Assembly: GCF_020567705.1 (NCBI RefSeq)
Contig: NZ_JAJDJU010000006.1
Coordinates: 1-64,000, forward strand
Direction: 5' to 3'
Length of the DNA stretch: 64,000 bases
Source: Acidocella sp. KAb 2-4
GTDB taxonomy: Bacteria > Pseudomonadota > Alphaproteobacteria > Acetobacterales > Acetobacteraceae
In this document: positions 1-64,000 of the stretch, piece by piece
How the letters are laid out: each line of letters opens with the position of its first letter
How positions within the stretch are numbered: position 1 is the first letter of the stretch
Position numbers and translations under genes: made by a program
The notes under the pieces: generated by a model
Told to the model about the DNA's origin: nothing
Databases searched by the model: none
The model's input: only the letters and a program-made list of their open reading frames with translations

Positions 1-202
1 GACGAACTATTGATCTTTCGGCCTGCTCAATCGCCATATGCCACGTAATCCCGCAAATATTCGAAACTGATTTTACCTTATCAACCAGCTAAATTATCAC
101 AACAACGAAGCTTTTACGCCACTTGTGCACGTCTATAATATTGCGCGCCCCTAGCCATTAGAGACCAAACTATCGAGCAACATTCCCACCTTCCTGCAAT
201 CC

Positions 203-1426
203 TTACTCTCCATGAAGCTTAAGAAAACCTTCAGCACGACGCTTTAGCGCTGCCTTGCGCTCCTCAGGTGTAATTTTTTTCACGCCGCTGGAAAGGGTAT
301 CTCCCAACTGCGCGAACTTCACCTTGCGCGTCTGTGGGACCGGTTCTCGCGTAGCCTTATAATTGCGGAACACCACAGTCCCCTGTTCGCGACCGGTAGT
401 ATCAATCCAGTTCGCGTAACCCGGATCTCTGTGCGCGACGACTGCGGTAAAGCTGCCATTTTCATTCACCACAGCGTGTCTCATATTTATCGTCGTCTGC
501 CGATGAATGAAATTAAGTGAGCGCGACCACACATCACCCGCTTGTAGTGACCAATATACGCCATCCGGCAATTGGTCGAGTTCGATTATAAGCGCTTCGT
601 CCTCCGCAAGATCAAATACGGCCATAGCGTAATTCGAGGATGGACTACCAACCTGGCTTGTGACCGTGCCAGGAAGAAATTTCATATTATTGAATCCAGA
701 TACCTTCGTATACATGTTGAACAAGTTGATATTGAAGTCATTTATGAGGTAGCGTAAAAACGCTGTGCCGCGCTCAATGCGCTCAGCCATAGAATCTTCA
801 GAAAATTCATCAGCGTCATAATAATCATCGGGGATCTCGCTGATGCGCTCAATGCGCATCTCTCCCGGATCATCATTCCAATCGCCGATAAAGCGGCGGA
901 ACAATAGGAACTGATATGGTGAGTCCGGACTTAATCCAATCCAATTTCCCTCATGTTTCTCGGCGCTAACAATGCATTCGAATGTACCATCCGGATTGAT
1001 TTCGAATTGAGACAAATCGTAATTGCCGATCGCCTTTGAATCGGGATGCCCGGATAAATGGTTGAGCACCTGAACCAGGATAAGGACCAGATCGCCGTAA
1101 CGGCCTGTCAGCTTATAGGTTTGACGCCCATCGAGAAAAGCCGTCAAATAATTAAGGTCCGGACCGTTCTGTCCAAGCGTATACATATCCGTCTGCCACC
1201 CGGTATTCTTAAACAGACGCGGATGCATCATGCGCGGCGCGACGGCAAAATTGTATACCATAGCCAAAGCTTCAAGCATCGTATGATACGCTTTAGCCCG
1301 GTGTTGCGGATGTTCCTTGAACCGCGGCGTTTCCTCCATCCAGCGCAACACCTCGTTCTGTGTCGCATGGAAATTCCTCCAGGCATCTTTCAGCCGCGGC
1401 GTCGATTCTTCGCTTGCAAGCGTCAC
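203..1426 (-). CDS. DUF1214-domain protein
   Basis: This protein of about 407 residues belongs to the DUF1214 group. The C-terminal part contains the family-like stretch around VYWSLQAGDVW, then a region rich in RQTTIN- and HRDPG-type motifs. No signal peptide or membrane segment is visible, so it is probably cytoplasmic. No biochemical function is established for this group and I assign none. A close paralogue lies at 8721-9962. The frame is open to a GTG at 1444, but the GTG at 1426 has a good SD (GGGAGA at 1433-1438, 6 nt away), so I chose it. It is transcribed divergently from the SDR at 1707. The 280-nt gap between them shows nothing beyond the SD of that gene, and positions 1-202 hold no recognisable feature. 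Confidence 0.75.
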   Translation of the reverse strand: MTLASEESTPRLKDAWRNFHATQNEVLRWMEETPRFKEHPQHRAKAYHTMLEALAMVYNFAVAPRMMHPRLFKNTGWQTDMYTLGQNGPDLNYLTAFLDGRQTYKLTGRYGDLVLILVQVLNHLSGHPDSKAIGNYDLSQFEINPDGTFECIVSAEKHEGNWIGLSPDSPYQFLLFRRFIGDWNDDPGEMRIERISEIPDDYYDADEFSEDSMAERIERGTAFLRYLINDFNINLFNMYTKVSGFNNMKFLPGTVTSQVGSPSSNYAMAVFDLAEDEALIIELDQLPDGVYWSLQAGDVWSRSLNFIHRQTTINMRHAVVNENGSFTAVVAHRDPGYANWIDTTGREQGTVVFRNYKATREPVPQTRKVKFAQLGDTLSSGVKKITPEERKAALKRRAEGFLKLHGE

Positions 1427-1706
1427 TTTATTTCTCCCGTGCACCCGGCCCGGGGCTGCGCCAATAGCGCACCCCGGCTCGGGTAATGAAACTGCCAGAG
1501 GCGTCAGGGAAAGGCTAAAATGATTGTTTTATCCGCCGACGCGCTGTCTAAAAATTCTTTCAAATCCTCCCCCAGGCGCCGCCCCCTTGCATCGTACGCT
1601 GAAATACCATTAGCATGTACACCTAAATGTCAAGCTCTCTCGGAGGGTTCGTAACTGGGTGGCATATGACTGGGTACCTGTATGACGCCAAACTGGAGGA
1701 AATTGA

Positions 1707-2537
1707 ATGCAAAAGCCTGATTTAAATGGCTTTTCCGTTGACCTTAACGACAGAGTTGCTGTGGTACTCGGAGCATCAGCCGAGGGAGGCACAGGCTGGG
1801 CCGTCGCGGAAGCACTGGCCCGCAACGGCGCCAAGGTCATCGTCGGGGCTCGCAGCATCGCCCCGCTTGAGATCCTGGCCGACCGCATTGGCGGCGTGGC
1901 CATGCGCTGCGACGCCGGGAACGAAGCCGAGGTGGCAGCTTTAGCCAAAGCCGCGGTCGAGCATTTTGGGCGTCTCGATGTCGCGGTGAACGCGGCTGGC
2001 CTTCCGGTCATGGGCGCCATCGCAGACCTGCCTCAGTCCCAGCTGGATGCCGCCGTGCGCGTCAACCTGTTCGGCAATTTCTATTTTATCCGCCATATGG
2101 CCGAGGCCATCGGAAGCAACGGCTCGATCGTCATCATCAGTTCAATGAGCGCCACGCAACCCGTGCAACCGCATGTTGCCTATGCCTGCGCCAAAGCGGG
2201 TACAGATTGCTTGGTCCGTTACGCGGCACTCGAATATGGCCGGCGCAACATCAGGGTCAATTCCATCCTACCCGGTGCGATCAAGTCGGACATGGCGCGG
2301 GAGGCTTTCGCCACGCCTGGGTTCGAGGAAGCTTTTGCCCGGGAGGTGCCGCTGGGGCGCGTCGGCTACCCCGAGGATTTCGCGAACGCGGTGCTGTTTC
2401 TGGCAGGCCCTGCCTATGTCACCGGCGCAAATCTGCAGATCAACGGCGGCGCGCACCTCACCCGTATGCCCTATGCGGACGAATTGCCCGGCGGCGAAAG
2501 AGCTTATGGCTCCGGCAAGGTTATTGGCGACCGGTAA
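1707..2537 (+). CDS. SDR family NAD(P)-dependent oxidoreductase
   Basis: A 276-residue classical-type short-chain dehydrogenase/reductase. The N-terminal cofactor motif is expanded (GASAEGGTGW, about residues 24-33) compared with the usual TGxxxGxG. The catalytic Ser lies in SSMSA and the Tyr/Lys pair in YACAK. The C-terminus has the usual VTGANLQINGG-like segment. An excellent SD (GGAGGAA at 1695-1701) fixes the ATG start. It is followed after 54 nt by a membrane protein on the same strand. The substrate is unknown; nearby P450 and DUF1214 genes suggest oxidation or reduction of a hydroxylated lipid or terpenoid, which is inference only. Confidence 0.85.
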   Translation: MQKPDLNGFSVDLNDRVAVVLGASAEGGTGWAVAEALARNGAKVIVGARSIAPLEILADRIGGVAMRCDAGNEAEVAALAKAAVEHFGRLDVAVNAAGLPVMGAIADLPQSQLDAAVRVNLFGNFYFIRHMAEAIGSNGSIVIISSMSATQPVQPHVAYACAKAGTDCLVRYAALEYGRRNIRVNSILPGAIKSDMAREAFATPGFEEAFAREVPLGRVGYPEDFANAVLFLAGPAYVTGANLQINGGAHLTRMPYADELPGGERAYGSGKVIGDR

Positions 2538-2591
2538 CACCAGATCACGCCCAAATTAGTTGCAACACTCAAAATCATACGAGGCTTCACG

Positions 2592-3290
2592 ATGGTAATA
2601 TCTACTAAAGCACAGCGAATTCTCGTCTGGTGGTCGCTTATTTTCGTGACCATTTTCGGATTGGCCTTGGCTTTCCTGATCCAGATGATACCCACCCCGC
2701 CAGCGGATTGGTCACCAGCTCAGGTTGCCGCCATGTATGCCAGCCGCGGACCAACGATGCGTCTTGGCTGCGCGATCGCCGCGTGGACCAGCGGGTTCAT
2801 GGTTCCGCTGGCCGTCGTTATTTATGCGCAGCTTTCACGGCTTGAAAAAGGCACGCCCGTCTGGTCAACACTACAACTGGTCGGCGGCATCATGATGTCG
2901 ATCTTTCTCGTGCTGCCACCAATTTTCTGGGGCGCGGCCGCGTTCCACCCCGACCGCGCGATCGACGCGACAGCGGTCATGAACGATCTCGCCAACCTTA
3001 CCCTTGTCACCACCGACCAGTACTACATGTTCCAGATGGTCCCGATCGCGGTGATTGCCCTCACAACCCCCCCGCAACACGACTCCGCCTTTCCCCGCTG
3101 GGTCGGCTGGGTCACGATCTGGGCCGGGCTGATATTCGAGGTCGGGCCGTTCGGCTTCTTATTCAAGACCGGCGTGTTCGCCTGGAACGGTCTGTTCGTA
3201 TTCTGGTTCCCCCTCACGTTTTTCGGTGCCTGGATCGGCGTCATGGCCTGGTCACTCCTGCGTGCCATCCGCCGGCAAGAGGCAGGCTAA
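2592..3290 (+). CDS. Multi-spanning membrane protein, paralogue A
   Basis: A 232-residue, strongly hydrophobic protein with about six predicted membrane helices (roughly residues 14-35, 58-80, 95-118, 143-165, 175-197 and 203-226). I do not recognise the family. It shares length, helix spacing and several motifs with the protein at 3361-4056, for example FPRW before helix 5, and TGxFAWNGL followed by FW before helix 6, so the two are paralogues. SD GAGG lies upstream of the ATG. It is co-directional with the SDR at 1707 and ends just before a perfect hairpin. Function unknown; an accessory membrane protein for hydrophobic substrates is a guess from context. Confidence 0.7.
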   Translation: MVISTKAQRILVWWSLIFVTIFGLALAFLIQMIPTPPADWSPAQVAAMYASRGPTMRLGCAIAAWTSGFMVPLAVVIYAQLSRLEKGTPVWSTLQLVGGIMMSIFLVLPPIFWGAAAFHPDRAIDATAVMNDLANLTLVTTDQYYMFQMVPIAVIALTTPPQHDSAFPRWVGWVTIWAGLIFEVGPFGFLFKTGVFAWNGLFVFWFPLTFFGAWIGVMAWSLLRAIRRQEAG

Positions 3291-3298
3291 CTACGACA

Positions 3299-3342
3299 AA
3301 ATCTCAACCGGCTGCCGCCCTGACGGCAGCCGGTTGAGATTT
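3299..3342. terminator. Bidirectional intrinsic terminator
   Basis: Two perfectly complementary 19-nt arms (3299-3317 and 3324-3342) enclose a 6-nt loop, CCCTGA. The arms begin with AAA and end with TTT, so the stem can terminate transcription from either side. It sits exactly between the convergent genes ending at 3290 (+) and 3361 (-). Confidence 0.9.
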
Positions 3343-3360
3343 GACAGCCGCACCGAAGGC

Positions 3361-4056
3361 CTATGAAGAAATTTTCAGCTCGTTCTGAATTGCGTGTAGC
3401 GTCAACCAGGTCATCACCAGAAGCCAAACGAAGAACGCACTGGCCGCCCCCCAGAAAGCCAGAAGACCATTCCAGGCAAATGGCCCAGTGCGAAAACAAT
3501 AAGAGAAGCCTCCGGGGATAAAAAGGATCGCCACCCAGATATTGAAAAACGCGCACCAGCGGGGAAATATGGGCATCGGCGCCTGATCCTGTAAAACAGC
3601 CGCCGCGATACCGCCAAACTGGGCGATGAAAGTCGGGAAGGCTGGAATAATGATCAACCAGCCTGCATCATTGAGCAACTGCGTCAGGTTGGGGTCACGC
3701 TCCGGCCGGAACGCCGCGATCGCGAAGATCATTGTCGGGAACATCACCGTGAGGACACCAATCGCCCCGGCGCCGAGTTGCAAATATGGCCCCAGCCGGC
3801 TGATGCCGGAAATGCGCCAGAGCTGCGCCGAAATTGCGCCAATGAGCGCGGTGTAGCCCGTGATTCCAAACAAGCTGAGAATCATCCCCACCCGGATCAG
3901 CCCTGCCTTGGCCTGATAAATCGCCGCAATATGGGCCGCGTCCAAATTCGGCGAAGGCGGCGGCACAAAGCCCGCCATCAACAAACCAGCGCCAAATGTT
4001 GCGGCACAAAAGGGGCCGCCCCACGCGCAAATCTTTTGGTCAAGCTGGCTCACCAC
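3361..4056 (-). CDS. Multi-spanning membrane protein, paralogue B
   Basis: A 231-residue hydrophobic protein with about six predicted membrane helices. It is paralogous to the protein at 2592-3290: same length and helix pattern, and the shared FPRW and GPFAWNGLLAFWG-type segment near the C-terminus. The start is a GTG (4056) preceded by GGAGATGG. It is transcribed divergently from the P450 operon, and the double operator at 4229-4276 lies in the shared upstream region, so both directions may be controlled from it. The family is not recognised and no function is assigned. Confidence 0.7.
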   Translation of the reverse strand: MVSQLDQKICAWGGPFCAATFGAGLLMAGFVPPPSPNLDAAHIAAIYQAKAGLIRVGMILSLFGITGYTALIGAISAQLWRISGISRLGPYLQLGAGAIGVLTVMFPTMIFAIAAFRPERDPNLTQLLNDAGWLIIIPAFPTFIAQFGGIAAAVLQDQAPMPIFPRWCAFFNIWVAILFIPGGFSYCFRTGPFAWNGLLAFWGAASAFFVWLLVMTWLTLHAIQNELKISS

Positions 4057-4228
4057 CCATCTCCGCCGTTGAAGCTGTTATTTTGCCAGGGTGCCATATC
4101 CCAGTCCGGTACTGCCAGGAGGATTCTTAACAGGTATCGCCGAATTTCAATCGGATTACGCCATCCGCGATGGATTAGCCGGGACAAAGCCCAATCAAGC
4201 CCCAAGACGCCGGAGAATTCTTCTTGAC

Positions 4229-4276
4229 TACCGAGCAAGAGCTCTGTAAACGCATTACAGAGCATTTGCTCGGTAA
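4229..4276. promoter_or_regulatory. Tandem palindromic operator upstream of P450 operon
   Basis: Two near-identical dyads lie side by side. Site 1 is TACCGAGC-AAGA-GCTCTGTA (4229-4248). Site 2 is TTACAGAGC-ATTT-GCTCGGTAA (4255-4276). Each fits TTACnGAGC-N4-GCTCnGTAA, and the centres are 27 bp apart. Together they also form one long inverted repeat. They end 44 nt before the P450 start codon. The TetR regulator encoded last in the same operon (6941-7591) is the obvious candidate ligand; this is inference. Confidence 0.75.
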
Positions 4277-4320
4277 TGCCATGTGGCGGCTGTGGCAACA
4301 AGAATTTGGAGGAACTCGGC

Positions 4321-5514
4321 GTGACGACAATGCAAGTGCCGGCGCATGTGCCGGCGGATCTGGTGCGGGATTTTAATTATTTTGACATGCGCGGAGAAAC
4401 CGATCTCTACCAGCATTTCCGCAAATGGCAGGACGGGCCTGACATCTTCTACTCGCCCCATTTCGGCGGACATTGGGTGCTCACCCGCTACGACGACATT
4501 GAACACGTGCTCAACAATGCCGCAGATTTCTCCAGCCGGTACCAAACCACACCGCCCAACCCCTCGTTGGTGACGATGATCGAGCATGATGGCCAGTTGC
4601 ACCGCGACTTCCGCGCTATCCTGCAACCTTTCTTTCTGCCCAAGAATATCAGCGAGCTGGAAAAAGTCGCCACCGACCTTACCGTATTGCTCATCGATGG
4701 CTTTTACGCCAAGGGTGAATGCGAGTTTACATCCGAATTCGCACTGAAAATGCCAATCATCATCGTTATGAGCCTGTGCGAGCTGCCGCAAGAGGATACC
4801 CCGTATCTGCTCGGCATCGTGGAGGACATCACCCGCTCGGGCAGCACCGAGGAACAGACCGAGGCATTCGGCAAGCTGTTCGGATATTTCGGCCAGAAGA
4901 TTATCCCGGCGCGGATGGCCAATCCGGGCAAAGACATGATCAGCGCCATCATCCAAGGCAAAGTCGATGGCGGCCGCTCTCCAACACCGGAGGAAATTCT
5001 CGGCCTATGCGGCCTGCTGGCCATCGGCGGGCTCGATACGGTGGCCAGCATGCTCGGCCTCATCGCCCTCTTCCTAGCCAATAACCCAGGCCATCGCCGC
5101 CGGCTGATCGAGCAGCCGGAAATTCTAGGCCCAGCGATTGAGGAGATGATGCGCCGCCACCACATCGCCAATGTCGCGCGCGTTGCCGCGCGGGACCTTG
5201 AGTACAAGGGCGTTACCTTCAAGCAGGGCGACATCATTCTCACCGCCACCAGTTTCGCTGGCATCGACGACCGGCATTTCCCCGATGCGATGACTGTTGA
5301 TTTTGATCGTCCGGATAAAAAACACCTTGTATTCGGCCGAGGCCCGCACCAATGCATCGGCTCCTTCCTGGCCCGCACTGAAATCCGCGTCTTCCTCACG
5401 GAATGGCTGAAGCGCATCCCCGATTTCGAGGTCAAGGCCGGCGAGAAACCAATCTCCCAGCCCGGTAAGGCCAACCGTGTGGAATATCTGCCACTCACCT
5501 GGAAGGTTTCATGA
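4321..5514 (+). CDS. Cytochrome P450, CYP101 (P450cam)-like
   Basis: A 397-residue soluble bacterial P450. The heme-ligand motif [10 protein letters not shown] is intact (Cys345). The I-helix GGLDTV (about 236-241) carries the Asp/Thr pair used in oxygen activation, and the K-helix E-M-M-R is at 275-278. The N-terminus ([13 protein letters not shown]), GGHW segment and I-helix resemble P450cam, so a terpenoid or other alicyclic substrate is plausible. I chose GTG 4321 because GGAGGAA (4308-4314) precedes it at ideal spacing. The frame also opens at ATG 4276, but that lies inside the operator. The stop overlaps the rubredoxin start (ATGA), so the two are translationally coupled. The usual 2Fe-2S putidaredoxin is not next to it. 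Confidence 0.92.
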
Positions 5515-5693
5515 GCGAGACCGTAACAATGAAGCGCTATATCTGCCTTTTTTGTGGCTTTATCTACGATGAAGCCAAGGGCATGCCCGAGCACGGCATC
5601 GCTTCCGGCACACGTTGGGAAGATGTGCCCGAAGATTGGATGTGCCCGGATTGCGGCAACGACAAAGCCGCTTTCGTCATGGAAGAACTCTAA
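5511..5693 (+). CDS. Rubredoxin
   Basis: A 60-residue rubredoxin of the AlkG type. Two knuckles, CLFCG and CPDCG, supply the four Cys ligands to a single iron. The conserved core [17 protein letters not shown] is intact. It starts at an ATG that overlaps the P450 stop codon (ATGA), with GGAAGG upstream. It is followed 38 nt later by an iron-sulfur flavoprotein reductase. The likely role is one-electron transfer from that reductase to the P450. Rubredoxins classically serve AlkB alkane hydroxylases, so a dedicated P450 rubredoxin is unusual. Confidence 0.95.
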
Positions 5694-5731
5694 GATCAAG
5701 CGACAAGACAGCGGGACGCCAAAGCCAAGCC

Positions 5732-6889
5732 ATGGACATAAATATATCCGATGATCTGCTCAAGCAGCACCTCATCGATCCGGAGCTCTGCATACGCTGC
5801 GATACATGCGAGTCGGCTTGCCCATCCAACGCCATCACGCATGACATCCGCAACTATGTGGTGGATGCGGATGCCTGCAATGGCTGCCTGGAATGCATCT
5901 CCGGCTGCCCCACCGGCGCCATCGACAATTGGCGGACGGTTCACCGCGGCGCAGCCTATACCGTGGCCGAGCAGCTTGGCTGGGACCACCTCCCCCCTGC
6001 CATGGGAGTGGCCGAAAAGACCAGGCAAGGCATCCCAGCCTCAGCCGCCACGCCGATGGAGAACGCCTATACCCGCGAAGCCCCGCTGCGTGCCATCGTG
6101 GTAGAAAACCGGCGCCTGACGGCGGAGACCAGCGCGAGTGATATCCGCCACATCGTGCTGGAAGCCGCCGACGATTTCGCCTGGCTGGAGGGACAGTCGA
6201 TTGGCGTCCTTCCCCCGGGTTTGGACGCCGCCGGTCACCGCCACATGATGCGGCTCTACTCCGTGGCCAGCCCCCGCGGCGGTGACAGCGGAATAAAGAA
6301 CCGGCTGGCGCTGACGGTGAAGCGGGTGTTGGAAGACCATGAAGGCAAGCCGCATCGCGGCCTTTGCTCCAACCATATCTGCGACCTGCAACCGGGCGCG
6401 GTGGCCGAAATCACCGGCCCGCATGGCCGTAATTTCCTGATGCCGGATGATCCATCGACAACATTGCTGATGATCTGCACCGGCACCGGCATCGCGCCAA
6501 TGCGCGCCATGCTCGCTCAGCGCCTGCAACGGCTGCACACAATAAGCGGCCGGCAAATCCTATTTTATGGCGCGCGCACGCCGGAAGAAATGCCTTACCA
6601 TGCCGAGTTGCTCGCCTTGCCGCGCGGCTTCGCCGAGACTGAATTCGCCTTCTCCCGCGTCGATGGTCAGCCGAAGCGGTACGTGCAAGATGCTCTACGC
6701 GATCATACGGCATTGGTGACCAACTGCCTGTCCGACGAAAATTGCTATATCTACCTGTGCGGGTTGAAGGGCATGGAGGCGGGCGTTCTGGCGGCGTTCG
6801 AAGAGATCTGCCGAAATTCCGGCATCGACTGGCACGAGTTAGCCGGCAAGCTCAAGCATAATGGGCGTCTGCATGTGGAAACCTATTGA
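5732..6889 (+). CDS. BoxA-like ferredoxin/NADPH reductase
   Basis: A 385-residue fusion. Residues 1-65 form a bacterial-type ferredoxin with two complete CxxCxxCxxxCP clusters (Cys20/23/26/30 and Cys49/52/55/59) for two [4Fe-4S] centres. Residues of about 110-385 are a ferredoxin-NADP reductase module with the FAD motif RLYSVASP, the nucleotide motif GTGIAPMR and a C-terminal tail ending RLHVETY. This architecture matches BoxA, the reductase of benzoyl-CoA epoxidase, but no boxB or boxC is nearby. Here it follows P450 and rubredoxin in one operon, so it probably passes NAD(P)H electrons to the rubredoxin. The ATG at 5732 starts exactly before the ferredoxin domain; the open frame upstream overlaps rubredoxin and was ignored. 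Confidence 0.88.
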   Translation: MDINISDDLLKQHLIDPELCIRCDTCESACPSNAITHDIRNYVVDADACNGCLECISGCPTGAIDNWRTVHRGAAYTVAEQLGWDHLPPAMGVAEKTRQGIPASAATPMENAYTREAPLRAIVVENRRLTAETSASDIRHIVLEAADDFAWLEGQSIGVLPPGLDAAGHRHMMRLYSVASPRGGDSGIKNRLALTVKRVLEDHEGKPHRGLCSNHICDLQPGAVAEITGPHGRNFLMPDDPSTTLLMICTGTGIAPMRAMLAQRLQRLHTISGRQILFYGARTPEEMPYHAELLALPRGFAETEFAFSRVDGQPKRYVQDALRDHTALVTNCLSDENCYIYLCGLKGMEAGVLAAFEEICRNSGIDWHELAGKLKHNGRLHVETY

Positions 6890-6940
6890 AGCACCCGGGC
6901 CGGTTTGCTGGCGACACCAACTGGCGTTATGGAGCCCGGC

Positions 6941-7591
6941 ATGACCACCACGGCAAAGCAAACCACTCGCCCCCGGCGAACCCGTAATGGCCCCTCGACC
7001 GAGAGCCGGATTCTCGACGTCGCGGAGAATCTGTTCGCGGAATACGGCTTCGACGCCGTGAGCATCAATCAGCTTGCCACCGTCGCGAACGTGACGATCG
7101 GTGCGTTGTATCACCATTTTCCGAGCAAGGAGGCGCTCTACGCCGCGGTAACAAGGCGTGTCTTCACGGCCAAATCCAGTCCGCCGCTCGCGATAACCTG
7201 GCCCGGCGCCTCCCCCCGCGAGCAGCTTACCCGGCTGGTCTCCTGGTTCGTCGGCACAATGATCCTCGACAAAAATTTTGGCCAGTTGCTCAAGCGTGAG
7301 CTGCTCGACCCGCGCCCCAATACACCGGAACTGATCGGCCAAGAGCTGTTCCAGTCGCAGCGCGAACTCTGCAAGCAACTGCTCGGCGAGCTTGTGCCCG
7401 GCGCCAATCCGGATGAGGGCGTCGCCGCCATGCTGGCCCTGCTGTTCGGCTACACCAACCTAAAGGGTATGCAGGCAATACTCCCCGGCATCAAGGACAG
7501 TTTCGACCAGCCCGAAGCCATCGCCGAGCGCGTCGTCAACCTGCTCCTTCATGGCTTGCAGGCCGAAAAGACGCAGCAAAACCAAGGCTGA
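6941..7591 (+). CDS. TetR family transcriptional regulator
   Basis: A 216-residue TetR-type repressor. The N-terminal helix-turn-helix runs from about residue 22 to 68 (ILDVAENLFAEYGFDAVSI, then TIGALYHHFPSKEALY). The C-terminal ligand domain is divergent, as usual. ATG 6941 has GGAG (6931-6934) upstream; the longer frame from TTG 6905 has no good SD. It is 51 nt after the reductase gene, so it is probably the last gene of the P450 operon. It may bind the double palindrome at 4229-4276 and sense the P450 substrate; this is inference. Confidence 0.85.
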   Translation: MTTTAKQTTRPRRTRNGPSTESRILDVAENLFAEYGFDAVSINQLATVANVTIGALYHHFPSKEALYAAVTRRVFTAKSSPPLAITWPGASPREQLTRLVSWFVGTMILDKNFGQLLKRELLDPRPNTPELIGQELFQSQRELCKQLLGELVPGANPDEGVAAMLALLFGYTNLKGMQAILPGIKDSFDQPEAIAERVVNLLLHGLQAEKTQQNQG

Positions 7592-7611
7592 CCGGGCAGA
7601 CCGCGTCAGCC
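7586..7611. terminator. Inverted repeat between convergent genes
   Basis: GGCTGAC (7586-7592) pairs with GTCAGCC (7605-7611) across a 12-nt loop, and part of the left arm overlaps the tetR stop codon. It lies between the convergent genes ending at 7591 and 7622. No T-run follows, so its terminator activity is uncertain. Confidence 0.35.
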
Positions 7612-7621
7612 CCGCTTGGCC

Positions 7622-8569
7622 TTACGCCGCGGACGTTTTCACCCATGCCGGATTCGTCCGCCCCGCCGTGGCCTGCGACGCATAGACCGGGTTCGTGCAA
7701 TCTTCCAGAATATCCAACCGGTTGGGATTCGGCCCCCACCCAAGCTCTGCACGCGTCCGCGGACAGCGCGTACGGCTGCAGGCAGAAAACACGATCGGGC
7801 CGGTAAACTTGTCCCAGATCTGGATCGACTCCTCAACCGTGACGCTGCGCGTGCCAATACCCAGATGCCGGGCAATCCCCTCCGCCATCATGCGGTTGTT
7901 CAACTCGCCCGAGACAGCGTGATAAAGCGCGCCGCCGACACCACGCTCAATCGCCCGGCTATACACATCGGCCAAATCTTCAACATGCACATTCGAATAT
8001 AGATTGAGTCCGCGCCCGACGTAACAGACAGCCCCCGTCGCCTGGGCGGAGTGATACATGTCAGCGATGTAACGGGCGCCACCATTGCCCCAGATCAGTG
8101 GCGGCCGGATGCAGATGCCGCGCACACCATCGGCCGTGGATTGACGAACCATTCTCTCCACTTCCAGCCGTGGGGCGACTTGCCGACGCGGCGTAAAAAC
8201 GTCATCCTCGGCAAAGCTGCGCTCATCCCAATCGCCGTCTGTCCGAATGGACAGCAGGCTGGTGCCGCCCGTAAAAATGAATGTCTTTCCAGTGCCACGA
8301 AGCGTCTCCAGAAGCGCGCTCACCACACGCCGCTCGCCTTCATGCATCAACTGCGCCATCCATATCACCGCGTCCTGAGCCGCGATAATGTCCGGCAACG
8401 CCGACAGATCCTCCAGATCGCCAAACACCGTCCGCGCGCCAATCTTCTCCAGCCCTGGCACGGCCGACGCATGACGGATATAGGAAGTTACGGCATGTCC
8501 ATCCTCCGCGAGCCTTGCCGTCACATGCCGGCCTACATAGCCGGTGGAGCCGAATACCAGAATCTTCAC
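7622..8569 (-). CDS. NAD-dependent epimerase/dehydratase-like (extended SDR)
   Basis: A 315-residue extended or atypical SDR. The N-terminal dinucleotide motif is GSTGYVGRHV. A middle segment (FTGGTSLL, then RPPLIWGNGG) follows the epimerase/NmrA-like pattern. A canonical YxxxK was not clearly seen, so it may be a non-catalytic or atypical member. GTG 8569 is preceded by GGAGGG at good spacing; the TTG at 8584 is less likely. It is convergent with the TetR gene and lies 151 nt downstream of a DUF1214 gene on the same strand. The substrate is unknown. Confidence 0.75.
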   Translation of the reverse strand: MKILVFGSTGYVGRHVTARLAEDGHAVTSYIRHASAVPGLEKIGARTVFGDLEDLSALPDIIAAQDAVIWMAQLMHEGERRVVSALLETLRGTGKTFIFTGGTSLLSIRTDGDWDERSFAEDDVFTPRRQVAPRLEVERMVRQSTADGVRGICIRPPLIWGNGGARYIADMYHSAQATGAVCYVGRGLNLYSNVHVEDLADVYSRAIERGVGGALYHAVSGELNNRMMAEGIARHLGIGTRSVTVEESIQIWDKFTGPIVFSACSRTRCPRTRAELGWGPNPNRLDILEDCTNPVYASQATAGRTNPAWVKTSAA

Positions 8570-8720
8570 GCCCTGTCCCTCCAATTTTATCGTGGTTCAG
8601 ACTAGATGTGTCTGCGCCACTTGCCTCGCCCACTATGATCAAGGCTGACGGCTACGACAACGCCAAAAACGAGCCGCCATAGCACAGTCCACGCCAAAAT
8701 CATGCAGGCGCCGCAATCAC

Positions 8721-9962
8721 CTACTCACCATGACGGCGCAAATACGCGCCCCGGCGCCGGCCCAGTTCCTGCGTACGCTCATCTGGCGAAACCCGCCTCG
8801 TCTCGGCTGGCAAGTGCCGCGCCAATTCGTCGAACCGAACGCGATGAATTACGGGCTGGGCCGGACGGCTGGAACGGTAATTGCGGATCAGGATCTGGCC
8901 TTGGTCAAATCCCGCACAATCCAGCCATTGCGCCACACCAGGGTCCCGGCGTGAGAGCACAAGCCTCACCGCGCCATCGGCATCAGGCGCGACCTGGGCG
9001 GAATTCAATGTGCTCTGCCGAGTGCGGAAGTCAATCGGACGCAGCCACACGTCAAAAATCTGAATTCCCCAATAAATCCCATTGGGTGGCTCTTTTAGTT
9101 CAATAATCAAAGCCTCATCATCCGCAACCTCGTAGCATGCCAGCACATATTCCGCGGTCGGGCTGCCAACCTCGCCGGAAATCGCCGGACCGATCGGCGC
9201 GAACAGGTTAACGCCCTTGGAATTCGCATGCACACGCTGGTAGAAGGCAAGCATCCACTCCTGCACAATGTAGCGGACATAATCGGCGGCAAAATTAATC
9301 CGGCGTGCCGTATGCGCCTCGTCAAATTCATCTGCGACGTAATGATCTGGCGCAATGGGGCTGATCCGCTCGATATGCAACTCCGTCGGCACCTTGTCCC
9401 ACCCCTCAATCGACGGGCGGAACAGGAGCCACTGATAACCAACATCCGGAAGCAGGGGGATCCAGTTCCCCTCGGCCTTTTCGGCACTCAGCGTCACCGT
9501 AAAGGAGCCATCCGGCGCGATCTCGAAATCGGCAAAATCATAGTTGGCGACCATGCGTGAATTCGGCGATCCCGGAAGCGCGCTGTTATGCTGCGCGAGC
9601 AGCATCTTACTGTCACGGATATTCGCCGTTATCCGGTAGGTCTGCGCACCATCGAGAAATACGGTTGCATAGTGGAAATCCGGCCCATTCCCACCCGAAC
9701 AATAAACATCAGTTTGCCAAGCCGTGTTCTTGAAAATCCGCGGATGCGCCATCCGCGGCACCAGCGCGAAATTATAGGCGATGGCCTGAGCTTCCATCAG
9801 CTGATGATAGGCGCGGGCACGCTGGTTGGGCGCGCTATCGAACTGCGGCGCGGTTTCAACAGCGATGCGCATCTCCTCAAGCGTCGCCAGATACCGCTCC
9901 CATGCGCGGCTTAAAACCGTTGACTTGCTCGTGAATTTCTTAGCGGTCGCGTCACCAAACAT
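8721..9962 (-). CDS. DUF1214-domain protein, second paralogue
   Basis: A 413-residue paralogue of the protein at 203-1426. Shared landmarks include AHPRIFKNTAWQTDVY near residue 80, the VGSPTAEY segment and a C-terminal IYWGIQIFDVW block. The open frame extends to 10088, but I place the start at ATG 9962. GGAGGA (9972-9977) lies 9 nt upstream, and from this Met the sequence aligns with the paralogue's N-terminus. The extra 42 residues of the longer frame look non-homologous. It lies downstream of an AraC regulator gene on the same strand. The function is unknown. Having two copies around the P450 and carboxylic acid reductase genes suggests a shared metabolic role. Confidence 0.78.
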   Translation of the reverse strand: MFGDATAKKFTSKSTVLSRAWERYLATLEEMRIAVETAPQFDSAPNQRARAYHQLMEAQAIAYNFALVPRMAHPRIFKNTAWQTDVYCSGGNGPDFHYATVFLDGAQTYRITANIRDSKMLLAQHNSALPGSPNSRMVANYDFADFEIAPDGSFTVTLSAEKAEGNWIPLLPDVGYQWLLFRPSIEGWDKVPTELHIERISPIAPDHYVADEFDEAHTARRINFAADYVRYIVQEWMLAFYQRVHANSKGVNLFAPIGPAISGEVGSPTAEYVLACYEVADDEALIIELKEPPNGIYWGIQIFDVWLRPIDFRTRQSTLNSAQVAPDADGAVRLVLSRRDPGVAQWLDCAGFDQGQILIRNYRSSRPAQPVIHRVRFDELARHLPAETRRVSPDERTQELGRRRGAYLRRHGE

Positions 9963-10084
9963 CGCCTTCATTCCTCCATACATTGCGGTGAACCTTATGA
10001 CCGACGCCACGGACGGGGAAAGATGACGACCAACGGAGTTTTTACGAGCATCACGAACAGATAAAACATTCCCCTTGGCTGTCG

Positions 10085-11128
10085 TCACGCCGACGGCCCT
10101 GCGCCCCCTTTGCGGCGCCTCGTCTGCCGCTGCTGGGCGGCAAACTCAGTCGGCGACACGCCGTGAAACGCCACGAATGCCCGCGTAAACGAGCTCTGCA
10201 CCGGATAACCCGTGCGCCGCGCGATTTCAGCGAACGGAATATCGCCCGCTTCAAGCAGCTCGATCGCCCGCATCATACGGATCCGCGTAAGATAAGCCAG
10301 AGGCGGCATGCCAATGATGGCCGCAAACCCCGCGGCAAAGCGCGACCGGGAGACACCAACCTCGTGCGCCAAACTGGCGACGGTCCAAGGCCGGTCAGGC
10401 CGCGTGTGCAGCAAGATAACCGCCGCATTAACCCAGCGCGTACTCGGCGCCCGGATCTCCATCGGCTGATCCCGCCAAAAGCCGTGATACATCCCGCGCA
10501 TGCTGTGCACGAAGCACAAACTCGCAAGCATGCTGCCAAAAGCCGACGCCCCCGGCCCGCGCAGGGCCTCCAGCCATTGCGCCGGATCTCCCGCCAACGC
10601 CCGGTCGTGAGGCGGCGCCCCGGTTTTGGTCATGAGCAATACCGCCGGGGCCGCCCGCACCGCCCGCGCCGCCGGCGACATATAGGCAAGCTCCAGCACG
10701 CAAGACATCACCACCGCCACGGCCGGTGGATTGCCAACCGGAATAGCACGCGGCTCCTCCCGCGGCGGCGTGTCGAGTACGACCTCCTCCTCCCTTCCCC
10801 GTCGGGGATGGGTCCCCAGGCTGTGCCGATCACCGTAGAAAACCAAAGCCGTCTCGCCGCTCTCCAGGCGCATGGCGGGCGCCTGCTGGCCGCCAACAGC
10901 GAGCCAGACACCACCTTCCAGCACCACATGCAGCACTGGCCGCTCGGCATCCGGGAATATGGCTGCCGCATCTCCGCCCAGCTCCACAACCGACACGCGC
11001 GCCTCGATCACCCTCAGATCACTCAACAGGGTCTCGCTCAGTTGCCCCCCGGGCCTGTCCTGCCCATCGGGGGACAAGCCCTGCCCCCATAACGCGCCGG
11101 ATGATTTGAGACGGCTTCGGTCGTGCAT
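10085..11128 (-). CDS. AraC family transcriptional regulator
   Basis: A 347-residue regulator. The N-terminal half is a cupin-type sensor domain (cupin_6-like, with a GDRHSLGTHP motif). The last 100 residues form the AraC double helix-turn-helix (WTVASLAHEVGVSRSRFAAGF and a second helix pair ending PTEFAAQQR). It lies between the carboxylic acid reductase gene (92 nt upstream, same strand) and a DUF1214 gene (122 nt downstream). It may control either gene; direct evidence is absent. No convincing SD is visible before its ATG. Confidence 0.88.
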   Translation of the reverse strand: MHDRSRLKSSGALWGQGLSPDGQDRPGGQLSETLLSDLRVIEARVSVVELGGDAAAIFPDAERPVLHVVLEGGVWLAVGGQQAPAMRLESGETALVFYGDRHSLGTHPRRGREEEVVLDTPPREEPRAIPVGNPPAVAVVMSCVLELAYMSPAARAVRAAPAVLLMTKTGAPPHDRALAGDPAQWLEALRGPGASAFGSMLASLCFVHSMRGMYHGFWRDQPMEIRAPSTRWVNAAVILLHTRPDRPWTVASLAHEVGVSRSRFAAGFAAIIGMPPLAYLTRIRMMRAIELLEAGDIPFAEIARRTGYPVQSSFTRAFVAFHGVSPTEFAAQQRQTRRRKGGAGPSA

Positions 11129-11220
11129 GAGCTTGGCGTTCCGCTCACCGTTTGGCTCGAAGATCTAAATAGTTTTTCCGGCGCCGCGCAAGCGCCAGAG
11201 TTACGCCGGTTAGCGCGGCA

Positions 11221-14200
11221 TCATCCGGCGCTCACCTTCGGCTGCTCGATCAACCCGAGCAATCTCATATCCTTCAGGTATTTGTGGATGTACCCCTCAC
11301 TGAGCTGCGGCACCTCCGGCCCGGCCGGGATGGTCTTCACCATGGCCTGGAACTCAGCACTGCTGACAGACATGGGGTGGGCCGGATGCGGCGCCGCGAA
11401 GTGCCCGAGGATCGACAGCGATGATTGCTGCCGCTCACTATCCGGCAGGTTCCGCAATTTATCCTCGAACCTGCGCACCCATTCCTGGTGATCGCCGATG
11501 CGCTTCACAGTGTAACCCGCGCTCTCCACCCAATCCACCACCGTGTCGAGCGACAAGCCATCATCGTGGTGAACATTGATCAGGTTGTAGCTGAAGAAGC
11601 CGGCATAAGGTCGGGCGCCGATCTGCTGCATCGCCGCCGCGACGAAATTGGCCGGCAACCCGTCATAATGGGCACGCTGGCGCTCACCGTTCGGGCCGAG
11701 CTCATAGAAGGATTTGGGCGCGATCCCCGTTTTCACGAGACTGAACAACAGCCGCGTAAACATATCGGTGACGTTGATCTGCCCTATATAGCGGGCATGA
11801 GGCATGATCATGTCCGCGCGGAACACATTCACCGGCAGGCCAAATTTTTCATTGACCTCACGCAACATAACCTCGCCGGCCCATTTGCTCGCCCCGTAGC
11901 CAGACGCGTACATGTCGATCAACGGCATTTCCGGTGCGCTTTTGCGCACATCCATCGTCTCCGGGCCATGCGCGAGATCGGCGCTCATATGCGGCACCGC
12001 GACGGACGACACGTAGTCAAATCGCTTCAGCCGCTCCATCAGCGCCAGACGGATGAGTTCCGCCGTGCCCAGCACGTTGGGCTCAAAGAGATTCCGGTAG
12101 GAGAGGCGGTGATTCACCAGCGCGGCGGGATGCACAATGTGATCCACCTCATCGGCAAGCCGCGCGAAGTTTGCCTCATCCAGCCCTAGCTTCGGCGTGG
12201 CGAGATCACCGACCAACATTTCCAGGTGGCGGGCGGCAAGCGTCCGGAAGCGCGCGGCCAGGTCATGGTCCAAGCTGCCAATGGCTTCATCCAGCCGCGC
12301 CCGCGCCGCCTGTGCATCCGCGCCGCGAATGATGCAGATGAGCTTACCGTCCACCTTGGCAAGCTGCTCCAGCCATTCCAGACACAGGAACCGGCCAAGG
12401 AAGCCATTCGCACCTGTCAGCAGTACCGTCTTGCTGACAGTCACCGGCGGTGCCGCCGCCTTCGCCGCCGCCAGCGTCGCTGCATCGAACAGCACGTCGA
12501 GCTTGAAATCAGACGCCTTCACACGCTCCGGATCAGGATGAATCTGCTTGTACCGTTCCAGCGGCCCGGCTTTGCCGAGCGCATCGTCGATATAGGCCGC
12601 CAGGCGCGAAGCGCTGGCCGAGGGATGCAACACGGTACTGACAGGCACGGAGACGCCGAACATCTCCTCGAACAGCAGCGAGAGGCTGACCGCGCCAAAT
12701 GAGTCGCCGCCAAGGTCGGAATAGCTCTGATGATTATCACCATCCAGCGCAGCGAGGCCAAGATTCGCCTTGAACGCACCGACGACGCGATCAAGCGTCG
12801 ACTGGCCGTCGCCACCCTGGCGCAGCAATGCGAGTTCGTCCCGCTGCTGGCGCTCCATCTCCTGATACATGGCCTCAAGCCTGTCGGCGTAGCGCCGCTT
12901 CAAATTGGGCCGCAACGGTTTTCGCACGCTGGAGAGAAGACCGTTTTCAAGGGTGAAAGCCTCACGCTCGATCAGTACATCGCGCGGCACCTCGAAGGAT
13001 TTCAGCCCGGCATCCCGCGCCGCCTCCTGGAGGTCGGCAAGTACAAGCTCCCTCAGCTCAGCATCGCTCGGTGCATGGCCGAGCCGTGCCTGCGCAAGGT
13101 CAAGCGCCGGGACAACCACGGCAAGCAGGAAAGACCGCTTGGAGCTGCCATAAACGTAGATCTGCCTAATGAACTTGCCACGGGCGAGAAACGCGGCCTC
13201 CAGCGGCCCGATGGCCACAAACTCCGCCTGGGAGAGCTTGATGACATTATTGCGGCGATCAACCCAGACCAGGTGCCCGGGCCCCCGCTCCTCCATAACA
13301 TCGCCGGTTTTAAGATAACCATCCGCATCGAAGATCGCAGCACTCGCCTCCGGGCGCTTAAAATAGCCCTGGATCATAAGCGTGGTTTTCACCAGCAGCT
13401 CACCGCGCGGGAACGGCCGGTCCGTTGTGTAATAGCCGAGCTCCGGCACATCAGCAAGCTTGTAGTCGACCACCATGCGGGGGACGATTTTGTTGAGCCA
13501 GGCCAACGCGCCGCCGCCCGCTTCCGTGCAGCCATAACCTTCAATCATCGGAATATCGAAACATTCCGCCATGAACTGGCGCACCTCCGGCGCGGTTGGC
13601 GAGCTGCCTACGCCACCGGCATTAAGGCGGTCACCGAGGAAGGACTTACTCATCTCCACCCGGACCGCCGCATCGGCAATTTCGGGAGCCTCCCCGCCCG
13701 CAACGCGGCGCTGAACCTCGGATTGATAGTGCTGGTAAACCAGCTCACACACACGCGGTATGAAGCTGATGAAGGTAGGCCGCGCAATGCGGATATCCTC
13801 AAAAAGCGATGACATGTCGCTCTTCAGCGTGAAATAAACAGTACCGCCCTGCGCAAGGCCGGAATGCACCATATTCCGGCCCATGAAATGGTTCATCGGC
13901 GCGTAGCCGATGGCCACGGTTGGCACGTAAACAGGCATCCAGCTCCAGAACTGGATACTGATCGCATCGTGGATCAATGCCCCCTTCGGCGTGCCGGTAC
14001 TGCCAGAGGTGTACATGATCATCGAGATATTATCGCGGCCGCGAGGCGACGGCGGTAGCGGCTCGAAGGTGAATTGCCCGCCATGGCCGACTGCTTCCGA
14101 GAATGTCGTCAACGTCGCCTTGCCACCATTTTCCGCGAGCCTCGCACGGACCGCCTCCACCAATCGGCGCTCGGCATCAATCCGGCTGTCATAGTCAATC

Positions 14201-14784
14201 ACGATCAGACTACGGATCGTATCCTGCCTGCACGCATACTCGGTCGCCAGCGCCAGATTGTCGATATTCGCAATCATGGTGACTGGTGCGGTATCACGCA
14301 ACACCTCTTCCATATCGTGCCTGGACAGATTGGCTTGCAGCGGCACGCTCACGGCCTGGGCATAGATACAGGCAAGATCAACCGCCGCCATCTCCGCACC
14401 GGTAAACGCGATGAACGCCACCATGTCACCGGCCGCAACGCGATGCTGCGGATGGTGCCGCCAGAAATTGGCGATCCCCTCGACCTGCCCGCGAAGCTCA
14501 GCGTAGCTAATCGTTTTGAATGCAGGCAGATAATGCCGCAAGCTTTCGCCCGTGCGGTCATCCTGTCCGATTTCATAAGCGCGCGATCCTAACGCGGGGC
14601 GTTCGGCATAGCCCTCCAGAGTCGCGGCGATGATTTCACGGTATGAGATGTCGGGTTCTTGAATCCTGCGCGTTACCTCGTCCTTGGGCTTCAGCGCGTT
14701 TAGCTGCGGGTCGGCCTCAGCCATGTCCCAGATCCGGGCTCCGGCTTTTTCAATGAGATGCTGCTGATTGAACTCCTGGACCAT
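11221..14784 (-). CDS. car: Carboxylic acid reductase (A-PCP-R)
   Basis: A 1187-residue three-domain enzyme that reduces a carboxylate to an aldehyde with ATP and NADPH. The adenylation domain (about residues 1-640) has MYTSGSTGTPKGA. The carrier domain has LGGDSFGA with the phosphopantetheine Ser near residue 693. The reductase domain begins near residue 785 with LLTGANGFLGR and has a YGASKWAGE catalytic segment. The length matches bacterial CARs (about 1170). GGGGGAAGAG precedes the ATG. No phosphopantetheinyl transferase is in the window, so priming must be encoded elsewhere. The upstream gap 14785-15073 shows nothing recognisable. The natural acid is unknown; a product of the adjacent oxidative genes is possible. 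Confidence 0.93.
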   Translation of the reverse strand: MVQEFNQQHLIEKAGARIWDMAEADPQLNALKPKDEVTRRIQEPDISYREIIAATLEGYAERPALGSRAYEIGQDDRTGESLRHYLPAFKTISYAELRGQVEGIANFWRHHPQHRVAAGDMVAFIAFTGAEMAAVDLACIYAQAVSVPLQANLSRHDMEEVLRDTAPVTMIANIDNLALATEYACRQDTIRSLIVIDYDSRIDAERRLVEAVRARLAENGGKATLTTFSEAVGHGGQFTFEPLPPSPRGRDNISMIMYTSGSTGTPKGALIHDAISIQFWSWMPVYVPTVAIGYAPMNHFMGRNMVHSGLAQGGTVYFTLKSDMSSLFEDIRIARPTFISFIPRVCELVYQHYQSEVQRRVAGGEAPEIADAAVRVEMSKSFLGDRLNAGGVGSSPTAPEVRQFMAECFDIPMIEGYGCTEAGGGALAWLNKIVPRMVVDYKLADVPELGYYTTDRPFPRGELLVKTTLMIQGYFKRPEASAAIFDADGYLKTGDVMEERGPGHLVWVDRRNNVIKLSQAEFVAIGPLEAAFLARGKFIRQIYVYGSSKRSFLLAVVVPALDLAQARLGHAPSDAELRELVLADLQEAARDAGLKSFEVPRDVLIEREAFTLENGLLSSVRKPLRPNLKRRYADRLEAMYQEMERQQRDELALLRQGGDGQSTLDRVVGAFKANLGLAALDGDNHQSYSDLGGDSFGAVSLSLLFEEMFGVSVPVSTVLHPSASASRLAAYIDDALGKAGPLERYKQIHPDPERVKASDFKLDVLFDAATLAAAKAAAPPVTVSKTVLLTGANGFLGRFLCLEWLEQLAKVDGKLICIIRGADAQAARARLDEAIGSLDHDLAARFRTLAARHLEMLVGDLATPKLGLDEANFARLADEVDHIVHPAALVNHRLSYRNLFEPNVLGTAELIRLALMERLKRFDYVSSVAVPHMSADLAHGPETMDVRKSAPEMPLIDMYASGYGASKWAGEVMLREVNEKFGLPVNVFRADMIMPHARYIGQINVTDMFTRLLFSLVKTGIAPKSFYELGPNGERQRAHYDGLPANFVAAAMQQIGARPYAGFFSYNLINVHHDDGLSLDTVVDWVESAGYTVKRIGDHQEWVRRFEDKLRNLPDSERQQSSLSILGHFAAPHPAHPMSVSSAEFQAMVKTIPAGPEVPQLSEGYIHKYLKDMRLLGLIEQPKVSAG

Positions 14785-15073
14785 CTCTTCCCCCTAATTA
14801 TTGGCCTTAGAGGAGTATGCTAACGTTCACGCGGCCGGCAGGCCACGATTTCCTGAGGCACATCTATCGCAGATCGTCCAGAACATTTAACGATTAATCC
14901 ACCCCCCGCATATCAGCTTCGTCGCGCTCACAGCGCACCATGGCGGAATTAGCGCGCCGGCGGAGCAGGTCCAGCTCACCTGCGCCGGCATTTATCTCCA
15001 CCGCCGCCTCGAAACAAGATCGCCCCCGGTGGTGGTGTAGGAGCCCGGCAATCGGGGCGGCACGAATTGAAAG

Positions 15074-15922
15074 TCACTTGCTCGACGTCATCCTTGCCAA
15101 CATCGCATCCATCCAGCGCGTTGGCAGCAGACGGCTGAGCAGCACGGTAAGCTGCGCGTCCTTGCCGACAAGATAGCGCAGCTTCGGCATGCCGGGGCCA
15201 ATTGCCGCGCGCACCGCCACACGCGCGACGTCTTCCGGCTTGGACGCGAATTTAAGCGCACCCGTCGCCATTTTCCGATAGCCGCGATAAAGCGCGCCAT
15301 AAGTCGCCTCAGTCTGCGCATCCATGCCTGCCAGCGCCTGATCCACCAACGGGCCTTGTGCCGCCGCCATCGGCGTATTTACGCCGCCTGGTTCCACCAG
15401 GCTGATGGCGATGCCGGAGCCATGCAGTTCCCGCCGCAGCGCATCCGCCAGCGCCTCCAGTGCAAATTTGGAGGCCGCATAACCGCCGATCATTGGCGCG
15501 GCCACCCGCCCTGCCATCGAGCTGAACAGCACGATGCGCCCACGCGCTGCGCGCAGCAGCGGCAACATACCCTGCACCACACTCACGGTGCCAAATACAT
15601 TGATCGCGAAAATCTTCTCCAACGCCGCCCGCGACATGAGTTCAACCGGGCTGACCGGCTGCACCGCGGCACAGAACAGCAGCGCATCCAGCCGTCCGGC
15701 CAATGCCGGAATAAGCGCCGCCAGCAGCGCTTCCACCGAGGCCGCATCCGCAACGTCACAGACAAAACTCCGCACGACCAAAGGCGCGACCTGGGCCGCC
15801 TGCTCCTCGTTCTGTACCACGGCGAAAATCCGCGCCTGCCCTTGCAACTGGCGGACCGCCTCCAGCCCGATTCCCCCCGCGGCACCGACAACCAACGCCG
15901 TACGTCCTGCTTCAATCCCCAT
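15074..15922 (-). CDS. SDR family oxidoreductase
   Basis: A 282-residue classical SDR: cofactor motif GAAGGIG near residue 12, Ser in SSMAG, catalytic YAASK, and a VEPGGVNTPM segment typical of retinol or steroid-dehydrogenase-like members. The start is ATG 15922 with GGAGAGGTGG upstream; the frame extends to 16036 without a better start. It is 49 nt downstream of a small alpha/beta-barrel protein on the same strand, probably one transcription unit. The substrate is unknown; an aldehyde or alcohol linked to the neighbouring carboxylic acid reductase is a guess. Confidence 0.85.
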   Translation of the reverse strand: MGIEAGRTALVVGAAGGIGLEAVRQLQGQARIFAVVQNEEQAAQVAPLVVRSFVCDVADAASVEALLAALIPALAGRLDALLFCAAVQPVSPVELMSRAALEKIFAINVFGTVSVVQGMLPLLRAARGRIVLFSSMAGRVAAPMIGGYAASKFALEALADALRRELHGSGIAISLVEPGGVNTPMAAAQGPLVDQALAGMDAQTEATYGALYRGYRKMATGALKFASKPEDVARVAVRAAIGPGMPKLRYLVGKDAQLTVLLSRLLPTRWMDAMLARMTSSK

Positions 15923-15971
15923 ATTCCACCTCTCCAGCGTTATCGGTAATATTTTATGTCGTTGGTTACCT

Positions 15972-16313
15972 TTATGCCGCCGACACCCGATCCGTGATCG
16001 CCACCCAAGGCACCATTTGCACTGAGCCCATATCAAAAGCGCTCGAGATCACCATGTCTGGCGTTCCGGCACGCGCCGCCAACGCCGCCAATGCCTGTGC
16101 CGGGTCTGCCGCCTCAAACTCATAAATAGCCATGTACTTCCATTGCGTTTCACCAGCTCCAGCGAACGAAAACCGCCGCGCCGCCTTGAAACCGGGAACA
16201 CGCAAGACGTCCGGCAGATGCTGTTTCGTGTACCAGGCATTGTACTCATCGTCCTTGCCCGCCACCGGGTTGGACAGCACAACCAGCACGCAACTCTTCA
16301 TATCTTGGCTCAT
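15972..16313 (-). CDS. Small dimeric alpha/beta-barrel (EthD/DUF4286-like) protein
   Basis: A protein of about 113 residues that looks like a ferredoxin-fold dimeric alpha/beta-barrel protein. The diagnostic segment is NPVAGKDDEYNAWYTKQHLP followed by DVLRVPGF, as seen in EthD- and DUF4286-like proteins near oxidative catabolic genes. ATG 16313 has GAGGGA upstream. It probably leads the SDR at 15074. Such proteins have been proposed to act as isomerases, lyases or accessory proteins. No catalytic residue can be named here. Confidence 0.65.
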   Translation of the reverse strand: MSQDMKSCVLVVLSNPVAGKDDEYNAWYTKQHLPDVLRVPGFKAARRFSFAGAGETQWKYMAIYEFEAADPAQALAALAARAGTPDMVISSAFDMGSVQMVPWVAITDRVSAA

Positions 16314-16620
16314 TTCCAGTTCCCTCGCGCAAAAGCACACATCGCCACTACAGAGCGCTTATTCTGTAAACACAATTACCGGACAAGCCATTCATGGTCA
16401 ACCAGTGGGATACGCCTACTTTTACCGAGAATGGCGTGATTCACAGCAAGCATGGCGAGATCCGTGTCATTCCTTCCCTTGTCCAGACGCGCCCCGGCTC
16501 TTAAATCGTCCGCATTATCCGTCACTATGCTTGGGATAACCGCGGTTGCGGAAAAGCCCGCGCGCCTCATAGGTCCCCTCCATAAGGGCATCTTGAGTTA
16601 AGATATCTGGAGACCTCCAC
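16314..16620. other. Divergent intergenic region
   Basis: This 307-nt gap separates a minus-strand operon from the plus-strand gene at 16621. The only structures I see are a 10-bp palindrome AACCGCGGTT at 16538-16547 and GGAG at 16609-16612, the likely SD of the downstream gene. No conserved small ORF or RNA is recognisable. Confidence 0.5.
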
Positions 16621-17475
16621 ATGCTGACCGCACGCAAGCCTGGCATCCAGATCAACCAAGCAATCTCCCAAATCGTCTGGTCTAAAGATGTCGAGTTCGC
16701 CCACATCTTCAACGGTGTCTCCGTGGTCGTGCCATATGTCGAGCATCTGCTTAACAGTGTGATGAATGAAGTCCGGACAAACTACGCCGCCGACAACCCG
16801 CTACTAAAGGAAGAACTTGACCTCTTCATCAGGCAGGAGACCAACCACTCGATCTATCACAATCGATTTAACAAGCTTATGCTTGACGCTGGTTACGACA
16901 TAAAGCCGGTCATGACCAAAATCACAGCTGAGCTGAAGGCATTACGCGACAAGCGCTCACTCGCGTTCATCTCCGCTTATTGCGCCGGCTTCGAGAACAC
17001 CGCAACCTTCACGGCACAGTATGTATTTGAGGCATGCGACGAATTCTTCATCGGCGCCGATCCCACCGGCGCCAATCTTTGGTTGTGGCACATCGCCGAG
17101 GAATTTGAACACCGCATGACCTGCCATGAAGCGTTCAAAGCCGTATCAGGAAATTATCTGATGCGCATATGGGGCTTTGCGTACAGCTTTTGGCACATTA
17201 ACTGGAGCTTCTGGCGTGCCACCGCCGTGCTCCTGAAGAAGGAGCGAGAGAGCATGACGCCGGCCCAACTCAAGGCCTCGCGGCGGAACCACATGCGTCT
17301 GATGCGCCGCCAATTCGTCTATGCCATACCACGCATGCTGCCTCTATTGCGGCCCGGCTTCAATCCGGCCAAGTTGACCGTGCCGCCAAAAATCGCCGCC
17401 GCTCTTGAGTTTTTCAAGAAGACGGATCCAATCAACGAAGCCTTTACCAGCGTTTACCCCATGGCGGCGGAATAG
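16621..17475 (+). CDS. Predicted metal-dependent hydrolase (COG3687/PF10118-like)
   Basis: A 284-residue protein of the predicted metal-dependent hydrolase family. Helical acidic/His motifs are visible: RQETNHSIYH near residue 77 and EEFEHRMTCHEAF near residue 160. They resemble a carboxylate-bridged di-metal site and could bind two metals. The chemistry of the family is not settled. The ATG follows GGAG at 8 nt. It stands alone between divergent and convergent neighbours. Genes of this family often sit near lipid or hydrocarbon oxidation genes, which fits the P450/CAR surroundings. Confidence 0.75.
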   Translation: MLTARKPGIQINQAISQIVWSKDVEFAHIFNGVSVVVPYVEHLLNSVMNEVRTNYAADNPLLKEELDLFIRQETNHSIYHNRFNKLMLDAGYDIKPVMTKITAELKALRDKRSLAFISAYCAGFENTATFTAQYVFEACDEFFIGADPTGANLWLWHIAEEFEHRMTCHEAFKAVSGNYLMRIWGFAYSFWHINWSFWRATAVLLKKERESMTPAQLKASRRNHMRLMRRQFVYAIPRMLPLLRPGFNPAKLTVPPKIAAALEFFKKTDPINEAFTSVYPMAAE

Positions 17476-17513
17476 CCGCGCCTCCACCACCGGCCCCGTC
17501 ACCAGGTCTGCAT

Positions 17514-17999
17514 CTACAACTTCAGGCGGCCCCTGTGTTCTTCAACAAGCATTTCGAGCAAAGCTTCGAGCTTTCTGGCCTGCTGATCGCCAAGAATGGC
17601 ATCAATTTCCTGCACCTGCGCGCGCGCCGCGGCGCCGAGCGGATCGCGCACCGCGCGCCCTTTCTCGGTAAGATGAACAACCGACACGCGACCATCGGTC
17701 GCGCTGCGGCTTCGCCGCACGAAACCCGCGCGCTCCAAACGTTTGAGAGACTGCCCAACCGTCGCCTTGCCAATGTCCAAACGCTGCGAGATTTCCACCT
17801 GAGACAGCGGCTCCTCCCGCCATAATTCGCGCAGCACATAAGATTGCGCCGGCGGCACACCTGTATCCGCCACACGCCCAAGAAAATCCATCGTCATCAG
17901 CCGCGCCAGATATTGCACCAGGTATGGAATCGACCGACGGGACGGCAGATCCGGTAAATCAAAAACCTCGCGCTCAGCGGCACCGGGGGGCTTAGCCAT
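17514..17999 (-). CDS. MarR family transcriptional regulator
   Basis: A 161-residue MarR-type winged-helix protein. The recognition region is SQVEISQRLDIGKATVGQSL at about residues 76-95, and the wing includes RSRSATDGRVSVVHLTEKG. The SD GAAGAAGGATAGAG lies before the ATG. It is 59 nt downstream of the APH-type gene on the same strand, so it may be co-transcribed with it. Ligand and targets are unknown. Confidence 0.87.
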   Translation of the reverse strand: MAKPPGAAEREVFDLPDLPSRRSIPYLVQYLARLMTMDFLGRVADTGVPPAQSYVLRELWREEPLSQVEISQRLDIGKATVGQSLKRLERAGFVRRSRSATDGRVSVVHLTEKGRAVRDPLGAAARAQVQEIDAILGDQQARKLEALLEMLVEEHRGRLKL

Positions 18000-18058
18000 C
18001 TCTATCCTTCTTCAGATTATTCCGTCATACGACTGACAAAAGCACCACAACACATATT

Positions 18059-19528
18059 TTAGGGCCCTGCGGCAATCAGTGCTTGCGCGCTGCGGATAAA
18101 GTTCGGCGCATGGATATACGGCAGCACCGTCATCTTCAAGTCCTTCACCAAGCCCCTACTGAACCGAGATGAAATGATATTCCCCGCGCTTGCATTGCGT
18201 AAATTGGCCCAAACACGGAAGTAATGCAGCGTCTTCTCATCCACCTCAGCGCCACCGGCTTCGCGGTAGCAATCCATGAACCGCGCCCAATCGAGCGCAC
18301 GGCCGACCGTAACCTGGACATACCCCAAATCCTCCGCCGGATCGCCGATATGCGCGAACTCCCAGTCCAGAATGGCGCTGATCTTGTCGTCATGAAACAG
18401 GAAATTGTGGAACCCGATATCGCCGTGCAGCAGGCTCGGCCGGCCGGCGCGCTCCGGCACATTGTCGAACATCCAGCCATAGAGCGCACAGATCGTGGGA
18501 GACGGATGATGCGCCTCGGTCAGAAAGAACTCATACCAATTACGGATATAACGCTCTATGCAGCCCGAGAGGTCCATATCCCATAATTCCGGCCGGATCG
18601 AATCCGTAAGCGCACCGAGTTCCAGCATCGGTGGCAAGTTGTGCAGCGCAGCCATTTCACGCGCCAGCATGTCGGCGAGCCCCTTCGGAATTTCCGCCTG
18701 CGCCCCAAAGAAACTGCCGCCGATCCTGCCCTCTGACTTTCGCATGACAATGAAATGCCCTCCGGGGAGCTTCTCATGCTTCGTATCCAACCAAAGAGCA
18801 TCCGGTGCGGCAAAACCTCGCTCATGCACGGCGCGGATCAGTGCATATTCCGGCTCGATCTGGTGGCAGTCATTCGCCAAACTGGCATTGTCGCTCAAAT
18901 CCCGGCGCATAACATATTCACCGGAAAGCGCCTTGCCCTTGGCCGCAAAAATCGTCGTCTGCTTACCGAAGCCGCCCGCGAGCGGCAACACCTTGGTCAC
19001 CTGCAAGTCTGGCTCATCGAAACGCTCTCGCAGATAAGCCGACAGCGTCTCAACCGTTATCGGGGCGTCCTGCACAGGCTTCGTCTCCGGCGCGGGCGGA
19101 ACATGCATCTGGCCGGTCAAGTCATCCGCTTCCCATCCGGTAAGCGCCGCCGCCAGCCGCGCCCGCAATTCTGGCGCAAGCACCGCCCGGTTGGCGGCTA
19201 TAACGGCTTGTTCTACCACCGCAACGCCCTCGCGCCACAACGCTTCGAGGCCGGCAATGCTGTGTTCGTCAGCCGCCGCCGCTGCTATGGCCTTCCACTC
19301 AGCCGGCATCGCCAAGGGGAGCGCAGGCTCTTCGAGCACCGCCGTGAGCCGGGCAAACTGCGCGCGTAGCGCCACTTCGCCCCCCGCCTCACGAGCCTGC
19401 AACAGCCGTAAACTATGAGCGATTGCCTGGGCGCTCGATCCATCGGTGCCCGCGTCAGCGAGCAGCGGCAGTAATTTATCAAATTCCGTGACCAGTGACG
19501 CCAGCACACGATCCGCGGGAATAAGCAT
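18059..19528 (-). CDS. APH-fold phosphotransferase (ACAD10/11-like kinase domain)
   Basis: A 489-residue protein. An N-terminal region of about 160 residues is unrecognised. It is followed by an aminoglycoside-phosphotransferase fold with a Gly-rich loop (LAGGFGKQT), the catalytic loop LLHGDIGFHNFLF and the metal-binding AILDWEFAHIGDP. Members near acyl-CoA metabolism genes resemble the kinase domain of ACAD10/11, which acts on 4-hydroxyacyl-CoAs. Real aminoglycoside resistance is unlikely. It is divergent from the Rieske gene at 19721; the 192-nt region between them shows no clear operator. Confidence 0.8.
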   Translation of the reverse strand: MLIPADRVLASLVTEFDKLLPLLADAGTDGSSAQAIAHSLRLLQAREAGGEVALRAQFARLTAVLEEPALPLAMPAEWKAIAAAAADEHSIAGLEALWREGVAVVEQAVIAANRAVLAPELRARLAAALTGWEADDLTGQMHVPPAPETKPVQDAPITVETLSAYLRERFDEPDLQVTKVLPLAGGFGKQTTIFAAKGKALSGEYVMRRDLSDNASLANDCHQIEPEYALIRAVHERGFAAPDALWLDTKHEKLPGGHFIVMRKSEGRIGGSFFGAQAEIPKGLADMLAREMAALHNLPPMLELGALTDSIRPELWDMDLSGCIERYIRNWYEFFLTEAHHPSPTICALYGWMFDNVPERAGRPSLLHGDIGFHNFLFHDDKISAILDWEFAHIGDPAEDLGYVQVTVGRALDWARFMDCYREAGGAEVDEKTLHYFRVWANLRNASAGNIISSRFSRGLVKDLKMTVLPYIHAPNFIRSAQALIAAGP

Positions 19529-19720
19529 GGACGCCCTTTCATCGTATTCTTCTGGAGCTTTGCACCTTGACCACTGGCCGCAACGTTCGCTAGCATACTA
19601 CCGACGAATTCGGACCATGACAAGCCGCCTTGTCGAGGCGCATAAGTAACGAGGACTGCCCTAGCGCCACTTGCACCAGCAAACACAAACCAACACCAGC
19701 ATCACACAAGACATCCAGGA

Positions 19721-20026
19721 ATGACCTCAAACCGCATCCCAATGCCTAGCCTTGCCGTCGGGCATAGCTCCGTTCTTGAGCTCCATGGCAAGCGCGTCTT
19801 TATCTGCCGTTCCGCGGCTGGCTGGCACGCCATGCTAGATGCCTGCCCCCATCAGGACAAATCTCTGGAAGGCTCGCGTATTCGGCACGGTTCGGTGATT
19901 TGCCCGCACCACGGCGCGCGCTTCAGCCTCGATGACGGCCGCTCCATGTCTCCCCTCACCCCCAACGGATTGACGTTATTGCCCTGCCGCACGATTGACG
20001 GTGAGTTGGAAATCGACATCCTGTAG
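19721..20026 (+). CDS. Small Rieske [2Fe-2S] protein
   Basis: A 101-residue single-domain Rieske protein. CPHQDKSLEG and CPHHGARFSLDDG supply the Cys-x-His and Cys-x-x-His ligands with normal spacing. It resembles Rieske ferredoxins of ring-hydroxylating oxygenases and NirD-like proteins. Its partner oxygenase is not adjacent, and the nearest Rieske oxygenase gene is at 27188. It may be an electron carrier for one of the oxygenases in the window. The SD is weak. Confidence 0.85.
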   Translation: MTSNRIPMPSLAVGHSSVLELHGKRVFICRSAAGWHAMLDACPHQDKSLEGSRIRHGSVICPHHGARFSLDDGRSMSPLTPNGLTLLPCRTIDGELEIDIL

Positions 20027-20119
20027 CGCGGCGCCACTTGTTATGCGCAGCCCGCCGATGAAATAAAGAAACTCCGCAATGGGGATCCGGATGAATATCT
20101 CGCGCGCGCATATTCGTGT

Positions 20120-20138
20120 CCGGTTATTTCATAACCGG
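20120..20138. repeat. Short perfect inverted repeat
   Basis: CCGGTTAT and ATAACCGG pair perfectly around TTC. The dyad lies in the 214-nt gap between the small Rieske gene and the 3' end of queC. No T-run follows, so it could be a weak terminator or a protein-binding site. Nothing else is recognisable in the gap. Confidence 0.4.
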
Positions 20139-20240
20139 CACAAAATTCTCTGGAACCCGAGAACGATCTCCCCAGGGACCCAATGTTTTCGCGTCGTCTG
20201 TTAAACACGCTCCACGCCGTCGCCGGCGTCTTTCAGCCGG

Positions 20241-20945
20241 TCACGCGCGTCGCGCCACAAACCTGCGCCACCCTTCAGCGCGCAACTCACACGCGGGGCA
20301 GGCGCCGCAGCCATAGCCCCATTCGTGCATGGTCTGGCGATCGCCATGATAGCAACTATGCGAGCCCGTACGGATCAGGTCCACGAGCGCCGCGCCGCCA
20401 AGTTGCTCGGCCAGCGCCCAGGTTTGCGCCTTGTCGATCCACATCAGCGGCGTATGCAGCACGAAGCGCGTGTCCATGCCCAGATTAAGCGCGAGCTGCA
20501 TGGCTTTCACCGTATCGTCGCGGCAATCCGGGTAGCCGGAATAATCGGTCTCGCACACGCCGGTGACAAGGTGCTTGATCCCGCGCCGGTAGGCGATGGC
20601 GGCGGCAAAAGCAAAGAACATCAGGTTGCGGCCCGGCACAAAGGTGCTGGGCAGGCCGTTCGCCTGCATGGTGATTGCGGTGTCCTTGGTCAGCGCGGTA
20701 TCGCTGATCTGCCCCAAAACGGCGAGGTCGACGACATGATCCTCGCCCAGCTTCGCCCCCCAGTGCGGAAACGCGTCTGCAATGGCCGCGCGCAAGGGGG
20801 CGCGCACCGCCAATTCCACCCGATGCCGCTGGCCGTAGTCAAAACCGATCGTCTCAACGCGGGCGAAGCGGTCCAGCGCCCAGGCCAGACAGGTGGCGGA
20901 ATCCTGCCCTCCGGAAAACAGCACCAGCGCGGAATCGGCGTCCAT
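20241..20945 (-). CDS. queC: 7-cyano-7-deazaguanine synthase QueC
   Basis: A 234-residue ATP-dependent ligase that converts 7-carboxy-7-deazaguanine to preQ0, the precursor of queuosine. The PP-loop [12 protein letters not shown] is at residues 11-22. The C-terminal zinc site [10 protein letters not shown] follows the conserved GSHSCYHGD segment. The length is normal. It is the last gene of queE-queD-queC on the minus strand, 2 nt after queD, with GAGGGCTGAGC before the ATG. Confidence 0.96.
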
Positions 20946-20947
20946 GC

Positions 20948-21319
20948 TCAGCCCTCGCCCGGCCCGAAATAGCTGCAGCGGTCGCCATTAGAGGCGCGCG
21001 AGACGGTCACGCGGCACAGCCCGGGGACAACCGGAGCCAGGCGGCGCCAAATCCAGGTGCAGAGATTCTCCAGCGTCGCGGGGCCGAGATCGGGGATTTC
21101 ATCAAGGAAATGATGATCCAGCGCCGCGCGCGTGTCGTCGAGGGCACGCGCCAGCAACCCTACATCCATCAGCATCCCGCTTTCAGGGTCAGGCTTGCCG
21201 CGCAGCGCCACCTCGGCGCAATAGGAATGGCCATGGATACGACGGCTGGACGCCGTCTCGATCTGCCGGTTCAGCGTATGCGCGGCATCGAAGATGAATT
21301 GTTTGCTGAGCTCAAACAT
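20948..21319 (-). CDS. queD: 6-carboxy-5,6,7,8-tetrahydropterin synthase QueD
   Basis: A 123-residue PTPS/QueD-family enzyme that makes 6-carboxytetrahydropterin from dihydroneopterin triphosphate. The zinc histidines are recognisable in FDAAHTL near the N-terminus and in [13 protein letters not shown]-terminal Glu lies in the normal place. It overlaps the queE stop by one base (TAATG), consistent with a tight operon. Confidence 0.95.
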
Positions 21320-21948
21320 TAGCGGATTCCCAGGACCTTATGGGTTTGCAACGACAAGCGCCAGCGCGGATGGCCAAGGCAGTACGCCACCGCCGCCTGG
21401 GTGTTGGCGGCGGCGTCCGGGCCGTCCATGGGTTGCAGGAGGAAATGGCTAAAGGCCAGGGTCTCGAAGCTCTCCGGCCCGGCACCCTCTTGCGGAAACA
21501 CCAGCTTCAGCTCGTCCCCCGAGGTCACGGCCAGAGGCGCGCCGGCCTTGGGGCTCACGCATAGCCAGTCGATCCCCGCGGGCGGCGCGATGGTGCCGTT
21601 GGTTTCCACGGCGATTTCAAAGCCCTGGGCATGCAGCGCGGCGATCAGCGCGGCGTCCACTTGCAGCAGCGGCTCGCCGCCGGTGAGCACGGCCAAGCGC
21701 TCCCCCGCCCCCGGCCACTGCGCCGCCAGGGCCGCCGCCAATTCCTCCGCCGTCGCGAAACGCCCGCCCGCGGTGCCGTCCGTGCCGACGAAATCGGTGT
21801 CGCAGAAGCGGCAAACAGCGGCGGCGCGGTCAGCCTCGCGCCCGGACCAAAGATTGCAGCCCGCGAAGCGGCAAAACACCGCCGCGCGGCCGGCATTCCG
21901 CCCCTCGCCCTGCAAAGTGTAGAAAATTTCCTTAACGCTATAGGCCAT
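21319..21948 (-). CDS. queE: 7-carboxy-7-deazaguanine synthase QueE
   Basis: A radical SAM enzyme of 209 residues. The [4Fe-4S] cysteines occur as CX14CX2C (CNLW ... CRFC, about residues 31-49), the spacing seen in QueE rather than the common CX3CX2C. It has the conserved YTLQGEG start and TGGEPLL. The start is taken at ATG 21948; the in-frame GTG at 21969 would add seven residues. It is the first gene of the que operon and divergent from the decayed imu cassette. Confidence 0.94.
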   Translation of the reverse strand: MAYSVKEIFYTLQGEGRNAGRAAVFCRFAGCNLWSGREADRAAAVCRFCDTDFVGTDGTAGGRFATAEELAAALAAQWPGAGERLAVLTGGEPLLQVDAALIAALHAQGFEIAVETNGTIAPPAGIDWLCVSPKAGAPLAVTSGDELKLVFPQEGAGPESFETLAFSHFLLQPMDGPDAAANTQAAVAYCLGHPRWRLSLQTHKVLGIR

Positions 21949-22103
21949 CGCAAGGCGCTTTAAAGACACCCTGCGCCGGTGGCAACGGCTGGTGCCGGCA
22001 TGTCAGCCGCGAACAGGGCCGCCGCTCCCGTGGAGAGTTTCGGCCGCCGCAGGTGCATGGCGCAAATTCCGACTCGACTCCTGGGCTGGGTTGTGGATTC
22101 TAT

Positions 22104-22118
22104 GTTCCCGTTATGTTC
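22104..22118. promoter_or_regulatory. LexA (SOS) box, GTTC-N7-GTTC
   Basis: GTTC (22104-22107), CCGTTAT, GTTC (22115-22118) is a perfect match to the alphaproteobacterial LexA operator. It lies immediately upstream of the imuA-like remnant, where the SOS box of imuA-imuB-dnaE2 cassettes is expected. The downstream genes are degraded, so the site is probably a relic, though it could still act on queE, which is divergent with its start about 155 nt away. Confidence 0.75.
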
Positions 22119-22121
22119 TAA

Positions 22122-22613
22122 CCCCAACCCCTCCCTGCCCCACTGCGCGCCGTCCCGGCGCTGCACGAGCTGCGCGCCCCGCTCGGCACGGCCGCTCATG
22201 CCGGGCTGGCGGTGGCGTTGCTGGCGGCGTCGAGCGCGCCAGTGCTGTGGGTGGGCGTCTCGCCCGACTGGTATCCGCCCGGCTTGGCCTGGGCGGGGCT
22301 CAACCCGTCGCGCTGCCTGTTCGCCCGCGCGCGCAACGATGCCGAGGCCCTGGGTCTGGCCGAACTGGCGCTGCGCGGCCGTATGGCGGCGGCGTGCGCG
22401 GGGCTTTCGCGTCTCGCCGCCAAGCGCCTGGCCCTGGCCGCCAAGCATGGCGGCGCGCTGGGGCTGGTGCTGCGCCATGCCCCGGCGGTTACGGCGCAAG
22501 ATTCCACCGCCGTGCTGGCATGCTGATTTGGCACGCCAGAAGCGGGGGGCAGACTGCGGGCCGAGCTGCTCTACGCCAAGGGCGTGATGCCCGGGGTGTA
22601 TTGGCTGGAGGCT
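22122..22613 (+). pseudogene. imuA: imuA remnant (SOS mutagenesis RecA-like protein)
   Basis: In frame from 22122 the translation contains LHELRAPLG, then APVLWVGVSPDWYPPGLAW and AGLNPSRCLFARA, followed by SRLAAKRLALAAKHGGALGLVL. This is the pattern of ImuA, the RecA-like partner of the ImuB/DnaE2 translesion polymerase. The N-terminal part is missing, no start codon follows the LexA box, and TGA at 22524 interrupts the frame. Beyond it the same frame continues with an ImuA-like tail (RLRAELLYAKG). The gene is non-functional. The identification rests on pattern memory of the family plus the SOS box. Confidence 0.65.
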
Positions 22614-22617
22614 CATG

Positions 22618-22995
22618 ATGACACGCCGTTGGCTCTCCCTGGCCTGCGCGCGACTGGAAGAGGCGTGCCTGGGCGCCACGTCGCTCAACGCCCGCTTCTA
22701 CCGGGTGGACCGCGCCTGCCCGGCCATAACGCTGGGCTTTACCACCCCCTGCCGGGACGCGGCGCAGATCGCCCGGCTGCTGAAGGAGAAACTCACCGAA
22801 ATCGCCCCCGGTTTCGGCATTGAGGCCCTGGCGCTTGAAGCCGGCAGCACCGAGACGCTGGCCTTCACCCAGCGCAGCACGCTCGACGACACGCCGGATT
22901 ATACCGTGGCGCTCAACACGCTGCTCAACCGGCTGGGGCCAGAGCGGCTTTGGCGGGCGGCCGCGCGGGAGAACCATATCCCCGAATACGCCGCC
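22618..22995 (+). pseudogene. imuB: imuB remnant with internal deletion
   Basis: The frame starts MTRRWLSLACAR, like an ImuB N-terminus. It jumps directly to a segment typical of the middle of ImuB (LEEACLGATSLNARFYRVD, TPCRDAAQIARLLKEKL, APGFGIEALAL) and ends with LNRLGPERLWR and NHIPEYA. About 250 residues carrying the Y-family polymerase core appear to be missing, and the C-terminal region is lost next to the tetR gene at 23093. No dnaE2 follows. Read as a deleted imuB fused in frame; the exact break points are inferred. Confidence 0.6.
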
Positions 22996-23092
22996 ACGCC
23001 GCCCACACCACCCGCGCCAGGAGCGCATCATTGGCAAAAGCAGGGATTTTCACTGAGTCCGAGGGCGGCAATTTCTCCTGTCGCCCGGCGAC

Positions 23093-23671
23093 TCAGCGCA
23101 GCGCCGCCCGGCAAGCGGAAATGGCGTTGCGCAGATGTCGCCGCTGCCGCTCCGGCGGCCAATGCGACGGTTCATCAAAGGCCGCCTGCACGGCAACGCC
23201 CATCAGCGTGGTCAACAGCCTGGTCGCTTCATCATCCAGCGCCGCCGGCGAAGCGGTTGGGCATTCTTGCGCGAGCAGCCCCCCGACCCGCTGCCGGGCC
23301 GCCCGTAATTGCTCGCGCTGCACGGCGGAAAACTCGGGGTCGGCAATGGCCACGCCCCAAAACACCACCCAGACTCGCCAGTTTTCCCGCGCCTGCGCAT
23401 GGCAGGGCAGCAGCGCGTCGAGAAAGGCTGCCAGCGAGTCTTCGCCGTTTTCCGCCGGCATCCGCGCGGCGCGCGCGGCCGTCAGCTGGTAGCAGTGCAG
23501 AAGCAATTCGCGCTTGCCGTTGAAGTAATGGCTGACCACCGCCGTGCTGTAGCCCGCTTCCTCGGCCACGGACCGGACGGTAACGGCATCGAGCCCCTGG
23601 GTGGCGATCATCCGCGCCACGAGTGCCGCGATCTCCAGCCGGCGCTGATCATGGTCGACGATAAGAGGCAT
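23093..23671 (-). CDS. TetR family regulator (BetI-like)
   Basis: A 192-residue TetR protein. The helix-turn-helix spans about residues 8-50 (ALVARMIATQGLDAVTVRSV, then STAVVSHYFNGKRELL), and the VVSHYF recognition helix is BetI-like. The C-terminal domain has FWGVAIADPEF. ATG 23671 is preferred over ATG 23686. It is divergent from the KstD-type gene at 23769, and the perfect palindrome at 23692-23706 lies between them. It probably represses itself and the flavoprotein pair. Confidence 0.87.
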   Translation of the reverse strand: MPLIVDHDQRRLEIAALVARMIATQGLDAVTVRSVAEEAGYSTAVVSHYFNGKRELLLHCYQLTAARAARMPAENGEDSLAAFLDALLPCHAQARENWRVWVVFWGVAIADPEFSAVQREQLRAARQRVGGLLAQECPTASPAALDDEATRLLTTLMGVAVQAAFDEPSHWPPERQRRHLRNAISACRAALR

Positions 23672-23691
23672 TGACCCAACCTGCATAAAAG

Positions 23692-23706
23692 TATAATCGC
23701 ATTATA
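23692..23706. promoter_or_regulatory. Palindrome TATAAT-CGC-ATTATA
   Basis: A perfect 15-bp dyad between the divergent tetR (start 23671) and kstD-like (start 23769) genes. Its arms resemble -10 elements on both strands, so a bound regulator would block both promoters. It is a candidate operator of the adjacent TetR protein. Confidence 0.6.
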
Positions 23707-23768
23707 TATAACGCTTGTAATAAAATAAATCCAGCCGCGCTTCGTCAAGGCCGGTGAGGAGGGGAACG

Positions 23769-25535
23769 ATGATGCAGGCAACGGCTTCAGCCGGTCAAAC
23801 ACAGGCCCCGGTCCAGGATGAAATGACGGTTGACGTGCTGGTGGTCGGGTCCGGCATTGGCGGCATGACATCCGCCGTCACCGCGCATGATCTGGGCTGC
23901 GGCGAGGTGCTGGTGATCGAAAAGGCAGCCAAATTCGGCGGCACCAGCGCGCTGTCCGGCGGTGTCATCTGGATCCCCCACAACCGCCACGCCATCGCCG
24001 CCGGGCAGCAGGATTCCCTGGCCGAGGCGCATGATTACCTAAAGCGCACGATCCCCGACGAGATCCGCCGCGATGACATGCTGGACGCCTATCTGCGGGC
24101 CGGGCCCGAGATGATCGATTTTCTCGAGGACAACACCGCAGCCCGTTATGTCTCGCTCGGCATGTACCCCGACTACCACTCGCATATTCCCGGCGCGAAG
24201 CTCGGCCACCGCGCGCTGGAGCCGGCGCCGTTCAACGCCGCGCGCCTGGGCGGGGATAACGAGATCGTCAGCCACAGCCATCAGCTCTGGTACATGTTCG
24301 GGCGCATCCCGATGACGCTGACCGAGGGCAACACCATCCAGGTGCGGCTGAAGGGCTGGCAGAAAATGGTGGCGCGGCTGCTGCTGCGCTACGTGGTGGA
24401 CATTCCCTGGCGCCTGCGCTCGCGTTACGACCGGTACCGCAAAGTCGGCGGCGCGGGGGCGGCGGCGCTGTATCTGTCGCTGCAGCAGCGCGGCGTGCGC
24501 ATGTGGCGCAATGCGCCGATGCTCGAACTCTTGCACGAGAATGGCCGCGTGACCGGCGCGGTGGTGTGCCATGAGGGGCGTGAGATCATTGTGCGCAGCC
24601 GGCGCGGCGTGGTGCTGGCCGCTGGCGGCTTCGAACATAACCAGGCGTTGCGCGAGCGGTACTTGCCGAAGCCGACCAACGAGGCCTGGAGTGCGGGCGT
24701 GCCAACGAATACGGGCGATGCCCTGACGCAGGGCCAAAATCTCGGTGCCGCGACGAGCCTGTTGAACAAAGGCTGGTGGAACATGACCTGCAATGTTCCC
24801 GGCGAGCCGCGCCCGCGCCTAGTGATCATCGAGAAGGCATTGCCCGGCTGCTGCCTCGTCAACCGCGCCGGGCGGCGCTTCCTCAATGAATCACAGAATT
24901 ACCAAACACTGGTCGACCGTCTCTACGAAGCGCATACCGAGGAAAACCCCTGCGTCCCGGCTTTCCTGATCTTCGATGCGCGATACCGGCGCGATTATAT
25001 CATCGGCCCGCTCCTCACCGCGCGGATGCGCCCTGATTGGACCTTCCCGAAAAGCTGGTTCACCGAAGGTTTCATTGCCAGGGACCGCAGCATCGAGGGG
25101 CTGGCGAGACGGATGGGGATCGACCCGGCGGGGCTCGCGCAAACCGTCGCGCGCATGAATGAGTACGCGAAGACCGGCAAGGATCTGGAGTTCGGCCGTG
25201 GCGACACCGCCTATGACCGCCATTACGGCGACCCGGAGATCAAGCCGAACCCCAATCTGGCGCCCATCACCGAAGCGCCGTTCTACGCGATGAAGCTGCA
25301 TCCGGGCGATATCGGCACCCAGGGCGGGCTGGTGACCGGCACGAACGGAGAGGTGCTGCGCCCGGATGGCACGCCAGTTGCCGGGCTGTATGCCACGGGC
25401 AATTGCACGGCGGCGGTGATCCCCACCTATCCCGGCCCTGGCGCCACGATCGGCCCGGCCATGGTGTTTGGCTACCTGGCGGCCAAGCACATGGCGGGGC
25501 TCTCGCAGCTTGCCGCGGCGGGAGCCGCGCCGTGA
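23769..25535 (+). CDS. kstD: 3-oxosteroid 1-dehydrogenase (KstD-type flavoprotein)
   Basis: A 588-residue FAD enzyme of the 3-ketosteroid delta-1-dehydrogenase family, which introduces the C1-C2 double bond in ring A. The N-terminal FAD motif is VVGSGIGGMTSA, followed by FGGTSALSGGVIWIPHN. The C-terminal active-site region PFYAMKLHPGDIGTQGG carries the Tyr and Gly seen in characterised KstDs and is followed by LYATGNCTA and PGPGATIGPAM. The length is slightly longer than typical (about 510-560). SD GAGGAGGGG (23756-23764) supports ATG 23769 or 23772. It overlaps the next flavoprotein gene by GTGA. The exact substrate is not proven. Confidence 0.82.
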   Translation: MMQATASAGQTQAPVQDEMTVDVLVVGSGIGGMTSAVTAHDLGCGEVLVIEKAAKFGGTSALSGGVIWIPHNRHAIAAGQQDSLAEAHDYLKRTIPDEIRRDDMLDAYLRAGPEMIDFLEDNTAARYVSLGMYPDYHSHIPGAKLGHRALEPAPFNAARLGGDNEIVSHSHQLWYMFGRIPMTLTEGNTIQVRLKGWQKMVARLLLRYVVDIPWRLRSRYDRYRKVGGAGAAALYLSLQQRGVRMWRNAPMLELLHENGRVTGAVVCHEGREIIVRSRRGVVLAAGGFEHNQALRERYLPKPTNEAWSAGVPTNTGDALTQGQNLGAATSLLNKGWWNMTCNVPGEPRPRLVIIEKALPGCCLVNRAGRRFLNESQNYQTLVDRLYEAHTEENPCVPAFLIFDARYRRDYIIGPLLTARMRPDWTFPKSWFTEGFIARDRSIEGLARRMGIDPAGLAQTVARMNEYAKTGKDLEFGRGDTAYDRHYGDPEIKPNPNLAPITEAPFYAMKLHPGDIGTQGGLVTGTNGEVLRPDGTPVAGLYATGNCTAAVIPTYPGPGATIGPAMVFGYLAAKHMAGLSQLAAAGAAP

Positions 25536-27193
25536 CGCCCGGCATCGGCGCGCCGTTGCGGCTGGCCTCGGCGCAGGCGCTGGACTGGGATGCGGAGGCG
25601 GATATCGTCATCGTCGGCTTTGGCGGTGCCGGCGTGGCGGCGGCGCTGGAGGGGCTGGAGCGCGGCGCCAGCGTCATCGCGCTGGACCGGTTCGATGGCG
25701 GCGGCGCGACCGCGTATTCCGGCGGGATCGTCTATGCGGGCGGCACGGCGCAGCAGCACGAGGCGGGGTGCGAGGACAACCCGGAGGAGATGGCCAAATA
25801 TCTGGCGCAGGAGGGCGTGCCGGTGAGCTCCGCGACGCTGGAGCGCTTCTGCCGTGACAGCGCGGCGAACCTGGCCTGGACCGCGGCCCATGGCGTGCCC
25901 TATGCCAGCACGCTTTACACCGGCAAGATCACCTACCCGCCCGAAGGCAAGTTCCTTTACTACAGCGGCAATGAAAAAAACCCGCAGCGCGCCGCCAAGG
26001 CCAAACCGGCCCCGCGCGGGCACCGCGCCGTGGGCAAGGGGTTTACTGGCTCTACGTATTACGCCCGGCTGCGCGAGGCGGCATTGCGCCTGGGGGCGCG
26101 CGTGATTCCCCACGCCCCGGTGCGAAGGCTGATCATGGATGCGGCGGGGAATGTTCTCGGCGTCGAGGCGGATCAGCTCCCTGAGGCAGCCCAACCTATG
26201 CACCGCAAGCTGTATGCCAGGGTCAACCCCTACATCCCGCTAAACGGCAAACGCGCGGAGCGGGCGATTGCCGCCTGCGCCCGGTTCGAGCGCGAGGCCG
26301 GCGCGCGCCCATTGCGCGTGCGCGCCCGCAAGGGTGTGGTGCTATGCGCTGGCGGGTTCATCTTCAATCTCGCTCTGCTGGCCCAGCACCGGCCTGAGCT
26401 CGCCGCCTCCTACAACGCGCTGATGCGCATGGGCAGCATGGGCTGCGATGGCAGCGGGATCGAACTCGGGCTGTCCGCGGGCGGCGAGGCGGCGCTGATG
26501 GAGAGTGTCTTCGTCGGCCGTTCTCTGTCTCCGCCGGAGGCGTTTCTGCGCGGCATCCTGGTGAACCGGGAGGGGCGGCGCTTCATCAATGAAGATGCGT
26601 ATATCGGCGATGCCGGACAAGCGATCGCCCGCCAGCCGGGCGGCTCCGCCTGGCTGGTGCTGGACGCCAGGATGTTCTGGCGCGGCGTGAAGGATGTGCT
26701 GCTGTTGGGGCGCGGGCGCTTCCTGCTCTGGGGCTTGCCCGTGCTGATCAACATCCTGCTCGGCGGCACCCGCCGCGCCGGCACGGCGCGGGCATTGGCG
26801 AGGCGCTGCGGGGGGGATGCCGCCGGGCTGGAGGCCAGCATCGCCGCCTATAACGCCGCGCAGGCGCAAGGCGCGCCTGATCCGCAGGGTAAGCAGGCGA
26901 CGAACACCGCCGCCATTGCCGCCGGGCCGCTCTATGCCATCGATGTCTCTGTGCATAACCGGTTCGGCGCCACCTCGGCCTTTACGCTGGGGGGCCTGCG
27001 CGTCGCCGAAGACAGCGGTGCTGTGCTGGGCAAGGATGGCCGGGCAATCCCGGGCCTCTATGCCGCCGGGCGCACCGCGTTGGGGGTTTGCTCCAGCGCG
27101 TATTTCAGCGGCATGTCGATTGCCGATACCCTCTTCTCCGGCCGCCGGGCCGCACGCGCGGCAGCCGAGAAGGACGCCGAAAAGAGCCTATAG
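25532..27193 (+). CDS. FAD-dependent flavoprotein, KstD/fumarate reductase-like
   Basis: A 553-residue flavoprotein with FAD motif VGFGGAGVAAALEG and GGGATAYSGGIVYAGG. The C-terminal FAD segment is GLYAAGRTALGV. The catalytic region (GPLYAIDVSVHNRFG ... TLGGL) differs from the neighbouring KstD, so it probably acts at another position, for example as a ketosteroid dehydrogenase of different regiochemistry or an enoate reductase. The GTG start overlaps the kstD stop (GTGA). Its stop overlaps the convergent Rieske oxygenase gene by 6 nt. Confidence 0.78.
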   Translation: MTPGIGAPLRLASAQALDWDAEADIVIVGFGGAGVAAALEGLERGASVIALDRFDGGGATAYSGGIVYAGGTAQQHEAGCEDNPEEMAKYLAQEGVPVSSATLERFCRDSAANLAWTAAHGVPYASTLYTGKITYPPEGKFLYYSGNEKNPQRAAKAKPAPRGHRAVGKGFTGSTYYARLREAALRLGARVIPHAPVRRLIMDAAGNVLGVEADQLPEAAQPMHRKLYARVNPYIPLNGKRAERAIAACARFEREAGARPLRVRARKGVVLCAGGFIFNLALLAQHRPELAASYNALMRMGSMGCDGSGIELGLSAGGEAALMESVFVGRSLSPPEAFLRGILVNREGRRFINEDAYIGDAGQAIARQPGGSAWLVLDARMFWRGVKDVLLLGRGRFLLWGLPVLINILLGGTRRAGTARALARRCGGDAAGLEASIAAYNAAQAQGAPDPQGKQATNTAAIAAGPLYAIDVSVHNRFGATSAFTLGGLRVAEDSGAVLGKDGRAIPGLYAAGRTALGVCSSAYFSGMSIADTLFSGRRAARAAAEKDAEKSL

Positions 27194-28585
27194 CGGCGGC
27201 ATCGCGACGTAGCGGGCCAACGTTTGGTGCAGGTGGCGGATGCGCACCTCCTGGTAGCTGGAATAGATCACGTCGGCATCGCCGCCATCGCGCAGGCCTT
27301 CCTGGCACATCGCCAACCCGGTGCTGTCCTGGTCGTAGATTTGCCCCAGCCATGGCGGCAGGGCGCCGGAGCCGCTATAGCTGTCCTCCGGGCCAAGCTC
27401 GACCAGTTCGGTCTCCGGCAGGGGAGAGCCATCCGCCGGCTTGGGGCGGAAGATGAAGAAATCGAAGACGGCTTGGTTGGGGTTATCGCGCACCGGGGTG
27501 AAGCGGTAGGCGTAGGGGTAGGTCAGAGACCGGAACAGAATGAAATTGGGGAAGACCGAATACTGCATGGCATCGGCGGCCTCCGCATCCGAAAGCTGGC
27601 TGTAGTCGCGCCCATCGGCGGCGCTCATCGCCTGGCGCGTCGCCTCGGCCAGAAAGGTGCGGGCGCGAACGCCCTCGGGCAGTTCCGGCACCTCGGCATC
27701 ACGCCCAAAGACCACGCGGATCGCCGCGTCCAGCACTTGTTGCTCGTTCAGCCGGTTTGGATACTGGTCGCTCTGTACGCCGGTGGGCTCCAGGAAGCGG
27801 CTGATGTTCTCGTTGCCGGGCCAGACATCATATTGTGTGCTGGAATCGCCGCCGAAGGGAAGCGCCTGCGCGTGGATGCCGCTGAGATGGTAGGATTCGA
27901 CGAACCCCTCGATGCATGTTTTCCAGTTGGCGTTGATGGTCTTGCGGATCATCTTCGCCAGATACACCGAATCCCGCGGCCAGCTGGCGAAATGGGCTGG
28001 CAGATTGCCGAGATAATCCTCCAGCGGTTTCGCGTTCTTGTCGCGGTTGATGAAGACGAAGCCGCCCCAGCGCCCGACGCGCACGTCCCGCAAGTGGAAT
28101 TTCGCATCCTCGATCTGCGGGAAATCCCAGCGCGCCGGAACATGCGCCAGGCTGCCATCGAGATTCCACGTGAAGCCGTGGAAGGGACAGGTGATTTTCT
28201 GTACCGACGTGTCCTGCATGCACAGCTTCATGCCGCGATGCAGGCAGCTATTGTAAAATGCCTTGATCTCGTCCGGCGCGTTGCGCACGATGAGCACAGA
28301 CGCGCCGGGGCTTTCATACACAACGCAATCGCCGACTTCCGGAATCTGTTCCTCTCGGCAGGCAACCTGCCAGACGCGCGGCCACATCCGTTCCAGTTCC
28401 AGCCTGGCGAAGTCCGGGCTCGTATATTGCGAACGCGGCACACGCGAACAATCGATCGCCGTTTCCGAATATTCCGTCACCACGGGCGGCGCTGGGTGCG
28501 CGTCATTCTTGATGACATCCTGATAGAGTGGCGCCGGGCTGTCTCGATAGGCCGGTGTCGTGCGCGTGTCTGCGGCTTGCGGCAT
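27188..28585 (-). CDS. Rieske ring-hydroxylating oxygenase, alpha subunit
   Basis: A 465-residue oxygenase subunit. The Rieske ligands are in CLHRGMKLC and CPFHGFTW (about residues 113-136). The mononuclear iron site is in NWKTCIEGFVESYHLSGIH, with two His four residues apart. No beta subunit, ferredoxin or reductase gene is adjacent, so it borrows electrons from elsewhere; the small Rieske protein (19721) and the ferredoxin (38728) are candidates. It is convergent with the KstD-like pair. A sigma70-like promoter is visible upstream (28629-28656). A steroid or aromatic acid is the likely substrate class. Confidence 0.88.
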   Translation of the reverse strand: MPQAADTRTTPAYRDSPAPLYQDVIKNDAHPAPPVVTEYSETAIDCSRVPRSQYTSPDFARLELERMWPRVWQVACREEQIPEVGDCVVYESPGASVLIVRNAPDEIKAFYNSCLHRGMKLCMQDTSVQKITCPFHGFTWNLDGSLAHVPARWDFPQIEDAKFHLRDVRVGRWGGFVFINRDKNAKPLEDYLGNLPAHFASWPRDSVYLAKMIRKTINANWKTCIEGFVESYHLSGIHAQALPFGGDSSTQYDVWPGNENISRFLEPTGVQSDQYPNRLNEQQVLDAAIRVVFGRDAEVPELPEGVRARTFLAEATRQAMSAADGRDYSQLSDAEAADAMQYSVFPNFILFRSLTYPYAYRFTPVRDNPNQAVFDFFIFRPKPADGSPLPETELVELGPEDSYSGSGALPPWLGQIYDQDSTGLAMCQEGLRDGGDADVIYSSYQEVRIRHLHQTLARYVAMPPL

Positions 28586-28628
28586 GGCTCCATTCCCTCA
28601 TTGGCTGTTCGTGGGCTGATTTTCCGCG

Positions 28629-28656
28629 AGCATAAGGGGGGAACCGGGAAAGTCAA
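28629..28656 (-). promoter_or_regulatory. Sigma70-like promoter for Rieske oxygenase gene
   Basis: On the minus strand, TTGACT (28656-28651) and TATGCT (28634-28629) are separated by 16 nt. They lie about 45-70 nt upstream of the start codon at 28585. Close to consensus at -35, moderate at -10. Confidence 0.45.
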
Positions 28657-28736
28657 TCTCGTATTCTAGCATATCATTTAGAGATGCCGCGGCGGCGCGG
28701 CCAACTCCGATGCCCCGGTCTTGCCGCTGCGCTCAA

Positions 28737-29660
28737 TCAGGCGGGCGAACGATACGACGCGGCCAGCGCGATAAAGGCGCGGATATAATCAACGGCCTCA
28801 TCGGCCTCGCGCACACCCAGAAAAATCTGTTTGGCCACGCCTTCAGGCCCCAGCTGCACGGGGTACACATCAAAGCGCGGGCGCGCTTCCTCCACCAGCC
28901 AGCGCGGCAGGGCGGCCACGCCGCGCCCATGCGCGGCCATCAGGAGCATGATGTCGGTGGTCTCGATGGGTTTATGCTGCCGCGGCGCAATGCCGGCGGG
29001 CGTGAGAAATTGGGTGAAAATATCCAGCCGGTCGGCGGGCACGGGATAGGTGATGAGCACTTCGTCGATCAAATCCTCGGGCCGCGCGAATTTGGCCCCG
29101 CGCAATTTATGCCCCGGCGCCACCACCAACACCTGCTCATAATCAAACACCGGCATGAAGCTTAAGCCCGGTTTGAACAGCGGGTCGGGGGTGACGAGCA
29201 TGTCAATCTCGTGCCCAAACAGCGCGCCGATGCCGCCGAACTGGAATTTCTGGCGCACATCCACGTCCACACGCGGCCAGGCATCCAGATAAGGCGCGAT
29301 GATTTTCAGCAGCCATTGATAGCAGGGGTGGCATTCCATGCCGATGCGCAATTTGCCCCGTTCGCCTTTGGCGAATTGTGTCAGCCGCTCCTCGGCGCGG
29401 ACAAATTGCGGCAGCAGCCGGCTGGCGACCGCCTGCAAAAACGCACCCGCCTGGGTGGGTGCCAGACTGCGCCCCTCCCGCCGCCAGATTTGCACGCCAA
29501 GCTGCGCCTCCAGCTTAGCAATGGCGTGACTGAGCGCCGATTGCGTGAGGTTGAGCTTGGCGGCGGCGGCGGTGAGAGAGCCTTCGCGTTCAACCTCGTT
29601 GATGATGGAAAGATGGATGCGGTCGAGAATGGGCACAGGAGATCCATGACAGAATTTCAT
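28737..29660 (-). CDS. metR: LysR-type methionine regulator MetR
   Basis: A 307-residue LysR regulator. The N-terminal helix-turn-helix is GSLTAAAAKLNLTQSALSHA (about residues 27-46). The effector domain carries landmarks of Escherichia coli MetR: RIGMECHPCYQWL, MPVFDYEQVLVVAPGHKL and TYPVPADRLDIFTQFL. MetR activates metE and metF with homocysteine as effector. It is divergent from a metE relic and metF, which agrees. The ATG at 29660 lies inside a palindrome, so MetR may repress its own synthesis. Confidence 0.9.
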   Translation of the reverse strand: MKFCHGSPVPILDRIHLSIINEVEREGSLTAAAAKLNLTQSALSHAIAKLEAQLGVQIWRREGRSLAPTQAGAFLQAVASRLLPQFVRAEERLTQFAKGERGKLRIGMECHPCYQWLLKIIAPYLDAWPRVDVDVRQKFQFGGIGALFGHEIDMLVTPDPLFKPGLSFMPVFDYEQVLVVAPGHKLRGAKFARPEDLIDEVLITYPVPADRLDIFTQFLTPAGIAPRQHKPIETTDIMLLMAAHGRGVAALPRWLVEEARPRFDVYPVQLGPEGVAKQIFLGVREADEAVDYIRAFIALAASYRSPA

Positions 29661-29675
29661 TGATTTATGAAATCA
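29654..29675. promoter_or_regulatory. Overlapping palindromes, candidate MetR operator
   Basis: ATTTCAT-N6-ATGAAAT (29654-29673) overlaps TGATTT-ATG-AAATCA (29661-29675). Both are perfect dyads located at the metR start codon and upstream of the metE relic and metF. The arms contain TTCA/TGAA, the half-sites of the known MetR consensus, but with a different spacing. Confidence 0.5.
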
Positions 29676-29744
29676 TATCACTTTTGCTCATGTGCGCAAC
29701 GCCCTATAGGCACGTCAGTTCTCCTCTCCTGCGCAGGTGTTGTC

Positions 29745-29879
29745 ATGGCCCACACGCAAAATCTCAGCTTTCCACGCCTCGGCGCCGCGCTTCACCAAGG
29801 ATCACGCCGCGATGACATCCACGCCCCCACCATCCCGGCGAAGGCCGCGGTCCACCCCCTGCGCGCGGGGGCCGCATGA
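29745..29879 (+). pseudogene. metE: Collapsed metE (44-codon in-frame remnant)
   Basis: A 44-codon ORF starts MAHTQNLSFPRLGAA, which resembles the LGFPRxG N-terminus of cobalamin-independent methionine synthase MetE. It ends DDIHAPTIPAKAAVHPLRAG, which resembles the DIHSPRxPS..E...LLR segment near the MetE C-terminus. Over 90 percent of the gene would be missing, with the ends joined in frame. The stop overlaps the metF start (ATGA), so the mini-ORF may be kept as a translated leader coupled to metF. It sits where metE is expected next to metR. The match is short and therefore moderate. Confidence 0.5.
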
Positions 29880-30826
29880 GCAACATGACCAAGGTTGCGC
29901 CCACCTTGCAGCGCTGGCTGGCGGGTGAGCGCATCGGCCCGCTGCCCGCGCGGAACACGAGCGCGCCGCCACCTGCCCTGTCGTTCGAATTCTTCCCGCC
30001 CAAAACGCCGGCGCTAAAGCAGCAGCTATGGCATTGCATCCATCGCCTTACCCCGCTGGCGCCGCGCTTCGTCTCGGTCACCTATGGCGCCGGGGGCAGC
30101 ACGCATGCGCGCACCCACGCCACAGTCTCGCGCCTCGCGCGTGAGACCAGCCTGGTGCCCGCCGCGCACCTCACCTGCGTCGGCGCCACGCGCGACGAGG
30201 TTGATGCCGTGGCCCGTGGCTATTGGGCGGCAGGCGTGCGCCATATCGTGGCGCTGCGCGGCGATGCACCGGCGGGGAGCGCTTACGCCCCGCATCCGGG
30301 CGGCTATGATTATGCCAGCGATCTGGTGGCGGGCCTGCGCCGGATTGCGGATTTCGAAATCTCCGTCGCCGCCTATCCCGAAACCCATCCATCGGCCATG
30401 AGCGCGCAAGCCGATCTCGACAATCTCAAGCGCAAGCTGGATTCCGGCGCGACGCGCGCCATCACCCAGTATTTCTTCGACACCTCAACCTATCTGCGCT
30501 TCCTCGACCGCGCCTTGGCCGCCGGCATCACCGCGCCCATCGTGCCGGGCATCATGCCGGTCTCAAACTACGAACAGGCCGCGCGGTTCTCGGCGCTATG
30601 CGGCACCAGCGTGCCCGCCTGGCTGGGGCATCTGTTCGAGGGCACCGAAAACGACCCCGAGATACGGCGCATCGTCGCCAGCATCGTCGCGGCCGAGCAA
30701 GTGCGCACGCTACAGGCCAACGGGGTGGACGAGTTTCATTTCTACACCCTCAACCGCCCCGACCTGACTTACGCGATTGCCCATATTCTCGGCGTGCGCC
30801 CCAAGGGCGGCTTGGCGGATCGGTGA
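29876..30826 (+). CDS. metF: 5,10-methylenetetrahydrofolate reductase MetF
   Basis: A 316-residue flavoprotein that reduces methylene-THF to methyl-THF for methionine synthesis. Conserved segments: SFEFFPPKT, SVTYGAGGSTHART, LRGDAP, AAYPETHPSA, QYFFD and PGIMPVSNY. The N-terminal 30 residues exceed the family average. The start ATG overlaps the metE-relic stop (ATGA); ATG 29885 is an alternative. Methionine synthase activity must come from another gene (for example metH) not in this window. Confidence 0.93.
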   Translation: MSNMTKVAPTLQRWLAGERIGPLPARNTSAPPPALSFEFFPPKTPALKQQLWHCIHRLTPLAPRFVSVTYGAGGSTHARTHATVSRLARETSLVPAAHLTCVGATRDEVDAVARGYWAAGVRHIVALRGDAPAGSAYAPHPGGYDYASDLVAGLRRIADFEISVAAYPETHPSAMSAQADLDNLKRKLDSGATRAITQYFFDTSTYLRFLDRALAAGITAPIVPGIMPVSNYEQAARFSALCGTSVPAWLGHLFEGTENDPEIRRIVASIVAAEQVRTLQANGVDEFHFYTLNRPDLTYAIAHILGVRPKGGLADR

Positions 30827-30882
30827 ATCCGCCTCCCCCCTCCTGAACACTCCCGCAAACCCCGCCAAGGCCATTTTCACGC

Positions 30883-31668
30883 TCAACGCTGCGCCGGCGG
30901 ATCCCCCTTGATCACCGTCTTGCGCACGCCCTTGGGATCAAGAGCCGCGATCAGTGCCAGTTGCTCCGCATTCGGCAGCGGCGTGGTCGGAATATGCTCC
31001 GGGCGTTCCAGCGGGAAGCCCGTATTATCCTGCACCTCCTCAAAACTCACTCCCGGATGCAGCGACCTCACCCGCATCGCATTTCCCTTGCCGCCAAAAT
31101 CCAGCACCGCCAGATTTGTCACGACGAGGGGTATCTTGAGCTCCGACGGAATCCGTCCTCCCGGATAACGCTGCGGGTTGAAGCCCGCCGAACAGACATA
31201 ATCCACCTCGCCGGACACAAAAGCCCGCGTGTTATGCGCCGGAAAGAAGAAACTATTGGGATGATGGATCGAGTTTCCAGGAAACCCGCGCGCGCCCAAC
31301 ATCGCGGCTTTCGGCTTGGCATGATCCCCGATCACCGAGATATTCGACTGTCCAAACCGATCCATCTGAACCGGCGCGACCATCGCGTGGCGCTTCCCTC
31401 CCCACAACCCGGAAAACACGCGATCATAGGGCGACCACCCCTCGACCTCTACGTCATCGACATTACCACCAACCGGCAAAGGCTGCGTCGTATACCAACA
31501 CTCACCATCGGTAATCGCCAGCGCCGGATTGAAGGTCTGCTTCGCCAAGCTCACCGCGATACGCGGAAGCGGGCCAATACCCGTCCCCATGATCTCGCCA
31601 TCATGACGCCAGGCCTCCGCCGCCGCTACAATAATCAATTCCGCCAGGGAACAGGAGATTTCACTCAT
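30883..31668 (-). CDS. ipdB: CoA-transferase family subunit IpdB
   Basis: A 261-residue beta subunit of the class I CoA-transferase fold. In steroid degraders IpdA-IpdB acts as a hydrolase that opens the last carbocycle (the COCHEA-CoA ring) rather than as a transferase. The sequence has the beta-subunit landmarks GMGPLP-like start region, GANVDDVEVEGW-like acidic stretch and GVRKTVIKGDPP end. It lies 12 nt after ipdA in an operon with echA20-, fadA6- and ipdC-like genes, the same set as the mycobacterial KstR2 regulon, which strongly supports the call. Confidence 0.85.
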   Translation of the reverse strand: MSEISCSLAELIIVAAAEAWRHDGEIMGTGIGPLPRIAVSLAKQTFNPALAITDGECWYTTQPLPVGGNVDDVEVEGWSPYDRVFSGLWGGKRHAMVAPVQMDRFGQSNISVIGDHAKPKAAMLGARGFPGNSIHHPNSFFFPAHNTRAFVSGEVDYVCSAGFNPQRYPGGRIPSELKIPLVVTNLAVLDFGGKGNAMRVRSLHPGVSFEEVQDNTGFPLERPEHIPTTPLPNAEQLALIAALDPKGVRKTVIKGDPPAQR

Positions 31669-31680
31669 ATCGTACTCGCT

Positions 31681-32577
31681 TCAATATATGGGCTTAGATA
31701 GCGCTAAAATGGCGTCCGGCCCGCCAGCCGCCGCGAGATAGGCCGCATCGTCCACATCCAAAAATGTCTGGCGATAAGCCGCCCACGCCTCTGCGGAAGC
31801 CGCGCTATCCGCATATAGTTTAAGATGCTTCAGATCCAGATGATAATCTGGCGCCGCCGACGTCGGATGCGCGCCAAACCTCGCCTCGGCCACACCATTG
31901 ATCATCGCGCGCTCTACCAGATTGTAGCGAAAATTATTCCGCATATCGAGCGCCGCCGTCGGCACCACTTGCTCCGCCGTCACGTAGGTCGCATCAGCGG
32001 CACGGGAAAACAGCTCATCAAAAAACGGATCCGGCGACAGCGTCAGCACGTTACCGCGTTGATCCGCCCGATGCACATGCAACAGCGCCACATCAAGCTT
32101 AAGGGCGGGCATAGCCACAAACTCTTCGCCATCCTCAAATGGGCTTTCAACTCGTTTCGACAGTTCCGGCTGATTTACGATATCTGTGCCGAATCCAACA
32201 CGTGTGGGCAAAAACGGCAGGCGCATGGCGGCGGCGCGCAGCCCCCAATGCATCAATCCCTCATCCAGCTCCAGCACCGAGAACGCCCCCGCTTGGCGCG
32301 CATTGCGAAAATGCGGCTCCAGCGGATAATGATCGAGACTGACAAACGCAAAAACCAGCTTCTTGATCTTGCCTGCCGCCGCCAGGATGCCAACATCCGG
32401 CCCGCCATACGAAACGATCGTGAGGTCCTTGAGGCTGGAGCGCGCAATCGCACGGATCAGCGCCATCGGCTTGCGCCGCGTCGCCCAGCCGCCAATCCCG
32501 ATCGTCATCCCATCGCGCAACTTGCCGACAATCTCGTCAATTGTCATGCGCTTATCAAGCTTTGTTGCTTGTACCAT
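31681..32577 (-). CDS. ipdA: CoA-transferase family subunit IpdA
   Basis: A 298-residue alpha subunit of the CoA-transferase fold, partner of IpdB. The N-terminal glycine segment DGMTIGIGGW and a downstream SYGGPDVGILAAAGK match the IpdA-type alpha subunit. Together the pair cleaves the C-ring remnant of the steroid nucleus. The gene is followed 12 nt later by ipdB and preceded 9 nt earlier by an alpha/beta hydrolase gene, all on the minus strand. Confidence 0.85.
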   Translation of the reverse strand: MVQATKLDKRMTIDEIVGKLRDGMTIGIGGWATRRKPMALIRAIARSSLKDLTIVSYGGPDVGILAAAGKIKKLVFAFVSLDHYPLEPHFRNARQAGAFSVLELDEGLMHWGLRAAAMRLPFLPTRVGFGTDIVNQPELSKRVESPFEDGEEFVAMPALKLDVALLHVHRADQRGNVLTLSPDPFFDELFSRAADATYVTAEQVVPTAALDMRNNFRYNLVERAMINGVAEARFGAHPTSAAPDYHLDLKHLKLYADSAASAEAWAAYRQTFLDVDDAAYLAAAGGPDAILALSKPIY

Positions 32578-32586
32578 ATATTTGCG

Positions 32587-33420
32587 TTATCCCTTCAAAA
32601 ATGCGATCGAATAGGCGTTGAACTCAGCCGCCCGTTCCACCTGAACCCAGTGCCCGACTTTATTGAATGTCATGAAGCGAGCATCTGCGCACTGTTCCAG
32701 GAAATAGCGCGCGCCGCTCGCCGGCAAAAACTGATCCTGAGCGCCCCAAAAACCGAGAATCGGCATTTTCAATTCACCAAGCCGTGGCTGCAGATTCGGC
32801 GTACGCATACGTGCGATTACATCCTTGGGCTGGCGCCGAGCCACTTCGAACCGCTCCGCCACCAATTCATCCGTGACAAATTTCTCAGCCTCAAACATCA
32901 GATTGCAAACCAGCCGGCGCTGATCGGCAATGGTAAAATCTGGACTGCCAAAATCACTCTTCATTTTGGCGATGCCCGGCATGGCGAAATAGACGTCCAG
33001 CGGCTCAACGCATCCAGGAGACATCAGAATCAGCTTCTCAACAAAATCCGGGTGATCAAGAGCGATCTGAATGGCGATCCCCCCGCCAAGCGAATTACCG
33101 ACCAGCGTCGCCTTCTTTACCCCCGCCTGTGCCAAGGCCTCGAATAACGTATCGGAAAACAGCTCCAGTGTGTAATCGATCCCGATCGGCATCGACGACT
33201 TTCCGTATCCAATCAGATCCGGCAACAGAACCTTATATCCGGCGGCAACAAACGCCTCGTAATTACGCTTAAAATTTGATGCGCCGCTGGCGCCAGGACC
33301 ACTGCCATGAATAAACACAACGGCCGAACCAGTGCCAGCCTCGTCTATATTAATCTCATAACCACCCGATACGGCGTATTTCTTTGATACGATGTCAGAC
33401 AATTTCTTCACTTCCCGCAT
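32587..33420 (-). CDS. Meta-cleavage product hydrolase, HsaD/TesD-like
   Basis: A 277-residue alpha/beta hydrolase of the carbon-carbon bond hydrolase group. It has the oxyanion-region motif HGSGPGASGASNF, nucleophile GNSLGG (Ser110) and catalytic His in KVGHWVQVE. These are features of BphD/HsaD enzymes that hydrolyse the extradiol ring-cleavage product (4,9-DSHA in steroid degradation). It is located between ksi and ipdA. A second, more distant hydrolase lies at 51276; this one is the better HsaD candidate. Confidence 0.83.
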   Translation of the reverse strand: MREVKKLSDIVSKKYAVSGGYEINIDEAGTGSAVVFIHGSGPGASGASNFKRNYEAFVAAGYKVLLPDLIGYGKSSMPIGIDYTLELFSDTLFEALAQAGVKKATLVGNSLGGGIAIQIALDHPDFVEKLILMSPGCVEPLDVYFAMPGIAKMKSDFGSPDFTIADQRRLVCNLMFEAEKFVTDELVAERFEVARRQPKDVIARMRTPNLQPRLGELKMPILGFWGAQDQFLPASGARYFLEQCADARFMTFNKVGHWVQVERAAEFNAYSIAFLKG

Positions 33421-33444
33421 TTGTTTGCATTTCTTAGGCTACCG

Positions 33445-33810
33445 TCAGATCGTCCTAAAATTATCAGGACCGAAAAAAGCGCGCATCTCAATAATTTTTC
33501 CGTCCTCATTGAACCGGAACGTATCAATTACGTCGACGTGCCCCATGCCTGGAATACGTGCCTCAAAAGCAAAGGCGGCATATTCCGCACCAACCCTTGT
33601 TGCGCCCTGCTGCTCCAGAACCGCGCCAAGTTCTATGGATTTTGCGTAGAACTCCCGGATCGCGGCCAGCCCGTCGTGCTTTGGCGTTCCCACAGGGTCC
33701 TCAACCGTCGCCTCCGACGCGAACAATTTCACGATTGCATCAAGATCCTTATCGCGGAACGCTGAAATATAGGTGTGCACCGCCTGCTGCATGATTTTCG
33801 GGTCAGGCAT
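33445..33810 (-). CDS. ksi: Ketosteroid delta-isomerase
   Basis: A 121-residue protein strongly resembling Comamonas testosteroni steroid delta-isomerase. The hallmark ATVEDPVG is present, and the catalytic Tyr14 and Asp38 fall at the same positions as in the Comamonas enzyme. The second active-site Asp is Asp96 in VIDTFRFN (Asp99 in Comamonas). It shifts the 5,6 double bond of 3-oxo-5-ene steroids to 4,5. ATG 33810 with GAGAGG upstream gives this numbering; a longer frame starts at 33837. It lies 1 nt from the fadA6-like gene. Confidence 0.92.
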   Translation of the reverse strand: MPDPKIMQQAVHTYISAFRDKDLDAIVKLFASEATVEDPVGTPKHDGLAAIREFYAKSIELGAVLEQQGATRVGAEYAAFAFEARIPGMGHVDVIDTFRFNEDGKIIEMRAFFGPDNFRTI

Positions 33811-33811
33811 A

Positions 33812-34963
33812 TCAAAGCCTCTCGATGATCGTAACATTCGCCTGGCCGCCGCCTTCGCACATCGTTTGCAGACCGTAGCGGCCGCCCGTGCGCTCCAAGG
33901 CGTGCAACAGCGTGGTCATCAACCTCGCGCCGGTGGCGCCGATCGGGTGGCCGAGCGCAATGGCGCCACCTTGCACATTCACTTTTTCATGCGGCACGCC
34001 AAGCTCCTGCATCCAGGCCATCGGCACCGAGGCAAATGCCTCATTGCACTCAAACAGGTCGATATCCTCCACCTTCATTCCCGCCTTCTGCAGCGCGTAG
34101 CGTGTTGCCGGAATCGGGCCAGTAAGCATCCAAACCGGATGATCAGCACGCACCGACATATGATGAATGCGCGCCCTGGGCTTCAACTTATGCGCCTTCA
34201 CCGCGTTCTCGCTGGCGATGAGCAAGCATGCGGCCGCATCGCAATTCTGGCTCGCGATGCCCGCCGTCACGAAACCATCTTCACGCACAGGCTTCAGCGC
34301 CGCCAAACCTTCAAGCGTCGAGCTCGGCCGCACGGTTTCGTCACGCGCGAATTCGCCGACAGCCGCAATCTCCCGATCGAACCAGCCATTGTCGATCGCC
34401 ATCTGCGCACGCTGATGCGACGTCAGTGCGAACCTCTCCATTGCCTCGCGCGAGATGTTCCATTTCCGGGCGATCATCTCCGCGGATTTAATCTGGTCCA
34501 CCTCTTCATCGCCATAGCGCGCCAGCCAGCCCGGAGAAGAGAGAAACGGGCTATCAAATCCATAGGCCTTCCCTGCAAACATCGCGGCCATAATGGGAAT
34601 CTGGTTCATCGCCTGGCTGCCACCGGCGACCACAAGATCCTGAGTACCGCTCATCACGGCTTGCGCCGCAAAATGCACCGCCTGCTGTGATGAACCGCAT
34701 TGCCGGTCCACCGTCACACCTGGCACCTCCTCCGGCAACCCGGCCACGAGCCACGCCGTACGGCCGACATCGCCAGCCTGCGCCCCGATCGTATCGGTGC
34801 AGCCCCAGATTACATCATCCACCGCCGCGGGATCGATGCCCGTGCGCGCGATGAGCGCCTTGATCGGCAACGCGCCAAGATCCGCCGGATGCACCCCGGC
34901 CAGCGACCCTTTCTTGCGCCCCACCGGGGTCCGCACAGCATCGATAATATAGGCTTCGGCCAT
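33812..34963 (-). CDS. fadA6: Acetyl-CoA acetyltransferase, FadA6-like thiolase
   Basis: A 383-residue type II thiolase. Nucleophilic Cys89 is in VDRQCGSS; NEAFA, ALGHPIGATGARL and the second Cys region CEGGGQAN are all intact. In the steroid pathway FadA6 cleaves the late C/D-ring CoA esters after IpdAB. The position between ksi and echA20-like genes supports this. ATG 34963 is chosen; the frame extends to a TTG at 34978. Confidence 0.85.
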   Translation of the reverse strand: MAEAYIIDAVRTPVGRKKGSLAGVHPADLGALPIKALIARTGIDPAAVDDVIWGCTDTIGAQAGDVGRTAWLVAGLPEEVPGVTVDRQCGSSQQAVHFAAQAVMSGTQDLVVAGGSQAMNQIPIMAAMFAGKAYGFDSPFLSSPGWLARYGDEEVDQIKSAEMIARKWNISREAMERFALTSHQRAQMAIDNGWFDREIAAVGEFARDETVRPSSTLEGLAALKPVREDGFVTAGIASQNCDAAACLLIASENAVKAHKLKPRARIHHMSVRADHPVWMLTGPIPATRYALQKAGMKVEDIDLFECNEAFASVPMAWMQELGVPHEKVNVQGGAIALGHPIGATGARLMTTLLHALERTGGRYGLQTMCEGGGQANVTIIERL

Positions 34964-34974
34964 TTTCGCTCTCT

Positions 34975-35727
34975 TCAAAACTTGGCCATCTGGCCTTTAT
35001 GTTGGACAAATGCATCGCGCGCCTTCTGGCTGTCCTCGTGCATATACATTTCGAGTGTGAAGCCCTGCTCAATCCGATAACGCTCCACCGGATTCACCGG
35101 CTCGATCAGGTTAAGCGCCTGCTTGGCGATGACCAGCGCGGCGCGGCTCTTAGCCGCAATCACCCCGCAAAATGCAAGAGCTTCCGCTTTCAGGTTATCC
35201 AGTGGCACGATCTTTTCCACCGAGCCGTGGCGCCACAGATCTTCCACTGGCACGCGGCCGCCTGTGAAGAAATTAGCGCGCATTTTCTGCACCGGCAGCA
35301 TCCGCGTCATGGCCGCCGCCCCGCCCATCGCGCCGCGATCAATTTCGGGAAGCGAGATATAAGCCCCCTCGGCCGCGATCAACGCATCGCAGGCGCCCGC
35401 CATGTTCACGCCACCGCCAATTACAAACCCATGCAACGCCCCCACCACCGGCACCGCGCAATCACGGATGGCCTTGAACGTGAGATAATTGCTCCGGTTG
35501 AGCTCCACGATCCGCTCCGGATGCACCTGCATCTCTTTAATATCGACACCACCGCAGAAGCCGCGGCCCTCGGCGCGGATCAGCACGCATCGTATGTTGT
35601 CGTCAGCACTGGCACGGTTGAACAGCCCCGGCAGCGCGGCCCACCCCTCGGTATCCAGCGCGTTAACCGGCGGATGATCCATGACGATCTCCGCGATATG
35701 GCCGTGAATGTTATAGTTGATCGGCAT
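34975..35727 (-). CDS. echA20: Enoyl-CoA hydratase family, EchA20-like
   Basis: A 250-residue crotonase-fold protein. It closely follows mycobacterial EchA20: RAEGRGFCGGVDIKEMQ, then IGGGVNMAGACDALIA, LPEIDRGAMGG and EALNFI-/EQGFT-like C-terminal blocks. EchA20 is a ring hydrolase that opens the D ring of the 5-hydroxy-HIEC/HIEC-type CoA intermediate. ATG 35727 has GGAGTCTGTC upstream. It is encoded between ipdC and fadA6 as in actinobacteria, although the host here appears proteobacterial. Confidence 0.88.
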   Translation of the reverse strand: MPINYNIHGHIAEIVMDHPPVNALDTEGWAALPGLFNRASADDNIRCVLIRAEGRGFCGGVDIKEMQVHPERIVELNRSNYLTFKAIRDCAVPVVGALHGFVIGGGVNMAGACDALIAAEGAYISLPEIDRGAMGGAAAMTRMLPVQKMRANFFTGGRVPVEDLWRHGSVEKIVPLDNLKAEALAFCGVIAAKSRAALVIAKQALNLIEPVNPVERYRIEQGFTLEMYMHEDSQKARDAFVQHKGQMAKF

Positions 35728-35744
35728 GACAGACTCCGTCTTCG

Positions 35745-36827
35745 TTAGGCCGCGGCACAATTAGATTGACCGGTGAGCGCCGCGATCCGTCCACGCGCCT
35801 CGGCCACGATCCGGTCCACGAGGTCCTGGCAGGTGGGAATATCCTCGATCCGCCCGCCAACCACACCGGTCGCCATCACGCCATGCTCCAGGTCACCCTC
35901 CACCACAGCCTTTTGGATCATCATCGGCATCGACGCCGCCAGCATCGCCTGGTTCAGCGGCACCTCGCCATGCCCCACCATGTTGCGCGCGGCTTTGAAC
36001 ATTTGTAACCAGCTCTGCCCGGTTTGCCGACGCATGGCGTTACCCGCCTCCAGCGCCCGCAGCCATAACCCCAGCGTCCCAGACCGCTCAATCCGGTCCA
36101 GCGCCTTGGTGCGCACCATGCGCTGCGGAATACCATCCAGCTTTGTGGTGACAATGATATCACCCGTTCCCGCCTTGAGATAAGCCGCCTTCACATGCGC
36201 TGGCACCGGGCTTTCCTGCGTCAGCAAAAACCGCGTCCCCATGGCGATGCCCACCGCGCCGTAAGCCAGCGCCGCCGCCAGCCCGCGCCCATCGGCAAAA
36301 CCGCCACTGGCGATCACGGGAATTTTCACCGCGTCCAGAACTTGCGGCAACAGCACGGTAGTGGGCACCGCACCAGTATGCCCGCCCCCCTCGCCACCCT
36401 GCACATTCACCATGTCCACGCCCAGCTCAGCCATTTTCTGCGCGTGCTTCACGGCGCCCACAGTCGGGATGCACAAAATACCCGCATCCTTGAAGCGGCC
36501 GATCATCTTCGCATTTGGTCCACGCCCGAAACTGACCGCGCGCACCTGGGCCTTGTTGGCAAGGATCAGCTCCACGATCTCTTCCGCGCCAGGCTGGAAC
36601 GAATGGAAATTCACACCAAACGGCTTATCAGTCCCCCGGCGCACGGCGAGAATCTTCTCCCGCGCCTCATCCGGCGTCATCACCGCGGCGCCCAGAAACC
36701 CAAACGCCCCCGCATTGCAACTGCCTATCACCAGCGCGGGCTCCGCGATCCAGCCCATCGCCGTCTGGATGATCGGCCAGCGGCAGCCCAGCCGCTCCAC
36801 CATCACCGTATGCAGCGGATCCCCCAT
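35745..36827 (-). CDS. ipdC: IpdC-like nitronate monooxygenase-family flavoprotein
   Basis: A 360-residue FMN protein of the 2-nitropropane dioxygenase fold. The phosphate/FMN region GGEGGGHTGAVPTTVLLPQV and ASGGFADGRGLAAALAYGA are clear. In steroid catabolism IpdC is a reductase acting on the C/D-ring hydroxy-indanone-propionyl-CoA. The start ATG 36827 shares one base with the upstream stop (TGATG). Its neighbours echA20, ipdA and ipdB make the IpdC assignment firmer than sequence alone. Confidence 0.85.
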   Translation of the reverse strand: MGDPLHTVMVERLGCRWPIIQTAMGWIAEPALVIGSCNAGAFGFLGAAVMTPDEAREKILAVRRGTDKPFGVNFHSFQPGAEEIVELILANKAQVRAVSFGRGPNAKMIGRFKDAGILCIPTVGAVKHAQKMAELGVDMVNVQGGEGGGHTGAVPTTVLLPQVLDAVKIPVIASGGFADGRGLAAALAYGAVGIAMGTRFLLTQESPVPAHVKAAYLKAGTGDIIVTTKLDGIPQRMVRTKALDRIERSGTLGLWLRALEAGNAMRRQTGQSWLQMFKAARNMVGHGEVPLNQAMLAASMPMMIQKAVVEGDLEHGVMATGVVGGRIEDIPTCQDLVDRIVAEARGRIAALTGQSNCAAA

Positions 36828-37729
36828 CACGCCCCGCCCGCCTGCTTCTTGTTGGCGGCCGCCATGGATTTCGCATCCATGCCGCCAAGGCTGTTGGAGG
36901 AGACAAGATCACTCTGCGCATGAGCGAAATGATGCATATGGAAATGCGCGTCCATCGCCGAACGTTTGCCGCGCAGATCCTCCACCAGATTCAGCGCCTG
37001 CTTGGTCAGCCAATTGCCCAGGCGCGGCCGGCTCGCCAGCTCCATCGCCATCGCCTTCACATCCTCATCCAACTTTTCACGCGTCGAGAGCCGGTTGACC
37101 ATGCCGAAATTATGGGCGCGCTCGGCGCTCATGCGCTCGCCAAGCATGATGAATTCCTTCGCCACACGCGGTGGCAATTCAAATCCATGCGCCGAATATT
37201 CGACCCCCGGAATCCCCATGCGGTTGACCGGGTCCTGGAAAAACGCATCGTCGGTGGCAACGATGAAATCGCACACCCAAGCGAGCATCAGCCCTCCGGC
37301 GACGCAAGCGCCTTGCACGGCGGCGATGGTCGGCTTGGGCATATCCCGCCAGCGGCGGCACATGCCCAGATAAACCTCCTGCTCACGCGTATAAAGCAGC
37401 TCCGCCCCCGGCTTGTTGGTGTGGCCCGGATAAAGCAGCTTGCGGTCAAACTCCTTGTGCAGATCGCGCCCTGGCGTGCCGATGTCATGCCCGGCGGAAA
37501 AATGCCTGCCCGCCCCCTTCAGCACGATCACGGCGATGGCGTCATCATCCACCGCCCGCCGGAAAGCCGCATCCAGCGCGTAGGTCATCTGGCTGTTCTG
37601 CGCGTTGTTGTATTTCGGCCGGTCCATGATCACGTACGCGATCGGCCCATCCGTCTCATAGCGGACGGGCGCGTCGGTTTCGTAGGTGATCTCCACCTCC
37701 TTCGGCTCGACAAGATTATTCAATTCCAT
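36827..37729 (-). CDS. Enoyl-CoA hydratase/isomerase family protein
   Basis: A 300-residue crotonase-fold protein with an N-terminal extension. It has the oxyanion segments LKGAGRHFSAGHDIG and GACVAGGLMLAWVCD, and a long insert between them. The motif FQDPVNRMGIPGVEY is typical of a branch often linked to steroid or lipid clusters. It is probably the first gene of the ipd operon. ATG 37729 is chosen; the frame extends to 37807. The exact reaction in the pathway is not clear. Confidence 0.8.
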   Translation of the reverse strand: MELNNLVEPKEVEITYETDAPVRYETDGPIAYVIMDRPKYNNAQNSQMTYALDAAFRRAVDDDAIAVIVLKGAGRHFSAGHDIGTPGRDLHKEFDRKLLYPGHTNKPGAELLYTREQEVYLGMCRRWRDMPKPTIAAVQGACVAGGLMLAWVCDFIVATDDAFFQDPVNRMGIPGVEYSAHGFELPPRVAKEFIMLGERMSAERAHNFGMVNRLSTREKLDEDVKAMAMELASRPRLGNWLTKQALNLVEDLRGKRSAMDAHFHMHHFAHAQSDLVSSNSLGGMDAKSMAAANKKQAGGA

Positions 37730-37952
37730 TTTATCCCACCCTGGCGTCCACCCCGCAAAAAACCCACCAAAAAGGATTTTCGCGTAATATACATGCATCA
37801 TTAACAACGTAAATTCAATTTATACCTATTCACATTTACACTTTGCGCATTTATTGGCAACATAAATTACCATTACCAAGACCAGGATACCCGCCATACC
37901 GCCCCGTCGCGCTGATCAACCCGCCCCAAGGCTCGCCCTTGATCATCTGACC

Positions 37953-38777
37953 GTGGTGGACGCCACGCCCCCGCAATTGGTGGAACTGGCCGCCGAGGCT
38001 GGCTATCGCGGCGTTTGCCTGTTCATGGAGTCAATGCCAACCCTGCCGCTGATGCCAGCTTTCCATCTACGCGGCCGCACCGCCATGGCGCGCGACACCA
38101 AAGCCCGGATGCAAGCCTCTGGTATCGAACTGGACCTCGCCTATCCGTTCACACTCAGCAGACATAACGAAGCGGCTGATTTCCTGCCCGCCTTGGAGAC
38201 CGCCGCGTGGCTCGGCGCGAAAGCCGTCAACCTGCTCCTTTATGATCGCGATCCGGCACGGCGGTTCGATCAGTTCGCCGCGTTCAGCGCCCTGGCGGAA
38301 GATCACGGCCTCCGCGTCGCGGTGGAATTCTATCCCCCTTCACAAATCGGTTCATTCACCGCCGCACTGGCGTTAGTGACGAAACTGGGCCGCCCCGCCG
38401 TGGCTGGCGTGAATATCGATCTGCTGCATCTGATGCGCTCTGGCGGCAGCTTCGACGAATTGCGCGCGGCGCCCTCGGCATATCTCCACTACGCACAGTT
38501 TTGCGATGCCACCTTACCGGGACCAGACCTTGACCCCGCTGAAGAGGCATCCGCCCACCGATTACTCCCCGGCGAAGGTCAGTTCGACCTCGCGAGCTTC
38601 GCCGCCGCCCTGCCTGCCGGGCTTTCAGCCAGCGTGGAGGTGCCGCGCAACCCAGCCATCCTCGCGGGCGAGGCCCAGCTGGACCGGGCCCGCCGGGCCC
38701 TTCACGCAACGGCCCAAAGTCTTGCGCTCAGTCCTCGGGCGCGATCCTCACCTCTAGCCCCGCCAGCGCCTCGGTAA
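37953..38777 (+). CDS. Sugar phosphate isomerase/epimerase-like TIM-barrel protein
   Basis: A protein of at least 274 residues of the xylose-isomerase-like/AP-endonuclease 2 TIM-barrel superfamily, with LAAEAGYRGVCLFME, AVNLLLYDRD, VAVEFYPPS and HYAQFCDATLPG segments (metal-binding Glu/Asp/His type). The annotated GTG start is uncertain. The frame is open from 37866, and the upstream codons read RLALDHLTVVDA, which looks like the first barrel strand, yet no ATG, GTG or TTG is available there. The 3' end overlaps the convergent ferredoxin gene by 50 nt. Substrate unknown. Confidence 0.7.
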   Translation: MVDATPPQLVELAAEAGYRGVCLFMESMPTLPLMPAFHLRGRTAMARDTKARMQASGIELDLAYPFTLSRHNEAADFLPALETAAWLGAKAVNLLLYDRDPARRFDQFAAFSALAEDHGLRVAVEFYPPSQIGSFTAALALVTKLGRPAVAGVNIDLLHLMRSGGSFDELRAAPSAYLHYAQFCDATLPGPDLDPAEEASAHRLLPGEGQFDLASFAAALPAGLSASVEVPRNPAILAGEAQLDRARRALHATAQSLALSPRARSSPLAPPAPR

Positions 38778-39078
38778 CCTGAATCTGGCAAGACAGACGC
38801 GAGCCATCCGTCCGATGGGTCGAAGACGACAGTAGCTCATCCTCATCCTCGGACATCGGCGCCAGCGTTGCCGCGGCCGGGCCGCCGACATAAACATGGC
38901 ACGTCGCGCAGGAGCAGCTGCCGCCGCAAACCGCCTGCAACTCGTCGAAACCATGATCCCGCAGCAGCCGCATCAGGCTCTTGCCCGGTTGAATTTCAAC
39001 TTGAGAGGTCTCCCCCTCCCGATTGGTAATCGACAGCACGCCCACCTTATATCCCGTCCCTTCATGCATATGTTTCAA
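38728..39078 (-). CDS. [2Fe-2S] ferredoxin
   Basis: A 116-residue plant/adrenodoxin-type ferredoxin. The cluster ligands are CGGSCSCATCHVYVG (C-x5-C-x2-C pattern) and a fourth Cys in SRLSCQIQV. It may deliver electrons to one or more Rieske oxygenases encoded nearby (27188, 41631, 48153), since none of them has an adjacent ferredoxin gene. The start is ATG 39078 or the second Met. Divergent from the flavin reductase at 39259. Confidence 0.9.
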   Translation of the reverse strand: MKHMHEGTGYKVGVLSITNREGETSQVEIQPGKSLMRLLRDHGFDELQAVCGGSCSCATCHVYVGGPAAATLAPMSEDEDELLSSSTHRTDGSRLSCQIQVTEALAGLEVRIAPED

Positions 39079-39258
39079 TCAACCACCGCATCCGCAGAGG
39101 GAGAGCGGCGCGGCGGCGCCCTCTGGATATCACATCCCTCGACCTTATAAATATGTTTTCGCGTTCTTTTAAGATGTTATTTATATGCATTCCGCGTTTA
39201 TTGGTGTATTTAAGCTCATAATAGCGTAGATTTTTCGAAAATCAGAAGTGAGGCCACG

Positions 39259-39753
39259 ATGCTCGACCGCACACAGTTCCGTGAAGCCATGGCCCGCCTC
39301 GGCGCCGCGGTGAATATCATCACCACTCATGGGCCGGACGGCGACACGGGGATGACGGTATCAGCCGTATGCAGCGTCACGGACGATCCGGCCACGCTGA
39401 TCGTCTGCATCAACCGGTCCAGCCGCCAGCACGCCATTTTCAAAAACGCGGGGATCATCTGTGTCAATATTCTGGGCCCCGGGCAAGAGGACCTATCCGC
39501 CATTTTCGCCGGCAAGGATCATCTGCCCATGCCGGAGCGGTTTGCCCGCGCCACCTGGCACAAGCTGGAAACCGGCGCGCTGGCCTTGGCGCAATCCGCC
39601 GCGAGCCTCGATTGCAAAGTGAGCCAGATGCTCGATATCGGCACCCACACCGTATTTTTCTGCGAGGTTCAGGCCATCGCGCTAGGCCAGAAAAACGCTG
39701 GCCTGGTCTATCACGGGCGGGCCTACCACCACGTCCCGCATCCGGCCGCATAA
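39259..39753 (+). CDS. Flavin reductase, HsaB/HpaC-like
   Basis: A 164-residue flavin reductase of the RutF/HpaC/HsaB family. Conserved parts: GAAVNIITTHGPDGDTGMTVSA, a CINRSS-type flavin loop and a GRAYHHV end. It would supply reduced flavin to a two-component monooxygenase; the two HsaA-like oxygenases at 53322 and 55550 are the obvious partners, although they are 14 kb away. AAGTGAGG lies before the ATG. AT-rich upstream region. Confidence 0.85.
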   Translation: MLDRTQFREAMARLGAAVNIITTHGPDGDTGMTVSAVCSVTDDPATLIVCINRSSRQHAIFKNAGIICVNILGPGQEDLSAIFAGKDHLPMPERFARATWHKLETGALALAQSAASLDCKVSQMLDIGTHTVFFCEVQAIALGQKNAGLVYHGRAYHHVPHPAA

Positions 39754-39769
39754 TTGCGGCCGCTCAGGC

Positions 39770-40057
39770 TCAGCGCCAAAAATGAGCCAGGATATAATAG
39801 CTGCCAATGGGAAATAACCAGCCCAGCCAACCAAGTTTAGCCAAGCGTGGATTTTGGTGATTCCACAACGAAAGCGCCCCGGCCGCGCCCATCGCGCCCG
39901 CGCCGTCGATCCAGAACCCCGCCAAACCGCCCAGCCCCAATAAGCCGAGCAGGCGGATCAGTCTCCCCGCCTGCGTCTTGGCGCAGGGCGCGCGAAGGCC
40001 AGCGAGGCCCGCGAGCCCCGCCAAACCAAGCAACCCCGCCAATTGCGCCGGGACCAA
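39770..40057 (-). CDS. Small hydrophobic membrane protein, unrecognised
   Basis: A 95-residue hydrophobic ORF with Leu/Gly/Ala-rich repeats (GLLGLAGLAGLAGL) and two or three possible membrane helices, ending in GWLFPIGSYYILAHFWR. A TTG start at 40057 with GGGAG upstream would begin 5 nt after the amidase stop. The larger open frame (to 40303) overlaps the amidase and is not credible. No family recognised; the gene is plausible but not certain. Confidence 0.4.
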   Translation of the reverse strand: MVPAQLAGLLGLAGLAGLAGLRAPCAKTQAGRLIRLLGLLGLGGLAGFWIDGAGAMGAAGALSLWNHQNPRLAKLGWLGWLFPIGSYYILAHFWR

Positions 40058-40061
40058 AAGC

Positions 40062-41579
40062 CTACGCTCCCGCCAAATGCGGCGGACGGCGGGAGCGCCA
40101 AGGCGCGGCCTGCTCAAGCTGCCCGGCGAGGCGGAACAGCAGCGCCTCCTCGCCATACCGGCCAATGAACTGCACGCCAATTGGCAACCCGCTGCGCGAC
40201 ATCGATAGCGGCACGGACATCGCAGGCTGGCCGGTGATATTCGCAATCTGGGTAAACGGCGTGAACATTGCCGCGCGCTTGCCCCAGGTTTCAAAATCAA
40301 CACCCGGCGACAGATTAATCTGCCCTAACGGCAGCGGCAGCTGGGCCAGCGTCGGCGACAAAATCACGTCGTAATTCTGCATGAAGTTGCTCATCGCCGT
40401 CGCGGCGGCCTGGAACGCATAGATGCCGTTCAGATAATCCGTTCCCGACACATGCTGGCCATAACCATAGAAATCAAGCGTGATCGGCTCCAGCACATCC
40501 GGCCCGGGCGGAATGCCACTGGCCTTGGCGCGGGCATCCACCTCCGCCGTCACCGAGGCGCCAATCACCGCGAACGCCGCAGCCCCCAGCGTCGCCATGT
40601 CGATCGTCGGCGCCGCTTCCTCGACATAGTGCCCGAGGGACTCACAAAGATGCGCGGCCGCGCGCGCCGCATCGGCGCATTCAGGGTCCACAGGGCTGTG
40701 TGACAACGGACTCAGCATCAGCGCCACACGCAGTTTGCCCGGTGGACGCCCCACCTGCGAGAGGAAGCTGCCATCGGGCGTCGGCGCCCCAAACCGCGAG
40801 CCCGGCTCAAGCCCCCAGGTGGCGTCCATAATCGCCGCGGAATCACGCACCGTCCGCGTAAGCGCGTGCTCCACCGAGAGCCCGCCCCACGACTCGGTAT
40901 GCGGCGGCCCCATCGGCACGCGGCCAAGGCTCGGCTTGAGCCCGAACAAACCGCAACACGAAGACGGAATACGGATCGAACCGCCGCCATCGGAGCCATG
41001 CGCCGCCGGCACCACCCCGGCAGCCACCGCCGCCGCCGCCCCACCCGAGGACCCACCGGTAATCCGCTCCGGATTCCACGGATTACGGGTATCGCCCGTC
41101 ACCTTGTTCTCGGTCGTGCCCGTCAACCCGAATTCCGGACACGTCGTCTTGCCGAAAATGACAAACCCGGCACGCTCATGGCGCTTAACCAGATCGGAGG
41201 TAAAGCTCGCGACATCCCCCTTGAAATACCGGCTGCCATTGGCCGTCACCGTGCCCTTGAGGTAGACGCCGAGATCTTTCAACAGCCAAGGCACGCCGGT
41301 AAACGGCCCATCCGGCAGCTCTTTCTTCACAGCCGCGCGGGCAAGATCGTAATGCTCCTGCTCCATGAAGTTGAATTTCGGATTCATCGCCTCCGTGCGC
41401 GCGATGGCATCCTCCAGCAACTCCGCCGCCGAAATTTGCTTGTCACGAACCAGCTTCGCCAGGCCCAGGGCATCATAATCGTCGAGAACACTCGAGGCCC
41501 GCGGTGGTGTATCCGCCTGCGCCGCCACCGCGGCCAGCGCCGCGGCGGATGTTCCCAACATCTCTCGTCTTGTCATCAT
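40062..41579 (-). CDS. Amidase-signature hydrolase with Tat-like leader
   Basis: A 505-residue amidase-signature enzyme. The N-terminus TRREMLGTSAAALAAVAAQA resembles a Tat signal peptide, so it may be periplasmic. The catalytic Lys is in PWLLKDLG. The Ser-rich core GGSSGGAAAAVAAG and HGSDGGGSIRIPSSCCGLFG carries the Ser-cisSer-Lys triad. In this setting it could remove amino-acid conjugates, for example from conjugated bile acids, but there is no direct evidence. It is in a minus-strand run with a Rieske oxygenase and amidohydrolase. Confidence 0.87.
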   Translation of the reverse strand: MMTRREMLGTSAAALAAVAAQADTPPRASSVLDDYDALGLAKLVRDKQISAAELLEDAIARTEAMNPKFNFMEQEHYDLARAAVKKELPDGPFTGVPWLLKDLGVYLKGTVTANGSRYFKGDVASFTSDLVKRHERAGFVIFGKTTCPEFGLTGTTENKVTGDTRNPWNPERITGGSSGGAAAAVAAGVVPAAHGSDGGGSIRIPSSCCGLFGLKPSLGRVPMGPPHTESWGGLSVEHALTRTVRDSAAIMDATWGLEPGSRFGAPTPDGSFLSQVGRPPGKLRVALMLSPLSHSPVDPECADAARAAAHLCESLGHYVEEAAPTIDMATLGAAAFAVIGASVTAEVDARAKASGIPPGPDVLEPITLDFYGYGQHVSGTDYLNGIYAFQAAATAMSNFMQNYDVILSPTLAQLPLPLGQINLSPGVDFETWGKRAAMFTPFTQIANITGQPAMSVPLSMSRSGLPIGVQFIGRYGEEALLFRLAGQLEQAAPWRSRRPPHLAGA

Positions 41580-41630
41580 GCGTTCCCCGTCCTGGCGCTT
41601 GTTGTTGTCGTTATCGTTGATAACCCGCGA

Positions 41631-42713
41631 TCAGGCCTTCACGTAATAGCGGGAGTAGAAGTCGCGGAATTGTGGAATCGGGCCGTCGCCATCGCAGATG
41701 ATCGGGCTGGTCTCATATTTCTGCCGGTCCCAAACAACCTTGTCCTGATCAAACTGCTTGCAAATATCACGGATGATCGCCTTGGCCACGCCGGCGCGCT
41801 CCCCTTCCGCCTGCGCCCGCGGCTGGGTGAAGCAGAAGCGGGCATGCACATGGTCAAGCTCCACCGGCGTCAGGCAAGCCACGAGTATCGTTTCGCTGAT
41901 CCCGGTAAAGCGCGTCCAGCTCTGCCCCGGCCCCATGGTGTCGTAGCTGATGCAGCCATCAACCTCGCCCCATGGCGTGCCCATCTTCGCCTTCACATCC
42001 GCACCACGGCCCCACTCACCCCAGCGCAGCTCACCCAGGGGCACATTCGCGGTGCCATGAATATAGCGGAAATGGGCAACATCCACGCCATTCTCGGCCA
42101 TGTTCTGGATGGAGCCCCAAACGTTCCACTCATAAACCTCATAATCGGTCCAGTCCGGATCAGTCGTCTCCGGCAGGCGCACAACCTCCCAAAGCGGCGC
42201 GATGTCCTGCGGATGATACCAGGCCCAGATCCAGCGGTTGGCTTCCGTCACGTGCCAGGTGCGGATGCATTTGCGCTTGACCTGCGGCGGAATCACACGC
42301 GCATAAGGAATATCCTTAACCGTTCCATCGCCATCATAACGCCAAGCGTGAAACGGGCATTCCAGCAAATTGCCATGCACCTTGCCGCCATGCCCCATAT
42401 GCGCGCCAAGATGCTTGCAATACGCATCAACGATATGAACCTGGCCATCCTCGCCACGCCACATGGCGAGGTCCTTCGAGAAATAGCGCAGCGGCCGCAC
42501 CTCGCCCGGGGCCAGATTGGCGGAAAGCTCGATCGGGTACCAGCCAAACGGAATGCCGATATTCAGGTTACGCTCCTCCACGGAAGCGCGTCCCTTGACA
42601 TCGGCAAGACGCCAATCATTCAGCTCCTTGCCTTTGAGTTTTTCGATAACCTGCCAGACCGCGACGGGCGGCGTGCGGGCGTCGGTCGCGTCAGCCTGAT
42701 GTTCGTTGGACAT
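41631..42713 (-). CDS. Rieske oxygenase, KshA-class
   Basis: A 360-residue Rieske non-heme iron oxygenase of the 3-ketosteroid 9-alpha-hydroxylase class. The Rieske centre is Cys99-x-His101 and Cys119-x-x-His122 (YCKHLGAHMG, CPFHAWRY). The mononuclear site is ENGVDVAHFRYIHG. It has no beta subunit, as in KshA. ATG 42713 follows GAGGTGTCAC. It is flanked by amidase and amidohydrolase genes. It may hydroxylate a steroid or a C/D-ring derivative. A second KshA-like enzyme is at 48153. Confidence 0.85.
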   Translation of the reverse strand: MSNEHQADATDARTPPVAVWQVIEKLKGKELNDWRLADVKGRASVEERNLNIGIPFGWYPIELSANLAPGEVRPLRYFSKDLAMWRGEDGQVHIVDAYCKHLGAHMGHGGKVHGNLLECPFHAWRYDGDGTVKDIPYARVIPPQVKRKCIRTWHVTEANRWIWAWYHPQDIAPLWEVVRLPETTDPDWTDYEVYEWNVWGSIQNMAENGVDVAHFRYIHGTANVPLGELRWGEWGRGADVKAKMGTPWGEVDGCISYDTMGPGQSWTRFTGISETILVACLTPVELDHVHARFCFTQPRAQAEGERAGVAKAIIRDICKQFDQDKVVWDRQKYETSPIICDGDGPIPQFRDFYSRYYVKA

Positions 42714-42733
42714 GTGACACCTCAAAAATTTAC

Positions 42734-43603
42734 TTATTTCAGATTAAAAACCTTAACCGCGTTCTCACGCAGGAATTTCGGCCAAACCTCATCCTTGAAC
42801 GGAACCTTCGTCATATCACCAAAGATACGGTCCAGACTCATCCCCATCGGGAAATAGCCGGCATAGATGATCTTGTCGGCCCCGCGGGTATTCGCGTAAT
42901 CGATGATCGCCTTCGGATAGTGCTTGGGGGCAAAGGCGCTGGTCGAATAATAAAGGTTCGGCCATTTCAACATCAGCTTCACTGCCAACGCCTCCCACGG
43001 CTCGGCACCATGGCGCATCACGATCTTGAGGTTCGGGAAGAACCAGCAGATTTCGTCGAGATGCTCAACCTTTTGCGGCTCCATCGGAATACGCGGCCCA
43101 GGAATGCCGACATTCAACAAGATCGGCAGGCCCAACTCCTCGGCGCAGGCATAGAGCGGGAACATATATTTATGGTTGATCGCAACCTGCGGAAACGTTC
43201 CACACGGAAACACGCTGATCGCGGACAGCCCAATTTCGGCATGGATGCGCTTGATCCGCCGGACTTCCTCCATCCCCTTATTAGGGTCGCACGGCAAATC
43301 AAAGAAAAACCGGTCGCCGTGCTTCTCTTTCGCACGATAAGAGGTGGCGTTGCCGCCCCACCCCACCATCGCCTTCTCGATGTTGAAACGGTCCATCTGA
43401 TCGACGACCCATTTCACCACATCATCCGTTTCGGTGATCTTGGGAATGTCCTTGAACATATACTGCGCGGGCATCGCGAATTGCTGCAGCGATTGCTCAT
43501 CGCGCAACAGCGCGCGGAACGGGTTGAACCAATCGGAGCGGTCATCCGCCTCCGGAATTCCCATCATGCAATCTATGACTCTAATATCACTCGGCATCGC
43601 CAT
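42734..43603 (-). CDS. Amidohydrolase family (amidohydrolase_2-like) protein
   Basis: A 289-residue TIM-barrel metal-dependent protein of the amidohydrolase_2 (ACMSD-like) group. Recognisable parts: the N-terminal IDCMMGIP strand, LPILLNVGIPGPRIPM, NLKIVMRHGAEPWE and LRENAVKVFNL, the usual family C-terminus. The canonical N-terminal HxH metal pair is not evident, so the metal site may be atypical. ATG 43603 is chosen; the frame reaches 43618, which overlaps the acyl-CoA synthetase stop. Decarboxylase or hydrolase; substrate unknown. Confidence 0.82.
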   Translation of the reverse strand: MAMPSDIRVIDCMMGIPEADDRSDWFNPFRALLRDEQSLQQFAMPAQYMFKDIPKITETDDVVKWVVDQMDRFNIEKAMVGWGGNATSYRAKEKHGDRFFFDLPCDPNKGMEEVRRIKRIHAEIGLSAISVFPCGTFPQVAINHKYMFPLYACAEELGLPILLNVGIPGPRIPMEPQKVEHLDEICWFFPNLKIVMRHGAEPWEALAVKLMLKWPNLYYSTSAFAPKHYPKAIIDYANTRGADKIIYAGYFPMGMSLDRIFGDMTKVPFKDEVWPKFLRENAVKVFNLK

Positions 43604-43604
43604 A

Positions 43605-45272
43605 TCATTTATCTCCAATCAATTCCGGCCACGCCTGGCGCAAGGCAATCTTATTCACTTTGCCCAGATGGTTGCGCGGCAGAGACTCCTTGCTAAACGC
43701 CACACGCCCCGGCGCCTTATACCGGGCTAGATGCTCGGCCACCCAATGGACCACCGCCTGCTCATCATGCGTGCCGCCAACCACGACCGCGACGAGCAAC
43801 TCGCCCAGACGCTCATCGGGAATACCAAACGCCGCGCATTCGCGGATGCCCGGCATATGCCCCATCACGCGCTCCACCTCGGCGCAGTAGATATTCTCAC
43901 CGCCCGAGATCACCATGTCCTTCATCCGGTCAACGATGAAGATATAACCTTCATCATCAACATATCCGACATCCCCGGTGCGGAGCCAGCCCTCCTCGGT
44001 GAAGGCGGCCTCGGTCTCCTCCGGGCGGTTCCAATAGCCCAGCATCACCATGGCCCCGCGCACCTGGATCTCGCCGCTCTGCCCGGCGGGAAGCACCTTA
44101 TGATCCGGCGAGACAATCCGCACCTCCGCCAATGGCAGCACGCGCCCGGCCGACGACGGCCGGCGGGTGAAATCCTCGCCAACGGCCTGGGCGATGGCGC
44201 CGGAGGCTTCCGTCATGCCATACCCCGTACCCATCACCGCCTGCGGACAAGCGGCTCGGATTTCCTCCAGCAGATTAACCGGCAGCGCCTGTCCGCCCGA
44301 GGCGATATTGCGCACCGAAGACAGATTCGCATCGCCCAGCTTGGCGTTATGCAGCATGTCCCACAGCATGGTCGGCACCGCCGAAAGCTGCGTGATCTGT
44401 TCACGCTCGATCAGCCGAATCGCCTCCTGCGCATCCCATCGGCGCATGATGACAACCTTCGATCCCGCGAAGAGCGGCGCCAAAAATGTCGAACTCAAGC
44501 CGGAAACATGGAACAGCGGGTACACCAGAAGCACCGCTTGCTGCGGCAGCTTCTCCAAGATGGCCTGCACCGGCACGCCATGCGCGCGCGCCATATTATG
44601 CAGCACCATCATGCCGGAAAGCTGCGTCGCCATCAGTCCCGTGATCAGGCTGCGATGCGTCAGCACCACGCCCTTGCTGCGCCCGGTGGTGCCGGAGCTG
44701 AACAAAATCGCGCACGGGTCCAGCGCGGCGGCCACCCCCGGATCGGGCATCGGCTCACGCGCGCGCCGCGCCACCTCTTCGGGGTCAAACGGCTTGGTCA
44801 GATCGAGCATGCGCCCGCTATATCCACCCTCACGGATCAGACCCGCCCGCGCCGTATCGGCCAGCACCACCTTAGGCGTGACTTCCTCGATCATGCCAAC
44901 AAGCTCATCGGCCGAACCACGGCTATTGAGCAGCACCGCGACGCCACCCGCCTTGATGATGGCAAGAAACGCGACCATCCATTCCGCGCGGTTGCGCATG
45001 CAAATGGCGACACGTTCGCCGCGCCTGATCCCCAGCATCGGCGCAAGCTGGTCGCGCCATGCGAAGATCTGACCGAACGTCAGCCGCCGCTCAACACCGC
45101 TTGAGGAAAAATCGACAACAAACACCTTATCGCCATGCCGCCGCGCGCCCTCGATCATCATATTGATGTCAGGCTGAGCATTCGCGAATTGGCGCAGCCC
45201 GTCGCGCTCGACGATCTCGAACGGCGTACCCGGCGCCGTCACCGCGGCGAAAACAGGATCAACTTGATTCAT
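43605..45272 (-). CDS. Acyl-CoA synthetase (AMP-binding)
   Basis: A 555-residue class I adenylate-forming enzyme. The P-loop AILFSSGTTGRSKGV, the A5 motif GTGYGMTEASG, LRTGDVGYVDDEGY, and the A10 Lys region NHLGKVNK are present. It probably activates a carboxylic steroid intermediate (for example the propionyl side chain left on rings C/D, a FadD3-like role) to its CoA thioester. ATG 45272 is chosen over the longer frame (45389). Confidence 0.87.
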   Translation of the reverse strand: MNQVDPVFAAVTAPGTPFEIVERDGLRQFANAQPDINMMIEGARRHGDKVFVVDFSSSGVERRLTFGQIFAWRDQLAPMLGIRRGERVAICMRNRAEWMVAFLAIIKAGGVAVLLNSRGSADELVGMIEEVTPKVVLADTARAGLIREGGYSGRMLDLTKPFDPEEVARRAREPMPDPGVAAALDPCAILFSSGTTGRSKGVVLTHRSLITGLMATQLSGMMVLHNMARAHGVPVQAILEKLPQQAVLLVYPLFHVSGLSSTFLAPLFAGSKVVIMRRWDAQEAIRLIEREQITQLSAVPTMLWDMLHNAKLGDANLSSVRNIASGGQALPVNLLEEIRAACPQAVMGTGYGMTEASGAIAQAVGEDFTRRPSSAGRVLPLAEVRIVSPDHKVLPAGQSGEIQVRGAMVMLGYWNRPEETEAAFTEEGWLRTGDVGYVDDEGYIFIVDRMKDMVISGGENIYCAEVERVMGHMPGIRECAAFGIPDERLGELLVAVVVGGTHDEQAVVHWVAEHLARYKAPGRVAFSKESLPRNHLGKVNKIALRQAWPELIGDK

Positions 45273-45321
45273 AACAAAAACAATCCGTCCATCTTGCCGC
45301 CGTCGCGTTGGCGGGCTCTCT

Positions 45322-46194
45322 TCAATAGACCGCCGCTGGATTCTTGGGGCAAGGGCTGCCCAGCATCTCGCGGTAGGAAGGACGCTCATGCCCGCGGTCC
45401 GTCACCCCCAGCGCCCGGGCGATTTCCGCACCAATCAAGGTCTGCCCGGAAAGTTCATCGCGGTTGGGCGCACAATTCACGGCATCGACGATATGCGCGG
45501 TGAACTCTGGATTCTCGGCATTCGCAATGAATTCCTCATATTGTTCCGGATTGGTCTGCCGCGCGGTGAGCGAACGCTCGGTCACCAGCGGCCCCATCCA
45601 GATGGACACCGCCACCACCCCGGTACCGCGCAGATCATGCTCCATGTCGTGCGCCAGCTTGTCCACACCAGCCTTCTGCGCCCCATAAGCCGGACCATGC
45701 ATGTAACAGCTAGCGCCGAAGGACGAGCCAAACGCGATCATCCCGCGACCTTGCGGCACCATGATCTGCGCCGCGTGCCAGCTCGCCACATAGGCCGAAC
45801 GCAGCCCGACATCGAGGATCCGCACCGCGTCGAGGTCTTTCTCCCAGAACGGCTTTTTCTCAATGAGCTGGCGATGGATGTAGGTCGCGTTGTTGAACAA
45901 AACATCCAACCGGCCAGCCTCACGCTTGATCCGCGCAAACAGCGCGGCGACCTGGGCGTCATCGCCATGGTCGCATACCACCGGAATCCCCTCGCCCCCG
46001 GCGCGCGTCACCTCCGCCGCGGTTTCGGCAACTGTGCCAGGCAGCACCGAGCCATCCCAGCCCTTGGCATCGCCGGGTGAAATCGTCCGCCCGGTAACAT
46101 AAACCGTGTAGCCAAGCTCACCAAAGCCGCGCGCGATGCCGCGTCCAGCCCCACGACTCGCCCCGGTGACCAGCGCAACCTTGTGAGTTGTCAT
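45322..46194 (-). CDS. SDR family oxidoreductase, DHRS1-like
   Basis: A 290-residue SDR with VTGASRGAGRGIA and a following VYVTGR, as in DHRS1-like proteins, a Ser in FGSSFGA, and YGAQK as Tyr/Lys pair. The middle insertion (WEKDLDAVRILDVGL) is typical of this branch. ATG 46194 follows GGAGAGGAA. It leads the operon with the acyl-CoA synthetase. A role as a dehydrogenase for a hydroxylated ring intermediate (IpdF-like) is possible but unproven. Confidence 0.82.
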   Translation of the reverse strand: MTTHKVALVTGASRGAGRGIARGFGELGYTVYVTGRTISPGDAKGWDGSVLPGTVAETAAEVTRAGGEGIPVVCDHGDDAQVAALFARIKREAGRLDVLFNNATYIHRQLIEKKPFWEKDLDAVRILDVGLRSAYVASWHAAQIMVPQGRGMIAFGSSFGASCYMHGPAYGAQKAGVDKLAHDMEHDLRGTGVVAVSIWMGPLVTERSLTARQTNPEQYEEFIANAENPEFTAHIVDAVNCAPNRDELSGQTLIGAEIARALGVTDRGHERPSYREMLGSPCPKNPAAVY

Positions 46195-46333
46195 TTCCTC
46201 TCCGTCTTGCAACAGCGCATGTTATTTAAGACACCGGATAACACACCATATGCGAATAAACAACACAAATAATTTACGCGTTATTGGTTCTAATTAGATT
46301 TAATTAGAAGTTTCGCGAAGCAAAACCTCGCCA

Positions 46334-47092
46334 TCAGTCGCGCTGAAGAGACCCGCCATTCACATGCCAGATCTGGCCATTGACCCACTCGCCGTCATCC
46401 GAGGCCAGAAACGCGACCGCCCCCGCAATATCCTCGGGCTTGCCGAGGCGGGTGTGCGACAAGGCTTTCAATGAGGTTTGCACATAATCATCGGTGAGGT
46501 GCTGCGCCACCGCCTCGGTCAGCACCAGACCAGGGCAGATACCATTGGCGCGGATGCCCTTTTTACCAAATTTGCGAGCCACGTGCCGCACCAGCGCATG
46601 AATTGCGTTTTTCGTCATCGGATAGGCGACCTGAAACGGATTGCCTGCCAACGCCGCCCCCGAGGAGGTATAGATCATGGCGCCGCCGCCCTGCTCGATG
46701 AGTACCGGCAACGCCGCCTGGGTCGCCAGGAAATGGCTCTTGGTGTTGATCGCGAAGGAACGGTCGAGCACCTCTTCCGTGCAGTTCAACGCGTCGATAT
46801 CGCCCTCCGTGCCGCCCGCGAGGTTGGAATGGTAGAAATCCAGCCGCCCGAAGGCCTTCAGCGCCGCGGCCACAATCCCCGCCTGCGAATCGGCCTTGGT
46901 GCCATCCAGCCGCACCCCGATCGCGGCACCACCGCTGGCCGCGATCTCCTCGGCGGTCTTCACCGCCCAGTCCTCGGCGATGTCGCCAATCACCACGCGC
47001 GCGCCCTCTTCCGCGAGCCGCTTGGCCGTCGCCGCGCCAATGCCGCGCCCGCCCCCGGCGATAATCCCTACCTTGCCCTGCAGACCGCGCAT
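46334..47092 (-). CDS. SDR family oxidoreductase
   Basis: A 252-residue classical SDR: AGGGRGIGAAT, NLAGGTEG in place of the usual NNAG, SSGAALAG and YPMTK. ATG 47092 has GGAGG at 6 nt; the open frame to 47149 has no better start. The upstream region contains a TTTGCGTATT element on the minus strand (47134-47143). Probably acts on a hydroxy- or oxo-steroid or ring intermediate. Divergent from the SDR gene at 47222. Confidence 0.86.
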   Translation of the reverse strand: MRGLQGKVGIIAGGGRGIGAATAKRLAEEGARVVIGDIAEDWAVKTAEEIAASGGAAIGVRLDGTKADSQAGIVAAALKAFGRLDFYHSNLAGGTEGDIDALNCTEEVLDRSFAINTKSHFLATQAALPVLIEQGGGAMIYTSSGAALAGNPFQVAYPMTKNAIHALVRHVARKFGKKGIRANGICPGLVLTEAVAQHLTDDYVQTSLKALSHTRLGKPEDIAGAVAFLASDDGEWVNGQIWHVNGGSLQRD

Positions 47093-47133
47093 GCATCCTC
47101 CAAATTGTAATTGCGCTTCAATTATCGATATGT

Positions 47134-47143
47134 AATACGCAAA
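47134..47143 (-). promoter_or_regulatory. TTTGCGTATT element
   Basis: Exact copy of the recurrent element on the minus strand, in the AT-rich region between two divergent SDR genes and just upstream of a GATAAT -10-like sequence. A variant TTTGCGTGAAT lies at 47192-47202 on the plus side. Confidence 0.5.
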
Positions 47144-47221
47144 CAGCAAATAAAATCAAATTATTTAATTCTTTGCGCAGATTTTTATCGGTTTGCGTGA
47201 ATACAGAAAGAGGACCCCCAA

Positions 47222-47998
47222 ATGCCGCAACTCACCGGGCGCAATGCGGTTATCACAGGCGCCGCCACTGGCATAGGCAAGGGCATCGCCCGGCGGTTCG
47301 CGGCGGCGGGCGCGCGTGTCGTCATCGCCGATTTCGATGAGGCCGGCGGCCGCGCCACGGCGGCCGAAATCGCGGCAGACGGCGGCACAGCGGTATTCCT
47401 GCCGGTGGATATCACACAGAAGACCAGCACCCTCGCCATGATGGCGGCCGCAGGCCCGGTCGATATTCTCGTCAACAACGCCTGGCGCGGCCATGGCATC
47501 TCGCGGCTCGAACACAAAACGGACGAGCAGCTGGAGCTCTCGCTGCGGATGGGCGTATTCGCCTGCCATTGGACGATGACCGCCGCTCTGCCCCATATGA
47601 AGGCCCAAGGCTGGGGGCGGGTGATCAACATGGCGTCGCTGAACGGCGTCAACGCCCATATGGGCAGCGCCGATTACAATGCCGCCAAGGAGGCCCTGCG
47701 CGCCCTGACCCGCACCGCCGCGCGCGAATGGGCCCCGTTCGGGATTTGCTGCAACATCATCTGCCCGGCGGCGCTGGCCGAGTCCACCCGGCGGGTGATG
47801 AGCGCCCAGCCCGGCATGATCGAGCGGATCAACGCCGCCAATCCGATGCGGCGCATAGGCGATCCCGAGGCGGATATCGGCGGCGTCGCGGTGTTTCTGG
47901 CCAGCGAGGACGCGCGCTACCTGACCGGCAACACACTTTTCGTCGATGGCGGCGCGCACATCAACGGCGTCGCCTGGGCCCCGGAGCTCCCGGACTGA
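47222..47998 (+). CDS. SDR family oxidoreductase
   Basis: A 258-residue classical SDR with ITGAATGIGKGIA, NNAWRG, NMASLNG and YNAAK, and a C-terminal LFVDGG motif. AGAGGACC precedes the ATG. The catalytic set is complete. It is followed by a region with palindromes and then the KshA-like oxygenase on the same strand. A steroid or ring-intermediate dehydrogenase by context. Confidence 0.86.
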   Translation: MPQLTGRNAVITGAATGIGKGIARRFAAAGARVVIADFDEAGGRATAAEIAADGGTAVFLPVDITQKTSTLAMMAAAGPVDILVNNAWRGHGISRLEHKTDEQLELSLRMGVFACHWTMTAALPHMKAQGWGRVINMASLNGVNAHMGSADYNAAKEALRALTRTAAREWAPFGICCNIICPAALAESTRRVMSAQPGMIERINAANPMRRIGDPEADIGGVAVFLASEDARYLTGNTLFVDGGAHINGVAWAPELPD

Positions 47999-48032
47999 AC
48001 GGCAAGGAGTTGCGAATTATTCGTATTTTAAA

Positions 48033-48049
48033 TGCGTCTAAGATACGCA
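48033..48049. promoter_or_regulatory. Dyad TGCGT-N7-ACGCA
   Basis: Perfect 5-bp arms (48033-48037, 48045-48049) around CTAAGAT. It lies in the AT-rich region about 105 nt upstream of the KshA-like gene and matches the half-site of the TTTGCGTATT element. A second small dyad, CGAAT-T-ATTCG, is at 48013-48023. Confidence 0.5.
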
Positions 48050-48152
48050 AAAAATACTAATAGCTTGAGTAAATAAATCCTATACGTATTATCTCTGTAC
48101 ACTTAGCCTGGCCCGCGTTATGTTGGCGGCAATATTCCGATGGGAGGAAATG

Positions 48153-49232
48153 ATGGCGAAAACCAGTGATTACGGTCTTGGCGAATTCACTTACCCGCGC
48201 GGCTGGTTCATGGTCGCGCGCTCGCAGGATCTGCAAAGCGGCGTCATGTCCGTCCGCTATTTTGGCGAGGATATGGTGATCTATCGCGGCCAGAGCGGCA
48301 AGGCCTACATGGTGGAGGCGTATTGCCCGCACATGGGCACGCATCTCGGCCTCAACAAAACATCTTATATCGTCAAGGACAGCACTCATATCGAGGGCGA
48401 CAACATCCGCTGCCCCTATCACGGCTGGCGGTTCGGGCCGGATGGGCGCTGCAACCAGATCGCCTACTCCCCGGTTTCACCACCCAAGGCGGCGGTGTTG
48501 CGGCGCTGGCAGATCGTCGAGCGCGCCGGCTGCCTGTGGGCTTGGTACGACCCCGAGGGCGGCGAGCCCGATTACGAGCTGCCCGCCTTCGAGAATTACG
48601 GCGCGCCGCATTGGGTGAACTGGGAGCTGCGCCATCTCGGCGACATGGATTGCCACCCTCAGGAGGTGGTCGACAACATCGCCGACAAGGCGCATCTGGA
48701 GCCCGTGCACGGCTCGCTTGCCATGGTCTCGTTCGAGAACGAGTTCGCCGGACATACGGTCCGCCAGATCCTGTCTGCCGGGCACCGAACACTGGCCGCC
48801 GATGGCGGCGAGCCGATGACCAATGACACCTGGTACACCGGCCCCGGCATTCTGCAATCGGTGATGATCGGTGCCAATCCCTCGCATATGCTGATCGCGC
48901 ATACGCCCATCGATGATGGCCGGCTGCGCGTGTGGTACGGGCTGCTGGTGAAAGTCGCCAGCGCCGAGCCGACGGCGGAAGACATCGCGGTGGCGCGCAG
49001 CTACGAAGACGCCGGGGTTGACGCCTTCGCGCAGGATTTCGAGATCTGGGCGAATAAGCGCGCCTGCGTCAACCCGATGATGGTGCGCGGCGACGGCCCG
49101 TTCGACAAGGTGCGGATCTGGTACCGCCAGTTCTACAATCCGCGGGCGCAGGCTGAAGCTTTCCAAAAACGCGTGGATGGCCGCTACACCACCCGCGGCA
49201 CCAAGACCGCACCTTGGGATAGCGCCGCCTGA
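48153..49232 (+). CDS. kshA: 3-ketosteroid 9-alpha-hydroxylase oxygenase, KshA-like
   Basis: A 359-residue Rieske oxygenase. The Rieske ligands are Cys58-x-His60 (AYCPHMGTHLG) and Cys87-x-x-His90 (CPYHGWRFG). The mononuclear site reads DNIADKAHLEPVHG. The N-terminal YPRGWF and overall length match KshA, which hydroxylates C9 of the steroid nucleus and triggers ring-B opening. No KshB reductase gene is adjacent. SD GGGAGG supports ATG 48153 (or 48150). A strong terminator follows. Confidence 0.85.
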   Translation: MAKTSDYGLGEFTYPRGWFMVARSQDLQSGVMSVRYFGEDMVIYRGQSGKAYMVEAYCPHMGTHLGLNKTSYIVKDSTHIEGDNIRCPYHGWRFGPDGRCNQIAYSPVSPPKAAVLRRWQIVERAGCLWAWYDPEGGEPDYELPAFENYGAPHWVNWELRHLGDMDCHPQEVVDNIADKAHLEPVHGSLAMVSFENEFAGHTVRQILSAGHRTLAADGGEPMTNDTWYTGPGILQSVMIGANPSHMLIAHTPIDDGRLRVWYGLLVKVASAEPTAEDIAVARSYEDAGVDAFAQDFEIWANKRACVNPMMVRGDGPFDKVRIWYRQFYNPRAQAEAFQKRVDGRYTTRGTKTAPWDSAA

Positions 49233-49263
49233 TCCGCGGCGCCATCATTGCAAACATGTTCGC

Positions 49264-49292
49264 AAGGGGGGCTTCGCCAAAAAGCCCCCCTT
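49264..49292. terminator. Bidirectional intrinsic terminator
   Basis: AAGGGGGGCTT (49264-49274) and AAGCCCCCCTT (49282-49292) form a perfect 11-bp stem around CGCCAAA. It lies between the convergent kshA-like gene (+) and SDR gene (-). Confidence 0.88.
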
Positions 49293-49301
49293 ATTCTTGC
49301 C

Positions 49302-50054
49302 TCACATCGCGGTGGCGCCGCCATCGACCACCAGTGGATGCCCGGTGACGAAGCTGGCCTGATCCGAACACAGCCACAGCACCGCCGCCGCGATTTCCTC
49401 GGCCCGCCCCATGCGGCCCATCGGCGTCATGCTGTCCATCAGCTTGCGCATCTCGGGCTGCGCCACGAGCGGCGCGGTCATCGGGGTTTCAATCACGCCG
49501 GGGCAGACCGCATTCACGCGGATGCCGTTCTTGGCCCAGCGCAGCGCGCCATGGCGGGTCAGGCCGATTACCGCATGCTTGGTGGCGGTGTAGCCTGGCT
49601 GCGCCCCATTGCCGACCAGGCCGTTGATCGAAGAGGTATTGACGATCGCCCCCTTGCCCTGAGCCAGCATGATCTCGGCTTCCTCGCGCATGCAATACAT
49701 CACACCGGAGAGATTGATGGCGAGGCTGCGGTCCCACACCGGGGTGTCATACTCATTCGCACCCATATTATTGATGCCGGCATTGTTATGCGCGAAATCC
49801 AGCCGCCCGAACGCGCTCACCGCCCGCGCGAGGAGCGCCTTCACCTCGGCCTCGTTGGCCACGTTGCAGCGCTGATACACCGCCTTGCCCCCGGCGGCCG
49901 CGATCTGGGCCACGGTCTCCTCGCCGCCCTCATCGTTCACATCCGACACCACCACCGCCGCGCCAGAAGCGGCAAAGGCCAGGGCGGTCGCGCGGCCAAT
50001 GCCGCCGCTGGCGCCGGTGACCAGCGCAACCTTGCCGGCAAAATCGTAGACCAT
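49302..50054 (-). CDS. SDR family oxidoreductase
   Basis: A 250-residue classical SDR: VTGASGGIGRA, HNNAGI, SSINGLVG, YTATK and the LVVDGG C-terminus. ATG 50054 has AAGGAGA upstream, so the longer frame to 50198 is rejected. It is divergent from the OYE-type gene at 50143; the shared 88-nt region holds a strong palindrome. A hydroxysteroid dehydrogenase is a reasonable guess from context. Confidence 0.87.
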   Translation of the reverse strand: MVYDFAGKVALVTGASGGIGRATALAFAASGAAVVVSDVNDEGGEETVAQIAAAGGKAVYQRCNVANEAEVKALLARAVSAFGRLDFAHNNAGINNMGANEYDTPVWDRSLAINLSGVMYCMREEAEIMLAQGKGAIVNTSSINGLVGNGAQPGYTATKHAVIGLTRHGALRWAKNGIRVNAVCPGVIETPMTAPLVAQPEMRKLMDSMTPMGRMGRAEEIAAAVLWLCSDQASFVTGHPLVVDGGATAM

Positions 50055-50097
50055 CACGTTTCTCCTTGATATGCGTATGTATAAGACTATATTAAAA

Positions 50098-50119
50098 CGC
50101 AAACTTAATTCTGTTTGCG
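50098..50119. promoter_or_regulatory. Palindrome CGCAAAC-N8-GTTTGCG
   Basis: Perfect 7-bp arms (50098-50104 and 50113-50119) around TTAATTCT in the divergent promoter region of an SDR and an OYE-type reductase. A further TGCGTAT lies at 50072-50078. The half-site TTTGCG is shared with the recurrent TTTGCGTATT element. Confidence 0.6.
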
Positions 50120-50142
50120 CAAGACGGGGAGATTTTCGGACA

Positions 50143-51201
50143 ATGGATGGGCTTTTTTCACCCGTCAAGCTAGGCGCCATCGCGCTGGCCAACCGCATCG
50201 TGATGGCGCCGATGACGCGCGACCGCGCCGGCCCCGGCGATGCGCCGACACCGCTGATGGCGGAATATTACGCGCAGCGGGCCAGCGCCGGGATGATCGT
50301 GACCGAAGGCGTGCAGCCCTCGCCCGCGGGCAAAGGCTATTGGCGCACGCCGGGGATTCATTCGCAGGCGCAGATCGAAGGTTGGCGGCAAGTGGCTGAC
50401 GCCGTGCATGCGCGAGGCGGGCGGATCGTGATGCAACTGATGCATTGCGGGCGCGTGGTGGTGCCCGCCAATCGCGGCTTTGAAGCAGATATCATCGCCC
50501 CCTCCGCCCTGCCTTGCCCGGTGAAGGTGCCGGGGCCGGATGGCACGCCAGTCGCCCCCGCCATGCCGCGCGCCCTCGCGCTGGCCGAACTCCCAGGGCT
50601 GCTGGAGGAGTACGCGCAGGCCGCGCGCAACGCCATCGCCGCCGGGCTGGATGGCGTGGAGCTGCATTGCGCCAGCGGCTATCTCATCAACCAATTCCTC
50701 AACCCCGCCAGCAACCAGCGGCAGGACGCCTATGGCGGCAGCGCGGAAAACCGCATCCGCTTTCCGGTCGAGGTCTTGGCCGCCCTCGCCGGGGCGATCG
50801 GGGCTGACCGCGTTGGTTTCAGGATTTCGCCCGGCAACCCCTATAACGGCATGGATGTGAGCGCGCCGGAGGCGACCTTCGTGCCGTTCCTGCGGGCGGC
50901 GGACAAGCTCGGGCTGGCCTATCTGCACATCGTCGACATGGCACTGCCCGAGCTGGACACGCTGGCCATGGCGCGGGCGAATTTCAACGGCCCGGTCATC
51001 ACCAACAACAACCTCACCGCCGAGAGCGCGCGCCAGCTGCTCGATGACGGCAAGGCCGAGGCGGTGAGCTTCGGCCGCGCCTTCATCGCCAACCCCGATC
51101 TGGCCGAGCGCCTCCGCGACAACGCGCCGCTCGCCAAGCCTGATTTCAGCCTGCTTTATACGGGCGAGGAACGCGGTTACACGGATTATCCGCCCCGCTG
51201 A
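50143..51201 (+). CDS. NADH:flavin oxidoreductase/Old Yellow Enzyme family
   Basis: A 352-residue FMN-dependent ene-reductase. It has the N-terminal LANRIVMAPMTR, then GYLINQFLNPASNQRQDAYGG and SAENRIRF, and the C-terminal VSFGRAFIANPDLAERL. The length and motifs match NemA/OYE. Likely reduces an activated double bond, for example in an unsaturated steroid intermediate. ATG 50143 is preceded by GGGGAG; the frame begins at 50071, inside the operator region. Confidence 0.9.
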   Translation: MDGLFSPVKLGAIALANRIVMAPMTRDRAGPGDAPTPLMAEYYAQRASAGMIVTEGVQPSPAGKGYWRTPGIHSQAQIEGWRQVADAVHARGGRIVMQLMHCGRVVVPANRGFEADIIAPSALPCPVKVPGPDGTPVAPAMPRALALAELPGLLEEYAQAARNAIAAGLDGVELHCASGYLINQFLNPASNQRQDAYGGSAENRIRFPVEVLAALAGAIGADRVGFRISPGNPYNGMDVSAPEATFVPFLRAADKLGLAYLHIVDMALPELDTLAMARANFNGPVITNNNLTAESARQLLDDGKAEAVSFGRAFIANPDLAERLRDNAPLAKPDFSLLYTGEERGYTDYPPR

Positions 51202-51275
51202 CAACAACTCCCCACAGGCGGGGAAGCTCTGCCGGCCATGGCGCGGCACGTGATTTACCCCACCAGAGAGGCCCC

Positions 51276-52154
51276 ATGCCCAAGCCTGATACCGGACCAA
51301 CCTCGGCCAGCTTCATTTCACAAAGGCTCCGCCTGAACTATCTCGATTGGGGCAACCACGGCGCGCCGGTGCTGATCCTGCAGCATGGCGGCCGCGACCA
51401 CGCCCATAGCTGGGATTGGGTGGCGCGCGAATTGAGCCGGGACTGGCACGTGATCGCCCCCGATCTGCGCGGCCACGGCAACTCCGCCTGGTCACCGGAT
51501 GGCGGCTACTCCATGTCATCCTTCGTCTATGATTTCGCCCAGCTCGTCCGGCATTTCGGCCGCAACGGGCCGGTGCGCATCGTCGCCCACTCGCTGGGCG
51601 GTTTCATCGCCCTGCGCTATGCCGGCCTTTACCCGGAAACAGTCCACAAGCTGGCCGCGATCGAAAGCTGGAACATCCCGCCGGAGTTCAGCGAGCGCCT
51701 GGCCACCATGCCCATCGACGCGATCTGGCGGGCCTGGATCGATGAGCGCCGCGCCATCGGCGCCAAATCCAGCAAGGCCTATCCGACGATCGAGGCGGCC
51801 GTGAACCGCATGATGGCGGAAAACCCGCATCTGAGCACCGAACAAGCCCAGCACCTAACGGTGCACGGCGTCACCGTGAATGAAGACGGCACATATTCCT
51901 GGAAATTCGATAACTACGTCTATTCGGTGCCGCCATTGGACCTCACGGAAGACCAGATCATCCATCTGCGCGCCCGCGTTTCATGCCCCGTACTGCTGAT
52001 GCGCGGCGATAATAGCTGGGCCATCGATCCTGAAGCCCATGGCATCACCCGGCAATTCAAGGATGCGCGGCATATCACGTTCAGCGATGCGGGGCATTGG
52101 CCCCATCACGACAAGACAGCGGAATTCATCGCCGCCCTCAGAGCGTTTCTGTAG
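51276..52154 (+). CDS. Alpha/beta hydrolase
   Basis: A 292-residue alpha/beta hydrolase with LQHGGRDHAHSWDW, nucleophile AHSLGG and a C-terminal catalytic His in DAGHWPHHD. It belongs to the general epoxide-hydrolase/ester-hydrolase branch and lacks the GSGPGASG signature of the HsaD-like protein at 32587, so it is probably an esterase or lactonase. SD GAGAGG before the ATG. It is 74 nt after the OYE gene and 252 nt before hsaC. Confidence 0.83.
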   Translation: MPKPDTGPTSASFISQRLRLNYLDWGNHGAPVLILQHGGRDHAHSWDWVARELSRDWHVIAPDLRGHGNSAWSPDGGYSMSSFVYDFAQLVRHFGRNGPVRIVAHSLGGFIALRYAGLYPETVHKLAAIESWNIPPEFSERLATMPIDAIWRAWIDERRAIGAKSSKAYPTIEAAVNRMMAENPHLSTEQAQHLTVHGVTVNEDGTYSWKFDNYVYSVPPLDLTEDQIIHLRARVSCPVLLMRGDNSWAIDPEAHGITRQFKDARHITFSDAGHWPHHDKTAEFIAALRAFL

Positions 52155-52323
52155 CAGACCGGGGCACGATCATGCCGGGCCGTACCCGCGCCCTCAGCGG
52201 TAGCCTGCGCGGATGTCGCACCGGGAAAAGACGGAAAAATCACTGAAAAATTCTTAAATATAACACCGAAAACAGTATAATGCGTAAATTTTATTGATTT
52301 TTACACCGCAAAATAAAAAATTT

Positions 52324-52337
52324 TTGATATAGATCAA
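52324..52337. promoter_or_regulatory. FNR/FixK-type box TTGAT-N4-ATCAA
   Basis: TTGAT (52324-52328), ATAG, ATCAA (52333-52337) is a perfect match to the FNR/FixK consensus. Its centre is 76 nt upstream of the hsaC-like start codon, inside a very AT-rich stretch (about 52240-52340). The same region carries a TGCGTAAATT element at 52281. Confidence 0.6.
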
Positions 52338-52406
52338 AGCGTCTCCACCCCATCGGTGAAATTTTACCGGCTATTGGGAAGCCATCCTCCCGAAGCAGGA
52401 GACGCC

Positions 52407-53297
52407 ATGAACATCAAAGCCCTCACCTACCTCGTCGTGGAGTCGACCGACCCACGGGATTGGGCCGCCTTTGGTGAACGCGTCATCGGCCTCTCCGCGC
52501 AGCCTTTGGCTGATGGCGGCATTGCCCTCAGGGCCGACGAGCGGTTGGGGCGGATCTTCGCCGTGCCGGGCGCACGCAACCGCTATCACGCCTCAGGCTG
52601 GGAGGTGCGGAACGAGGCCGAATTCACGGCCGCGCTGAAAATATTTGAAGCCAAGGGCGTCAATTTCGACATCGGCACAAACGCCGAAGCCGCACAGCGC
52701 GGCGCCCTGGGCCTGGCCCGCTTCGCCGATCCCGCGGGCAACCGCCACGAATTGGTGTGGGGCTTCCGCTCCGATTTCTCGCGCTTCACCTCGCCCGCCG
52801 GCGTGCCCAAATTCGTGATGGGCGATCTTGGCATGGGCCACACCGTGCTGCCCGCCCCAAATTTCGACGAGACCCGCGCCTTCTTCACCGATATTCTGGG
52901 CCTTGGCCTGTCAGACCTCATGGTCCACCGCCCCGGCGGCGCGGATGGTCCGGCCATGCGCATCCATTTCATGCATGTCGGCAATCCCCGCCATCACAGC
53001 CTCGCGCTGTTCGAGGGCGAGGTGCCCGCCGGCTGCGTGCATTTCATGTTGGAATATGAGTCCATGGATGAGGTTGGCCGCGCCATCGACCGCGCCGCCG
53101 CCCATGGCGCGAAGATGACCGCCACGCTGGGCCGCCATGTGAATGACGGCGTGACCTCTTTCTATTGCGCCACCCCTGGCGGCTTCTCGGTGGAGCTGGG
53201 CTGGGGCGGCACGCTCATCGACTGGTCCCGGAACACGGTGTTCGAAAGCACGAGCGTCAGCCTCTGGGGCCACGATTTCAGCCTCGGCTTCAAATAA
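52407..53297 (+). CDS. hsaC: Extradiol ring-cleavage dioxygenase, HsaC-like
   Basis: A 296-residue type I (VOC-fold) extradiol dioxygenase with two repeated domains. The Fe(II) ligands are His in GMGHTVL, His in RHHSLALFE and Glu in FSVELGWGG. It matches BphC/HsaC/TesB, which cleave catecholic ring A of the 3,4-DHSA intermediate. AGGAGAC lies before ATG 52407. It is followed 24 nt later by the hsaA-like gene, so the two probably form an operon. Confidence 0.9.
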   Translation: MNIKALTYLVVESTDPRDWAAFGERVIGLSAQPLADGGIALRADERLGRIFAVPGARNRYHASGWEVRNEAEFTAALKIFEAKGVNFDIGTNAEAAQRGALGLARFADPAGNRHELVWGFRSDFSRFTSPAGVPKFVMGDLGMGHTVLPAPNFDETRAFFTDILGLGLSDLMVHRPGGADGPAMRIHFMHVGNPRHHSLALFEGEVPAGCVHFMLEYESMDEVGRAIDRAAAHGAKMTATLGRHVNDGVTSFYCATPGGFSVELGWGGTLIDWSRNTVFESTSVSLWGHDFSLGFK

Positions 53298-53321
53298 CCC
53301 TCTCATCTCACGGAGACACCA

Positions 53322-54515
53322 ATGTCCGCCATTCTCTCACATCCGGCCCCGACCCCCGCCGATATGATCGCCGCCGCGCGCGCCCTCGGCCCTTCGCTGC
53401 GCGCCCGCGCCGCGCAGGCCGAGATCGATTGCAAAATCCCCAATGAAACGATCGCCGAAATGAAGGCGGCCGGGCTGTTCCGCGTGCTCCAGCCGAAGCG
53501 CTTCGGCGGCTACGAGATGGGTGTCTCCACCTTCTACGACATCCAGATGGAGCTGGCGAAGCACTGCATGTCCACCGCCTGGGTCTATGGCGTGGTCGCC
53601 GTGCATAACTGGCAGCTGGCGCTGTTCGACCTCAAGGCGCAGGAGGATGTGTGGGCGACGAACCACGACATGCTGATCTCCTCCTCCTACATGCCCAAGG
53701 CCAAGGTCACCCACGCGCCGGGCGGCTACCGCATCTCCGGCCGCTGGGGCTTCTCCTCGGGCGTCGATCATTGCGGCTGGGCCTTTCTCGGTGGCCTGCT
53801 CACACCGCCCGGCGGCGGCGCGCCGGAATTCGTCACCTTTCTCGTGCCAAAATCAGATTTCGTGGTGCATCGGGTGTGGGATACGGTCGGCCTGCGCGGC
53901 ACGGGCAGCCAGGATGTGGAGGTGAAAGACGCCTTCGTGCCGGCGCATCGCATGCACCGCTCGCAAGATGGCGCCGCAGGCACCAGCCCCGGCCTGAGCG
54001 TGAATCCCAGCCCGCTTTACCGCCTGCCCTTCGGCCAGATTTTCGTGCGCGCCGTCTCCAGCTCGTCCATCGGCGCGCTGGAAGGCGCACTGGAAGCGTT
54101 CCGCGGCTATAACCAGAACCGCACCTCCAGCAACGACATGAGCCGCTCGGCACTCAACCCGGTGGCCCAGCGCGTGGCCGCCGATACCGCTGGCGCGATC
54201 GACGAAATGAAGCTCACCCTGCACCGTAATTTCGCGCGCATGATGGAGCTGGCGGCACAGAGCAAGGGGCCGGAGCTGGAGGAGCGCCTGCGCTTCCGCC
54301 TGCAGGCCGCCCAGGTGGTGGATCGTTGCGCCGAGCTGATCTCCGCCATGTTCTATTCCTGCGGCGCCTCCGGCGTGTATCGCAGCGGCCCGGTGGCCCG
54401 CACCTTCGTGGACATCCACACCGGCCGCACGCATGTCGCCAACAACCCCGACAAATTCGCGCGTAATTTCGGCGGCTGGCTGCTGGGCGAAGAAAATACC
54501 GACACGTTCATCTGA
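53322..54515 (+). CDS. hsaA: Flavin-dependent monooxygenase, HsaA-like (copy 1)
   Basis: A 397-residue oxygenase of the acyl-CoA-dehydrogenase-fold group D flavin monooxygenases. Motifs: RVLQPKRFGGYEM, WVYGVVAVH, ISGRWGFSSGVDH and GLRGTGSQDVEV, all close to HsaA, which hydroxylates 3-HSA to a catechol using reduced flavin from HsaB. It lies directly behind hsaC. The nearest HsaB-like reductase is at 39259. A second HsaA-like gene at 55550 has the same motifs. Confidence 0.88.
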   Translation: MSAILSHPAPTPADMIAAARALGPSLRARAAQAEIDCKIPNETIAEMKAAGLFRVLQPKRFGGYEMGVSTFYDIQMELAKHCMSTAWVYGVVAVHNWQLALFDLKAQEDVWATNHDMLISSSYMPKAKVTHAPGGYRISGRWGFSSGVDHCGWAFLGGLLTPPGGGAPEFVTFLVPKSDFVVHRVWDTVGLRGTGSQDVEVKDAFVPAHRMHRSQDGAAGTSPGLSVNPSPLYRLPFGQIFVRAVSSSSIGALEGALEAFRGYNQNRTSSNDMSRSALNPVAQRVAADTAGAIDEMKLTLHRNFARMMELAAQSKGPELEERLRFRLQAAQVVDRCAELISAMFYSCGASGVYRSGPVARTFVDIHTGRTHVANNPDKFARNFGGWLLGEENTDTFI

Positions 54516-54522
54516 TGCGCCA

Positions 54523-54549
54523 CCGGGCTCCTCGCCAAAAGGAGCCCGG
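54523..54549. terminator. Intrinsic terminator hairpin
   Basis: CCGGGCTCCT (54523-54532) and AGGAGCCCGG (54540-54549) form a perfect 10-bp stem with loop CGCCAAA, the same loop as the terminator at 49264. It is immediately downstream of hsaA copy 1. No T-run follows on the plus strand, so efficiency is uncertain. Confidence 0.65.
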
Positions 54550-54583
54550 AACGCGACGCCTCGGATTGATCCGCGCCGGGTGT

Positions 54584-55342
54584 TTACCCGGCGGTTTGGC
54601 CACCATCGACCGACAACGCGATGCCGGTGACATTGCAGGCATCCGCCGAGGCCAGATAAGCCACCGCCGCGCCGATCTCCTCCGGCGTCGAGGGCTTTCC
54701 GGTCTTGGTCGCCAGCGACATCACCTTCTTCATATCCGCCCAGGCGGGGACGGTGGATTTGCGAAGCAGGGGGGTTTCCACCGTGCCCGGGCAGATGGCA
54801 TTCACGCGCACGCCCTGGTCGGCATATTCCACCGCCATGGCGCGCGTCATGCCCAATACACCGGCCTTGCTGGCGCAATAGGCGGCGGCATAAGGCACGC
54901 CCGCCAGCGCGGCCGAGGAGCTGATATTCACGATATTTCCGCCCACCTTGAGCAGATGCGGCAGCGCGGCGCGGCTGACATGAAACACCGCGTATAAATT
55001 GACCTTGAGCACGAGATCGAATTTCGCCGGGTCACACTCATGCGTGCGCGCCCAATCGAGGATGCCGGCGCTGTTCACCACCACATCCAACCCACCCAGC
55101 GCCGCGAGCGCCGCGCCCGGCAGTGCGGCACAGGCCTGCGCATCGGTGGCGTCAAACGCCATCCCGACCGCCTTCACCCCCTGCGTGGCGACAATCTGCG
55201 CGGCCGCCTGCTGAGCGCCGTCGGCGTTGATGTCAGCCAGCGCCACATCGGCGCCTTCCTGCGCCAGCCGCGTGGCCGTCGCCAAGCCGATGCCTGATGC
55301 CGCGCCCGTGATTAATACCGCCTTACCCGCAAACCTCTTCAT
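54584..55342 (-). CDS. SDR family oxidoreductase
   Basis: A 252-residue classical SDR: LITGAASGIGLATA, VVNSAGI (in place of NNAG), NISSSAALAG, YCASK and LSVDGG at the C-terminus. GGAGTGAGG precedes the ATG. It is convergent with the hsaCA unit and divergent from hsaA copy 2. Closest in type to hydroxysteroid or polyol dehydrogenases; no substrate can be assigned. Confidence 0.86.
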   Translation of the reverse strand: MKRFAGKAVLITGAASGIGLATATRLAQEGADVALADINADGAQQAAAQIVATQGVKAVGMAFDATDAQACAALPGAALAALGGLDVVVNSAGILDWARTHECDPAKFDLVLKVNLYAVFHVSRAALPHLLKVGGNIVNISSSAALAGVPYAAAYCASKAGVLGMTRAMAVEYADQGVRVNAICPGTVETPLLRKSTVPAWADMKKVMSLATKTGKPSTPEEIGAAVAYLASADACNVTGIALSVDGGQTAG

Positions 55343-55456
55343 GTTTCCTCACTCCTATTTTCATCACGCATCACGCCGCGGCCACCCTAGCGAGAATCGC
55401 CGCACAAATAGCAGAAAACTTTACATAAACACACAAAATCAAAACATACTTGATAT

Positions 55457-55466
55457 TTTGCGTATT
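55457..55466 (+). promoter_or_regulatory. TTTGCGTATT element
   Basis: Exact copy, located between a TTGATA (55450-55455) and a TATATA (55475-55480), about 85 nt upstream of hsaA copy 2. The position fits an operator overlapping a promoter. Confidence 0.5.
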
Positions 55467-55549
55467 TGCTACCATATATACTCTACGAACAACACAAGCG
55501 AGGCCATAGCTGTAGCGCCGCGCTGCGAATGTCATGGGGATGTGACGCG

Positions 55550-56755
55550 ATGACCAATATCCAGAAAGTCGTGATCGACACGGCACCCGCGCCCGAAGAG
55601 CTGATCGCCCGCGCCCGGGCGATGATCCCGGCGCTGAAAGCGCGCGCCAAACGCACCACCGCCGAGCGCAAAATCCCCGATGAAACCATCGCCGAAATGC
55701 AGGCGGCCGGGTTCTTCCGCGTGCTGCAGCCCAAGCGCTGGGGCGGCTATGAGATGCACCCCAACGTGTTCTTCGAGATCCAAAAACTGCTGGCCGAGGG
55801 CTGCATGTCCACCGGCTGGGTGTATGGCGTCGTCGGCGGCCACCCTTATGAGTTGGCCCTATTCCACGACCAGGCGCAGCGCGAGGTCTGGGCCGAGGAC
55901 GACTCCATCCTGGTCTCTTCCTCCTACCAACCCGTCGGCAAGGTCGAGCGCGCCGAGGGTGGCTTCTACCTCTCCGGCCGCTGGGGGTTCTCCTCCGGCA
56001 GCGAGCATTGCCAATGGGTGCTGCTCGGCGCCATGGTGCCGCCGCTGAACGCGGACGAGCCGCCGGATATGCGCACCTTCCTGGTGCCGCGCGCCGATTA
56101 TCAGATCGACCAGACCTGGGACACGTTCGGCCTGCAAGGCACGGGCAGTCACGACATCGTCGTCGAACGCGCCTTCGTGCCCGAATACCGCACCCATAAG
56201 GCCATCGACGGCTTCCTCTGCCAAAACCCCGGCCAGGCCGAAAACAGCGCGCCGCTGTTCCGCATGCCCTGGGCCCAGCTCTTCCTCCGCCTCGTCTCCA
56301 CCGCCGCCCTCGGCGGCACCCGCGCCGCCATCAACGCCGCACTCGAGATCGCGCAATCGCGCATCTCCACCAACACCGGCAAGGTGTCAAAATCCGATCC
56401 GATCCTGCTCAACGCCATCGCCACCGCCTATGCCCAGCTCGACGAAATGGAAGCCGTGCTGCGGCGCAATTTCGACGACCTCGTCGCCATCGTCGAAGCC
56501 GGCGAGGAAATCCCCATGGCCAAGCGCCAGCTCTACCGGTTCCAATCCTCCTCCGTCGCCCGCCGCTGCGCCGATCTCGTCGATAACCTGCTGCCCCTGC
56601 TCGGCGGCCGCGCCATCTACATGCACAGCCCCATCATCCAGCCCTGGCTCGACCTCAACGCCGCACGCGCCCATGTCGCCAACGACCCCAACAACATGGG
56701 GCCAGACCTCGCAAACGGACTCATGGGAATCCCACTCGCATTCCACTTCCTGTAA
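55550..56755 (+). CDS. hsaA: Flavin-dependent monooxygenase, HsaA-like (copy 2)
   Basis: A 401-residue paralogue of the protein at 53322, with RVLQPKRWGGYEM, GWVYGVVGGH, SGRWGFSSGSEH and GLQGTGSHDIVV. It may handle a differently substituted seco-steroid phenol. ATG 55550 is chosen; the frame opens at 55466 in the AT-rich promoter region. The KstD-like gene follows after 10 nt, so the two, and the EthD gene, probably form one operon. Confidence 0.86.
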   Translation: MTNIQKVVIDTAPAPEELIARARAMIPALKARAKRTTAERKIPDETIAEMQAAGFFRVLQPKRWGGYEMHPNVFFEIQKLLAEGCMSTGWVYGVVGGHPYELALFHDQAQREVWAEDDSILVSSSYQPVGKVERAEGGFYLSGRWGFSSGSEHCQWVLLGAMVPPLNADEPPDMRTFLVPRADYQIDQTWDTFGLQGTGSHDIVVERAFVPEYRTHKAIDGFLCQNPGQAENSAPLFRMPWAQLFLRLVSTAALGGTRAAINAALEIAQSRISTNTGKVSKSDPILLNAIATAYAQLDEMEAVLRRNFDDLVAIVEAGEEIPMAKRQLYRFQSSSVARRCADLVDNLLPLLGGRAIYMHSPIIQPWLDLNAARAHVANDPNNMGPDLANGLMGIPLAFHFL

Positions 56756-56765
56756 GGCGACCCAC

Positions 56766-58229
56766 GTGAACGCAAAGCCGGAACAAACTGTCCCCGCCGC
56801 ACACATCAAACACTGGGACAGCGTAACAGATGTCGCCATCCTCGGGTTCGGGATCGCAGGCGCATGCGCGGCGCTGGAAGCTGCGCGTGGCGGCGCCGCG
56901 GTCACCATCTTCGAGGCGGCGGGCGGTTCCGGCGGCGCCTCGGCGCTCTCGGGCGGGGAGATGTATGTCGGCGGCTCCGGCGGCACCGATATTCAGCAGC
57001 GGAACGGCTTCACCGATTCCACCGAGGATTTCGCGGCCTATCTTACCCTTGCCGGTGGACCGGCGCCGGACCAGGCCAAGATCGCGCTCTATGCGCGGGA
57101 GGCGGTGGATCATTTCAACTGGATCCGCGCTCAGGGCGTACCCTACAAAGGCACGTTCCTGCCCGGCAAGATCATCGAACCCGAGACCGACGACACGCTG
57201 ATCTGGTCCGGCTCCGAGGAAGCCTGGCCGTTTTCGGCCACGGCGAAACCAGCGCCGCGCGGCCACACGATTCAATCCCCCGGCTGGGGCGGCGGTCGCA
57301 AGCTCATGGATATCCTGGAGGCGCGCGTGCGCGAAGCGGGCGTGCAGGTGGAGACCTCCGCCCGTGGCCGCGCGCTGGTCGCGGATGACGGCGAGATCGT
57401 CGGCATGATCATCCGCCAGAACGGCAAGGAGCTGGCGGTGCGCGCGCATCGCGGCGTGATCATCGCCACTGGCGGATTCTGCATGAACACCGAAATGGTG
57501 CGCCGGCACGCGCCCGAGGCGCTGCGCTGCTCGCACCCGCTCGGCACCATCGATGACGGCTCTGGCATCATCATGGGCCAGGCCGCGGGCGCGCGCGCCA
57601 TCCACATGAACGAATTCTTCGTGACCTGCCCGTGGTATCCACCCGAATCCCTGGTGAAGGGTATTTTCATCAACGAGGCAGGCCAGCGTTTCATCAATGA
57701 GGATTGCTACCACGGCCGGGTGATGAGCGCGGCGGTGGCGCAGCCTGGCACGCGCGTATTCCTGCTCTGCGACAACGATATTTTCGCCCGCCCGATGGAG
57801 CTGGCCAATGTCGAACTGGCGGCCGTGGGCGAGAGTTGGGGCGAGGTTGAAGCCGAACTCGGCTTCGCCACGGGCACGCTCAGCACCGTAGTCGAGCAAT
57901 ACAATGCGCATGCAGCCAAGGGGGAGGACCCGGTCTGGCACAAGGCGGCGAAATGGTTGAAACCGCTCACCACCGCCCCCTTCGCGGCGCTCGCATTCAA
58001 TCCCTCGGAGAGTTATTTCTCCTATTTTACCCTTGGCGGGTTGGAGACGCTACCCACCGGAGAGGTGCTGAATCTTGGCGGTGACCCCATCCCCGGCCTT
58101 TATGCCGCCGGACGCGCCACTTGTGGCTTGCCGCGCTGGGGGCGGGGCTATTCGTCCGGCATGAGCCTTGGCGATTCCAGCTTCTTCGGCCGTATGGCGG
58201 GGAGAAGCGCGGGGGAGCGAGGCATCTGA
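56766..58229 (+). CDS. FAD-dependent flavoprotein, KstD-like (third copy)
   Basis: A 487-residue flavoprotein with LGFGIAGACAALEAA, GGASALSGGEMYVGG, ATGGFCMNTEMVRRH, a NPSESYFSYFTLGGLET catalytic region, and GLYAAGRATCGL plus a downstream RGYSSGMSLGDS. It is closer to the flavoprotein at 25532 than to the true KstD. Start GTG 56766 has AAGG upstream. The large upstream frame overlapping hsaA copy 2 is not used. The stop overlaps the EthD gene (TGATG). Probably desaturates or reduces a steroid ring. Confidence 0.82.
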   Translation: MNAKPEQTVPAAHIKHWDSVTDVAILGFGIAGACAALEAARGGAAVTIFEAAGGSGGASALSGGEMYVGGSGGTDIQQRNGFTDSTEDFAAYLTLAGGPAPDQAKIALYAREAVDHFNWIRAQGVPYKGTFLPGKIIEPETDDTLIWSGSEEAWPFSATAKPAPRGHTIQSPGWGGGRKLMDILEARVREAGVQVETSARGRALVADDGEIVGMIIRQNGKELAVRAHRGVIIATGGFCMNTEMVRRHAPEALRCSHPLGTIDDGSGIIMGQAAGARAIHMNEFFVTCPWYPPESLVKGIFINEAGQRFINEDCYHGRVMSAAVAQPGTRVFLLCDNDIFARPMELANVELAAVGESWGEVEAELGFATGTLSTVVEQYNAHAAKGEDPVWHKAAKWLKPLTTAPFAALAFNPSESYFSYFTLGGLETLPTGEVLNLGGDPIPGLYAAGRATCGLPRWGRGYSSGMSLGDSSFFGRMAGRSAGERGI

Positions 58230-58930
58230 TGGAGAAGATTATTTACGCGCTCTGGAAGCCCCGTGGCATGACGGAAGAGACCTTCGCGGAGCGGCTTCAT
58301 CATCGGCTCTCCCCCATGCTGACACCGCTCGTGCATCACCTGCGCCTCAACTTGCGCGACAGCAGCGTGCGAGGTGGCAACTCTCCTTGCTTTTCCGTTC
58401 TCCGTCCCTCTCCCGACGCGCTGGTTCAGCTCTGGGTGAACACAGCCTATCCCCCCACCCGCGCCGGCATCGATGCCGCGATGATCGAATATTGCGGGCA
58501 TTGCCATGCGTGGCTGGTCTGCGAGTCAACGCCGCTCCCCAATACCGCATTTCCACCAAATCCGGGCCAACGGACCGAAGGTTTTGCACAGATCGCCCTA
58601 CTCTTGGCGCCATCCGGCCTGGAGCATTCTGTCTGGCGGCACCATTGGCAGGATCAACACACACGCCAAGCCTTGGATTTGCAAGCGACTTTTGAGTACC
58701 GGCAAAATCTTGTAGTTCGTCCGCTGACCCCCGGCGCGCCGGAGATATGGGCCATTGTTGAGGAATGCTTCCCGATCGACGCCCTCACTGACCGCACGCT
58801 TTACTACGCCCACCCCGGAGACTCACAGGGGACAGACGCCAATGAAGCTGCCATGATGCGCAGTTGCGAGGGGTTCATCGGCGCCAATGGGTGCGACGTG
58901 TTCCCTACCAGCCAATACGACATCCGGTAA
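58229..58930 (+). CDS. EthD-domain protein
   Basis: A 233-residue protein with two dimeric alpha/beta-barrel halves. The first starts EKIIYALWKPRGMTEETF and the second has SVWRHHWQDQHTRQALDLQ, an EthD-like H-W...H motif. EthD proteins accompany oxidative degradation genes, but their catalytic role is not well defined. ATG overlaps the stop of the KstD-like gene by one base, indicating co-translation and a linked role. Confidence 0.72.
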   Translation: MEKIIYALWKPRGMTEETFAERLHHRLSPMLTPLVHHLRLNLRDSSVRGGNSPCFSVLRPSPDALVQLWVNTAYPPTRAGIDAAMIEYCGHCHAWLVCESTPLPNTAFPPNPGQRTEGFAQIALLLAPSGLEHSVWRHHWQDQHTRQALDLQATFEYRQNLVVRPLTPGAPEIWAIVEECFPIDALTDRTLYYAHPGDSQGTDANEAAMMRSCEGFIGANGCDVFPTSQYDIR

Positions 58931-58946
58931 CCTGAGAGGAACCCGC

Positions 58947-59453
58947 TTACCCCTCGCCCTCTTCACCATTCTCGGCATCGGTGGCGGGGGCCGAGGTGAT
59001 CCGCGCAACGGCGCTGTTATATTTCACGTTATGCACGGCAATCGAGGTGTCGACCTTCTTCACCCCCCGAATCGGCCGTATCTTGTTCAGAATCACGTCA
59101 TTGACCTCATCGAGGCTGAGGAACAACCCCATCGCCAGGATGTTGAAGCGCCCAAGCATGACGATCACGCAACCGATTTCACGCATGCCGGCCAAAATAT
59201 CGGCGATTTCAGCAGTCCGCGCCTGATCGCAATGAATGCCCATCATCACGAGATTTGGCGACCCGGCGTAGCGGTAGCTGCGGACCGTGGTGAAATGGAT
59301 GAGCCCCCGCCGCTGCAGGCGTTTGATGCGAGTCCGGATCGTTCCTTCCGTGACATCAAGATCCTGCGCGATCTGCCGGTTGGAGGCACGGCCATCCTGG
59401 CTGAATGCCTTTATGATCTTCTGATCGAGTTCGTCTAAGGTGATGGCGTTCAT
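58947..59453 (-). CDS. Lrp/AsnC family regulator (second of a pair)
   Basis: A 168-residue Lrp/AsnC protein. The N-terminal winged helix has LDELDQKIIKAFSQDGRASN and TEGTIRTRIKRLQRRG; the C-terminal RAM domain follows. An acidic tail (DAENGEEGEG) is unusual. The start overlaps the stop of the upstream Lrp gene (ATGA). The convergent EthD gene ends 17 nt away. Possible regulator of the adjacent catabolic units. Confidence 0.87.
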   Translation of the reverse strand: MNAITLDELDQKIIKAFSQDGRASNRQIAQDLDVTEGTIRTRIKRLQRRGLIHFTTVRSYRYAGSPNLVMMGIHCDQARTAEIADILAGMREIGCVIVMLGRFNILAMGLFLSLDEVNDVILNKIRPIRGVKKVDTSIAVHNVKYNSAVARITSAPATDAENGEEGEG

Positions 59454-59932
59454 AGGGGCGCTATATTGAATTCAAATTTCTTGATGTCGACGGCAATGCC
59501 TGGATCCATTTCATCAATGCCCTCGATCGGGCGCACGTGATTGTCCAGGAACACGCGAACTTCTTCAAAATCATGCAGCACCACCAACATTTCGAGGTCG
59601 TAGCGCCCATGCATGACATTGACGCTAAACACCTCGGGTAGCGCGGCAAGGTCTTGCGCCACCTCCAGCACGGGCCGCCCTTTCACGCTCACGCCGATGG
59701 CGATGATCACGTTGTAGCCATGGGCCGCAAAATCGGTCACCGCCACCACCTTCATGATCCGCTGCTCCTCCATGCGGTTGAGGCGGGAAGAAACGGTGGC
59801 AGGCGTCACCGATAGACGAGCGGCGATCTCCTGATTGTTGGCACGGCCGTTGACGGTCAGGATATCGATAATACCTTTGTCGATGGCATCGATTCCCGCA
59901 TTGGTGATACGTCTGCCTTTACGAAGCTTCAT
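59450..59932 (-). CDS. Lrp/AsnC family regulator (first of a pair)
   Basis: A 160-residue regulator from ATG 59932; the open frame continues to 60241, so the start is uncertain, with ATG 60034 another possibility. The winged helix contains IDKGIIDILTVNGRANNQEI and TPATVSSRLNRMEEQ. The RAM domain contains SVNVMHGRYDLEMLVVL. It differs from the downstream Lrp in detail, so they are not a recent duplication. Coupled to it by ATGA; a heteromeric Lrp pair is possible. Confidence 0.83.
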   Translation of the reverse strand: MKLRKGRRITNAGIDAIDKGIIDILTVNGRANNQEIAARLSVTPATVSSRLNRMEEQRIMKVVAVTDFAAHGYNVIIAIGVSVKGRPVLEVAQDLAALPEVFSVNVMHGRYDLEMLVVLHDFEEVRVFLDNHVRPIEGIDEMDPGIAVDIKKFEFNIAPL

Positions 59933-60138
59933 ATGGTCTACCGAAAGAAAAGTTTTGCCCCATCCTGCCTTATGAATGGCAGCCTGTTTGCCGATTTTCT
60001 GCGCATAGCTTAAATATTTCTTCAGGTCCAGCATTTGCGTGCGGAGCCGGTGGAACACCCCCCTTGAGCGGGACGAGGCTGGCATTTCCACCCCACTAGG
60101 TCTCCCGCCAACACTGCCACTTCTGGCGGTGGGCTGAC

Positions 60139-60633
60139 TCACTCGCCCGGAGCTGGCAAATCCGGGGGGGCGGCACTCAGCAAAACCAGCGCGTCGGCAT
60201 CGCCATTCAACAGCCGGTTTTCCCGAAGCTCCACCTGCCAATTACCCCCGGCGCCCCGGCGCAGCCGCCAGCGATTGGCCGAAACGCGATACACTTCAAA
60301 CCTCTCCCCCGTCCAACAAAAGACGCAGGAATAGCCAATGGCCGTAGCCGTATCTCCCTCCAAGCGCACCTCAACCGGGCTGAGCACATGGGCCGCGCCT
60401 CCGGCGATGAGAGTTTGGTGGCTTTTACCCCGCAACATGGCCTCCAACGCCCCCTGCCCGCGATACACCCCAAACCCGCCAACATCATAAAGGCCATCCT
60501 CGGCCCATAGCGCCGCCGCGGCGGCGGCATCTCCCCTGTCAGCCGCCGGGCCATAGCTGGCGATGAGATTACGGATCGCCTCACGGTCCTCCAACTCCCT
60601 CAAACGCGCCGCCAAACTCCGTTCCGCTTCCAT
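60139..60633 (-). CDS. SnoaL-like (NTF2-fold) protein
   Basis: A 164-residue NTF2-fold protein. The start LARLRELEDREAIRNLIASYG-like segment and ALWAEDGLYDVGG are typical of SnoaL_4 proteins. ATG 60633 chosen. It lies head to head with a second SnoaL-like gene (60796). Members include bile-acid 7-alpha-dehydratases and steroid isomerases; the exact role cannot be deduced. The gap to 60796 is AT-rich and contains a TGCGTATT element. Confidence 0.75.
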   Translation of the reverse strand: MEAERSLAARLRELEDREAIRNLIASYGPAADRGDAAAAAALWAEDGLYDVGGFGVYRGQGALEAMLRGKSHQTLIAGGAAHVLSPVEVRLEGDTATAIGYSCVFCWTGERFEVYRVSANRWRLRRGAGGNWQVELRENRLLNGDADALVLLSAAPPDLPAPGE

Positions 60634-60749
60634 GCCGCGTACTCCTGCTCCAGGCGGGGTCATACCGCAGCAAAAGCTTTCACATTTCAGCTATATATTC
60701 CAGACAAAGAAGCGCATTTCTTTGACTTTTTTTATAATTAACATGACAA

Positions 60750-60757
60750 TGCGTATT
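60750..60757 (+). promoter_or_regulatory. TGCGTATT element
   Basis: Core copy of the recurrent element in the AT-rich divergent region between the two SnoaL-like genes, 38 nt upstream of the GTG at 60796 and upstream of a TATAGA -10-like sequence. Confidence 0.45.
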
Positions 60758-60795
60758 AATAGCCGAAAATATATAGATACCATGAGGCAACACAA

Positions 60796-61269
60796 GTGAC
60801 CACTTTAGAGAACCGCATTGCACGCCTGGAAGCCGAGAGCGAGATCCGCCGGCTCAAGGCTCGCTATCTGAATGCCTGCGACACCAAGGATCCCATGGCC
60901 ATCCGCGCCTGCTTTACCGTAGACGCGGTGCTGGACTACGCCCCAATGGGCCAGTTCAGCGTGAACCAACTCATCGAGGTCTTCACCGAACTCGCCGTTA
61001 AAACCCCCATCGCCGACTCCCACCAAGCGCATAATGCCGAGATCATCATACAGGATGATGGTCGCGCGCGGGGCCGATGGAGCTTGGGCTTCGTGACCTT
61101 GGACCCCGTGAGCAAGACGTTCAGGCTGATGCACGGCATGTATGAGGATGAATACGCTCTGACGCCCCAAGGATGGCGGATCGCGGCATCCCGGCACACG
61201 CCACGGCTGATTGCCGATGGCGCGCTGGTGGAAGACACACTCAAAATCACGGACCTGAAAGCCGTATGA
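60796..61269 (+). CDS. SnoaL-like (NTF2-fold) protein, BaiE/Hsh2-type candidate
   Basis: A 157-residue SnoaL_4 protein. It starts TTLENRIARLEAESEIRRLK and has ACFTVDAVLDYAP and RLMHGMYEDEYALTPQGWRI, as in dehydratases of the NTF2 fold such as BaiE/Hsh2-type bile-acid 7-alpha-dehydratases. GTG start with GAGG at 8 nt. Substrate unknown. Convergent with the aldehyde dehydrogenase gene. Confidence 0.78.
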   Translation: MTTLENRIARLEAESEIRRLKARYLNACDTKDPMAIRACFTVDAVLDYAPMGQFSVNQLIEVFTELAVKTPIADSHQAHNAEIIIQDDGRARGRWSLGFVTLDPVSKTFRLMHGMYEDEYALTPQGWRIAASRHTPRLIADGALVEDTLKITDLKAV

Positions 61270-61299
61270 CGCGCCGCCTCGCTCAGAGCCGCAAGGTCT

Positions 61300-62682
61300 T
61301 CAGCAACCGGGCGTAAAGCTGTCCTGAATAGGGGGGCACCAGCCGCTGCGGTACACCGTACGCGCGTGCGAGAATTGCGCGAAGCCTTCCCGTCCGTGAT
61401 ACGCGCCCATGCCGGACGCGCCCACCCCGCCAAACGGCGCGTCATGGGCGGCGACCTGGAGCAGCACGTCGTTGACCGCCACACCGCCGGAGATCGTATG
61501 CGCCAGCACCAGCCGCTCCTCCCGCGCGTCCGCCCCGAAATAATACAACGCCAATGGACGCGACCCCGCATTGATCCGCGTGATCACGGCCTCAATCTCC
61601 GTGTAGGTCTCAACCTGCAACACTGGTCCGAAGATCTCTTCCTGCGCGATCCGGCTGTCTTGCGGCGGGTCGATCACCAATTGCAGCGGCCAACGGCGCG
61701 AGTTGGTGCTGAGCCCGCCGCCGCAATCCACAATCCGCCCGCCGCGCGTGCGGATCTCGGCAAGATACCCCTCCAGCCGAGCCTGGTGCCGTGCGTTCAC
61801 GATCGCTGTCAGAGCCTCACCCCCCGCCGTAACGGGAAACAAGCGTTGATGCGTCTGCGTGCAGGCGGCGATGAGCGTCTCCAACCTCGCGCGCGGCACG
61901 AAAACTGTGTCGGGCGCCACGCAGATCTGCCCGGCATTCATCGCCTTGCCCTCGACAATGCGCTTGGCTGCCAGTGCGATGTCGGCATCGCGCCCGATAA
62001 TCGCTGGCGATTTGCCACCAAGTTCGAGAGTCACCGGCGTCAACCGATCAGCCGCGGCGCGCATCACCCGCATGCCGGTGGCCGAACTGCCGGTGAGCAC
62101 CAGATGATCGAAGGGCAGTGCGCTGAAGGCAGCGGCGGCTCTGGCGTCGCCGCAAACCACCGTCAGTTCGTCCTCGGCAAAAGCGGCCTGCACCGCTTTA
62201 CGCAGCGCCTCCGCCGTGCACGGCACAAATTCCGATGGCTTCAGCATCGCCCGGTTACCCGCCGCCAGCACGAAGGCCAGCGGCGCGAGCGTGGTGAACA
62301 GCGGTACATTCCAGGTGCCGAGAATACCCACCACCCCTTTCGGCAGATGCTCCACCCGCACCCGCGCGCCGAACAGGCTAAACGGAAACACCCCCTGCCG
62401 CCGCTCGGGTTTCATCCAGCGACGCACATGGGCGCGGGCATATTTCACGGAGTTGAACGTCGCCATCACGTCGTTCATCAGCGAGACCTCGCGCGGCCGT
62501 CCACCGAAATCCTCGTCCAGCGCGGCGCAGAATTCATCCGCATGCTCCCGCAGTAAGCGCAGCAGCCGTGTCAGGCGATCGATGCGCAATGCCGCCGGCA
62601 CCTCGCCGCCCTCAATCTGCGCCACCTGCATACGGGCCAGCAATTGCATCTGCGCGCTGGCAACATCATCAGTTTCACTCAT
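61300..62682 (-). CDS. Aldehyde dehydrogenase (coniferyl aldehyde dehydrogenase-like)
   Basis: A 460-residue NAD(P)-dependent aldehyde dehydrogenase. VTLELGGKSP carries the general-base Glu, and NAGQICVAPD carries the nucleophilic Cys. The short overall length, N-terminal LLRLLREHADEF and C-terminal PPYSG-like end are typical of the coniferyl/fatty aldehyde branch. SD AAAGGCGAGACG upstream. It is 30 nt downstream of the GMC gene end when read on the minus strand... i.e. the ALDH gene follows the GMC gene in the same operon. It probably oxidises an aldehyde produced by the GMC oxidoreductase. Confidence 0.9.
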   Translation of the reverse strand: MSETDDVASAQMQLLARMQVAQIEGGEVPAALRIDRLTRLLRLLREHADEFCAALDEDFGGRPREVSLMNDVMATFNSVKYARAHVRRWMKPERRQGVFPFSLFGARVRVEHLPKGVVGILGTWNVPLFTTLAPLAFVLAAGNRAMLKPSEFVPCTAEALRKAVQAAFAEDELTVVCGDARAAAAFSALPFDHLVLTGSSATGMRVMRAAADRLTPVTLELGGKSPAIIGRDADIALAAKRIVEGKAMNAGQICVAPDTVFVPRARLETLIAACTQTHQRLFPVTAGGEALTAIVNARHQARLEGYLAEIRTRGGRIVDCGGGLSTNSRRWPLQLVIDPPQDSRIAQEEIFGPVLQVETYTEIEAVITRINAGSRPLALYYFGADAREERLVLAHTISGGVAVNDVLLQVAAHDAPFGGVGASGMGAYHGREGFAQFSHARTVYRSGWCPPIQDSFTPGC

Positions 62683-62712
62683 CGTCTCGCCTTTCTTGCA
62701 GAACGTTCCGTG

Positions 62713-64000
62713 TCAGCACCCGCCGCGCAGAAACGCCGACGCGCGCTCGCCAATCATAATCGCCGCGGCGTTGGTATTGCCCGAGATCAGCCTGGGCATT
62801 ACCGAGGCATCGGCCACGCGCAACCCCGCGACGCCGCGCACCCTCAACCGGCTGTCCACCACCGCCGTGGCATCCTCGCCCATCCGGCAGGTGCCGACCG
62901 GATGGTGTCCCGTTGTGCCGTTGGCGCGGGCATAGTCCAACAGCTGGCTGCGGGTTACAGCCGCCGCCCCAGGATAGATCTCCCCCACCATGACCGCCGC
63001 CAGTGCCGGTGCGGCCGCAATCCGCCGCGCCCAATCCATCCCCGCCAGAGTGGTCTCGATGTCATAATCGGTGCTGAGATAATTCATCAGGATGCGCGGC
63101 TTCGCGCTGGGGGCGGGGGAGGCCAGCTCGATCCGCCCACGCGAAGTCGGCCGGCAGACATTCGGCGCCAGTGTAAATCCGGGGAAATGGTGCAGCGCCT
63201 TCTTCTTCCCCTGCAACTCCCCGGAAAGCGGCAAAGCATGAAATTGCAGATCAGGTCTAGAAAGTTCAGGACGGCTACGCAGAAAAACACCGACCTCGGC
63301 GGCGGGCATGGTCATCGCCCCCCGCTTGCGCAGCAGATAATCCAACACCTCGATCATCACGCGCGGCCCAGCCAGCCTCTGGTTCATCGAGGCCATGCCA
63401 TCGCGCAGCCGCCACATCAGCGGCACCACCAAATGATCCTGCAAATTGGCGCCAACGTCCGGCGCCTCGGCTACCACCGGAATCCCGAGCCGCGCCAGCG
63501 CCGCGCCCGGGCCGATACCGGAGCGCATAAGCAATTGCGGTGTCGCCACCGCCCCGGCGCATAGAATTACCTCAGCGCGCGCCCGCGCCTCATGCGCCTC
63601 ACGCCCGAGATTATAGCGTACACCGCACACCCGCCGCTCGGCCATCACCAGATCCGTCACCGCCGCGCCGGTTTTCAGCGCCAGATTGGTCCGCCCCAGC
63701 GCCGGGCGCAGATAGCCATGCGCGGCCGAACAACGGCGTCCGCCCAGCATCGTCGTCTGATAAAATCCAGCACCTTCCTGCGCCACGCCATTGAAATCGC
63801 GCGTGCGCGGAATCCCCGCCTGTTCGGCGGCACGCAGCAGCAAATGCGAGAGCGGCGATGGCGCGGCGAGATCGGAGACGGCGATTGGCCCGTCAGTGCC
63901 ATGCAGCTCATCCGCAATGCCAAAATTGCGCTCCATGCGCTCGAAAAAAGGCGCGACATCCCGCCACCCCCAGCCACGCGCGCCCGCCGCATCCCAATCG
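62713..64000 (-). CDS. GMC family oxidoreductase (5' truncated by window end)
   Basis: At least 428 residues of a choline-dehydrogenase-like GMC flavoprotein that converts alcohols to aldehydes. The N-terminal FAD loop lies beyond the window edge. Visible: GWGWRDVAPFFERME, the GMC signature 2 GAVATPQLLMRSGIG, the catalytic His in TGHHPVGTCRMG, and the C-terminal SGNTNAAAIMIGERA. It is probably co-transcribed with the downstream aldehyde dehydrogenase, giving a two-step alcohol-to-acid route. Confidence 0.9.
   Translation of the reverse strand, partial: DWDAAGARGWGWRDVAPFFERMERNFGIADELHGTDGPIAVSDLAAPSPLSHLLLRAAEQAGIPRTRDFNGVAQEGAGFYQTTMLGGRRCSAAHGYLRPALGRTNLALKTGAAVTDLVMAERRVCGVRYNLGREAHEARARAEVILCAGAVATPQLLMRSGIGPGAALARLGIPVVAEAPDVGANLQDHLVVPLMWRLRDGMASMNQRLAGPRVMIEVLDYLLRKRGAMTMPAAEVGVFLRSRPELSRPDLQFHALPLSGELQGKKKALHHFPGFTLAPNVCRPTSRGRIELASPAPSAKPRILMNYLSTDYDIETTLAGMDWARRIAAAPALAAVMVGEIYPGAAAVTRSQLLDYARANGTTGHHPVGTCRMGEDATAVVDSRLRVRGVAGLRVADASVMPRLISGNTNAAAIMIGERASAFLRGGC

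Follow-up and report, generated by a model that had tools for sequence, protein, structure and literature searches.

Bacterial P450s are often limited by their redox partners, and the locus described here raises the question of how a P450 is supplied with electrons when its gene is followed by one for a rubredoxin and one for a reductase of the type known from benzoyl-CoA epoxidase. The genes lie in the first 64,000 nucleotides of a contig of Acidocella sp. KAb 2-4, of an acid-loving group (NZ_JAJDJU010000006.1, assembly GCF_020567705.1), a stretch that we refer to as the window. We give a probability of about one half to a single P450 monooxygenase system, made up of the products of these three genes, in which electrons would pass from the BoxA-type protein via rubredoxin (Rd) to the heme.

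The gene group and its proteins

The genes considered first are:

4321 to 5514, forward strand: cytochrome P450, CYP101-like, 397 amino acids from a GTG start
5511 to 5693, forward strand: rubredoxin, 60 amino acids
5732 to 6889, forward strand: BoxA-type reductase, 385 amino acids, a ferredoxin domain with two [4Fe-4S] motifs fused to a plant-type ferredoxin reductase (FNR)
about 6941 to 7591, forward strand: TetR-family regulator (Pfam TetR_N), the probable final member of the group
15074 to 16036, reverse strand: SDR

An earlier note made from the DNA sequence had described CYP101-like landmarks in the P450, and these are present: the protein matches Pfam p450, carries the heme cysteine motif FxxGxHxCxG together with the I-helix acid-threonine pair, and has CYP101D1 and P450cam among its best PDB sequence matches. 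Its identity to a P450 from a Novosphingobium aromaticivorans plasmid is 34.4%; by the naming convention, a member of the CYP101 family shares some 40% identity or more with a CYP101 already named. The start codon is GTG at 4321, with an alternative in-frame ATG at 4330. At the other end, the overlap of the P450 stop with the rubredoxin start was confirmed as an ATGA at 5511-5514 in which TGA and ATG share bases. The small protein encoded there scores 75.3 bits against Pfam Rubredoxin (PF00301, cut-off 23), has two CxxC motifs and matches rubredoxins in PDB sequence searches. By our estimate, which takes the one rubredoxin and three P450s of this genome, random same-strand adjacency of the two would have odds of the order of 1 in 1000.

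The reductase, whose start is most likely the ATG at 5732 rather than the mechanically assigned TTG at 5615, was likewise as first described, with two [4Fe-4S] clusters predicted in a domain fused to FNR. It combines Fer4 repeats with FAD_binding_6 and NAD_binding_1 domains, scores 512.3 bits against the NCBIfam BoxA model TIGR03224 (cut-off 459.2) and keeps all eight cluster cysteines in its two [4Fe-4S] motifs, and the best PDB sequence matches of its C-terminal part are plastid- and cyanobacterial-type FNRs. Structure predictions from three-row alignments were of low confidence for both the P450 (mean pLDDT 38.2) and the BoxA-type protein (57.4), and net charges of -7 for rubredoxin, -7 for residues 1-75 of the BoxA-type protein and -11 for the P450 give no clear docking argument.

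No boxB, boxC or alkB adjoins the group, in agreement with the first reading of the locus: a Pfam scan of 39 window proteins showed none of them, and a BoxB query gave zero matches in the strain's own genome, with the control that the same protein recovers BoxB elsewhere at 54-78% identity in tblastn, a different program. Because no BoxB was detected in the genome, a role of the reductase in benzoyl-CoA epoxidation is very unlikely; over the longer tblastn matches it shares 43-51% identity with boxB-linked BoxA proteins. An inventory of the genome gave one BoxA-type gene (two further weak matches span only the ferredoxin or only the FNR part), a single rubredoxin, which is the P450-linked one, three P450s and two Reductase_C-type ferredoxin reductases.

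Conservation in Acidocella and neighbours of related genes elsewhere

Two other Acidocella genomes, G009 (L022/L034) and G016 (L023/L035), keep the group in the order P450, rubredoxin, flavoprotein, BoxA, SDR and TetR. The inserted flavoprotein is a FAD_binding_2 protein (by Pfam on the L022 copy) that is not so placed in the window, and the window SDR at 15074-16036 is the orthologue of the one that stands between BoxA and TetR in the relatives. In both of them the rubredoxin starts within about 20 bases after the P450 stop, and the P450-linked rubredoxin is the only one found in each of the three genomes. Identity between the window and the two relatives is 86 and 84% for the P450, 78 and 81% for rubredoxin (in the same genomic place), 60 and 59% for BoxA, 62-63% for TetR and 64% for SDR. 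An interpretation of the window BoxA as too divergent for orthology was weakened by the alike identity of TetR and SDR (62-64%). In the same comparison, dN/dS was 0.09-0.11 for P450 and rubredoxin, 0.22-0.30 for BoxA and 0.27-0.33 for TetR, which indicates purifying selection on all four genes; between the two relatives the rubredoxin value is 0.16. The dN values themselves were 0.09-0.11 for P450 and rubredoxin, 0.32-0.35 for BoxA and 0.30-0.32 for TetR.

The gene order pointed out in the window thus recurs in two Acidocella genomes with a flavoprotein inserted, and the full set was not found beyond Acidocella among the loci that we examined. A contig scan returned these two relatives and three distant P450s (26-27% identity), around each of which rubredoxin and BoxA were unmatched in the stretch searched. 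In four further Acidocella genomes (G007, G020, G031 and G034) the stretch examined around the rubredoxin gene showed no P450.

Each half of the group was then followed separately. For the BoxA half, 71 places were examined: the window, 14 others among 147 genomes of relatives, 22 others in a phylum sample of 398 genomes, 29 from a list of places found in 249 Burkholderiaceae genomes (30 loci, L096 being the same as L068 and counted once) and five from 13 plasmid records, with eight Mycetohabitans plasmids and the remaining Burkholderiaceae places left out. BoxA-type genes adjoin boxB at 61 of the 71 places (10 in relatives, all 22 in the phylum sample, 28 in Burkholderiaceae and one on a plasmid). 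A P450 belongs to the group at seven (the window, L004/L022, L005/L023, L017/L024, L094, L042 and L043), and this 7/71 is not a natural frequency, the sets having been gathered by similarity to the BoxA-type proteins of the window or L042 among the matches listed. The three places with neither neighbour are L016 in G041, where a longer stretch (L093) also held no BoxB or P450 and which the tree places among box-type rows; L044, where a Sulfitobacter plasmid carries a truncated copy; and L171 on a Rhizobium plasmid, a BoxA of 664 bits behind a pyridine-nucleotide-disulphide oxidoreductase with no annotated boxB within 3.5 kb.

In L024, L042, L094 and L043, BoxA and the P450 are immediate neighbours; rubredoxin stands between the two in the window, and rubredoxin plus the flavoprotein in L022 and L023. 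The P450s concerned are of four types, namely the Acidocella trio, L024, the pair from Cupriavidus KK10 and L094 (92% identical to each other) and that of C. necator N-1, which share 24-34% identity and span two proteobacterial classes. Rubredoxin is the small carrier only in the Acidocella trio. In C. necator N-1 a single-cluster ferredoxin (L043:4110-4418), whose solved relatives include the CYP143 ferredoxin and a CYP51 fusion, lies upstream of P450 and BoxA, an arrangement that fits a plan of reductase, small carrier and P450. No small carrier was found in L024 by motif patterns or in L094, a stretch of about 1.5 kb on each side, and in L042 the same patterns gave none apart from one match 3 kb away on the other strand, which we judged to be chance.

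Six of the seven P450-linked BoxA proteins (L094 excluded) scored 428-512 bits on TIGR03224, four of the six under the cut-off and the window's own above it. In a 39-row BoxA tree, the Acidocella trio formed its own group (100/97) and the six P450-linked rows needed two changes; a test did not reject one clade for them (AU p 0.33), and L017, L042 and L043 are on long branches. By this tree the P450-linked BoxA genes could stem from one recruitment or from several. The balance of this evidence tips slightly towards a recruitment of BoxA-type reductases, in one event or in more, through which they came to serve four or more P450 types as NADPH-dependent reductases, with an interchangeable carrier (rubredoxin, single-cluster ferredoxin or none). 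As part of that reading, and held with the same slight preference, such proteins would make up a class of P450 redox partners built from a plant-type FNR and a fused 2[4Fe-4S] ferredoxin.

For the rubredoxin half, a search with a limit of E 1e-55 gave P450 matches in 6 of 397 Acetobacteraceae and 6 of 398 phylum-sample genomes, the window's genome being in both. Related P450s with rubredoxin as the next gene downstream occur in G175 (L089, from a genome that is 73% complete) and in G617 (L088), and also on a Massilia plasmid, where the P450 looks frame-broken and which is the only one with rubredoxin among five plasmid P450 loci (H1-H5). In G173 the two genes are convergent and about 550 bases apart. 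In G237 (66% complete), which was reached through its P450s without rubredoxin, the sole detected rubredoxin adjoins another kind of P450 (L132, where tblastn gave 24% as the best identity). P450-rubredoxin pairs thus occur with no BoxA matched nearby. A second P450 relative in G617 (L091, 45%) has reductase-like and [2Fe-2S]-ferredoxin-like reading frames alongside instead of rubredoxin.

Approached from the rubredoxins, 43 of 395 Acetobacteraceae genomes held one, at 44 places, of which 31 were examined (30 loci and L136; nearly all of the other 13 were lower-scoring). A P450 adjoins rubredoxin at five of the 31 (G000, G009, G173, convergent, G175 and G237) and is absent at the other 26; the number expected by chance is, by our estimate with few P450s per genome, far below one. 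Two motif patterns, a weak test, found no AlkB near the Acetobacteraceae rubredoxins. In a 23-row P450 tree, where 17 rows have no rubredoxin alongside in the stretch searched, the five P450s with rubredoxin on the same strand were rejected as one clade (AU p 0.002), and the pairing therefore arose, or was kept, more than once. Such recurring gene pairs in other bacteria hint at a putative P450 power supply with an unusual pair of electron carriers.

Possible electron routes to the P450

Starting from what the letters hold (domains, cysteines, gene group, selection and the lack of a BoxB match), we infer every electron-transfer step and the order of the carriers as follows. The FAD of the BoxA-type protein would accept a hydride from NADPH, a preference suggested by BoxA biochemistry, as BoxAB is reported to prefer NADPH (PMC3200346). 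The two fused [4Fe-4S] clusters would then split the hydride into single electrons and hand these to the small rubredoxin, which would dock on the P450 and reduce the heme twice per cycle. A reductase type of benzoyl-CoA epoxidase would in this way have been recruited to a P450. Rubredoxin potentials are typically near 0 to -100 mV and P450 heme potentials about -170 to -300 mV. Because the former are less negative, transfer from rubredoxin to heme could be uphill unless this rubredoxin is tuned, and the locus raises the question of how a carrier of usually rather high potential could drive a P450.

Judged by gene order, the BoxA-type reductase likely works with a P450, and a role of rubredoxin in the P450 system is plausible. 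The linear chain of FAD, 2[4Fe-4S], rubredoxin and heme is also plausible, as one of several fitting wirings, because P450-BoxA groups without a carrier and P450-rubredoxin pairs without BoxA both occur. Of the joint redox chain proposed in the earlier note, what stands is the association, with the group present in three Acidocella genomes and both halves recurring elsewhere (7/71 and 5/31); the passage of electrons through rubredoxin is a prediction.

Several observations count against the linear chain: the full set was seen only in Acidocella, three of the seven P450-BoxA places show no small carrier, most P450s of the tree have no rubredoxin alongside, L091 has other reading frames in its place, the rubredoxins of four further Acidocella genomes have no P450 nearby, and BoxA diverges much faster than P450 and rubredoxin, though at a rate like that of TetR.

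The main rival, which we regard as possible and rather doubtful, is that the P450 receives its electrons straight from the ferredoxin domain fused into the BoxA-type protein, with rubredoxin as a parallel or accessory donor or serving another partner such as the flavoprotein of the relatives. It ranks first on account of the P450-BoxA pairs in which no carrier was seen (L024, L042 and L094), and another partner for rubredoxin is suggested by the FAD_binding_2 protein that follows it in L022 and L023 and by C. necator N-1, where one rubredoxin precedes a flavoprotein-like reading frame (judged by eye). The second cluster motif of L024 is altered to CxxAxxC, and a three-cysteine pattern of this kind occurs in [3Fe-4S] P450 ferredoxins; this is suggestive only, as boxB-linked L069 is altered at the same cysteine position and the change is thus not specific to P450 links. 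Against direct reduction stand the position of the rubredoxin start, overlapping with the P450 stop in the window and close behind it in the relatives, the constraint on rubredoxin, as strong as that on the P450 when both are compared against the window, and the P450-rubredoxin pairs that exist with no BoxA matched nearby.

Much of the remaining window looks, from its gene content, like a steroid-type catabolic island, which includes:

23754 to 25535: 3-ketosteroid-dehydrogenase-like FAD protein (below NCBI cut-off, family-level name)
41634 to 42725: KshA_C-domain Rieske oxygenase
48120 to 49229: KshA_C-domain Rieske oxygenase
52356 to 53297: HsaC-like protein (below NCBI cut-off, family-level name)
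53322 to 54515 and 55466 to 56755: HsaA-like proteins (below NCBI cut-off, family-level names)

The island also encodes a thiolase, enoyl-CoA hydratases, a CoA transferase and an NMO-family protein, and its nearest gene is about 17 kb from BoxA. The P450 substrate is probably steroid- or terpenoid-like, a guess from the surrounding island alone. The Reductase_C-type reductases of the genome could serve the P450 instead, as could a [2Fe-2S] ferredoxin candidate of the window at 38728 to 39078, picked out by motif and with no family match at the limits used.

A weaker rival, and an unlikely one, is that the P450 and rubredoxin draw on another reductase of the cell, and that the BoxA-type protein supplies some other oxygenase, such as one of the Rieske type in the steroid pathway. 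The genome does offer two Reductase_C-type reductases and the [2Fe-2S] candidate at 38728-39078, Rieske genes lie near BoxA in L022, L023 and L024, the window holds three, and a motif search of the window found no KshB-like FNR-[2Fe-2S] reductase. The three window Rieske genes are, however, more than 20 kb from BoxA, and the Cupriavidus loci L042, L043 and L094 gave no Rieske match, yet BoxA adjoins a P450 in each. That the protein is an ordinary BoxA of the aerobic benzoyl-CoA pathway, beside a P450-rubredoxin pair by chance, is very improbable: it does pass the BoxA equivalog cut-off, and the Rhizobium plasmid BoxA, full-scoring and also without annotated boxB nearby, means that distance from boxB alone is no proof of another role, but BoxB is unmatched in its own genome, 22 of 22 other phylum-sample matches adjoin boxB and the Acidocella trio has its own tree group.

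Comparison with known systems

The P450 chain had been called uncommon, a view that needs dividing: electron donation to P450s by a rubredoxin has precedent in Mycobacterium tuberculosis, and searches of the open-licence literature showed us no report that pairs a BoxA-type reductase with a P450 or a rubredoxin. The M. tuberculosis rubredoxin RubB is reported to shuttle electrons to P450s, donating to CYP124/125/142 (PMC11133467, PMC9430723), which is the likeness to the window; the reductases there are FprA and FdR, in contrast to the BoxA type here, and the rubredoxin genes are described as alkB-rubAB, beside alkB (PMC9430723). The system of AlkB, rubredoxin and rubredoxin reductase is alike in that a rubredoxin feeds a monooxygenase (PMC8918992). 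Its oxygenase is a membrane diiron enzyme, whereas that of the window is a soluble P450. The rubredoxin reductase of the AlkB system also belongs to a fold family different from that of the BoxA-type reductase.

BoxA of BoxAB, the benzoyl-CoA 2,3-epoxidase, has the same domain order and cluster cysteines as the window reductase, which differs in having a P450 as gene partner and no BoxB detected in its genome. If the P450 link is true, such genes may easily be labelled in databases as subunits of benzoyl-CoA epoxidase, and a BoxA without BoxB would flag likely mis-annotation. With four P450 types paired with BoxA, one reductase type can also be compared in three settings, alongside rubredoxin, alongside a ferredoxin and where no separate carrier was seen.

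The class I system of P450cam (CYP101A1) consists of putidaredoxin reductase, [2Fe-2S] putidaredoxin and the P450. The window resembles it in that genes for a small iron-sulfur carrier and a flavoprotein reductase lie alongside that of a soluble, CYP101-like P450, and differs in both partners: its carrier is a one-iron rubredoxin rather than a [2Fe-2S] putidaredoxin, and its reductase is a plant-type FNR with two fused [4Fe-4S] motifs, whereas that of P450cam is a flavoprotein of the glutathione-reductase fold.

Other genes of the window

The features listed below lie elsewhere in the window.

203-1444 and 8721-10088, two DUF1214 proteins
11221-14784, a carboxylic acid reductase on the minus strand, which passes the cut-off of NF041592 with 1350 bits
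23754-58229, a catabolic island of steroid type, with KshA-, KstD-, HsaA- and HsaC-like genes alongside those for CoA transferase, thiolase and enoyl-CoA hydratases
38728-39078, on the minus strand, a motif-based candidate for a putidaredoxin-like [2Fe-2S] ferredoxin

No P450 was recognised adjoining the ferredoxin candidate. The island lies in a genus of acidophiles, and its HsaA, HsaC and ketosteroid dehydrogenase matches score under the cut-offs of the steroid-specific NCBI models.

P450-rubredoxin pairs elsewhere

An Acetobacteraceae genome, G237, holds a P450 of a different type with a rubredoxin directly behind it (locus L132, 1489-2837), this P450 standing at 22-26% to the other P450s compared. 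On a Massilia plasmid (locus L040, 5971-9046), a P450 whose reading frame looks broken is followed by rubredoxin and [2Fe-2S] ferredoxin genes and by an ORF that carries an SDR annotation.

Further BoxA-type genes

A Rhizobium leguminosarum plasmid carries BoxA behind a disulphide oxidoreductase with a rhodanese domain (locus L171, 1786-4730), with no boxB annotated within a 3.5 kb range, and a Sulfitobacter plasmid carries a BoxA-type fragment that lacks the ferredoxin part and adjoins an IS6 transposase and ben genes (locus L044, 6001-6705). A second Acidocella BoxA-type gene (locus L024, 5248-10451) is grouped with a Rieske oxygenase and two P450s, one adjoining it on the same strand and the other divergent; its protein has lost one cysteine from the second cluster motif, which becomes CxxAxxC.
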